A stretch of 33,166 nt of DNA from positions 1-33,166 of IMG/VR virus record IMGVR_UViG_3300045944_000171; one strand, given 5' to 3'. Source of the DNA: a virus. Shown here piece by piece: positions 1-33,166 of this stretch. Under the pieces are notes generated by a model. The model was given only the letters and a program-made list of their open reading frames with translations, searched no databases and was not told the DNA's origin. The first letter of the stretch is position 1. Each line of letters starts with the position of its first letter. The position numbers and the translations under genes are program-made.

Positions 1-2
1 TC

Positions 3-176
3 CATCCTCGCACGCGGCGGGAGCCGCGGCGCCGGTTTCCCCGCTGTGTGCCGCGCCAGAGTGGGCGAGACACCGCCGCGCTCTCCGGCCGGAGCGGCTG
101 GCACATCGGCGAGCGGCAGCCGACGCGGCGGGTGATGTCGCCCTGGCGGGCGGCGACCCCGGCGGCGGCGGACTGA
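3..176 (+). CDS. possible 3' end of an upstream gene (partial)
   Basis: One forward frame is open from the window edge to a TGA at 174-176, and from about position 69 nearly every codon ends in G or C, as in the genes that follow. The last residues read like ordinary protein (GWHIGERQPTRRVMSPW). Two other forward frames are also open over much of this stretch, as is common in GC-rich DNA, so the frame choice is uncertain. No domain is recognisable. If it is not coding, the first 267 bases hold only a leader for the next gene. Confidence 0.3.
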   Translation, partial: HPRTRREPRRRFPRCVPRQSGRDTAALSGRSGWHIGERQPTRRVMSPWRAATPAAAD

Positions 177-267
177 AGGAGGGATGGCGATCGAGCGAAC
201 GAGGCACCGACCGAACGACCGCGCACACGCGCACAGCCTGTCAGGCACAAGGAAGGATTCGACCAGC

Positions 268-771
268 ATGGCCGTCGCCAAAGGCTCCACGAAACCCGAG
301 TTCGAGGTGATCCCGGAGGGCTTCTACACCTTCCAACTCACCGAGATCCGCGAAGAGACGACCGAGGAAAACCCGTTCAAGAAAGGGGCGATGCGGACGC
401 AGGTGCCGCTCGAATGGACCTGCCGCGCCGAGGATGACGAGTCCGCGGACGGACTGACGATCATCCAGTACTACACCCTCTCCCTCGGCAGCCCGGAGTA
501 CCCGAGCAAGCTGCGGCCGTTCGCCGCCGCGCTGCTTCGGCGCGAGATCACGAAGGACGACGAGGACGAGGGCATCGACCTGGACACGCTGCTCAACCGC
601 CGCATCCAGGCCACCGTCAAGCACTACGCCAAAAAGGACGGGACGAAAGGCGCGAAACTCGAATCCCCGCTTGCGCTGAAGCGTGCGCCGAAGCCAGAGA
701 AACCGGCGCCACCACCGCCCCCGGCGGACGAGGACGATGACGACCTCGGTCCCTTCGCCCAATCGGCCTAA
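268..771 (+). CDS. SSB-like / DUF669-like phage replication protein
   Basis: This 167-residue protein probably binds single-stranded DNA during phage replication or recombination. I chose the ATG at 268 because an AAGGAAGG ribosome site lies about 10 bases upstream; the frame is open further back to 184 but that part reads as non-coding. The N-terminal 110 residues look like one small beta-rich domain. The last 35 residues are a proline-rich linker and then a very acidic tip, DEDDDDLGPF, followed by AQSA. That tip resembles the acidic, aromatic-containing tail by which SSB proteins recruit partners, although here the aromatic residue is not terminal. The gene directly precedes the primase-like gene, which fits a replication role. 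The family assignment is by general resemblance only. Confidence 0.55.
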   Translation: MAVAKGSTKPEFEVIPEGFYTFQLTEIREETTEENPFKKGAMRTQVPLEWTCRAEDDESADGLTIIQYYTLSLGSPEYPSKLRPFAAALLRREITKDDEDEGIDLDTLLNRRIQATVKHYAKKDGTKGAKLESPLALKRAPKPEKPAPPPPPADEDDDDLGPFAQSA

Positions 772-810
772 CCCGATCCGCCGGAGCGGGCTCCCCGCCC
801 CGCGCCGGCG

Positions 811-3207
811 TTGCCGTCTCTGGGGGAGCGCGTGCAGACCTCCGTCCGGCCGGACCAGCGTTTTACCCGCGACCGTCCCTGCCCGATCTGCGGCGGACAC
901 GACCGCCAGGAGCGCGGCGAGGGCCGCCGCTGTCACGGCTTCCGCTCGGCGGATGGGCGGTACGCCCACTGCGGCCGGGAGGAACACGCCGGGGGGCTGC
1001 CGCTCGATCAGGCCGACACCTACGCCCACCGCCTCGACGGGCCGTGCCGGTGCGGCGAGGACCACGGCGGGGGGAAGGTCGGGTCGAACGGGCACAAGCC
1101 GAAGGCGTCGGTGCGGACCGGCCGCGGGCGCGTGGTCGCCACGTACGGCTACGTCGACGAGGCCGGGAACCTGCTCTATCAGGTGCTCCGTTACGACCCC
1201 AAGCGGTTCAACCAGCGCCAACCGGACGGCAAGGGCGGTTGGATCTGGAGCCTCGACGGGGCGCGGCGCGTGCCGTACCGGCTGCCGGAGATCGTGTCGG
1301 CCAAGAGGACCCGTGCCGTGTGGCTCTGCGAGGGGGAGAAGGACGCCGACCGCCTGGCCGCTCTAGGTCTGCTCGCGACGACGACGGCGCAGGGCGCCAA
1401 ATCGCTCCACCTCACGGATCTGTCGGCGCTGGCGGGGCGCCCGGTGGTCATCCTGCCCGACAACGACGACGACGGGCGGCGGTACGCGGAGACGGCGCGG
1501 TGTGCGTTGATCGCGCTCGGCTGCCGGGTCAAGGTGGTGAACCTGCCCGACCTGCCGGCGAAGGGCGATGTCTCCGATTGGTTGGACGCGGGCGGGACCG
1601 AAGCGGATCTGAACGAGGTCGCCCGTGAGGCGCCGATCGCCGATGGGCCGTGCGGCGAAGACGACGAGGACGACGATCCGGAGTTGCCGCGGCTCAACGC
1701 GGCACGCGACGACTACGCCGCGCTTTCTCCGCTCTGTTGGGACGCGCTCGGCGCCGCCAACGACCCGCCCGTGATGTTCGCCTTCCAGGGCGCGCCCGTG
1801 CGGCTCGACCGCGACGGCGGCCGGATCGCGGCTCGCGCGCTTGACGAGGCGCGCCTGGGCCACGAACTGACCCGCGCGGCGTCTTGGTACAAGACGGTCA
1901 AGGTCGACGGCGAGCGAATCGAGGTGGACTCGTCGCCGCGGGCGGGGCTCTTGAAGGACATGCTCGCCGCGCGTTCGTTCCCGTTGCCGCCGCTGGATCG
2001 GATTGTCTCGTGCCCCATCCTCGGGCCCGACGGTTCGCTGCAAGCCGAAGCGGGCTACCACGCCGCCAGCCGCACCTACTGCGACACGGCGATGACGCTG
2101 GAGCCGGTCCCGGACCGGCCGACCGACGCCGACGTCTCCGCTGCGCTCGACTGGATCGCGGGCGAGTTGTTCGCCGACTTTCCGTTCGCGACCGACGCCG
2201 ACGCGGCGCACGCCGCGGGCGAATTGATCCTCCCGTTCGTGCGGGCCATGATCCCTGGCCCGTGCCCGCTCCACGTCCACGAGGCCCCGACCCAGGGAAC
2301 GGGAAAGGACTTACTCGCCGAGGCGATGTGTCGGGTCGCGACCGGCTACGACCCGGCGACCCTGAGCTACGCCGAGCGGTCGGAAGAGTTCGGTAAACGG
2401 CTCGTCTCCACGCTGCGGTCCATGCCCGAATGGGTCGTGATCCCGAACGTCTCGGGGATCGTCGACAACGACGACCTTACCGACCTCATCAGCCGCGGGG
2501 AACACCAGGGCCGACTACTCGGCGTTTCGGAGATGCTTCGGCTTCCCGCGCGGAACGTCTGGACGCTCACAAGCAATAACGCGCAACTAACCCAAGACAT
2601 GGTGCGTCGATCGGTCCGCATCCGGATCGACGCGGGACTCGAGCGACCGGAGTTGCGGACCGGCTTCCGTCACGCCGAGTTGAAGGAATGGGTCGGGACG
2701 CATCGCGCCGAACTGGTGCGGGCCTGCCTGGTCCTCGTCCGGTCATGGATTGCGGCTGGGATGCCGGCCGGCCAGGAGACGCTCGGCGGCTTCGCGCAAT
2801 GGGCGCGCGTCGTCGGCGGTATCGTCGGGCACGTCGGCTTCCGCGACTTCCTAGGCCAGCGCCAGGACTTCATCGATCAGGCGGATACCGCCTCGGCGGG
2901 GCTCCGCGCCTTCGTCGCGCTCTGGTGGGAGCAACGCGGGCCGATGCCGTCCGGCGTCTCCGAACTCCACAAGATCGCCAGCGATGACGAGGTGACGCTC
3001 GACATGGAAGCGCGCACGCTCCGCGGCGAACGGACCCGCCTGGGGCTCATCCTGATGGGCCTGCGCGACCGGCGATACCGTACCGACGACGGATCGATCG
3101 TCACCGTCCGGCAGACCGGACGGGAGCACAACCGATCCCTGTGGAAGCTGGAGCGAGACACACCCGACGAGGTTAGTGCGGAGGTTAGTGCGGAGCCGGC
3201 CGGATGA
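811..3207 (+). CDS. primase/helicase-like replication protein (zinc finger, TOPRIM, P-loop)
   Basis: This 798-residue protein is the likely replication initiator, combining primase-like and helicase-like parts. A CHC2-like zinc finger lies near the N-terminus (C24, C27, C41, C54). A TOPRIM domain follows, with CEGEKD near residue 173 and ILPDNDDDG near 214. A C-terminal ATPase-like domain has a P-loop, APTQGTGKD, near residues 493-501, a sensor-like TSNN and a paired-arginine MVRRS motif. Two motifs are odd: the residue after the P-loop lysine is Asp instead of Ser/Thr, and the Walker-B-like strand reads VVIPNV where I recall Asp in relatives. Start choice is open: TTG at 811, or GTG at 832 with GGGGGAG three bases upstream. 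The 3' end contains the first two copies of the iteron array. Confidence 0.8.
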   Translation: MPSLGERVQTSVRPDQRFTRDRPCPICGGHDRQERGEGRRCHGFRSADGRYAHCGREEHAGGLPLDQADTYAHRLDGPCRCGEDHGGGKVGSNGHKPKASVRTGRGRVVATYGYVDEAGNLLYQVLRYDPKRFNQRQPDGKGGWIWSLDGARRVPYRLPEIVSAKRTRAVWLCEGEKDADRLAALGLLATTTAQGAKSLHLTDLSALAGRPVVILPDNDDDGRRYAETARCALIALGCRVKVVNLPDLPAKGDVSDWLDAGGTEADLNEVAREAPIADGPCGEDDEDDDPELPRLNAARDDYAALSPLCWDALGAANDPPVMFAFQGAPVRLDRDGGRIAARALDEARLGHELTRAASWYKTVKVDGERIEVDSSPRAGLLKDMLAARSFPLPPLDRIVSCPILGPDGSLQAEAGYHAASRTYCDTAMTLEPVPDRPTDADVSAALDWIAGELFADFPFATDADAAHAAGELILPFVRAMIPGPCPLHVHEAPTQGTGKDLLAEAMCRVATGYDPATLSYAERSEEFGKRLVSTLRSMPEWVVIPNVSGIVDNDDLTDLISRGEHQGRLLGVSEMLRLPARNVWTLTSNNAQLTQDMVRRSVRIRIDAGLERPELRTGFRHAELKEWVGTHRAELVRACLVLVRSWIAAGMPAGQETLGGFAQWARVVGGIVGHVGFRDFLGQRQDFIDQADTASAGLRAFVALWWEQRGPMPSGVSELHKIASDDEVTLDMEARTLRGERTRLGLILMGLRDRRYRTDDGSIVTVRQTGREHNRSLWKLERDTPDEVSAEVSAEPAG

Positions 3208-3407
3208 GACTAACCTCACTAACCTTCCAATCCAAGGTTAGTCCACGAAAATCCGCACCAGACCGCGGAAATACTAACCTTACTAACCTTCCTAACCTTT
3301 GCAACGTCGTGTGTACACACATGCGGGTACATGCGCGCTTCGCGTGCGGCTACACACATGCACGACCCCGGCAGAAAGACGTTACCCAGGTTCCCGAGGT
3401 TAGTGCG
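3169..3407 (+). repeat. RAGGTTAGT iteron array, candidate replication origin
   Basis: The 9-mer RAGGTTAGT occurs eight times exactly and once with one change. Direct copies start at 3169, 3181, 3234 and 3396. Inverted copies (ACTAACCTY) start at 3209, 3218, 3273 and 3282, and the variant CCTAACCTT starts at 3291. Copies at 3209/3218 and at 3273/3282/3291 are exact 9-bp tandems. Three direct copies extend to GAGGTTAGTGCG. The array straddles the 3' end of the primase-like gene and the only gap in the early operon (3208-3420), which is visibly more AT-rich than its surroundings. Clustered short repeats beside a replication initiator are typical of iteron origins. An operator array for a repressor is the main alternative. 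Confidence 0.6.
3309..3362 (+). repeat. palindrome and direct repeats in the intergenic gap
   Basis: A perfect 12-bp palindrome, GTGTGTACACAC, lies at 3309-3320. The 11-mer TACACACATGC occurs at 3314-3324 and again at 3351-3361. Between the copies, CGCG-CTT-CGCG can form a small hairpin. These sites sit between the iteron tandem and the final iteron copy, upstream of the CoiA-like gene. They could be part of the origin or an operator for the next operon. Confidence 0.45.
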
Positions 3408-3420
3408 CTGGGGAGGAAGC

Positions 3421-4116
3421 ATGTTCGTCGCGCTTGACCCAAACGAGAACCGGATTGGGGCATGGGAAGCCGATCGTGGCCCGTTCGCCTGCCCGGCCTG
3501 TCGGGGATCGGTCGTGCTGAAGCGCGGCGCGATCGTCGCCGCCCACTTCGCCCACCGGCCCGACGCGGTCTGCGCCGTCGCGACCGGCGAGAGCGAACGC
3601 CACCACGCGATGAAGTGGCGGATGGCGAGCCTCCTCGGGTTCGACGACGTGCGGTTCGAGGTCGCCTTCGCGCCGGAGCGTCGGGCCGACCTCGTCATGG
3701 ACCGCTGCGTCATCGAGTGCCAGGCGTCGCCGATCTCGGTCGTGGAGTGGGAGGCGCGAACCCGCTTCTACAACGAACGCAAGCACTACGTCCTCTGGGT
3801 CTGGGATGAGAGCCGGCTGGGCCAGGAGAACGACTGGCTCGAGCAACGCATCCCGGCTGAGATCCGCCATTGTCACCGGATGAGTTGGGGGCACGTTGCG
3901 TTGCTCTACGACGATGGCGACCTCTACGACGCCCACTTCTACGCCGTCAGCCGAGCGAGCGAATTCATGGGCGAGGTCTTCGACCGGACGCTAAAGGCAA
4001 CCAAGTTGGTCGAGCGGCGATGGATTGAACGACCGTCGATCCGGCGCATGACGGGGCCGGAGGGGCACATCCTCGGCGACCTGGGCCAACGTGCCTGGTG
4101 GAGGGCGACAAGATGA
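3421..4116 (+). CDS. CoiA-like nuclease
   Basis: This 231-residue protein looks like a CoiA-family nuclease, a PD-(D/E)xK-type fold first known from competence. The ATG at 3421 has a strong GGGGAGGAA site just upstream, so I prefer it to earlier in-frame starts. The N-terminal zinc-binding part has CPAC (C24, C27) and HFAH (42-45). The nuclease core shows an acidic/histidine helix GESERHH (56-62), RADLV with D90, and IECQ with E99 and Q101 in the catalytic-strand position. It is translationally coupled by an ATGA overlap to the SLOG gene downstream and follows the iteron region. It may process DNA ends during replication or recombination. The substrate cannot be read from sequence. Confidence 0.75.
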   Translation: MFVALDPNENRIGAWEADRGPFACPACRGSVVLKRGAIVAAHFAHRPDAVCAVATGESERHHAMKWRMASLLGFDDVRFEVAFAPERRADLVMDRCVIECQASPISVVEWEARTRFYNERKHYVLWVWDESRLGQENDWLEQRIPAEIRHCHRMSWGHVALLYDDGDLYDAHFYAVSRASEFMGEVFDRTLKATKLVERRWIERPSIRRMTGPEGHILGDLGQRAWWRATR

Positions 4117-4856
4117 GCGCAAACATTCCGCAAACCATGCCGCAGCCGGCCGGCGAGCGCGTGGCGATCGTCGGCTCGCGACCGCGGGCCTGGCCCCACC
4201 CGGACGACGTGCGGACGTTCGTCACCGCCCTGGTGGCGGATCTGCCGGTCGGGACCATCGTCATCTCCGGCGGCGCCGAGGGCGTGGATACCTGGGCCGT
4301 TGACGCCGCCAAAGGACGCGGCCTGCCGTTCATCGTCCATCCCGTCGACTGGCAGCTGCACGGACGATCGGCCGGCGCCGTCCGCAACGCCGCCATCGTT
4401 GCCGACTGCGACCGCCTGATCGCCCTGCACGGCATCGACCCCAAGACCGGCGAGCTCTCCGCTGGGACGCAGATCACCGTGACAATGGCCCGGCAGGCCG
4501 GCAAGCTCGACCGCGTCGTCACTTGGGCGGAGGTCGCCGCCGGGATGCCGGAGTCGCCGGTCTACACCGCGCGGCAGGCGGCGCTCGTCGCCGACGTGCG
4601 GGACCGGACACGGCGACTCCGGAGCGCGACCAGCCCGCAGGGACGGGCGGCGCTGCTGGGCACCCTGCCGGAGCCGATCGCGGCACTCCGCGACGAGGCG
4701 GGCAGAACTGAGGCATGGCTCGGCGAGGCGTGGGACTGGCTGGCGCGCCACCAGGGCCGCCAGGACGCACCGGAACTCGAGCGGCGCTACATCGGCACCC
4801 TGAAAGCCTACGAGAGCATGCGGGATTGCCTACGGGCCGCGACGGAGGCCATATGA
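4113..4856 (+). CDS. SLOG-superfamily (DUF2493-like, DprA-related fold) protein
   Basis: This 247-residue protein starts at the ATG overlapping the stop of the CoiA-like gene, with GGAGGG at 4100-4105. The N-terminal 150 residues carry the Rossmann-like SLOG pattern: VAIVGSR (17-23), a glycine-rich ISGGAEGVD loop (51-59), a P-x-DW segment, an AVRNAAIV helix and a SAGT loop. SLOG proteins bind nucleotides or nucleotide-derived ligands, and DprA is a member. The C-terminal 100 residues are a charged helical extension not found in minimal DUF2493 proteins. Pairing with a CoiA-like nuclease is notable because CoiA and DprA both belong to competence. The role here is unknown. Confidence 0.7.
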   Translation: MSANIPQTMPQPAGERVAIVGSRPRAWPHPDDVRTFVTALVADLPVGTIVISGGAEGVDTWAVDAAKGRGLPFIVHPVDWQLHGRSAGAVRNAAIVADCDRLIALHGIDPKTGELSAGTQITVTMARQAGKLDRVVTWAEVAAGMPESPVYTARQAALVADVRDRTRRLRSATSPQGRAALLGTLPEPIAALRDEAGRTEAWLGEAWDWLARHQGRQDAPELERRYIGTLKAYESMRDCLRAATEAI

Positions 4857-5140
4857 CGAACAACGAGTTCGGTCTGTGCCTGATCGGGCAGGGAGCGGCC
4901 GAGTGTATCGTAAATGGGGAATGGACGCGGCTCCGGTACATCGTGGCGGACGCCATCGACCAGCGAGCGAGTGAGCGTCAACGGGCTGGGCGGCCGGACA
5001 AGGCCGGTGTGCTTCGTTACATCTCCGGCGAGATACGACACGGCGGTGTTCCGTCGAAACGATCGTTGACGAAGGCTGGGTCGGATGTGCGCGAAGTGGA
5101 GCGGCGTGTCGTGGACGGTGTGTCGCTGACGGGACGATGA
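4853..5140 (+). CDS. hypothetical protein, 95 aa
   Basis: The ATG at 4853 overlaps the upstream stop (ATGA), and GGAGG lies at 4844-4848. The protein is small and mixed in charge, with a basic, helical C-terminal half. I recognise no family. Coupling to the SLOG gene suggests co-expression with that pair. The coding call rests on the ribosome site, the overlap architecture and the absence of any competing frame of better quality. Confidence 0.6.
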   Translation: MTNNEFGLCLIGQGAAECIVNGEWTRLRYIVADAIDQRASERQRAGRPDKAGVLRYISGEIRHGGVPSKRSLTKAGSDVREVERRVVDGVSLTGR

Positions 5141-5655
5141 GCATGGCGACCGTCGTCCGACGCACGGAACCTGTGCGCGTCCCCACCGGTCCGACCAAGG
5201 CCGACGAGCACCGCCTGCGCTGGCTCGGCGGCTACAAAGATCGGGCGACCGACCTGATCCTCGACGTCATTGCGATGGACGAACGGCGCTTCGCGCTGGA
5301 AGAGGAATTGGTAGACCTCGACGCCAAACTCGCCGATCCGGCGCTGGCGGATCACCCGAAGCGACCGGCGGCGGTGGGGCGGCGGCACATGCTTGAGACG
5401 CTGGCGATCGACGCCACGCTCGGCCGCAGCAACCGACTCAAAGAGTTCGGCCGCATCCTGGGCGAGATGGCGAAACTCATGCGCGATCTCTCGCCGGGGG
5501 GCATCGATGCCTGCCGGGCCATCTGCGGGACGGCCTGTACCTCGATCGACCCAGAGAGCGACCTGTGGCTGATTCTGGGGATGCCGCCCGATGCACCGTC
5601 GTGGTGTATCGGCAAACAGGCGGCGAACGTGTACGGCTGGACAAGGAGGACGTGA
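5137..5655 (+). CDS. hypothetical protein, 172 aa
   Basis: The gene begins at an ATG overlapping the previous stop; a second ATG two codons on (5143) is an alternative. Residues 20-120 are predicted by eye to be mostly helical and rich in Glu, Arg and Leu, including a charged segment EEELVDLDAKLAD. Four cysteines lie in the C-terminal third, too scattered for a clear zinc site. No family is recognised. It belongs to the early accessory operon. Confidence 0.6.
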   Translation: MSMATVVRRTEPVRVPTGPTKADEHRLRWLGGYKDRATDLILDVIAMDERRFALEEELVDLDAKLADPALADHPKRPAAVGRRHMLETLAIDATLGRSNRLKEFGRILGEMAKLMRDLSPGGIDACRAICGTACTSIDPESDLWLILGMPPDAPSWCIGKQAANVYGWTRRT

Positions 5656-5656
5656 C

Positions 5657-5974
5657 ATGACGCGAACGACCAATTCACGTACCGGGTTGACGCACAATCG
5701 GCCCTATCCCGCCGCCGAGGCGCTGGCCGCCGAGGGACGATTGCCGGACGGCCGATGGGCGCCGTCGCCGGAGCAGCTGGCTTACGTCGAGGCGCTGCGC
5801 AGTCGGCTCCGGTTGCCGAAGGCGTTGCTCGACAACCATTGCGTCGCGACGTTCGGGTCGCCGTTCGCCGACCTGGACCGGCGGCAGGCATCGGCGCTGA
5901 TCGACCAACTCAAGGACTGGGAGGCGATCCCGGCGGACCTGGAGCGCGAACGCGGGCAACTCGACCTCTTTTGA
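5657..5974 (+). CDS. small protein ending in a sliding-clamp-binding motif
   Basis: This 105-residue protein starts at ATG 5657 behind a clear AAGGAGG site. Its last five residues are QLDLF, which matches the canonical bacterial beta-clamp-binding consensus QL(S/D)LF. A motif at the extreme C-terminus is well placed to reach the clamp groove. The rest contains a helical region resembling short phage accessory replication proteins, with no catalytic motif visible. A reasonable inference is that it binds the host clamp to recruit or block replication factors. Clamp binding is predicted from the motif alone. Confidence 0.65.
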   Translation: MTRTTNSRTGLTHNRPYPAAEALAAEGRLPDGRWAPSPEQLAYVEALRSRLRLPKALLDNHCVATFGSPFADLDRRQASALIDQLKDWEAIPADLERERGQLDLF

Positions 5975-5987
5975 GGGAGGCGATCGG

Positions 5988-6272
5988 ATGACCGAATCCT
6001 TTGCCGCCGTCATGCGCCGCCGCCGCGAAACCGCTGGACTGTCGCAATACCGGCTTGCTAAGCTGGCTGGCGTCGACCACACCACCGTCAGCCGGCTGGA
6101 GTCGGGCCAGCGCCGGCCGAGCCGGTCGATGGTCAACCTGCTCGCCGCCGCCCTCGGGCTCGACCAGGGCGCCTACGACGCCCTCATCGCCGCCGCCGGC
6201 TTCGCGGCGATGACCTGCCCAAACTGCGGCCACCGGCACTTCGCGGCGTTCGCGGAGCATCGGAGACGATGA
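5988..6272 (+). CDS. XRE-family transcriptional regulator with C-terminal Zn-like motif
   Basis: This 94-residue protein carries a Cro/C1-type helix-turn-helix at about residues 6-62, including the recognition pattern LSQYRLAKLAGVDHTTVSRLESG. GGGAGG precedes the ATG. The C-terminus ends in CPNCGHRHF, a compact cluster of two Cys and two His that could bind zinc. It probably binds operators in this phage, possibly the repeats near 3200-3400 or the elements near 12200 and 20710, but no target can be assigned. Its gene overlaps the nuclease gene by ATGA. Confidence 0.85.
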   Translation: MTESFAAVMRRRRETAGLSQYRLAKLAGVDHTTVSRLESGQRRPSRSMVNLLAAALGLDQGAYDALIAAAGFAAMTCPNCGHRHFAAFAEHRRR

Positions 6273-6562
6273 CGGAGAAACACTTGCGCCATGCCGTCTA
6301 CGACTGCGCTCGCCGCCTGGGGTGGTCGTGCTACTGGACTTGGACGTCCAAGCATTCGCCCGCCGGCTTTCCAGATATGGTGCTCACCCGTGGCGGTCGG
6401 CTCCTCTTCGCCGAGTTGAAGGTCGGCCGGAATCGCCCGACCCCGGCGCAGGAGAACTGGCTGGCGGCGCTCCGGGCCGTGGCGGGGGTCGAGGTCTACC
6501 TGTGGCGCGAGGCGGACTGGTTGGGCGGTGCCGTCGAGCAGATTTTGCGGGAGGCACCATGA
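6269..6562 (+). CDS. VRR-NUC domain nuclease
   Basis: This 97-residue protein is essentially one VRR-NUC domain, a PD-(D/E)xK nuclease type common in phages and related to FAN1 nucleases and Holliday-junction resolvases. The signature is visible: GFPDMVL supplies the first Asp, LLFAELKVG supplies the ExK pair, and RPTPAQENWL supplies the conserved Gln helix. The start overlaps the XRE stop by ATGA. It likely resolves branched replication or recombination intermediates before packaging. Confidence 0.85.
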   Translation: MTEKHLRHAVYDCARRLGWSCYWTWTSKHSPAGFPDMVLTRGGRLLFAELKVGRNRPTPAQENWLAALRAVAGVEVYLWREADWLGGAVEQILREAP

Positions 6563-6771
6563 GCGAACCGAGCATCGAGGGCTTGGCGCGGGCGATCCAG
6601 GACGACGTGTACCGATTAGACAACGACGAGTCGATCCGAGCGGCACGCGCCGCCCTGACCTACCTGCGGGACGCCCTCGACCTCGACTGGATGGCGCGAT
6701 CGGCGACGGAGAACCCCGCGGCGGATCGCCTCCGCGCCCTCCTGGCCGAACTCGACACGGAGGCACCATGA
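6559..6771 (+). CDS. hypothetical small protein, 70 aa
   Basis: This gene begins in the first of three identical junctions, GGAGGCACCATGAGCGA, which holds the ribosome site, the start and the stop of the previous gene. The protein is acidic and mostly helical, starting MSEPSIEGLARAIQDD and ending TEAP. No family is recognised. The shared ends with its neighbours are described under the repeat entry. Confidence 0.6.
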   Translation: MSEPSIEGLARAIQDDVYRLDNDESIRAARAALTYLRDALDLDWMARSATENPAADRLRALLAELDTEAP

Positions 6772-7037
6772 GCGAGACGGCGAAGCATACGGTGTTCATC
6801 CCCCCCGACGAGCGACGACTCGCACTCTCGGCCATCCGCAAAGAGGCCGCGTACCAGCGGGGACTGTCAACGGGATTGGGCGATGCCAGCACGGCGACGA
6901 TGATCGGCCGGGTCCATTACCACCAACATCAACTCACGGCGGCTCTGCTCGACATGGCCGCCGATCGTCTCGCGAAACTGGACCCCGACTACCGTCACCC
7001 GGACGATGTATCCACGGCACCGATGGAGGCACCATGA
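6768..7037 (+). CDS. hypothetical small protein, 89 aa
   Basis: This gene begins in the second copy of the 17-bp junction and ends in the third. The product starts MSETAKHTVFIPPDERR, is largely helical, and ends in MEAP. It contains a histidine-rich stretch HYHQHQ at about residue 50. No family is recognised. It lies in a run of small phage accessory genes just before the terminase genes. Confidence 0.6.
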   Translation: MSETAKHTVFIPPDERRLALSAIRKEAAYQRGLSTGLGDASTATMIGRVHYHQHQLTAALLDMAADRLAKLDPDYRHPDDVSTAPMEAP

Positions 7038-7327
7038 GCGAGGCGGTCGAGCGCATCATGGGGCTGGCCGGAGCCTACGCCGGGGCGTGGCGCGATGACC
7101 AGTGGGCGGTGACAACCGATCTCGACGCCCGCGAATTCCGCTCCGTCCTGAGCCGTGGTATCATCGCGGCGATTTATGCGGCGCGACACGGCGGTGACGG
7201 ATGGCCCTTACCCCTCGACGAGAAGCCTTCGTCGCGTACTACTGCGGCCAGGCGAAACAGAATGCCTCCGAGGCTGCCCGGTTGGCGGGTTACGCCAAAC
7301 CGGGGCAAGAGGGACATTTTCTCCTAA
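7034..7327 (+). CDS. hypothetical small protein, 97 aa, overlapping terS
   Basis: The start is the ATG of the third 17-bp junction. The first 60 residues look like a normal small phage protein (MSEAVERIMGLAGAYAGAW). From about position 7201 the frame runs through the terminase small-subunit gene in a different frame, and the residues become basic and low in complexity. The 127-base overlap is much longer than any other in the window. The native stop may have been lost when the terminase module joined here, leaving a chance C-terminal tail. Confidence 0.5.
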   Translation: MSEAVERIMGLAGAYAGAWRDDQWAVTTDLDAREFRSVLSRGIIAAIYAARHGGDGWPLPLDEKPSSRTTAARRNRMPPRLPGWRVTPNRGKRDIFS

Positions 7328-7767
7328 AGAATCCTGAAATCGCCGAAGCCATTGCCGCGTTCCGCGCCAACATCAAAGCCGAGGGCATCGCCAACCAGCA
7401 AAACCGCGTCGACGCGATGAACGACCGGTGGGAGCGGATGGTGCGGCTGATCGAGGCGCGGGCCGAGGCGTACGCCGACGGACCGGGGGGGCACACCGGG
7501 CTCGTCGTCGGGCAACTCAAGACGGTCAAGCACATCGACACGACCGACGACGACGGTGAGCGCGTCTGGACGCAGGAAACCTGGGAGTACACCTTCGACG
7601 CCGCACTGACCAAGGAACTCCGGGAGGTCGAGCGGGCGGCGGCGACCGAGTTGGGACAGATCATCAGCAAGAGCGAGGTATCCGGCCCGGACGGCGGTGC
7701 CATCCCCATCACCGGCATCGCCCTTCCCCTGCCGACGCGCACCGATGATGCGGAGCCGGCCGAATGA
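7201..7767 (+). CDS. terminase small subunit
   Basis: This 188-residue protein matches the small terminase family that recognises phage DNA and loads the large subunit. The N-terminal DNA-binding part reads LTPRREAFVAYYCGQAKQ, then NASEAARLAGYA and a FLLKNPEIAEAI helix, the usual helix-turn-helix pattern. The middle is helical and probably oligomerises, and the C-terminal tail is Pro- and acid-rich, likely the contact with TerL. The start at 7201 lacks a strong ribosome site and lies inside the preceding small gene, so translation may depend on ribosomes arriving from upstream. It overlaps terL by ATGA. Confidence 0.88.
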   Translation: MALTPRREAFVAYYCGQAKQNASEAARLAGYAKPGQEGHFLLKNPEIAEAIAAFRANIKAEGIANQQNRVDAMNDRWERMVRLIEARAEAYADGPGGHTGLVVGQLKTVKHIDTTDDDGERVWTQETWEYTFDAALTKELREVERAAATELGQIISKSEVSGPDGGAIPITGIALPLPTRTDDAEPAE

Positions 7768-9086
7768 GCGCGCCGGCGCTGGTCCGCCTCGACGAGATGA
7801 CCGCCGTCCGACCGGACGGCACGGTGGTCCCCCTCTTTCACCAGGGTCAACGCATCGCCTCCTGGTCCGACGCGCCCGTCACCCTGGTCCTGGCTGGGAG
7901 TCAAGCGGGCAAGACGGTCATCGGCCCCTGGTGGCTGGTCCGGCAGATGCAGCGGTACGGCCCCGGCGATTACATCGTCGCCGGCCCAGAACTCACTTTG
8001 CTGCGGAAGAAAGTCATCCCCGAGTTGAAGCGCGTCCTCGACGACACCCTCGGCGTCGGGGAGTTCGTCGGTTCCCCCGACCCCCGCTTCACGATCTCGG
8101 GCCGCGGCGAATCCTTCCTTTTCGGCGGCCGGCAGCGCGTCAAGTCAACGATCTGGCTCGGCCACGGCGACGATCCCGACTCCCTCGAATCCATGACGGC
8201 CAAAGCGGCGTGGCTCGACGAGGCGGGGCAAAAGAAGTTCCGACTCGAATCCTGGGACGCCGTCCAGCGCCGGCTGGCCATCGCGGACGGTCCGATCCTC
8301 CTGACCACGACGCCCTACTACCTGGGCTGGCTCAAGACGGAAGTCTACGATCGGCGTGATGATCCGAGCGCCGGCGTGGCCGTGGTCAACTTCCCCAGCA
8401 TCGCTAACCCGGCGTTTCCCCGCGCCGTCTGGGACCGGGCAAAAGAGCGCCTGCCGGCCTGGAAATTCACCATGTTCCACCGGGGGCTCTTCGAGCGGCC
8501 CGCCGGGTTGATTTACGATTGCTGGGACGACAGCGGCGGACCCGACTCCAACGTCGTCCCCGCCTTCGAGGTGCCCGCTCACTGGCCGCGCTTCCTGGGC
8601 ATGGACTTCGGCGGCGTGAACATGGCCGGGTTGTACGTGGCGAAGGAGTTGGACGCCAACGACCAGCCGACCGGCCGCTACATCGCCTACCGGGAATATC
8701 ACGCCGGCGGCAAGACGATCGCCCAGCACGTCGCGGACATGCGCCGCGGCGAGCCGTCCATCCCGACCGCCATCGGCGGGGCCAAATCCGAGGATCAATA
8801 CCGGCGCGACTTCGCAAACGCCGGGCTCGGCATCTGGCAGCCGCTTATCCCGGAAGTCGAAAACGGTATCCTCGCCGTCTATGCGATGATGCAATCGCGC
8901 AAACTCGTGGTCATGGACACGCTGCGCCGGTTTCGCGACGAGGTGATGTCCTACAGTCGTGAGCTTGACGAGCGCGGCGAGCCGACCGAGAAGATCGACG
9001 ACCAGCACGCCTATCATATCCTCGACTGCACACGGTATCTCTGTCCGTACCTGTCGCTCGGGCTGGACGGTCAACTCATCTCCTAG
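7764..9086 (+). CDS. terminase large subunit
   Basis: This 440-residue protein is the packaging motor ATPase and nuclease. The Walker A motif GSQAGKT is at 45-51. The Walker B segment AAWLDEAG has D152 and the catalytic E153, followed by a TTTPYYLGW coupling motif. The C-terminal RNase-H-like nuclease opens with FLGMDFGG, where D281 is a likely metal ligand, and ends with an acidic and His segment DDQHAYHILD. The length is normal for the family. The start overlaps terS by ATGA. The protein docks on the portal encoded next. Confidence 0.93.
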   Translation: MSAPALVRLDEMTAVRPDGTVVPLFHQGQRIASWSDAPVTLVLAGSQAGKTVIGPWWLVRQMQRYGPGDYIVAGPELTLLRKKVIPELKRVLDDTLGVGEFVGSPDPRFTISGRGESFLFGGRQRVKSTIWLGHGDDPDSLESMTAKAAWLDEAGQKKFRLESWDAVQRRLAIADGPILLTTTPYYLGWLKTEVYDRRDDPSAGVAVVNFPSIANPAFPRAVWDRAKERLPAWKFTMFHRGLFERPAGLIYDCWDDSGGPDSNVVPAFEVPAHWPRFLGMDFGGVNMAGLYVAKELDANDQPTGRYIAYREYHAGGKTIAQHVADMRRGEPSIPTAIGGAKSEDQYRRDFANAGLGIWQPLIPEVENGILAVYAMMQSRKLVVMDTLRRFRDEVMSYSRELDERGEPTEKIDDQHAYHILDCTRYLCPYLSLGLDGQLIS

Positions 9087-9097
9087 GAGCCGCGCCG

Positions 9098-11239
9098 ATG
9101 TCCGTCGCTGATCTGGTCCCCGGCGCCTACTGGGCCGCGATCGGCCTGACCCCCGAGCAGGGTCGCGCCTTCGCCACCGGGCCCGGCGCCTTCGACCTCG
9201 GTGCCGCGACCTGGGGCGTCGACACGATGACGTTCTCCCCGCCGGATTACGGGGAGTACCTGGCGACATCCAATGCCGTCCATGCCTGCGCCACGCTGCG
9301 TGCCCGTCTCCTGGCGCAACTGCCCCTGCGGCTCTACCGCCTGACCGGCGGCGACGAGGGCAAGAATGAGGTGACGCGCGGCGCGCTCTGGCAGTTACTC
9401 CAGAAGGTCAATCCCTACTGGACGCTGCCGCGCCTGGTGCAGATGACCGAGTTGTCGCTGTGCGCCTGGGGGAAAGCCTTCTGGTTTACCGACGAACGCC
9501 GGAGCCCGAACGCGCCGCCGCCCCGTGAGCTCTGGTGGGCCAGGCCCGACCGGGTCAAGGTCGTGCCGCACCCGCAGAACTACGTGAGCCACTTCCTCTA
9601 CGAGCCGGTCAACGGCAGCGAGCCGGTGCGCTTCGAGCCGTGGGAGACGGTCTGGCTGCGCTACCCCAACCCGCTCGAGGAATACGAAGGGCTCTCTCCG
9701 CTCGCCGCGGCGCGCATCGCCGCCGACGTGGCCAGCGCGGCGATGAAGAGCAATCGCAACATCTTCACCAATGGGATGCAGGCCGCTGGCTTCGTCACCA
9801 ACGGCGACAACCGCGTGCCGTTCAGCAAGCAACAGGCGGAGGAGCTGGCCGAGCACCTCGATCGGCGCTTTAAGGGCGTGGACAAAGCCCACCGGGTCGG
9901 CATCTTGCACTTCGACGCGAAGTTTCAATCGGTGGCCATGACCCCCAAAGACGCCGAATTCCTCGGTGCGCTGAAGTGGTCGCTCGAGGACGTCTGCCGC
10001 GCCTACGGGGTGCCGCTCGATCTGATCGGCGGGCAACGGACCTTTGAGAACGTCAACGCCTCGGAAACGATCGTCTGGAACCACACGATCCTGCCCGAAG
10101 CCGCGTTTGTCGCCACCGAACTCACCGAGCAACTGCTGCCGATGTTCGCCGGCGGCCGGGACGGCGCGGACCTGTGCGAGTTCGATCACGCGGCCGTTGA
10201 GGTCCTTAAGGAGGACGAGGCGGCGAAGTGGGAAGTCTGGCGCTCGCAGATCGAGGTCGGCGTCCGCACCCGCAACGAGTGGCGCGATCAGGAAGGGTTG
10301 CCGCCGCTGGCGTGGGGCGAGGACTTCTGGGTCGCCTCCACCCTCACCCCGATCGGCGGGCCGATGCAGGAGGAAGCGGACGCCAAGGCCGAGGCGATGG
10401 CCGAACAGATCGCCGCCGGTCAGCAACAACCGCCGGCGCTGCCGTCCGGGGAGGAACGGTCTATCCGTCTCGTGCGCCTCGCCTACGGCGACCCGGAGCA
10501 CGAGCGGGCATGGCAGCGCTTCGTGGCCCAGACCACGCCACATGAGCAGGCCATCGAGCGCACCGTGCGCGACCTCTTCCGGCGGCAGGAGCGCAGCGTC
10601 CTCGATACGCTCACCGCCCGGTCGGCGCGCTCGCCGGAGGGCGCGGCGCTGGAACCGTTCGACCGCGGCAAGTGGGTCAAGGAGTTCCGCCTGGCCATTC
10701 GCCCGCTGCTTGCCGCGGCCGTGGCCGATGCCGGTACGGCGGCACTTGCCGAGGTGGCGGTCGGCATCGCCTTCGACGTGAGCGACCCCAACGTGGTGCG
10801 CTTCCTCGAGCGGCAGGCGCAGCGCTTCGCCGTGGCGGTCAATGAGACGACCTGGGACCGGCTCAAGGCCGAACTGGTCGAGGGCATCGCCGCCGGCGAG
10901 GGGACCGACGCGCTTGCCGCGCGGGTGCGGCAGGTGATGGGGGTCCGCCTGAGCGACGCCGAACGGATCGCCCGCACGGAGACGACCGGCGCGTTCAACG
11001 GCGGGACCATCGAGTCCTGGCGGCAGAGCGGCGTCGTCAAGGGCAAGACGTGGCTTTCTGCGCTCGACGACCGTGTGCGCGAAACGCATATTGCGGCGCA
11101 TGGGCAGACGGTCGGGCTCGACGAAGATTTCGCCGTTGGCGACGCCACCGGACCGGGGCCGGGGCTGATGAGCACGGCGGCGGAAACGGTCAACTGCCGG
11201 TGCAGTTTGGTTGCGGTGCTGGACGCGGAGGCGGGATGA
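9098..11239 (+). CDS. portal protein fused to a MuF-like minor head domain
   Basis: This 713-residue protein combines two structural proteins that are usually separate. Residues from about 30 to 420 form an HK97-type portal, with the familiar AVHACATLRARLLAQLPLRLYR opening and a DLIGG...NVNASE segment. From about residue 460 a helical linker leads to a MuF/SPP1 gp7-like domain, with RIARTETTGAFN, the WLSALDDRVRETH strand and the terminal NCRCSLV motif. AGGAG lies eight bases before the ATG. The portal forms the dodecameric ring at one head vertex, and MuF proteins act in head morphogenesis or DNA ejection. The fusion would place twelve MuF copies at that vertex. Confidence 0.9.
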   Translation: MSVADLVPGAYWAAIGLTPEQGRAFATGPGAFDLGAATWGVDTMTFSPPDYGEYLATSNAVHACATLRARLLAQLPLRLYRLTGGDEGKNEVTRGALWQLLQKVNPYWTLPRLVQMTELSLCAWGKAFWFTDERRSPNAPPPRELWWARPDRVKVVPHPQNYVSHFLYEPVNGSEPVRFEPWETVWLRYPNPLEEYEGLSPLAAARIAADVASAAMKSNRNIFTNGMQAAGFVTNGDNRVPFSKQQAEELAEHLDRRFKGVDKAHRVGILHFDAKFQSVAMTPKDAEFLGALKWSLEDVCRAYGVPLDLIGGQRTFENVNASETIVWNHTILPEAAFVATELTEQLLPMFAGGRDGADLCEFDHAAVEVLKEDEAAKWEVWRSQIEVGVRTRNEWRDQEGLPPLAWGEDFWVASTLTPIGGPMQEEADAKAEAMAEQIAAGQQQPPALPSGEERSIRLVRLAYGDPEHERAWQRFVAQTTPHEQAIERTVRDLFRRQERSVLDTLTARSARSPEGAALEPFDRGKWVKEFRLAIRPLLAAAVADAGTAALAEVAVGIAFDVSDPNVVRFLERQAQRFAVAVNETTWDRLKAELVEGIAAGEGTDALAARVRQVMGVRLSDAERIARTETTGAFNGGTIESWRQSGVVKGKTWLSALDDRVRETHIAAHGQTVGLDEDFAVGDATGPGPGLMSTAAETVNCRCSLVAVLDAEAG

Positions 11240-11526
11240 TGGCGACGGATCGCTGGGACGCGGCCTGGCTGCGGGAACCGCGCTTCGGCGCGGACGAGCG
11301 GCGTTGGCGCGACGAATCGCTCGCGAACCCCCGCCTCGTGCATCGGGGCGTTGCCGTGAGCGAGGACTGCTGGAGGCGCGGGATGCCGGAGCGGTGGGAC
11401 CGGAGCGGGGCCGAGATGGGCGTACTCTACCTGTTCCAGGCCCTCAAGACGTTGGCGCAGGCGGTCGAGCGCATCGAGGCCAAACTGGACGCCATCGAGC
11501 GTCGGCTGGACGCGGAGGCGGGATGA
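11219..11526 (+). repeat. duplicated 21-bp gene-junction sequence
   Basis: A 21-bp sequence beginning CTGGACGCGGAGGCGGG and ending ATGA occurs exactly at 11219-11239 and 11506-11526. Each copy forms the end of one gene, the ribosome site and the start of the next. The 96-residue gene between them therefore sits as a cassette between direct repeats, and recombination between them would remove it cleanly. Confidence 0.75.
11236..11526 (+). CDS. small head-region protein with coiled coil, 96 aa
   Basis: The ATG at 11236 overlaps the portal stop. The N-terminal half is rich in Arg and Trp (DRWDAAWLREPRFG). The C-terminal 35 residues have a clear heptad pattern, LYLFQALKTLAQAVERIEAK, that suggests a short coiled coil. 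The last residues, LDAEAG, are identical to the portal C-terminus because both genes end in the same 21-bp sequence. Function is unknown; small coiled-coil proteins here sometimes act as scaffold or head accessory factors. Confidence 0.6.
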   Translation: MMATDRWDAAWLREPRFGADERRWRDESLANPRLVHRGVAVSEDCWRRGMPERWDRSGAEMGVLYLFQALKTLAQAVERIEAKLDAIERRLDAEAG

Positions 11527-11744
11527 CGAGCGAATCGCCGGTGCTCGCCGACCTCGACCCGGCGATTGCGGCGGCGGTGCAGGCGCTCTACGTCGCGTTG
11601 GCGGGGGCCGTGGTGAGCGGCGACTACCGGACGGCGAAGCGGTTGGAGCTGGACCTTGCGCTGGCGGTCGTCGCGTATGGAGACCGCCGGGTCGAGCGGG
11701 CGCTGGCGGTGGTCGCCGACGTCCTCGCATCGGAGGGAGCATGA
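11523..11744 (+). CDS. hypothetical small protein, 73 aa
   Basis: The ATG at 11523 overlaps the previous stop, and GGAGGCGGG lies just upstream. The product is Ala- and Val-rich and mostly helical (AAAVQALYVALAGAVVSGDY), then basic and acidic. The middle segment is moderately hydrophobic but too interrupted for a confident membrane span. No family is recognised. Confidence 0.55.
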   Translation: MTSESPVLADLDPAIAAAVQALYVALAGAVVSGDYRTAKRLELDLALAVVAYGDRRVERALAVVADVLASEGA

Positions 11745-11968
11745 CGAGCGCGTCGTGTTTCCGGAAACCGCCCCCCGGATTCCGTGACACCGGCGACGGC
11801 TTCGAGCGCGACCGATCACTCGCCCCCCCTGTCGCCGTCGTCGCCACCCAGCCGACCGACCAGCGGGCCCTCTTGCTCGCCCGGCGTCAGGCCCTCATCA
11901 TCGAGTTGGGCGCGATCGAGGAGTACCTGGGGATGGAGCGGAGCATCATGCCGAGGAGGAAGCGGTGA
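11741..11968 (+). CDS. hypothetical small protein, 75 aa
   Basis: The gene starts at an ATGA overlap behind GGAGGGAG. The N-terminal half is rich in Pro, Phe and Asp and is probably disordered. The C-terminal half is one helix (RALLLARRQALIIELGAIEEY) ending in the basic tail PRRKR. No family is recognised. Its gene overlaps the DNA-binding protein gene by GTGA. Confidence 0.55.
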   Translation: MTSASCFRKPPPGFRDTGDGFERDRSLAPPVAVVATQPTDQRALLLARRQALIIELGAIEEYLGMERSIMPRRKR

Positions 11969-12189
11969 AGAGAGCGGGGTATGTCACGGTAGCCGAGGCG
12001 GCTGAGCGTGTCGGCGTATCCGAACCGACGATGCGGCGACGCATCCGCAATGGGGCGATTCCGGCGTACCGCGACCCAGCCGACCATCGTCGGCGCTTGG
12101 TCAAGGTCCGGGAGGTCGACGCCTATTTCGGCGACCATCATCGGTTGGAGCCCGACCAGTCGCCAATTCGTTTGGTCGAGGTTGCCTAG
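11965..12189 (+). CDS. excisionase/MerR-like helix-turn-helix protein
   Basis: This 74-residue protein is a winged helix-turn-helix of the excisionase or MerR-like type. The pattern YVTVAEAAERVGVSEPTMRRR (residues 6-26), then RNGAIPAYRDP and RRRLVKVREVDAYF, gives the helix-turn-helix, the wing and the closing strand. The GTG start at 11965 overlaps the prior stop, with GAGGAGGA upstream. It sits immediately before a dyad and promoter-like element, so it may be an architectural or regulatory protein acting there. No integrase is visible, which makes an excisionase role less likely. Confidence 0.8.
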   Translation: MKRAGYVTVAEAAERVGVSEPTMRRRIRNGAIPAYRDPADHRRRLVKVREVDAYFGDHHRLEPDQSPIRLVEVA

Positions 12190-12212
12190 CCCTAGCCCTG
12201 TGCTAGACTAGC
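12182..12212 (+). promoter_or_regulatory. candidate promoter with overlapping operator dyad
   Basis: A TTGCCT (12182-12187) and TAGACT (12204-12209) pair with 16-bp spacing, plus an upstream TG, resembles an extended -10 sigma70-type promoter. The -10 lies inside the perfect dyad GCTAG-A-CTAGC (12202-12212). Four CTAG tetranucleotides fall within 26 bases (12186-12211). A protein bound to the dyad would block the promoter. The related sequence TGCTACACTA occurs at 28275-28266 on the minus strand. Confidence 0.45.
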
Positions 12213-12294
12213 GTCCAACCGAATAGCCGCCGAGTCTCTTAGCGGCCCGTCTCCCAGCTAGCGCACACGCGCCGGCCGGAAGGCGGGCCGTTTT
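12213..12294 (+). ncRNA. structured leader or small RNA, copy A
   Basis: Downstream of the -10-like TAGACT is an approximately 80-nt structured stretch ending in a strong hairpin and TTTT (12291-12294). The outer stem is CGGCCCG (12243-12249) with CGGGCCG (12284-12290). Inside the 34-nt loop a second stem pairs 12257-12264 with 12269-12276, with one A-C mismatch, around an ACAC loop. A related element lies at 20709-20804. It could be a small RNA with its own terminator, or an attenuator in the leader of the protease-capsid operon. The gap 12190-12314 has no convincing gene. Confidence 0.5.
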
Positions 12295-12314
12295 GCGTGT
12301 CCGGAGATGCGCCG

Positions 12315-13451
12315 ATGCCCGACTACCTGCGCGCCTTCTGCGAACGGAAGGCCGGCACGCCCGAGGATGGCCCGCTGCGCTTCGTCGCCTCGACCGAGGG
12401 GGTCAAGCGCGACGGCCTCAATCTGGCCATGTCCCAGTGGGACCTGTCCAACTTTCGCAAGAATCCGGTCGTGCTCTGGGCACACGCTTACGGCGGCTTC
12501 GGTGGCCCGCCGCCGGCGCCGATCGGCCGCGCCGACGTCACGGTCGAGGGAAAGCAACTTCTCGCTGACATCACCTTTGACCAGGGCGACGAGTTCGCTC
12601 GCTCCATCGAGCGCAAATACCGCCAGGGCTTCCTTCATGCCGTCTCGGTCGGCTGGGATCCCAGGGCGCCGGCCGGCAAGTCGCTCCACGAGGTCCGCGC
12701 CGAGGAAGTCCGGCTCGACCTGCTCGATGTCTCGGCGGTGCCGGTGCCCGGCGATCCGGACGCGTTGATCCAGCGGCAGCAGCGGGCGCTGTCGATCATG
12801 GCGCACGACATCCTGGCCCAACTCGATGAGGACGATGACCCCGGCACGCGTCGGAGTGCCATCCCGCCCCATGCGACCGACCGTGCGGCCGAGACGACGC
12901 CCTATGACGCCGTCGCCGAGGTGGCGCGGATGGAGGGCCAGGCGGCGCTCCGTCGCGCCCATGCCTGGGTGAATGTCGATGCCGACCCGGACACCCGGAG
13001 CGCCTACAAGGCGCCGCACCACGACGCGGACGGTCAGGCCGTCTGGTTGGCGATCGCCGCGGAGATGTCGCGGCTCTTCGTCAGCCCGGCTCAGATCCCG
13101 GACGCCGACCGGCGGGGCGTGTACGCGCACCTGGCCCGGCATTATCGCCAGTTCGACCGCGAACCCCCGGAGTTCCGGGCGACGGCCGAGCTCACGCCAT
13201 TGGAGGCGCGCGAACTCCGCGGGCTCTTCCTCGAAGGCGAGCCCGACCTGCTGCCGGATCTGTTCCCGACGGAGCGGGCCGGGGCGGTCCTCTCCCGGCA
13301 AAACCGCGAGGACCTGCAACGGATCGCCGACCTGGCGACCGGCATCCTGGCCCGCGCCGGCGGGCAAGACACCACCGCTGAGGATGACGAGGAGGCGACG
13401 CTACGCCTCCTGGCCGCCGCCATGCGCGGCTACGGAGTCACCACGACATGA
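12315..13451 (+). CDS. HK97-type prohead protease with C-terminal extension
   Basis: This 378-residue protein begins with a U35-type prohead serine protease. The catalytic His is probably H57 (VLWAHAYG) and the nucleophile S111 (HAVSVGW). It cleaves capsid precursors during head maturation. ATG 12315 has CGGAGA eight bases upstream; GTG 12297 is less likely. Residues from about 195 to 280 form a second domain with AWVNVDADPDTRSAYKAPHH and GVYAHLARHYRQF, a pattern I recall fused to phage head proteases. The acidic, helical C-terminal part could act as scaffold. It overlaps the capsid gene by ATGA. Confidence 0.87.
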   Translation: MPDYLRAFCERKAGTPEDGPLRFVASTEGVKRDGLNLAMSQWDLSNFRKNPVVLWAHAYGGFGGPPPAPIGRADVTVEGKQLLADITFDQGDEFARSIERKYRQGFLHAVSVGWDPRAPAGKSLHEVRAEEVRLDLLDVSAVPVPGDPDALIQRQQRALSIMAHDILAQLDEDDDPGTRRSAIPPHATDRAAETTPYDAVAEVARMEGQAALRRAHAWVNVDADPDTRSAYKAPHHDADGQAVWLAIAAEMSRLFVSPAQIPDADRRGVYAHLARHYRQFDREPPEFRATAELTPLEARELRGLFLEGEPDLLPDLFPTERAGAVLSRQNREDLQRIADLATGILARAGGQDTTAEDDEEATLRLLAAAMRGYGVTTT

Positions 13452-14902
13452 GCGCCGTTGATACCATCCTGACCGAGGTCAACCAGCGCCTCGCCGCCGT
13501 CGATCAGGCGGTCAGCGAGCAACGCCTGCTCCAGATGTTCAAGGACTTTTTGGGCGACCTGACCGACGACGATCCGATTGTCCGCAAAATGCGCTTCGGC
13601 GCCCGCGAGTCGGTCCTGGTCGGCAGCAAGTACAGTCGGTGGGGTCTGTCGATCTCCGACATCGAGTACCTGCACGACTTCATGCAGGCCCGCCAGCGCG
13701 CCGGCCTCGGGCCCGGTCCCTCGGAGGAACTGACCCGGACCTATAAGTCAGTGTCGGACGCCTACTACATCTCCGAAGACGAGGTCAAGCGCATCGACCG
13801 CCGGGCCATCGACGACCTGTTCCCCCGCGTCCGCAAGGGCGAGGTGAACGCCATCACGCAGATGGAGCGCTATCAGCGGGCGATGGACACCGCCGAGACG
13901 GGCTTCGGCCTGGAAATCATCGGCGCCCAGTACGTCCGCGACCTCTGGGAAGCGGCCCGCGCCGAGTCGCGCGTTTTCAACCTGATCGACACGTTCGAGA
14001 TGACCGACGCCACCGCCTACCTCCCGGTCGAGGTGGACATCCCCGAGCCCCTGTTCGTCGGTGAGTCCACGGCGAATAACTCGTCCAACTACGCCACGGT
14101 CAAGACCGGATCGAACCGCGTGACCGTGTCCGCGAAGAAACTGCTCTGGCATCAGATGTGGTCCCGCGAGCTCGAAGAGGACGCCATCATCCCGTTCGTC
14201 CCCTTCCTGCGCCGGCAGATGATGCTGGCCCTCGCCCACTACAGTGACGCCATCATCCTCAACGGGGATACCACGAACGCCGGCACCGGCAATATCAACC
14301 TGGATGACGCCGACCCGGCGGACACCAAATATTACCTGGCCTTCGACGGCATCCGGCACGGCGCCATCGTGGACAACACCGCCAACCACGTCACCACCGG
14401 CGGGGCGATCACCCTCAATCAGTTGCGCGACCTGCGCGGGCTGATGATCGACCGCACCAACCTGGTTGACTGGGGCCACCCGACGAACATGGAAGACCTC
14501 GTGTTCGTCACCGACCCGGAGACGGGCGACCGGATCGCCTTGCTCGATGACGTGATCAAGGCCAAGCAGATGAACGGCAGCAACGCGATGTTGCTCGCCG
14601 GCGAGGTTGGGCGCATCGTCGGGCATCCGGTCATCACCAGCATGGCGGTCAGCAAGACGGAGGCAGACGGCAAGGTCAGCACGACCGGGTCGAATAACAC
14701 GCTCGGCCAGGTCGTCGCCTTCAATCGCCGCGGCTTCAAGGTTGGCTGGCGGCGGCGGATTCGGGTCGAGATGGAGGCCCTGCCGGCGACGGATCAGAGC
14801 CGTATAGTTTATAGCGCAAGGCTTGGTTTCGGACGGTTTACCCCCACGGGCGCCGCGTCCGGGATCGAAGCGGTTGCCGTCCAGTCGAATATCAGCCTGT
14901 AG
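13448..14902 (+). CDS. major capsid protein, HK97 fold
   Basis: This 484-residue protein is the major head subunit. Position after the protease, length, and sequence all fit: an N-terminal helical delta-like region (first 120 residues), then ETGFGLEIIGAQYVRDLWEA at the start of the folded core, a mid-region with KLLWHQMWSRELEED, an alpha-helix with MMLALAHYSDAIILNGD, and a C-terminal strand region. The N-terminal segment is long and may be removed by the protease encoded upstream. The start overlaps the protease stop (ATGA). Confidence 0.88.
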   Translation: MSAVDTILTEVNQRLAAVDQAVSEQRLLQMFKDFLGDLTDDDPIVRKMRFGARESVLVGSKYSRWGLSISDIEYLHDFMQARQRAGLGPGPSEELTRTYKSVSDAYYISEDEVKRIDRRAIDDLFPRVRKGEVNAITQMERYQRAMDTAETGFGLEIIGAQYVRDLWEAARAESRVFNLIDTFEMTDATAYLPVEVDIPEPLFVGESTANNSSNYATVKTGSNRVTVSAKKLLWHQMWSRELEEDAIIPFVPFLRRQMMLALAHYSDAIILNGDTTNAGTGNINLDDADPADTKYYLAFDGIRHGAIVDNTANHVTTGGAITLNQLRDLRGLMIDRTNLVDWGHPTNMEDLVFVTDPETGDRIALLDDVIKAKQMNGSNAMLLAGEVGRIVGHPVITSMAVSKTEADGKVSTTGSNNTLGQVVAFNRRGFKVGWRRRIRVEMEALPATDQSRIVYSARLGFGRFTPTGAASGIEAVAVQSNISL

Positions 14903-14932
14903 GCGCGGTGAGCCCGCAGAGGAGTAACCGCC

Positions 14933-15370
14933 ATGGCAGGCGCACTCAGTCGCGACACCAGCCGGGGGCAACTCGTGCCCCTGGTGTTCGGACAGACCGA
15001 TCTGGCGGCGACGCAGACCGACGCCCAGCTCGTCGTCGCCATCGCCGAATCGGCCCAGGCCAATACCGGCTATGTCATGCCCTTCGATGGCAACGTCGTC
15101 GCCGTGTCCTGGGATTTCACCGCGGCGCCGACCGCAGGCACCGGCACCATCGGGGCGACGATCAATGGCACCGAGGATGCCGACACCCGCTCCTCGATCA
15201 CGGTGGACTCGGCCACCACGACCGGGCGGCTGCGGGTGCAGCGGGGCAAGGCGGTGTTCACCGCCGGGCAGTCCATCGGCGTCGAGTTGACGACGGACGG
15301 CAGCTTTGCGCCGATCACGGCTGACCTGTCGGTCGTCGTCTGGGTGCTGCTGGACGTAGACGGGATCTGA
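14933..15370 (+). CDS. putative capsid decoration / adhesin-domain protein
   Basis: This 145-residue protein follows the capsid gene, with AGAGGAG eight bases before its ATG. It is rich in Thr, Ala and Val and looks all-beta. Residues 43-140 (GYVMPFDGNVVAVSW, then TAGTGTIGATING) share a pattern with the protein at 31649-32335 (FRMPVAGEVVAGFLM, then TAGTATLRVRLDG), so a jelly-roll-like module may be used on both head and tail. Head decoration is inferred from position. Confidence 0.6.
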   Translation: MAGALSRDTSRGQLVPLVFGQTDLAATQTDAQLVVAIAESAQANTGYVMPFDGNVVAVSWDFTAAPTAGTGTIGATINGTEDADTRSSITVDSATTTGRLRVQRGKAVFTAGQSIGVELTTDGSFAPITADLSVVVWVLLDVDGI

Positions 15371-15372
15371 GC

Positions 15373-15648
15373 ATGGCATCACAGCGCTACCGCTTCCTCG
15401 CCAACTACCGTAACGGCGATCTCGCCTATACGAAGGACCAGGTGACGGAGTTCGATCCGGACTTTGCTGCTTGGCTGAACCGTGACGCGCCGGGCTGCGT
15501 CGAGCCGGTGGACGAGGCGGCGGAACGGGCCAAGCTCGAGGAAGAGATCCTGGCGAAGGCCAAGACCGCCGAGGAGAAGGCGCGGGCCAAGGACGCGCCG
15601 ACGGCCGACCGGATGCAGAAGGCGCCGACCGCCAAGCGCGAGGGGTGA
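15373..15648 (+). CDS. small post-capsid protein, 91 aa
   Basis: The N-terminal 50 residues follow a pattern frequently seen in small phage proteins near the capsid gene: a strand (YRFLANYRNGDLAYTKDQ), then EFDPDFAAWLNRDAPGCVEPV. The C-terminal 40 residues are a highly charged helix rich in Glu, Lys and Ala. Function is unknown. No strong ribosome site precedes the ATG, and coupling to the previous gene two bases upstream is likely. Confidence 0.65.
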   Translation: MASQRYRFLANYRNGDLAYTKDQVTEFDPDFAAWLNRDAPGCVEPVDEAAERAKLEEEILAKAKTAEEKARAKDAPTADRMQKAPTAKREG

Positions 15649-15652
15649 GCCG

Positions 15653-16021
15653 ATGGCGCGCATCGGGACCGAAACCATCACGGTCGCCACCACCGGCGCG
15701 GACGGCAGCGCTACCGGCAGCGGCGCCTTCAAGGCGTTTGCCGGATTCCTCCTCGACGTCTACCTCGCCTACACCACCGAGCCGGCGACGACCGACGTCA
15801 CGATCGCGCATACGCAGCCGACGCTCGGCAACATCCTGGTCGTCACGAGCAGCGCCACCGACGCGCTCTATCCGGTGCGGGTGCAGGCGAAGGACGCCGC
15901 CGGCGCGGCGATCACCGGGGTCTACGACTACCTCCCGGTCGACGGCATCCTGACCATGGCGGTGGCGCAGGGGGACGATCCCGGCAGCGTCACCGCCACG
16001 ATTCGTTACCTCGAGCCCTGA
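15653..16021 (+). CDS. hypothetical beta-rich structural protein, 122 aa
   Basis: The ATG at 15653 follows GAGGGG with a seven-base gap. The protein is Thr- and Ala-rich with alternating hydrophobic residues typical of beta-sandwich structural proteins (ETITVATTGADGSATGSG). It includes a DVTIAHTQPTLGNILVV segment. No named family is recognised. Location among decoration-like genes suggests a virion surface component. Confidence 0.6.
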   Translation: MARIGTETITVATTGADGSATGSGAFKAFAGFLLDVYLAYTTEPATTDVTIAHTQPTLGNILVVTSSATDALYPVRVQAKDAAGAAITGVYDYLPVDGILTMAVAQGDDPGSVTATIRYLEP

Positions 16022-16023
16022 CG

Positions 16024-16149
16024 ATGGGCGCGCTCTGGCTGAGCATGGGGTTGGGGATTGGGCGTCCGCTGGTTGCGGGCGGTGGCGAGCCGCCGGGACC
16101 AGGCGAGACACCGCAGTACCTGCTGCTTGCCCTCGTCTGGTACGTCTAG
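16024..16149 (+). CDS. small hydrophobic protein, 41 aa
   Basis: A short frame between two structural genes encodes MGALWLSMGLGIGRP, then a Gly/Pro-rich turn and a hydrophobic end, YLLLALVWYV. The stop codon contributes to the ribosome site of the next gene (TAGGAG). The start lies two bases after the preceding stop, consistent with translational coupling. It may be a membrane or virion peptide. Its short length makes the call tentative. Confidence 0.45.
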   Translation: MGALWLSMGLGIGRPLVAGGGEPPGPGETPQYLLLALVWYV

Positions 16150-16158
16150 GAGTCGATT

Positions 16159-16818
16159 ATGTCTGACAATGTTGCCGTCACCGCTGGCGCTGGCACGACG
16201 ATCGCGACCGACCTGATCGGCGGTGTCCACCACCAGCGGGTCAAGGCGGGCTGGGGGGCGGAAGGCGCGTTCAATGACACGAGCGCGACCGATCCGCTCC
16301 CCGTTGACATCATCAGCAGTGCCACCCTCACCCTCTCCGGCGAGGATCACATCGGCCAGGTCGGCGGGGCGGTCGTCGTCGTTCGTCCGGCCATTACCGT
16401 GACGGCTGGGGCCTACTCCGCGAACGATGTTGTCGGTGGGGAGTTGACGCTGACCGGTGCCATGCGCGTCACCTCTGGTTCTGGCGTTCTGCAATCGTTG
16501 GTCATCCACGATGCGGCGGCGCAGAATAAACAGTACGACCTCTACATCTTCGACTCGGCCCCAGGGGCGGCGCTCGCGGACAACGATGCCTTTGCCTGGA
16601 CGGCGGGCGACGAAGACAAGCTCCTCACGGTGATCCGCGTGGCGGCATCGGACTGGTTCACGGCGGCCGGGGATGGCTTCTGTGTCCTGCGCAACCTCGG
16701 CGCGGCCGTCAAGGGCAACGGCGGCACGGCGCTCTACCTCTACATCGTCGCCGTGACCGCGCCGACTTATGCCGCTACGACCGACCTGACGCTGGCGTTG
16801 ACGTTCTTGCAAGATTAG
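16159..16818 (+). CDS. beta-rich virion surface protein, 219 aa
   Basis: The ATG at 16159 follows AGGAG by six bases. The first 70 residues resemble a short attachment segment (DLIGGVHHQRVKAGWG). Residues 75-219 form a beta-rich domain including GAYSANDVVGGELTL and LQSLVIHDAAAQNKQYDLYIF, a pattern I have seen in phage decoration or fibre-associated proteins. It likely sits on the virion surface. The specific role is unknown. Confidence 0.6.
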   Translation: MSDNVAVTAGAGTTIATDLIGGVHHQRVKAGWGAEGAFNDTSATDPLPVDIISSATLTLSGEDHIGQVGGAVVVVRPAITVTAGAYSANDVVGGELTLTGAMRVTSGSGVLQSLVIHDAAAQNKQYDLYIFDSAPGAALADNDAFAWTAGDEDKLLTVIRVAASDWFTAAGDGFCVLRNLGAAVKGNGGTALYLYIVAVTAPTYAATTDLTLALTFLQD

Positions 16819-16827
16819 GAGCCGCCA

Positions 16828-17475
16828 ATGCCCATGCCACGCCAGATCGGCACCGGGCGGACGCTCCTCTTTGCGCCGTCTACCGCCGCCCCGATCACCT
16901 TCGAGACGGCCGGGACGGCGTATCAAGCGGCGGGAACGTCGCACGCCATCGTCGCGCCGTCCGGCATCGTAGACGGCAATCTGCTGGTCTGCATCTTCAC
17001 CCACACCAGCACACCGACCATCACCCCGCCGGGCAGCTGGGACGATGAGTCCGGATTCAATTTCGTCGTCGTCGCTGGAATAACGATTCGCGTCTATACG
17101 AAGATTGCCTCCGGCGAGTCAGGGAACTATACCTTCAGCACCAGTGTTTCCTCGACGGTGCGGGCGCAGATTTACCGCCTGTCCGGGGCCGATACCGCCG
17201 ATCGGATCGGGGCGATCGGCACCGCGGCCACCGGGTCCGGCACGACCGCGACCGCGACCGCGATCACCGCCGAGACGACGGGGCTGCTGATCGGCGTCGT
17301 GGCGATCTCCGGCACGCGCGACTTCTCCAGCGCCGTGATGACGGAGACGGCCGATTCGGACAGCACGGCGTTCTATTACCAGAACCTCAGCGCGACGGGC
17401 GATACGGGCACGCGCGCCTTCACCATCAGCTCCTCGGCGGCCTGGGGGTGTGTGCTCTTCGAGGTGCGGGACTGA
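16828..17475 (+). CDS. beta-sandwich surface protein, 215 aa
   Basis: The ATG at 16828 is preceded by AGGAG. The protein is rich in Ser, Thr, Gly and Ala, with regular alternating strands typical of phage adhesin or carbohydrate-binding beta-sandwiches (DGNLLVCIFTHTSTPTITPPG, then GSWDDES). It has few charged helical residues. Its stop overlaps the start of the large tailspike-like gene (TGATG), so the two are probably made together. A role in attachment is inferred from composition and neighbour. Confidence 0.55.
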   Translation: MPMPRQIGTGRTLLFAPSTAAPITFETAGTAYQAAGTSHAIVAPSGIVDGNLLVCIFTHTSTPTITPPGSWDDESGFNFVVVAGITIRVYTKIASGESGNYTFSTSVSSTVRAQIYRLSGADTADRIGAIGTAATGSGTTATATAITAETTGLLIGVVAISGTRDFSSAVMTETADSDSTAFYYQNLSATGDTGTRAFTISSSAAWGCVLFEVRD

Positions 17476-20135
17476 TGACCGCACGCATCCGCTTCGGGCT
17501 GCATGACGGCGAGGCGGTGGTCCGGGCCCGCACCGCCGGCACACCACCGGATCTCCGTACCGCCTGGGAGCGGTGGTTTCCGACCGGGTGGTGGCTCTCC
17601 GTCGGTGGGCTCGATTACCGGGCGATCGGCAATACCACCGGCACGACCAACGCCCTCACCGGCCGGACCTTCTACGACCATCCCGAGCAGGGCATTCGCG
17701 CGCTGGCGGTGGATGGCCTGGCCGATGGCATCACCCCGTACCTCCATGTCCAGAATGACGACGGGGCGGACTGGGACGCCGAGCAGGAACTCGGCCCGGC
17801 CGTCTGGCACTACACCGACTGCGCCAATCGGATCGACGCGGGGAACACGCAGGGCATCGCCGTCGAATGGCTCAACAACGGGGCGGTCGATCCAGACGAC
17901 TACGCGACCGCGCTCTCCATCGCGCAGGACACGATGGACTTCCTCGACGGCCACGTCGATCAGGCGCTCGCCTGGCGCATCTCCGACGATGTGCAAATCG
18001 CCATGCCTGGCGGTGCGCAGAAAGTGGTCACGATGGCGCGGGCGATTCAGGACGCCGATCCCCACCACCGCCCGTGCCCGATCGTCGTGGTCGATCCGGA
18101 TGTCTGGGACCTCTACCCGGCCGGCGATCTGCGCCTCGCCATCACCTACCGCTATCCGCACGCTTATCGCTTTGGCGACCCGCAGCCCGAGGGGGATTAT
18201 CACAACTGGGTCGGGCTCGCGGACTACGGTGGCGGCGGCGAAGATTGGGTCGATGCCCTGCGTGAGTGGACGAACGAACTCCCGGCCGGCGTCCCCTGCT
18301 GGCTGATCCTGCAAGCCTTCCCCTCCGAGGCGCAGCCGACGACCTACCGTCCGCCAACGACGCGGGAGTTACGCAAGTCCTTCTGGATCGCGGTGGGCGA
18401 GGGGTTCAAGGGCATCTGGTGGTTCACCGCGAACGCCAACCCGGACGAGTCGGTCGGCTGGACCGGGATCAACGACTACGCGTTGCAACCAGCATCCGAC
18501 GTGATTGGCGAGTTGCACCGGCGACTCACCCCGGAGATCCGGGCGCGGCTTTTGCGGGCTGATCGGGTGGCCGATCTCTTCGCCGTGACGGGCGGGGCCA
18601 CCAGCGGCTATATCGTGGACTACGATGCCGCCTACGTCAGCACGCTCGAGGACCGGCACGATGGCACGCGCTACGCGGTCGTCTGCAACCACAACACCGC
18701 CACCGAGAATGTCACTATCAGTAGCGCCACCCTGACCGGGGCGATCGAGAACCTGGAAACCGGGGTGCGGACCACGCTGCCGGCGACCGTGAGCCTGCCG
18801 GCCCTGGACGGCAGCATCTACCGCTTCGTCGTGCCGGAGCCGGGGGTGCCCCGCGCGGTGCTCGATGCCTCCCTGAGCCCGGAGGAGTGGTGGGCACGCT
18901 GCTGGGCCAATCCCGACTCGCCGTACTACGTGAGCTACGACGCGATCGTGCTGCACCCCCGCACCGTCAACGTCGGGACGTTGGATGATCTCCAAACCGT
19001 CCTCGACGCCGCGCCGGACAACACGACGCTGGTCTTGCCGGCGGACTACACGTTTGCCGACCTCAACATCACCGGTCGCAACGGCATTCACATTGTCGCC
19101 GCCGACCCGGACAACCCGTGGGTCTGCACCGGCTACGTCGGGATGTATGCGAATGCCACGGCAGAATCCAGTATTGCGTCGTGGACGACCGCTGTGCTCT
19201 CAGACAGTCCGGCCGGGTCGGAGGCGTTGTTCCTCAACCCGCCGCGCGATTTCATTCTCCGGGACGGCGCGTTTACCCATCCGGGGCCGTTCATCGCTCG
19301 CCCGCCGATTCACCTCCAGGGCGTCGCGGATGTCCTGATCGAGCGCGTAGTGATGACCGGTCACGTCTGCCCCGACGCTGGCGGCGGCGGCACCGGGGCA
19401 CCGGTCGGGCATCCAGGGCTCGTGACCGGGGCCGGCGGCGTCGAGAACGTCGTGGTCCGGGAATCGACGCTGACCGGGTTCACCAACCCTGGCGGGTTCG
19501 GCTACCCCACGCCGGTCTATTGGGATGGGCCGCGTGGCTGCGTGTTCGTGGACAACACGACGAACGGCAAGTGGTTCAACCGCACCGGCCCGCTCTGGTT
19601 GACCAACGACGATTTTACGCTCGACTACGACGGGGATCGCACGATCCACCGCTGGCGCGAAGAGCGCTCGGCGCAGTTCAACGCCAGTGTGGGCAACACC
19701 TGTTCCGGAAACTCGTTCTTTATGAGCGTCACCGGCGGGTACAATCTCATTGCGGAGAACGACATCAGCGGATTATCCGGCGGCAACCTGGCGACCGTCA
19801 TCGAGATCGTCGCCCGCTGCTCCCGGCTCCACGAGCACCCCTATAACCACCGCTACTTCCACTACGACACGATCGTCCGGGACAACATCATTCACGGCAA
19901 CGTGCTGGAGTCGGTGATCGAGCATCAGCCCGACCCCGGCTTTGTCTGCTTCGACCAGGGCGATCCCCGCAACACCGCGGCCTACGCCTGGCGGAGCCGC
20001 GTCGGCCGAACGACGCTGACCGGGACGCGCGTGACCGGCACTGTTGCCGACTGGATCATTGACGAGCCGTCGTCGTCGGCGGCGAGCGACGGCCCGAACG
20101 TCGAGAGCGGCAATCAGGAGAACTGGGTGCCGTAG
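17475..20135 (+). CDS. large tailspike-like protein: glycosidase-like barrel plus beta-helix
   Basis: This 886-residue protein appears to have two glycan-active parts. Residues of about 30-370 resemble a TIM-barrel glycoside hydrolase: GITPYLHVQNDDG, WHYTDCANRID, GIAVEWLNN, an AITYRYPHAYR strand, and TRELRKSFWIAVGEGFKGIW. A small beta domain follows at about 370-460. From about 500 to the end, repeated short strands (TLDDLQTVLDAAPDNTTLVL, then ITGRNGIHIVAADP, DVLIERVVMTG, ENVVVRESTLTG, YNLIAENDISG, TIVRDNIIHG) look like a right-handed parallel beta-helix of the pectate-lyase type. It likely binds and degrades host surface polysaccharide. Its place between capsid and connector genes is unusual. 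Confidence 0.7.
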   Translation: MTARIRFGLHDGEAVVRARTAGTPPDLRTAWERWFPTGWWLSVGGLDYRAIGNTTGTTNALTGRTFYDHPEQGIRALAVDGLADGITPYLHVQNDDGADWDAEQELGPAVWHYTDCANRIDAGNTQGIAVEWLNNGAVDPDDYATALSIAQDTMDFLDGHVDQALAWRISDDVQIAMPGGAQKVVTMARAIQDADPHHRPCPIVVVDPDVWDLYPAGDLRLAITYRYPHAYRFGDPQPEGDYHNWVGLADYGGGGEDWVDALREWTNELPAGVPCWLILQAFPSEAQPTTYRPPTTRELRKSFWIAVGEGFKGIWWFTANANPDESVGWTGINDYALQPASDVIGELHRRLTPEIRARLLRADRVADLFAVTGGATSGYIVDYDAAYVSTLEDRHDGTRYAVVCNHNTATENVTISSATLTGAIENLETGVRTTLPATVSLPALDGSIYRFVVPEPGVPRAVLDASLSPEEWWARCWANPDSPYYVSYDAIVLHPRTVNVGTLDDLQTVLDAAPDNTTLVLPADYTFADLNITGRNGIHIVAADPDNPWVCTGYVGMYANATAESSIASWTTAVLSDSPAGSEALFLNPPRDFILRDGAFTHPGPFIARPPIHLQGVADVLIERVVMTGHVCPDAGGGGTGAPVGHPGLVTGAGGVENVVVRESTLTGFTNPGGFGYPTPVYWDGPRGCVFVDNTTNGKWFNRTGPLWLTNDDFTLDYDGDRTIHRWREERSAQFNASVGNTCSGNSFFMSVTGGYNLIAENDISGLSGGNLATVIEIVARCSRLHEHPYNHRYFHYDTIVRDNIIHGNVLESVIEHQPDPGFVCFDQGDPRNTAAYAWRSRVGRTTLTGTRVTGTVADWIIDEPSSSAASDGPNVESGNQENWVP

Positions 20136-20137
20136 CC

Positions 20138-20365
20138 ATGAGCGCGCAACCCTGTACCTACTGCGGTATCCCCACCGAGGTTCGGCGCCGCCGGCGCCCG
20201 GTTTGCCGGCGGCGCCGCTGCCTCGTCAAGTGGGTGGTGTCCGTCCGGGCGGTTCGGGTTGGCGCGTCGTCGTGGCTGCTGATCCAGCCGAAGACCGGGG
20301 GGGGCGTGACGGCGATTCGGGTCTGCAAACGGGGGCACGCATGGCACGCGGCACGATCCGCCTGA
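20138..20365 (+). CDS. small Cys/Arg-rich zinc-ribbon-like protein (tentative)
   Basis: This 75-residue frame starts two bases after the tailspike stop. It has CTYC near the start, two more Cys in an Arg-rich segment, and CKRGHAWH near the end, a CxxGH pattern seen in zinc knuckles. The Arg runs are, however, encoded by the two arms of a perfect 13-bp inverted repeat (20183-20217), so the DNA structure may be the selected feature rather than the peptide. The last 25 bases overlap the next gene. Confidence 0.4.
   Translation: MSAQPCTYCGIPTEVRRRRRPVCRRRRCLVKWVVSVRAVRVGASSWLLIQPKTGGGVTAIRVCKRGHAWHAARSA
20183..20217 (+). repeat. perfect 13-bp inverted repeat (hairpin)
   Basis: CGGCGCCGCCGGC (20183-20195) and its exact reverse complement (20205-20217) flank the nine-base loop GCCCGGTTT. 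The predicted RNA hairpin is extremely stable. No T run follows, so it is not a standard intrinsic terminator. It lies between the tailspike gene and the BppU-like gene and could limit read-through, pause ribosomes or stabilise the upstream transcript. Confidence 0.7.
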
Positions 20366-20703
20366 TTCGCGGCGACGACCACAGCGAAACGCGCGCGTTC
20401 GACCAGGACGACGGGTCGGACTATGACCTGACGGACGCCGCGGTCTGGTTTACGCTCAAGGCCAATCCGGGCGACGCCGACGATGACGCGATCCTGCAAC
20501 ACGTTTCCGGCGACGGCAGCCTGACAATCACGGACCCCCTGACGGGAGCCGTCTCGCACGTCATCAGCGCCGCGGAGACGGCGGTCCTGGTCCTGGGGGT
20601 CTATCGCTACGACTACCAACTCGTCGCGGCGGACGGCACGGTCGCAACGCTCGAACGGGGCCGCGCCGAGGTGACGGGCGACGTGACGCTGAGTATCGCC
20701 TAG
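20341..20703 (+). CDS. BppU N-terminal-like (Ig-like) phage protein
   Basis: This 120-residue protein matches the pattern of the BppU N-terminal Ig-like domain used in phage baseplate and surface proteins: GTIRLIRGDDHSETRAF, DLTDAAVWFTLKA, then VLVLGVYRYDYQLV and TLERGRAEVTGDVTLS. Such domains anchor receptor-binding parts to the virion. The ATG at 20341 has only a weak G-rich ribosome site. The gene closes the adhesin block that starts after the capsid gene. Confidence 0.65.
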   Translation: MARGTIRLIRGDDHSETRAFDQDDGSDYDLTDAAVWFTLKANPGDADDDAILQHVSGDGSLTITDPLTGAVSHVISAAETAVLVLGVYRYDYQLVAADGTVATLERGRAEVTGDVTLSIA

Positions 20704-20708
20704 CATCC

Positions 20709-20804
20709 GTTATACTGTGGCCAGAACCGAAGAACCGCCGGGAATGGCTCAGCGGGCCGGACTCGATCAGCGCATACGCGCCGGTCGATAGACGGCCCGC
20801 TTTT
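20709..20804 (+). ncRNA. structured leader or small RNA, copy B
   Basis: A TATACT hexamer (20711-20716) aligns with the TAGACT of copy A and is followed at the same distance by a similar CCGCCG stretch. A nine-bp outer stem pairs AGCGGGCCG (20751-20759) with CGGCCCGCT (20793-20801), followed by TTT. The inner stem pairs 20764-20773 with 20778-20787, with a G-U pair and one A-C mismatch, around an ATAC loop. The outer arms are the reverse of copy A (left arm of A equals right arm of B), so pairing is conserved while sequence is not. No -35 box is clear. The gap 20704-20824 has no gene. Confidence 0.5.
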
Positions 20805-20824
20805 GTTGCGTAAGGCGAGACACG

Positions 20825-21439
20825 ATGCCGGTCGCGACCGTCTACGCCAGCGTCGAGGAGTTGAAGTCGCGCCTCGACATCACCACGTCTGACGCGGCGC
20901 GTGACGCCGACCTCCTCGACTGCCTCCTTGCCGCGTCGCGCACGGTGGACGGACTGACCGTCCGCACCTTCGGGCAGTCCGCGAGCGAGGCACGGACCTT
21001 CACCGCCGGCTTCGCCGATCTCCTCCCCGTCGATGATCTGGTGAGCCTGACGACGGTCGAAGCGGATGAGGATGGCGACCGGGTTTATGAGACATCGTGG
21101 AGCGCCACGGACTACGACCTCGACCCGGAGAACGCCGCGGCGCGGGGTGAACCGTACACATCGCTGCGCGTCACGCCGATGGGGACGCGCAACTTCCCGG
21201 CCGGCCGGCGCGGCGTGCGCGTCACCGGCGTCTGGGGCTGGCCGGCGGTGCCGGAGGCGGTGCGGGAGGCAACGCTGGTCCTGGCGATCCGCCTCTTCAA
21301 ACGACGCGACGCCCCGCTCGGAGTGATCGCTGTCGGGGATGCGAGCGCGGCGATTCGGCTGCCGGCGGTCGATCCGGAAGCGGCCCTGATGCTGGCGCCC
21401 TACCGGCGCCTCGTGGCCTGGGGGGGCGAGCGTGGCTGA
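20825..21439 (+). CDS. head-tail connector (gp6-like)
   Basis: This 204-residue protein fits the head-completion connector that binds below the portal. The start pattern VYASVEELKSRLDITTSDAA, a helical core with DADLLDCLLAASRTVDGL, and a C-terminal helix after REATLVLAIRLFKRRDAPLG are typical of the gp6/gp15-like family. The ATG follows the structured element B by 20 bases. Its end overlaps the next gene's GTG start. Confidence 0.75.
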   Translation: MPVATVYASVEELKSRLDITTSDAARDADLLDCLLAASRTVDGLTVRTFGQSASEARTFTAGFADLLPVDDLVSLTTVEADEDGDRVYETSWSATDYDLDPENAAARGEPYTSLRVTPMGTRNFPAGRRGVRVTGVWGWPAVPEAVREATLVLAIRLFKRRDAPLGVIAVGDASAAIRLPAVDPEAALMLAPYRRLVAWGGERG

Positions 21440-21929
21440 CTTCCGCGTCATCGTCAACGATGGCGGCCTGAGCCGGCGCTATGCCGGAGCGGATCGCATC
21501 GTCGGTGAGGAGTTGACGCGCGCCACCGATCGCAACACCATCGCCGGGCAGGGGCGCTCGCGCACCCTGGCGCATGACGCCGTTGACACCAGTCGCTATC
21601 GCAACTCGATCGCCTACAAACCGGCGGTCTATGCCGGCCGGGTGGCGCGCGGCTCCTGGGGGACGAATCTCGCCTACGCGCCGTTTATCCGTTTCGGGCG
21701 ACGGGCCGGGGCGCCACCGCCACCGCCGGGAGCGCTCCTGGGCTGGCTGCGCCGGCACGGTATTCCGGAGTCCGCCGAGTTCGCGGTAGCACAGGCCATC
21801 GCGCGGCGCGGCATCCCGGCGCGCGACCATTTCCTGCCGGCATTGCGCCAGTTGGCGCCGACATTCCGGCGCGAGTACCAGGCGGCGGCGCGGCGCATCG
21901 TGGCGCGTCTCACCGGCGGGGGGCGCTGA
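21432..21929 (+). CDS. HK97 gp10-like tail completion protein
   Basis: This 165-residue protein resembles HK97 gp10-like proteins that sit at the head-tail junction. The pattern includes an N-terminal helix-rich part, HDAVDTSRYRNSIAYKP, GRVARGSWGTNLAYAPFIRFGR and a C-terminal helix with RDHFLPALRQL. The GTG start at 21432 follows a G-rich site (GGGGGGCGAG) within the end of the connector gene. Order in the operon supports the call. Confidence 0.7.
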   Translation: MADFRVIVNDGGLSRRYAGADRIVGEELTRATDRNTIAGQGRSRTLAHDAVDTSRYRNSIAYKPAVYAGRVARGSWGTNLAYAPFIRFGRRAGAPPPPPGALLGWLRRHGIPESAEFAVAQAIARRGIPARDHFLPALRQLAPTFRREYQAAARRIVARLTGGGR

Positions 21930-22369
21930 TGGACCCGCCCACCGTGCCGGCGCGCATCGCCTACTGGGCCACACGGGGCACCGGCCTGCGCGAGGCGCAG
22001 TATCCGGTCACGGCCACCTACGCCACACCGGCACTCCTGGTGGTCTGGGCCGATGCGGAGATTCAGCACACCTCGGAGCAGTACTGGCTCATGACGCTTG
22101 AGGGCGTCCTGGTGGCGCAGCGGGCCGGCAATACCGTGGTGGACGTGCGCGCCGCCGATGCCCTGATCGCGCCGTTGGTCGATCGGTTTCGCGCTACGCA
22201 GGGCAACGAAGCGCATCACCTGACGCATCCGACCGAAGACGGGCACGTTGATTTCTGCCGGGTGGTGCGGGCGCGGCCGATGTGGTTCGGGGAGGGGGAG
22301 AGCGCCGAATACGGGGCGCTCTTCACGTTCTCGGTGAAGCTGCGGCGCATTCCCGCCGCGGTCAATTAG
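21929..22369 (+). CDS. tail terminator-like protein
   Basis: This 146-residue protein starts at an ATG sharing a base with the upstream stop (TGATG). Position directly before the tail tube gene, and an alpha/beta pattern with a long helix (DALIAPLVDRFRAT) flanked by strands and ending in FTFSVKLRR, fit a tail terminator that caps the tube. Sequence resemblance is weak, so the call rests mostly on gene order. Confidence 0.6.
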   Translation: MDPPTVPARIAYWATRGTGLREAQYPVTATYATPALLVVWADAEIQHTSEQYWLMTLEGVLVAQRAGNTVVDVRAADALIAPLVDRFRATQGNEAHHLTHPTEDGHVDFCRVVRARPMWFGEGESAEYGALFTFSVKLRRIPAAVN

Positions 22370-22377
22370 GAGGAGGC

Positions 22378-22593
22378 ATGAGCGAGTCCAGGGTGCTCTA
22401 CCGCTACACCGGCGACGGGCGCGCCTGGTTCGCCGGCGTCCCGAAGCGCGACCTGACCGCCTCAGATGTGGCGGCGCTTACACCGGAGGCCCGTCGCAAC
22501 GTCGAAGCGGGGACGCTCTACCAACCGGTCGCGAAGAAAACCGACAAGTCCGACAAGCCGGTTGCCCCGGCGGCACCTGACGTCAAGGAGTAA
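22378..22593 (+). CDS. hypothetical small protein before the tail tube gene, 71 aa
   Basis: The ATG at 22378 has a strong AGGAGGAGG site. The first 45 residues form a compact fold-like stretch (RVLYRYTGDGRAWFAGVPKRD, with LTPEARRNVEAG), and the last 20 are Lys/Pro/Ala-rich and likely disordered. Small proteins with similar starts occur near structural genes of many phages; the function is not known. Confidence 0.6.
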   Translation: MSESRVLYRYTGDGRAWFAGVPKRDLTASDVAALTPEARRNVEAGTLYQPVAKKTDKSDKPVAPAAPDVKE

Positions 22594-22599
22594 GCGGCG

Positions 22600-23850
22600 A
22601 TGAGTGACCTTGTAATCGCCAATGACAGGCCCCTCGTCGTCACCTACGTGGGGAAGGAAACCACCAGGGGGACACTGGTGGTCCCGACCGTCAAGTGGTA
22701 CGGCGACATGCGCTTGCAGCGAAGCCAGCCGTTTGCCGAGCGGCCCGCCTACAACGGGACCTTTTTCGGCGACGTGGATTTCGTGCGGGGCGCCGTCGAG
22801 GTGACGGGCAACGCCTCCTACGTGGCCACGTACGAGGACTGGCTCGACTATGCGCGCATGATTGTCGCCGGCGGCGGCACGGGTGTGACGGACGGCGGCA
22901 GCCCCGCCGCCTTCACCCACACCAAGAAACCGTCCGGCACTGCGGACGACCTGGATACCCTGAGTTGTCAGTACGGCTTCCCCCATAAGCCGTACGAGTC
23001 AAGCATGGTCTTCGGCACCGAGATGACGATTCGGGCGGACATCGACGATCCGGCCGCCTGCTGGATGGTGGACATCCCGACCGTCATGGCCCGGAGCATG
23101 GATCATGTCAACGTCGGTGAGCACACCGCCGCCGGCACGCATAGCGCGACGACCGTCCAGGCGGCGGCGCTCAGCTTCACCGCCGACGAGTACAACGGCG
23201 GGGTGATCTGGCTGGTCAAGGCCGGCGGCACGGTGCAGGTGCGGTCGATCTCCGATACCACGACCGACACGATCACGGTCGCGACCGCCTGGGATTCCAA
23301 CCCCGTGGATGGCGATACGTTCATCCTCGTCGACGCGCTGCAAGCCGGCATCGCCGATCGCGAGCGTGAGGTGATCGACGGACCCGGTACCGATATCTGG
23401 ATCGACCCGGCGACCGGCACGGTCGGCACGACCCACATTGACGAGTTGGGGCTGGCCATCTCCTTCAACTGCACCTACCGCAACAACGCCTACACCAAGC
23501 GGGCGCTGAGTAACGTCAACGAGGCGTCCACCAAACTCGGCCGCGGCTTCGCCAAGGTCCTGTTCAGTGTCCGGATGGAAGACGAAAGCCCGATCATCTG
23601 GGAGTACTGGAAGGACAAGACGGAGCTGCAAATCCGCGTCCAGCAGACCGGCGCGATCATTCACGACGCCGTGACCAGCCGCGCCCGCATCGACATCTTC
23701 CGGGCGGTGGTGGACGGCTACACCGAGGACGACCGCAACAGCAACATCACGAAGACGTGGAATTTCGTGGGGCTGCTCGATAGCAGTGAGGCGGCGCCGA
23801 TCGAGTACGAGGGCATCAACGACCTGACGACGTTGCCGCTGGGAGCCTAG
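22600..23850 (+). CDS. major tail tube protein
   Basis: This 416-residue protein is placed and built as the tail tube subunit, upstream of the frameshifted chaperone and the tape measure. AAGGAG lies eight bases before the ATG. Strands such as VDFVRGAVEVTGNASYVATYED and FSVRMEDESPIIWEYWKDKTEL are typical. Residues of about 190-245 form an inserted beta-module (DEYNGGVIWLVKAGGTVQVRS, then DTITVATAWDSNPVDGDTFIL) that recurs in the distal tail protein downstream. Tube proteins often carry such surface-exposed add-on domains. Confidence 0.75.
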   Translation: MSDLVIANDRPLVVTYVGKETTRGTLVVPTVKWYGDMRLQRSQPFAERPAYNGTFFGDVDFVRGAVEVTGNASYVATYEDWLDYARMIVAGGGTGVTDGGSPAAFTHTKKPSGTADDLDTLSCQYGFPHKPYESSMVFGTEMTIRADIDDPAACWMVDIPTVMARSMDHVNVGEHTAAGTHSATTVQAAALSFTADEYNGGVIWLVKAGGTVQVRSISDTTTDTITVATAWDSNPVDGDTFILVDALQAGIADREREVIDGPGTDIWIDPATGTVGTTHIDELGLAISFNCTYRNNAYTKRALSNVNEASTKLGRGFAKVLFSVRMEDESPIIWEYWKDKTELQIRVQQTGAIIHDAVTSRARIDIFRAVVDGYTEDDRNSNITKTWNFVGLLDSSEAAPIEYEGINDLTTLPLGA

Positions 23851-23853
23851 CCC

Positions 23854-24465
23854 ATGAGCCTGCCATCGCCCGAGCTCGACCGCATCGAAGCGCAATCGCA
23901 CGCCGCTGAGCCGGGCTTTCGCCGGCGCTACCCGCGGCATCGCGTCGAGGGGCGCGCTGGCGGTCCCTTCGCCGGGCTCTGGATCGACGTGGGGGACATG
24001 ACCAACGAGGATGTGCTCATCCTCTCCCGGACCATGCTTGCCTTCGACCTCTACCGCCTGGCTGCGGCGCACGTCCTGGCCTGGAACGTCGAGGCGCCGG
24101 TCTGGGGTGAGGCGGAGGCGCCGGCCGATGCCTGGGGCGGCACGGAGATCGGGGCGCGCACGGTGCCGGCGATCGTCGGCTGGGAGCGACTGCCCGCGCC
24201 GGCTGAGGCGGGACCCGACGTGTTTCTCCGGTTGAGCCGTGAGGTGGACGGCGGCGCCGAGGTGGCGGCGTGGATCATCGCCCGACTGCGTGGCATCGCA
24301 GAACTGGATGACGACGCCCTAAAAGCGTTGAGGCGGCTCGCCTCCGTGCCCGCTGGGAAGCCCGGCGCGACGTCGCCCGACGCAACCGAACCGTCTTCAT
24401 CGACCGCGAGCCCGCGCCGTCGCCGCTCCTCTGGGACGCGCTCCGGCTCGACCTCGAGCGGGTGA
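23854..24465 (+). CDS. tail assembly chaperone, short form (gpG-like)
   Basis: The zero-frame product is 203 residues. GGGAG precedes the ATG. The first 157 residues are normal and mostly helical (MTNEDVLILSRTMLAFDLYRL). Beyond the slippery site at 24318-24324 the zero frame gives a low-complexity Ser/Arg/Pro tail, while the -1 frame continues a natural-looking protein. In tailed phages the short form and the frameshifted long form bind the tape measure at a fixed ratio before tube assembly. Confidence 0.8.
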   Translation: MSLPSPELDRIEAQSHAAEPGFRRRYPRHRVEGRAGGPFAGLWIDVGDMTNEDVLILSRTMLAFDLYRLAAAHVLAWNVEAPVWGEAEAPADAWGGTEIGARTVPAIVGWERLPAPAEAGPDVFLRLSREVDGGAEVAAWIIARLRGIAELDDDALKALRRLASVPAGKPGATSPDATEPSSSTASPRRRRSSGTRSGSTSSG

Positions 24466-24638
24466 GCCCGTGGGAATGGCTGCGCCTGCCGGCCCGCTGG
24501 TGCGCCCTGATGACTGCGGCGCGGCGGGCGGCATTGGCCGAAATCGCCGCCGAGCGGAGCACGACGACGCAGGGCAACCGCGCCGCGGCGCTCGCCCGTC
24601 AGCAGGCGCGACGGACGGGCTACGGCCGGATTGGCTAG
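23854..24638 (+). CDS. tail assembly chaperone, -1 frameshift form (gpGT-like)
   Basis: After 157 residues a -1 shift at AAA (24322-24324) joins the frame ending at TAG 24636-24638, giving about 261 residues. The extension is rich in Arg, Ala and Trp (RARWEARRDVARRNRTVFID, then SPWEWLRLPARWCALM) and has the look of other gpT extensions. In the -1 frame no ATG, GTG or TTG occurs between the upstream stop at 24309 and the GTG at 24462, so the first 46 residues of the extension cannot be made by separate initiation. The annotated coordinates span both frames. Confidence 0.8.
24318..24344 (+). promoter_or_regulatory. programmed -1 frameshift signal
   Basis: The slippery sequence CCTAAAA (24318-24324) lets the Lys tRNA re-pair fully on AAA after moving back one base. 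The P-site codon CTA re-pairs less well on CCT, so A-site slippage may dominate. Five bases downstream, GAGGCG-GCT-CGCCTC (24330-24344) forms a perfect 6-bp hairpin, at the spacing known to stimulate -1 shifts. The gene context (tail chaperone) is the classic place for this mechanism. Confidence 0.75.
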
Positions 24639-24901
24639 CGGTCGGAGTTGATGGCGATGACGATCAGGAGACCGAGGTGAACGATCGCCACGGCGACCGA
24701 CGCCCCGGTCAGGACCGGCTCGGCCATCACCCAGCCCTCGACCGAGGCCATGCTCAGACCGATCGGCACCAGAAATGCGCCGAAGAGGGCCAGCATCAGG
24801 ACGGTGACGACCTGATCGATGGCGCTCATCCGCTCATCGCCGGCCGCCTGGCCGGGCGCAACGTGAGCGTAGGGGCGATGCGGGGTAGACTGGGATGGCA
24901 T
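24635..24901 (-). CDS. small membrane protein with two TM segments (antisense moron-like)
   Basis: This 88-residue protein is encoded opposite to the tail operon. On the minus strand, AGGAGAGGAG lies about eight bases before the ATG. A second start at 24829 would give 64 residues. Two hydrophobic helices are clear: VVTVLMLALFGAFLVPIGL and VLTGASVAVAIVHLGLLIVI, separated by a short loop. Topology and size fit a class II holin or a superinfection-exclusion protein; neither is proven. Its TAG shares the CTAG at 24635-24638 with the stop of the frameshifted chaperone. GACTC...GAGTC on its mRNA could form a hairpin overlapping the ribosome site. Confidence 0.7.
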   Translation of the reverse strand: MPSQSTPHRPYAHVAPGQAAGDERMSAIDQVVTVLMLALFGAFLVPIGLSMASVEGWVMAEPVLTGASVAVAIVHLGLLIVIAINSDR

Positions 24902-24997
24902 TGGGTTGACTCCTCTCCTGAGTCGATCGGGTGCCGTGGCCGGGGTGTTTGCCGCACCGCCGGCCCTTATGCGTTCGGCGCGGAAGGATAACAGACC

Positions 24998-27900
24998 GTG
25001 ACCGACCGGATACAAATTACCATTGAGGGACGAGACCAGGCATCGGATGACATGCAGCGCGTCGGGCAGTCGGCGCAGCAGATGGGCCGCCAGGTCCAGC
25101 AGGCCGGGCAGGTTGTCTCGCAGGGGTTCCGCAGCGTTGGCCAGTCCGCGCAACAGATGGAGCGGCAGGTCGACCAGGCTGAGCGCGGTATGGCGCGTTT
25201 CAGTCGGACTGGCGCGGCGTTGGGCGCTATTGCCGGGACAGTGGCCGGCGCGCTCTCGGAAGCGGCGCGGGCGGCGGCCGAAGAAGAAGCGACCTTCGCC
25301 CAACTGGAGGCGGCGGTCGCGGCCACCGGCCAGGAGTTTGACGCGCTCGCGCCGTCCCTCGACCGGCACATCGCGCAAGCCGAGGACATGTCGTTCGCCG
25401 ATGACGAGGCGGCGACGGCCCTCACGCGGTTGACCACCATTACCGGCGACGCCGAGGAAGCGCTCGACCTCCTGGCCCTGACGATGGACGTCGCGCGGGG
25501 GCGGGGCATCTCCCTCGCGGACGCCGCCACGCTGGTCGGGCGCGTCGCTGAGGGCAACACGGCGATCCTGACGCGCTACGGCATCGCCATCGAAGAGGGC
25601 GCGACCGCGACCGAAGCGCTGGCATCGTTACAGCAGCGCTATGGCGGTCAAGCTCAGGCGTTCGCCGACACGACGCAGGGCGCGATCGACCGTATCCGTA
25701 ATGCCTTCGACAACTGGGCTGAATCGGTCGGCGCCAGCACCGGCGAGTTGCAGGTGTTTCTCGCGCTCCTGCCGGGCTTGCAGGTCGGCTTCACCGGCCT
25801 GACGACGATCGCCGGCGGGCTGGCTCGCGCGCTGGGGCCGGTCGGGCTCGGCCTGACGGCGATTGGCGCCGCCGCGGCCATTCTCGAACTCACCGGGGTT
25901 ATCGATCTGTTCGGCAGCAACAGCGCCGACGCCACGGTCGACGTCGACAACCTGACCGAGGCGATCTACGGGCTCTATCAGGCCGGCGCCTCAGAGGACT
26001 TGATCCTCGCGCTCACCGCCGTTGATGAACGCTGGCAGGCGTACCTGGCGACGCTCGGCGACGTCGAGGCGATGCACCAACGCATCGAGCAAATCGGCTC
26101 GGAGTTGATGATCGACCAGGCGATCGACACGCTCACGGATCAGCAGGTCGAGGCGCTGAAGGCCGAGCGGGCGGCGTTGGAGGCGACGCTTGCGACGATC
26201 GAGGCCGGCGGCGGGGTGGAGGCGATCAACGGCGTCTCCGAGGCGCTGAGCGAGTTGGCGAACCTGGCGACCGAGCGCGGCGTCGATACGGTCACGTTCT
26301 TCGACGACCTCAATGAACAGCTCCGGCGGTTGGAGTCTGGCGAGATCACGCCTGAGCAATTCTTATCTGTCTTGCAAGACATGATCGCCAATTTCAACGA
26401 GTTGTACGTCACGCTTCCGCAGGCGACCGGGGCGCTGGACGACCACGCGCGGGCGATGGAAGAGGCGGAAGAGGCGGCGCTCGCGCTCGACGAGGCATGG
26501 GCATCGCAGGCATTGACGCTCGACGCCGTCGCGCTCGCGGAACAGGCGAATACGGACGCGCTGGCCCGCCATACGGAGGGAGTGACCGAGCAGATTGCGG
26601 CGACGCAGGAGAGTCAGGCCGCGCACGCCGCGTGGATGGACCAGCAAATTGCCGCGCGTGGCGTCATCACCCAGAACGTCGAGGCGATGGACTCGCTCGC
26701 CCTCGCCTCCCACATCGCCGCCGATGGCATCGTCACCCTGGCCGAACAGGAAACCCTGCTCGGTAAGCGGATGGACGAGACGACGACGCAACTCGGCTTC
26801 TACCGCAGCGCCGTCAACGACATGGAAGCGGCCTATGCGGAGTTGCAGGCGCGGCAGCAAGCCGGCGAAACCCTCACCCAGTCCGACATCCTTTTTATGC
26901 AGGAATACGAAGCCGAATCAGCGGACACAGCGCGGACCATCGGCGACCTGGTCATCGAGCAGGGCAAACTCGCGCAGGCGCAGATCGACAACGCCGAGGC
27001 GCAGGGCGAGCTCACCGACTCGATGGAAGACACGTCTGATGCCATCCTCGAACTGGTGGACACGCTCCGGGAGTTGTTCGGGTTGGACCCGCGCGGCACG
27101 AATCTCTTTAGCGGACTCTCCGAGCTGGCCGGGCTGATTACGGCGATCGGGACGCGGGGTGAACTGCCGACCGGTGGGCCGGCGAGTTCGACCGGCTATA
27201 CGGTCGTACAGAATCCGGACGGATCGTATTCATCGGTGCCCCCGCCGCCGGGCAGTCGGGCAGCCGGCGAATCGACGACGGGCGGACACACGCCGGGCAG
27301 CCCGCCCAATCTCCCGCCGCCGTCGCAGGACCTCCTGGGGCCGCAGACGGTTGTCACGACCCACCTCATCCGCTACCAGACGGACGCGGAGGGGCTTGCC
27401 GCGGCGATCGAGGAAGACCTGGGGTACGTCGAGCAGCTGCTCGGCGAGGAACTGGAATACACGATCACCCTCAATGCGGACGGCACCGAGGCGTACGCCG
27501 TCCTGACCGACCTGGAGGGCGACGTTCGGGCCGTCGTCACCGATGACTACGTCGTCATCCTGGAGGGGAATGCGGACGGGGCGCTCTCCGAGGCGGAGGC
27601 GGTCGAGCTCGCGATGAACGCCATCGACGGGAAAACGTCGGTCGTCTACGTCGATGCCGATACGGCTGATGCCCGCGCGGAAATCAATAGTCTGGTCGGC
27701 TACCAGGGTGATGCCTATATCGACGTCTATGCGCGCAACGTCGGACCGGCCTACGGTCCCGGCTACCGGCATGGCGGCATGATCGGCATTGATCCGGAGC
27801 CACTCCCGGCGCGGCATGGCCGGATGGTCACGGTCGGGGAGAATGGGCCGGAGACGGTCTATCTGCCGGTCGGCAGCACCGTCTCGCCGCACGCGCCGCG

Positions 27901-28012
27901 CGGCCGCGGCGGGATCAACGTCGGGACGGTGGTGATCTATGCCGACTCCGCGACCAACGGCCGGCGCGTGGCCCGTGACTTCGTGGCCGAGATGACGGCG
28001 GTGGGGCGATGA
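24998..28012 (+). CDS. tape measure protein
   Basis: This 1004-residue protein sets tail length and is ejected ahead of DNA. GTG 24998 has GGAAGG upstream. The N-terminal 62 residues are a Gln-rich coiled coil with an internal duplication (VGQSAQQM at 22-29 and 47-54). Hydrophobic segments occur near residues 70-90 and 255-300. Long Ala/Glu helices follow to about 690, then a Gly/Pro/Ser linker. A C-terminal globular part ends in the typical RHGGMIGID...GENGPETVYLPVG motif. At about 0.15 nm per residue a tail near 150 nm is expected. No peptidase motif is evident. Confidence 0.92.
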   Translation: MTDRIQITIEGRDQASDDMQRVGQSAQQMGRQVQQAGQVVSQGFRSVGQSAQQMERQVDQAERGMARFSRTGAALGAIAGTVAGALSEAARAAAEEEATFAQLEAAVAATGQEFDALAPSLDRHIAQAEDMSFADDEAATALTRLTTITGDAEEALDLLALTMDVARGRGISLADAATLVGRVAEGNTAILTRYGIAIEEGATATEALASLQQRYGGQAQAFADTTQGAIDRIRNAFDNWAESVGASTGELQVFLALLPGLQVGFTGLTTIAGGLARALGPVGLGLTAIGAAAAILELTGVIDLFGSNSADATVDVDNLTEAIYGLYQAGASEDLILALTAVDERWQAYLATLGDVEAMHQRIEQIGSELMIDQAIDTLTDQQVEALKAERAALEATLATIEAGGGVEAINGVSEALSELANLATERGVDTVTFFDDLNEQLRRLESGEITPEQFLSVLQDMIANFNELYVTLPQATGALDDHARAMEEAEEAALALDEAWASQALTLDAVALAEQANTDALARHTEGVTEQIAATQESQAAHAAWMDQQIAARGVITQNVEAMDSLALASHIAADGIVTLAEQETLLGKRMDETTTQLGFYRSAVNDMEAAYAELQARQQAGETLTQSDILFMQEYEAESADTARTIGDLVIEQGKLAQAQIDNAEAQGELTDSMEDTSDAILELVDTLRELFGLDPRGTNLFSGLSELAGLITAIGTRGELPTGGPASSTGYTVVQNPDGSYSSVPPPPGSRAAGESTTGGHTPGSPPNLPPPSQDLLGPQTVVTTHLIRYQTDAEGLAAAIEEDLGYVEQLLGEELEYTITLNADGTEAYAVLTDLEGDVRAVVTDDYVVILEGNADGALSEAEAVELAMNAIDGKTSVVYVDADTADARAEINSLVGYQGDAYIDVYARNVGPAYGPGYRHGGMIGIDPEPLPARHGRMVTVGENGPETVYLPVGSTVSPHAPRGRGGINVGTVVIYADSATNGRRVARDFVAEMTAVGR

Positions 28013-28029
28013 CGATGGGGATGAGGCGC

Positions 28030-28260
28030 CTACTTCGGGAGGGAGATCAGGCGGCGGTCGTCGGCGTCGAGGGAGTCCAGCGCCGCCCGCAACGAGCGGC
28101 GCGTGTCGCTCGTCTCCATCGGCTCTTCTGCCATCAGCCGATCCGCCAACCGGACGATCTCCCTGATCTGCCGGAGGGAGCCAAGCATCTTCTCGGCGGT
28201 CGAGATGCCGAACGACACCGCCAGGTCTTCAGTCGCTCGGTCCAGCGTGGTTCGGTTCAT
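28030..28260 (-). CDS. small helical protein, antisense, probably leaderless (76 aa)
   Basis: This 76-residue protein is encoded opposite to the tail genes, between the tape measure and distal tail genes. It is highly charged and almost all helical (MNRTTLDRATEDLAVSFGIS, then REIVRLADRLMAEEP). No family is recognised. No ribosome site precedes the ATG. Instead TGCTACACT, an extended -10-like sequence, ends six bases before it, so transcription should start at or next to the ATG. Codon pattern and continuity favour real coding over the opposite frame, which is unremarkable. It could be a moron-type gene expressed from a prophage. Confidence 0.6.
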   Translation of the reverse strand: MNRTTLDRATEDLAVSFGISTAEKMLGSLRQIREIVRLADRLMAEEPMETSDTRRSLRAALDSLDADDRRLISLPK

Positions 28261-28287
28261 GCCGGTAGTGTAGCAGGAGTCCGCTAG
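28261..28287 (-). promoter_or_regulatory. divergent 27-bp start region with extended -10
   Basis: On the minus strand TGC-TACACT (28275-28267) resembles an extended -10 and lies six bases from the minus-strand ATG at 28260. On the plus strand AGGAG (28275-28279) is the ribosome site for the distal tail gene at 28288. The two signals overlap, so transcription on one strand and translation signals of the other share the same bases. GCTACACTACC here is 9/11 identical to the dyad GCTAGACTAGC at 12202. Confidence 0.45.
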
Positions 28288-30639
28288 ATGGCGGTCGCGA
28301 GCATCACCAGTTACGGCGGGAATTCCCTCACCAGCTACGGCGGCCTCATCATGCATGAGGACTGGCGTGGCTCGTGGGGCGTCGGCGTCGACGAACGTGC
28401 TCGGCCCGGCACGCGGCCGGCGCTGGGGCGCGGCGCGATCGGGGCTCGGCGCATCACCGTCGAATTCACCTACACCACGCTCGCCGATGCCGATAGTCTG
28501 CTGGCCGCCCTCGCGCCGGAGGATGAGGAGCCGCGCCTCCTGGTCGGGCTCCTGATGGACGGCAGCACCTCGGTCCAGCGCTACGCCGTCATCGAGGGGC
28601 CGCACGAGCCGACCACGAACGACATCGGCGTCAACGGCTTCCGCGTCGTGTTCGTGTCCGCCGATCCGGCCTGGACCGCGGTCACGGCGACGGACGCCGA
28701 CCTCAACTCAGTCCCCGGCAACCAGTCCGGCGCGACGTGGTCCTCGGTGGCGCTGCCGAACGCCGGCGGGGCGGTAACGTGGCCGCTGGTGACGCTCGAC
28801 CCGACCGGGCAGCAGGCGGGCAGCCTCCTCTACCGCTACCGCCACGAGATCGCGATCACCAACAATACCGACTTCGACATGATCGGAGAGGCGATCGAGC
28901 TCGACCTGAACGATACGACCGCCTGGGTCAGCGCAAGCAACGGCGCGGCCTCGGACGGGAGCAACGTCTACGTCTACCGCGACGGTGTGCAAATCCCGCG
29001 CGAATTGATCGGCTTCAACGCCGTCAATTCGAGCATGTGGGTCTATGTCGATCACCTCGGAGCCGGCGAGTCGATGACGCTGGTCGTGGTCTACGGCGGC
29101 AGCGGCGGGCCGGGCATGGACCGGATGACCGGCGAGCAGCGCCCGGCCTTCTCGATCGAGTACGTCCTGGCCGCGGTCCTCGGCACCAGCACGGCGAGCA
29201 CGATCGAATTTGCCGGCGGGACGTTCGGCTACAACGACGAATACGACGACGGCCATTTACTGATGATGGATGGCGCGCAAGCCGGCAGTGGGCGGAATAT
29301 CAGCACGAACGATGCCGATACCGTGACGCTATCGTCTGCGCTCCCTGGGGCACCGGGCGCCGGCGACATTGCCCTGGTGCGGAAATCGCGGCAGGTCAAT
29401 CTTGGCGGCGGGGCGCAACGCATCGTCTACAACGTGCTCCAGGTCGAGCGGAATAACCTCTACCGGGGACTCTGGTATCTCAACACCGGACAGAATCGCC
29501 CGGACGACGTGCGCTTCGACACGCCGGGCGCCTGGGAGCCGTTCCTGTTCCTCGACAACACCGACGAGAAAAACCAGAGCGATTACCTGCGCGTCAACGT
29601 CGGCACGGTGGACTCGTTCGCCATCCTCGATTGTGATCGCTGCGGGCAGGGCGTGGCCGTCCTGCAAAATGAGGGCGCGGCGGACGGGATCAAGTTTTCC
29701 TCGATCTGGCCGATCACAGAATGGCGTTTTGACGGCGCCCTGAAAAACCCCAACGGGATGGCGCACGCCTTCTTCGGCAGCCGGCCGAACGAGACGCGCG
29801 ACTGGACCGAGGTCCGGGACGTGACGACGGCGGCGGATACCCTGACCACATTCTCAGCCGTCGCAAACTCCCTCGACTCCGGCACGCACCATCTGTGCGC
29901 CGTGATCCTGCCGGCCGACGACGAACGGATCGGGCCGGAGTGGGCCAGGATCACCGGCAGCCGCACCGCCGGCGGCACGTCCGGCACGGCGACGTTCACC
30001 GACGCGACGATCATCGACACGTACGTCAACGACCAATTCGTCAACGGAACGATCGTCATCGTCTCGGGGGCCGGATCGGGCCAGCGCCGCACGATCACCG
30101 ACTTCGTCGCCTCCACCGGGGTCTTTACGGTCAACAGCAACTGGTCGGTGAGCCTGGACGACACGAGCCGCTACGAAGTCACCAACAAGACGCTGGTCGC
30201 CACGCTGCGAACGAACGCGGTCTGGTATCTGTCCTTCGACCTGACCGACCTCGTCGGGGAGACGGGCATCACGGCGCAGGCGAACAACTACCCGGCCGCC
30301 TTCGTCGCCCGCATCGGCGGCGGCGCGACCGGCACGACCTACCCCTACCATCGGTTGGAGGTGGGGCTCAACGATCGCGTGCTCTTCCTGGCGGCGGCGA
30401 CGTACGTGCTCAAACTCGACTGCCCCAACCGGCGCGCCTGGATCGAGGACGGCAGCGGCAACGAGCTGGCGGATGTCACGCCCTACGTCGTCGCGGAGTA
30501 CGTGGCCAGCGCGACGGACATCCGCCTGGCGGACGACTGGCTGCCCGTGGCCGTTGGGGGCGAAACCTTCTACGTGCAAAATTCCGGCCTCACCACGTTT
30601 GACATCGACTTCGATGTGAGCCGGCGGTGGCTCGGGTGA
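28288..30639 (+). CDS. distal tail (Dit-like) protein with added beta domains
   Basis: This 783-residue protein begins with a Dit-like domain (first ~130 residues; GGLIMHEDWRGSWGVGVDER, then LLVGLLMDGST), the ring at the tail tip. A DUF2341-like region follows (YRYRHEIAITNNTDFDM, then MTLVVVYGG, about 180-270). Two copies of a beta-module seen also in the tail tube protein lie at about 304-367 and 566-630. The remaining beta-rich parts may bind carbohydrate. AGGAG precedes the ATG by eight bases. The protein is far longer than minimal Dit proteins. Confidence 0.7.
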   Translation: MAVASITSYGGNSLTSYGGLIMHEDWRGSWGVGVDERARPGTRPALGRGAIGARRITVEFTYTTLADADSLLAALAPEDEEPRLLVGLLMDGSTSVQRYAVIEGPHEPTTNDIGVNGFRVVFVSADPAWTAVTATDADLNSVPGNQSGATWSSVALPNAGGAVTWPLVTLDPTGQQAGSLLYRYRHEIAITNNTDFDMIGEAIELDLNDTTAWVSASNGAASDGSNVYVYRDGVQIPRELIGFNAVNSSMWVYVDHLGAGESMTLVVVYGGSGGPGMDRMTGEQRPAFSIEYVLAAVLGTSTASTIEFAGGTFGYNDEYDDGHLLMMDGAQAGSGRNISTNDADTVTLSSALPGAPGAGDIALVRKSRQVNLGGGAQRIVYNVLQVERNNLYRGLWYLNTGQNRPDDVRFDTPGAWEPFLFLDNTDEKNQSDYLRVNVGTVDSFAILDCDRCGQGVAVLQNEGAADGIKFSSIWPITEWRFDGALKNPNGMAHAFFGSRPNETRDWTEVRDVTTAADTLTTFSAVANSLDSGTHHLCAVILPADDERIGPEWARITGSRTAGGTSGTATFTDATIIDTYVNDQFVNGTIVIVSGAGSGQRRTITDFVASTGVFTVNSNWSVSLDDTSRYEVTNKTLVATLRTNAVWYLSFDLTDLVGETGITAQANNYPAAFVARIGGGATGTTYPYHRLEVGLNDRVLFLAAATYVLKLDCPNRRAWIEDGSGNELADVTPYVVAEYVASATDIRLADDWLPVAVGGETFYVQNSGLTTFDIDFDVSRRWLG

Positions 30640-31649
30640 GTGCCTGGGATGCGCTCTTCACCGACCATTTCTCCACCGCGAACCCGGCCGCGGTGGCGCT
30701 CAACGGCGGCAGCTTTACCTGGGCCGTCGCCGCCACCGGCACGGCCAACGTCGAGGTGGCGACAAGTTACCTGCTCGGCGCCGGGCTGATGCCGCCGCGC
30801 GTCCTGGGCGGCAAGCGTCTCCGCTGGGAGCATCCGACGCTCGGGGTCTGGACCGGCCCCGTCACCGCGCCGCGGTCATCCGGCCGGGATGCCGTGACCG
30901 AGGTGGTCGCCAAAACGCTCGACTGGTATTACCAGGGCCGGCGCACCCCGAAAGTCACGGATACCGGCATGGCCAGTGCCGGCTATGTGTTCCGCCGCGC
31001 CGCCGAGGATCGCTACCGCGCCTCCGATCGGATCGGCGTCGATGTGACCGTGCGGAGTAGTCGCGCCCTCACCCCCTCGGTGGCCAGGGCGCATGACCTC
31101 GGCGGGTTGCTGCGCGATCTGGTGCGGCAGTCCGGGGAGGAGTACTGGGTCGATCACGACGCCGAGGCGGTCGAGTGGACGCAGCGCGCCGGTCGGGATA
31201 AGTCCGGCGACATCGCCCTCATCTGGGGCCGGGAAATCGTCGATTTCGAATACGCCTACGACCTGGAAGCGATCTTCAATGAGTTGCTGGTCGTGCCGCA
31301 GCGCTCACCCTACGACCGGACGCGCACCATCTCCGTCCGGGATGAGGACAGCATCAGCCGGCACGGCCTGCGGCAGCGCGTCGAGGTGGTGCCGGGGCTG
31401 GTGACGCGCGCCGCGCTCCGCTCGATCGGCTACGCGCTCCTGTCTGACTACGCCAGTCGCGGCGATATGGTCACGGTGACGCTCGACGACAGCACGGATG
31501 TCTGGGCAGACATCGACGATGGCGATAGCGTCACGGTCATCCTGCCGCCCATCAACTGCCGATGCCGCGCCCGGTGCATGGTGCGGCACTATGACCTTGA
31601 GTCTGATTTACTGACGCTCAGCATGGAGATCGAAGAGGAGTTGGACTGA
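30636..31649 (+). CDS. tail hub / Gp37-like baseplate protein
   Basis: This gene encodes a 337-residue protein of the tail-hub (gp27/Tal-like, Gp37-like) type that follows the distal tail gene in siphophages. Features include an N-terminal strand region with PRVLGGKRLRWEHPTLGVW, a central AHDLGGLLRDLVRQSGEEYWVD segment, and a C-terminal DMVTVTLDDST...HYDLESDLLTLSMEIEEEL strand typical of hub domains. GTG 30636 overlaps the previous stop as GTGA; GTG 30627 would add three residues. It likely forms the trimeric hub that connects tube and fibres. Confidence 0.7.
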   Translation: MSAWDALFTDHFSTANPAAVALNGGSFTWAVAATGTANVEVATSYLLGAGLMPPRVLGGKRLRWEHPTLGVWTGPVTAPRSSGRDAVTEVVAKTLDWYYQGRRTPKVTDTGMASAGYVFRRAAEDRYRASDRIGVDVTVRSSRALTPSVARAHDLGGLLRDLVRQSGEEYWVDHDAEAVEWTQRAGRDKSGDIALIWGREIVDFEYAYDLEAIFNELLVVPQRSPYDRTRTISVRDEDSISRHGLRQRVEVVPGLVTRAALRSIGYALLSDYASRGDMVTVTLDDSTDVWADIDDGDSVTVILPPINCRCRARCMVRHYDLESDLLTLSMEIEEELD

Positions 31650-32335
31650 TGCCGCGCGTCCGTCGCCCCACCGCCGCGCAGGACCCGGCGCTCGACATCG
31701 CCCGGCACCAGCTCGGGCAGCTGAGCGTCGCCACGCCGTACGACATCCGCCGGGTGCTCGATGAGACGTTGCAGGCGAGTCCGTCGACGCCGCGCGTCCG
31801 GCCGATCGTCTCCGGAACGTGGGGTGACGGTAGTTTTACCGCCGAGCGGTCGCTGGTGCGGGCGCTCGCCGACCTGGGGCTCGTGGACGACGCCACGCAG
31901 GTCTTCACACCGACGCAGTCGTCATTCGTCACGCTCGGGCCATTCTTCCTCAACGATATTCCCGGCACGGCGACAACGGAGATGGGGCTGCTCTACGCGA
32001 ACACCGCGTCGGCGGTCAACCTGGGCGACAGCGGGGAGAACGATTTTCGGATGCCGGTCGCCGGCGAGGTGGTCGCCGGCTTCCTGATGGCGGACAGTGC
32101 GCGCACCGCCGGCACGGCGACGCTCCGGGTCCGGCTTGACGGATCGGCGACGGTCTTTGGTAGCAACGCGGTCCAGCTCAACGCGAGCAACACGCTGCGC
32201 AACTCCCACGCGGAGAGCACCGGACTGTCGTTCGATGCCGGCGCCCTGGTCGGCGCGTCGCTCGTCACGTCCGGGTGGACGCCGACCAACGGCGACGCGA
32301 CCGCGTTCCTGGTCGTGCGGTTCCGCACGCCATGA
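31649..32335 (+). CDS. tail tip / fibre protein with jelly-roll-like domain
   Basis: This 228-residue protein starts at a TGATG overlap with the hub gene. The first 75 residues include a helical attachment-like part (TPYDIRRVLDETLQASP). Residues of about 90-228 are beta-rich and share the pattern MPxxGxVVA...TAGTxT...G with the decoration-like protein at 14933-15370. Gene order suggests a receptor-binding or tail-tip accessory protein. Confidence 0.6.
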   Translation: MPRVRRPTAAQDPALDIARHQLGQLSVATPYDIRRVLDETLQASPSTPRVRPIVSGTWGDGSFTAERSLVRALADLGLVDDATQVFTPTQSSFVTLGPFFLNDIPGTATTEMGLLYANTASAVNLGDSGENDFRMPVAGEVVAGFLMADSARTAGTATLRVRLDGSATVFGSNAVQLNASNTLRNSHAESTGLSFDAGALVGASLVTSGWTPTNGDATAFLVVRFRTP

Positions 32336-32353
32336 CGGACGGAGGTGATCCCT

Positions 32354-32644
32354 GTGCTTCGGACGTTTCCGACTGACCTCATCAATGACCCGGTCGTGAT
32401 CGCCGCGGCGGCGGCGGCCGGCATCACCACCGACCGCCTGGCCCAGATCCTCTCACGGGCGACCGACGAACAACTCCGGGGCATGCTCCAACACGTCGTC
32501 AAGCCGTCGAGTTGGGGCCTGTCGGCGGCGGACTGGCGCGCGGCGTTCTCCATCCCGGCCAGCGTCACCGACCAGGAGATCGGCGGGCTCATGCATTGGA
32601 TGGACGGCATGACCGCAGCAATTGCCTATGATCCTGGGACCTAG
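32354..32644 (+). CDS. hypothetical protein, 96 aa
   Basis: The start is fixed by GGAGGTGATC (32341-32350), a perfect ten-base complement to the usual 16S rRNA 3' end, four bases before GTG 32354. The GTG at 32345 lies inside that site and is unlikely. The protein is helical (DPVVIAAAAAAGITTDRLAQI, then ATDEQLRGMLQHV) and ends after a Trp/Met-rich helix. No family is recognised. Its stop shares CTAG (32641-32644) with a convergent minus-strand gene. Confidence 0.6.
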   Translation: MLRTFPTDLINDPVVIAAAAAAGITTDRLAQILSRATDEQLRGMLQHVVKPSSWGLSAADWRAAFSIPASVTDQEIGGLMHWMDGMTAAIAYDPGT

Positions 32645-32724
32645 ACCCAGCCGAGGGCGCGCAGCCAGAGGATGGCGAGCAGGATGAACGTCACGGCGAG
32701 CAAGACGAGGATGCGGCGTGGCAT
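32641..32724 (-). CDS. 27-aa single-TM membrane peptide (antisense)
   Basis: On the minus strand a strong GGGAGGGAG site lies five bases before an ATG that opens a 27-codon frame: MPRRILVLLAVTFILL, then AILWLRALGWV. Positive residues precede one hydrophobic span of about 18, so an inner-membrane peptide is likely. Its stop shares the CTAG at 32641-32644 with the convergent plus-strand gene, as in the pair at 24635-24638. Small one-span phage peptides can act in lysis or exclusion. Confidence 0.6.
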   Translation of the reverse strand: MPRRILVLLAVTFILLAILWLRALGWV

Positions 32725-32762
32725 GGCGTCTCCCTCCCGGTTGCGGGGGCGGTCTAGGCACA

Positions 32763-32776
32763 TCGGGCTAGTCCGA
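32763..32776 (+). repeat. 14-bp near-palindrome, possible operator
   Basis: TCGGGCTAGTCCGA is palindromic except for one G/T pair position. It lies in the gap 32725-32830, between the minus-strand peptide gene and the methyltransferase end of the window. No clear promoter hexamers were found next to it. The rest of that gap shows nothing that can be supported. Confidence 0.35.
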
Positions 32777-32830
32777 TCGGGTGGTGAGGCGACACGGCGG
32801 GAATGCTACCCCCGTCGTGATCGCCACGCC

Positions 32831-32968
32831 ATGACCGTAATCCACGGCAATGATCGACGCATCAGTAGGGCTACCGGACTCGGAGCGCGGGTGTTACGAG
32901 ACGTACGTAGCGCGGCGCGGTCGGTCCGTAGTTTCGGCAGGAGCGCGGCAGGGATGGCGGGGCGATGA
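32831..32968 (+). CDS. possible small basic protein, 45 aa
   Basis: A short frame from ATG 32831 overlaps the methyltransferase start by ATGA. The peptide is very basic and Arg/Ser/Gly-rich (GARVLRDVRSAARSVRSFGR). There is no good ribosome site, and other frames are open here, so this may be just the methyltransferase leader. Confidence 0.3.
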   Translation: MTVIHGNDRRISRATGLGARVLRDVRSAARSVRSFGRSAAGMAGR

Positions 32969-33166
32969 GGCCGTATTACGACCAGGACGGCATCACGATC
33001 TACCACGCGGATTGCCGCCTGATCCTGCCCGAGATCGACCCGGCGACGGTGGCGCTGGTGATCGCCGACCCGCCCTACGGCATGGGCGTTGTCCAGCGAA
33101 ACGGCCGAGCGTCCGGTAGCGACCGGCCCGCCCCACGGGCCGGTCGCGCCCCAGGAACGGGGGAGG
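32965..33166 (+). CDS. DNA methyltransferase, N-terminal part (truncated by window end)
   Basis: The frame from ATG 32965 is open to the window edge. It begins with a typical amino-methyltransferase start, YYDQDGITIYHADCRLILPE, and has the catalytic DPPYG motif at residues 35-39 (33067-33081). This is the order of motifs in beta-type N4-cytosine or N6-adenine enzymes, where the catalytic motif comes first. Target base and site cannot be told. After the motif the sequence turns into a low-complexity Arg/Gly/Pro/Ala stretch that contains a strong inverted repeat, so the gene might be interrupted there. It may protect phage DNA from restriction. Confidence 0.75.
   Translation, partial: MRPYYDQDGITIYHADCRLILPEIDPATVALVIADPPYGMGVVQRNGRASGSDRPAPRAGRAPGTGE
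33119..33147 (+). repeat. perfect 12-bp inverted repeat inside the methyltransferase gene
   Basis: GCGACCGGCCCG (33119-33130) and its exact complement (33136-33147) flank the five-base loop CCCCA. It falls 38 bases after the catalytic motif and near the window edge. Conserved protein sequence is not evident across it. It could be a hairpin-type mobile repeat, an RNA structure or a site of assembly breakage. Confidence 0.65.

Follow-up and report, generated by a model that had tools for sequence, protein, structure and literature searches.

Two related elements, A and B, stand directly before two virion gene modules of an uncultivated phage, and the reading that we favor, with a probability of about 0.6, is that each is a cis-acting promoter-leader-terminator cassette, i.e., a transcription attenuator, for a late virion module. 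The elements share one anatomy, they recur before virion genes in other phages with the hairpin sequence exchanged and a hairpin retained, and their promoter and start match those found before host leader RNAs. The window analyzed is the whole IMG/VR virus record, 33,166 bases in length.

Anatomy of elements A and B

An earlier sequence-only reading had described two related elements at these places, and both are present (Table 1). Their layout is the same: a -10 hexamer, 6-8 nt, AACCGAA at the predicted start, a hairpin, a U-tract and then the start of a gene. With 77% mean column identity in a MAFFT alignment, A and B are, as judged from their sequences, diverged copies of one another. The details of that reading were also borne out, namely the -10-like TANACT followed by CCGCCG 23 and 24 bases later, and, in both copies, a U-tract preceded by an outer stem within which a second stem (GCGC/GCGC) is nested, its 4-nt loop next to an A-C mismatch. 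Its description of the elements as the only two sizeable gaps of the head region is about right, the other apparent gaps (16022-16158 and 20136-20340) being occupied by small ORFs.

Table 1. Features of elements A and B and of the adjoining genes (window coordinates).
Feature	Position	Strand	Evidence
Small HTH_17 protein, ends 11 nt before extended -10 of A	11965..12189	+	PF12728, 9.1e-11
Element A	12201-12294		sequence reading
Weak -35-like hexamer TTGCCT, 16 nt 5' of -10, A	12182..12187	+	sequence reading
Extended -10 TGCTAGACT, A	12201..12209	+	sequence reading; compare majority form TGCTAnAnT, 29 members
-10 TAGACT, A	12204-12209	+	sequence reading
Conserved predicted transcript start CAACCGAATAG, A	12216..12226	+	alignment; same motif at host leader RNA 5' ends
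Terminator-like hairpin, A	12241..12292	+	-38.3 kcal/mol, z -5.3; compensatory pairs
U-tract 3' of hairpin, A	12291..12294	+	sequence; T-runs after hairpins in other members too
Head maturation protease, first capsid-module gene	12315..13451	+	PHROG phrog_11321, phrog_4523, phrog_80
Element B	20709-20804		sequence reading
-10 hexamer TATACT, B	20711..20716	+	sequence reading; covariance model match
Predicted transcript start AGAACCGAAGAA, B	20723..20734	+	sequence reading, alignment
Terminator-like hairpin, B	20751..20801	+	-36.0 kcal/mol, z -6.6; compensatory pairs
U-tract, B	20801..20804	+	sequence reading
Head-tail adaptor/connector, first gene 3' of B	20825..21439	+	phrog_442, 1.2e-21

The promoters of A and B are predicted by comparison with other members of the family described below. 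Element A has an extended (TGn) -10; its -35-like hexamer is not kept in other members, in which an extended -10 mostly occurs instead. A stock promoter and terminator scan of positions 8000-27000 returned sites no more than expected; the case rests on the comparative evidence, which supports the proposed RNA of ~80 nt with predicted promoter and terminator features of its own. The order promoter, leader, terminator, gene, as in an attenuator, was found in A, B and the other members, as was the anatomy of an intrinsic terminator, a G+C-rich hairpin followed by a U-rich tract. Only four U make up the short U-tract of either element (UUUUG).

In both elements the gene starts ~20 nt past the U-tract, which leaves no room for another promoter, so that no polymerase coming from upstream can reach the gene without crossing the hairpin. 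For the protease, the probable start is the ATG at 12315, with GGAG at 12303-12306, rather than the GTG at 12297; the start was moved because homologues align from that methionine.

An ordinary intergenic terminator of the upstream operon would have the same intrinsic-terminator anatomy, with the promoter-like motif incidental, and the elements do begin right after upstream stop codons. We consider this quite unlikely: promoter and start motif precede the hairpin in fixed order, the same promoter and start mark host leader RNAs, and the downstream genes would be left without a promoter of their own.

Folding and compensatory change

None of 200 dinucleotide shuffles was as stable as the hairpin core of either element. 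When A and B were aligned with a third copy from another phage (L077), 96.5% of the pair cells were standard pairs, and six pairs differed, three through change of both partners and three through change of one; with the partner slid by 1-3 columns, no pair was changed on both sides. The proposal of a structured RNA is supported by the two-sided changes and by the folding energies, with covariation that is modest for three sequences (19 of 500 shuffles reach the observed level). The related claim, that the two copies have exchanged their stem arms, stands for the compensatory changes, while the exchange itself comes down to two differing pairs of the outer stems, a C-G flipped to G-C and a G-U replaced by G-C; the arms look exchanged because the flip lies within a near-palindromic stem.

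Searches of Rfam, both at the gathering threshold and at E up to 5, assigned no family to A or B, and neither contains a known aptamer or specifier domain of the riboswitch or T-box kind. A single hairpin is conserved; in some members smaller ones are also predicted 5' of it, but not throughout the family.

A simple GC-rich hairpin that stabilizes the module mRNA from its 5' UTR, or acts there as a translation element and not as a terminator, would explain part of these data, including the strong hairpin 15-30 nt 5' of the start codon in many members. We judge this explanation rather improbable, since hairpins of unrelated sequence are followed by T-runs, which a pure stabilizer would not need and which are longer in several members (e.g., L161, L216 and L434).

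The family in other phages

A covariance model built from A and B, a search that the sequence-only reading had suggested, matched L077/L078, L039/L043 (two copies) and L016, the last of these weakly. The capsid proteins of these contigs share only 54-61% identity. The matches in L077, L039 and L016 lie before the protease, and two more contigs, L003 and L004, joined the family when the corresponding bases of other relatives were read. In all of these contigs a -10, usually preceded by TGn, is followed after 6-9 nt by AACYGA or AACTCA; next come a leader that varies and a G+C-rich hairpin unrelated in sequence, then a T-run and the gene start. L039 carries one copy before the protease and one before the major tail protein, and L016 one before the protease and one, with the variant start CAATTAGA, before the connector. 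In L611, from the protease-relative set, the start is also variant (TATACT...AACAACGATAG) and the layout unchanged.

Motif searches of viral contigs that used DNA only found the element 5' of genes for scaffold, protease/capsid, connector and major tail proteins. These included Gp20-type scaffold proteins (L434, L476 and L486), a related scaffold (L501), a scaffold by sequence (L468), protease or protease/capsid genes (L427/L464, L229 and L245) and several small unclassified genes; four further pattern members (L505, L519, L522 and L547) are probably due to chance. In total, the same architecture with unrelated hairpin sequences was observed in about 17 other viral contigs, where the gene 3' of the element encodes a protease, scaffold, capsid, connector or major tail protein. 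In most phages whose capsid or protease is related, the element is missing. A scan of viral contigs for the shared loop AGCGCAYACGCGCYGG gave, among the matches listed, no new member except one chance locus, and comparison of element A with phages by blastn gave short chance matches only.

The phages have in common the promoter, ~10 bases at the predicted transcript start, (C)ACAACTGAATA, the U-tract and a location immediately 5' of a virion gene. Their hairpins and mid-leader regions show no sequence relationship. Among 29 members the majority -10 form is TGCTAnAnT and the start-core consensus ACAACYGAATA, a conservation inflated by the recruitment of most members by pattern. Since the architecture is kept with unrelated hairpin sequences, the hairpin appears to act as a terminator. 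By itself it fits a plain intrinsic terminator without loop conservation, an outcome that the sequence-only reading had named as counting against its proposal; this description does not extend to the whole element.

The roles proposed in that reading fare differently against this pattern of conservation. The attenuator before two modules is retained. A released RNA of ~80 nt that acts in trans as a phage small RNA, and lies before virion genes by chance, would account for the predicted promoter and terminator and for two related copies in one genome; it is nevertheless an unlikely explanation, for no conserved RNA sequence is left to pair or bind in trans and conservation lies in the location directly 5' of a virion gene. 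A packaging or head-assembly RNA, suggested by the adjoining head genes, is highly improbable: the element is absent from many relatives that share capsid and portal, it also precedes major tail and unclassified small genes, and here too there is no conserved RNA sequence.

The association of motif and hairpin was assessed at sites in viral contigs where TGnTAnnnT is followed by the start motif. At a GC content of 0.5 or more, a downstream hairpin with T-run was found at 15 of 31 such sites versus 42 of 750 other TGnTAnnnT sites (p 1.7e-10), and at lower GC at 10 of 148 versus 87 of 5270 (p 2.8e-4). Because these loci had been fetched partly by the motif, a position-based test was added, in which 67 non-redundant regions just before protease relatives were compared with control windows from the same contigs. 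Without motif selection, a hairpin with T-run occurred in 13 of the 67 regions versus 6 of 312 control windows (p 6.5e-7), and promoter/start together with hairpin in 5 of 67 versus 0 of 312 (p 1.5e-4), figures that the query protease alignment, built from element-carrying members, may slightly favor.

Two peculiar loci were noted among these contigs. L259 (JAJVIE010000006.1, 34,857 b) is phage-like, carries the element before its protease and is binned as Omnitrophota; its presence in a MAG of this unexpected phylum is possibly a binning error. In L215:9680-9870 (-), and also in L276, the promoter/start TGCTAGAATAGGTGCAACTGAATAA is followed by a single sequence resembling a type I-E CRISPR repeat, GTTTTCCCCACACACGTGGGGGTGATTC, after which come a terminator and a small ORF; the repeat is possibly a solitary unit as in RNA-based anti-CRISPRs, or else a plain hairpin.

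The same promoter and start before host leader RNAs

In Chloroflexota, riboswitches, T-boxes and an L10-type leader come immediately after the promoter with (C)ACAACTGAAT, an arrangement also seen twice in Actinomycetota. Terminator-type regulation is usual for these leader classes. The pattern TGNTANANT-N4-8-CAACTGAAT occurred at seven places in 151 Chloroflexota genomes, with one control hit. Known leader RNAs follow immediately at six of the seven; four of these score above the Rfam cut-offs (two purine riboswitches, a SAM and a c-di-AMP riboswitch) and two below the cut-off (a TPP riboswitch and a T-box). A looser pattern gave ~54 sites in 400 genomes versus ~14 for the reversed pattern, and 30 of these sites included three cobalamin riboswitches, T-boxes, a tRNA, two sites 5' of L10-type leaders, of which one was scored and fell below the cut-off, and plain mRNAs (e.g., L561/L562). 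In 149 Actinomycetota genomes there were three sites, one at a c-di-AMP riboswitch and one at a T-box below the cut-off. ACAAN4ATA stands shortly before the aptamer in 14 of 30 SAM-riboswitch leaders versus 1 of 30 RNase P RNA promoters (p 8.5e-5), and is rarer in T-box leaders (strictly, 1 of 30). These counts and site surveys indicate that the start motif is enriched at regulated leader RNAs and not exclusive to them. Loci with (C)ACAACTGAATA or ACAAN4ATA are L293-L298, L305, L313, L320, L322, L558-L560, L573 and L578-L580 in Chloroflexota, and L549 and L551 in Actinomycetota.

No description of the start motif, or of comparable phage late leaders, was found in the open-licence literature, and a 5'-end signature common to several unrelated host leader classes is apparently undescribed. 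A tentative idea, to which we give a low probability, is that a polymerase-associated factor reads (C)ACAACUGAAUA as the mark of "leader mode" transcripts in Chloroflexota and their neighbors; the phages would then reuse this signal to put their virion modules under this factor.

Two prophage routes to a host gave no link. A link of the Gp20-type scaffold to Chloroflexota prophages came down to one weak match in 350 genomes, and the one strong relative among Chloroflexota prophage proteases, in an Anaerolinea MAG, lacks the element. The assignment of a candidate Chloroflexota host thus rests on the shared leader signature.

Proposed mode of action

Occurrence in unrelated phages, together with a start resembling that of host riboswitches, makes the element look like a transcription brake and not like a free-standing RNA. 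Host RNA polymerase would start a few bases past the -10, either at AACCGAA or immediately 5' of it. The initial ~80 nt would fold into the strong hairpin followed by the U-tract, and a fraction of the polymerases would stop there. Only read-through would transcribe the protease-capsid or connector-tail module, whose start codon follows after ~20 nt, and polymerases from upstream genes would face the same brake. Such read-through, if regulated, might be triggered by a phage antitermination factor or a DNA-binding factor, or the hairpin might simply set a level.

An antiterminator formed by pairing of the leader with the 5' arm of the terminator was suggestive by eye in several members, and was not supported against shuffled leaders (mean z -0.4 in 15 members). 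As no conserved antiterminator pairing came to light in this comparison, a factor would act in trans or the hairpin would set a fixed level. In one phage (L216:7490-7628, minus strand) the terminator loop GATCCGGCTCGC could form 12 bp with bases past the U-run, a possible antiterminator of that phage only.

The HTH_17 protein encoded before element A is a possible regulator. In L016, the same place, directly 5' of the first element and just before position 1972, is taken by a GerE/sigma-region-4-like HTH protein, likewise a regulator candidate only. Between the portal gene and A, 5' of the HTH_17 gene, lies a small RQALIIELGAIEEYLGMERSIMPRRKR-like ORF (11741-11968), relatives of which are recognizable just before the element in L039, L077 and L259. 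In the non-structural part of the genome, positions 5988-6272 encode a Cro/C1-type HTH protein (HTH_31/HTH_3) that has a short C-terminal CPxCGHRH motif. Just past a primase/helicase-like gene, positions 3209-3306 hold a direct-repeat cluster, ACTAACCTTnCTAACC, with an inverted AAGGTTAGT copy; these repeats are iteron-like and possibly mark a replication origin or an operator.

To our knowledge, little is known of late-gene timing in phages of Chloroflexota and similar uncultivated hosts. A cassette before scaffold, protease/capsid, connector and tail genes provides a concrete control point, and possibly a sequence handle linking metagenomic phages to Chloroflexota-like hosts.

Comparison with known systems

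The elements share their promoter and first transcribed bases with the riboswitch, T-box and L10 leaders of Chloroflexota, and differ from these in having no aptamer or known leader family and a start motif only ~17-20 nt from the hairpin. Resemblance to the Q, put and conAn systems below is one of functional analogy.

The SAS/ESAS of Cluster K mycobacteriophages are also repeated elements with inverted repeats directly 5' of phage genes; the 13-bp SAS lies near start codons and has a proposed translation role, and in the parts of the account drawn on here SAS/ESAS, unlike A and B, show no promoter/terminator order (PMC3203893). In the conjugation operons of the pLS20 type, conAn mediates processive antitermination, whereby a promoter-proximal RNA and a protein license read-through of terminators in large module operons (PMC8955417). 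Here too predicted terminators occur in such operons, but between promoter and first gene, and no conAn1-like protein was identified. The put RNA of HK022, ~70-80 nt in length, is a short structured RNA near a phage promoter, in which two stem-loops of related sequence suppress termination (PMC9378689). A short structured RNA close to a phage promoter is likewise predicted here, with a single hairpin and U-tract, not conserved in sequence between phages, in place of two conserved stem-loops.

In lambdoid phages the late promoter PR' is followed at once by the terminator tR', and late genes need read-through brought about by the antiterminator Q (PMC6606751). The same succession of a late promoter and an intrinsic terminator is predicted here from the bases. 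No match to the Q family was found among the selected window genes scanned, in which HTH proteins were found, and the -10-like element of the early PR' transcript has no counterpart, as ACAACYGAATA contains no hexamer having A2 and T6. Unlike PR'-tR', the arrangement in this phage is a compact cassette of ~100 bp, repeated before separate modules.
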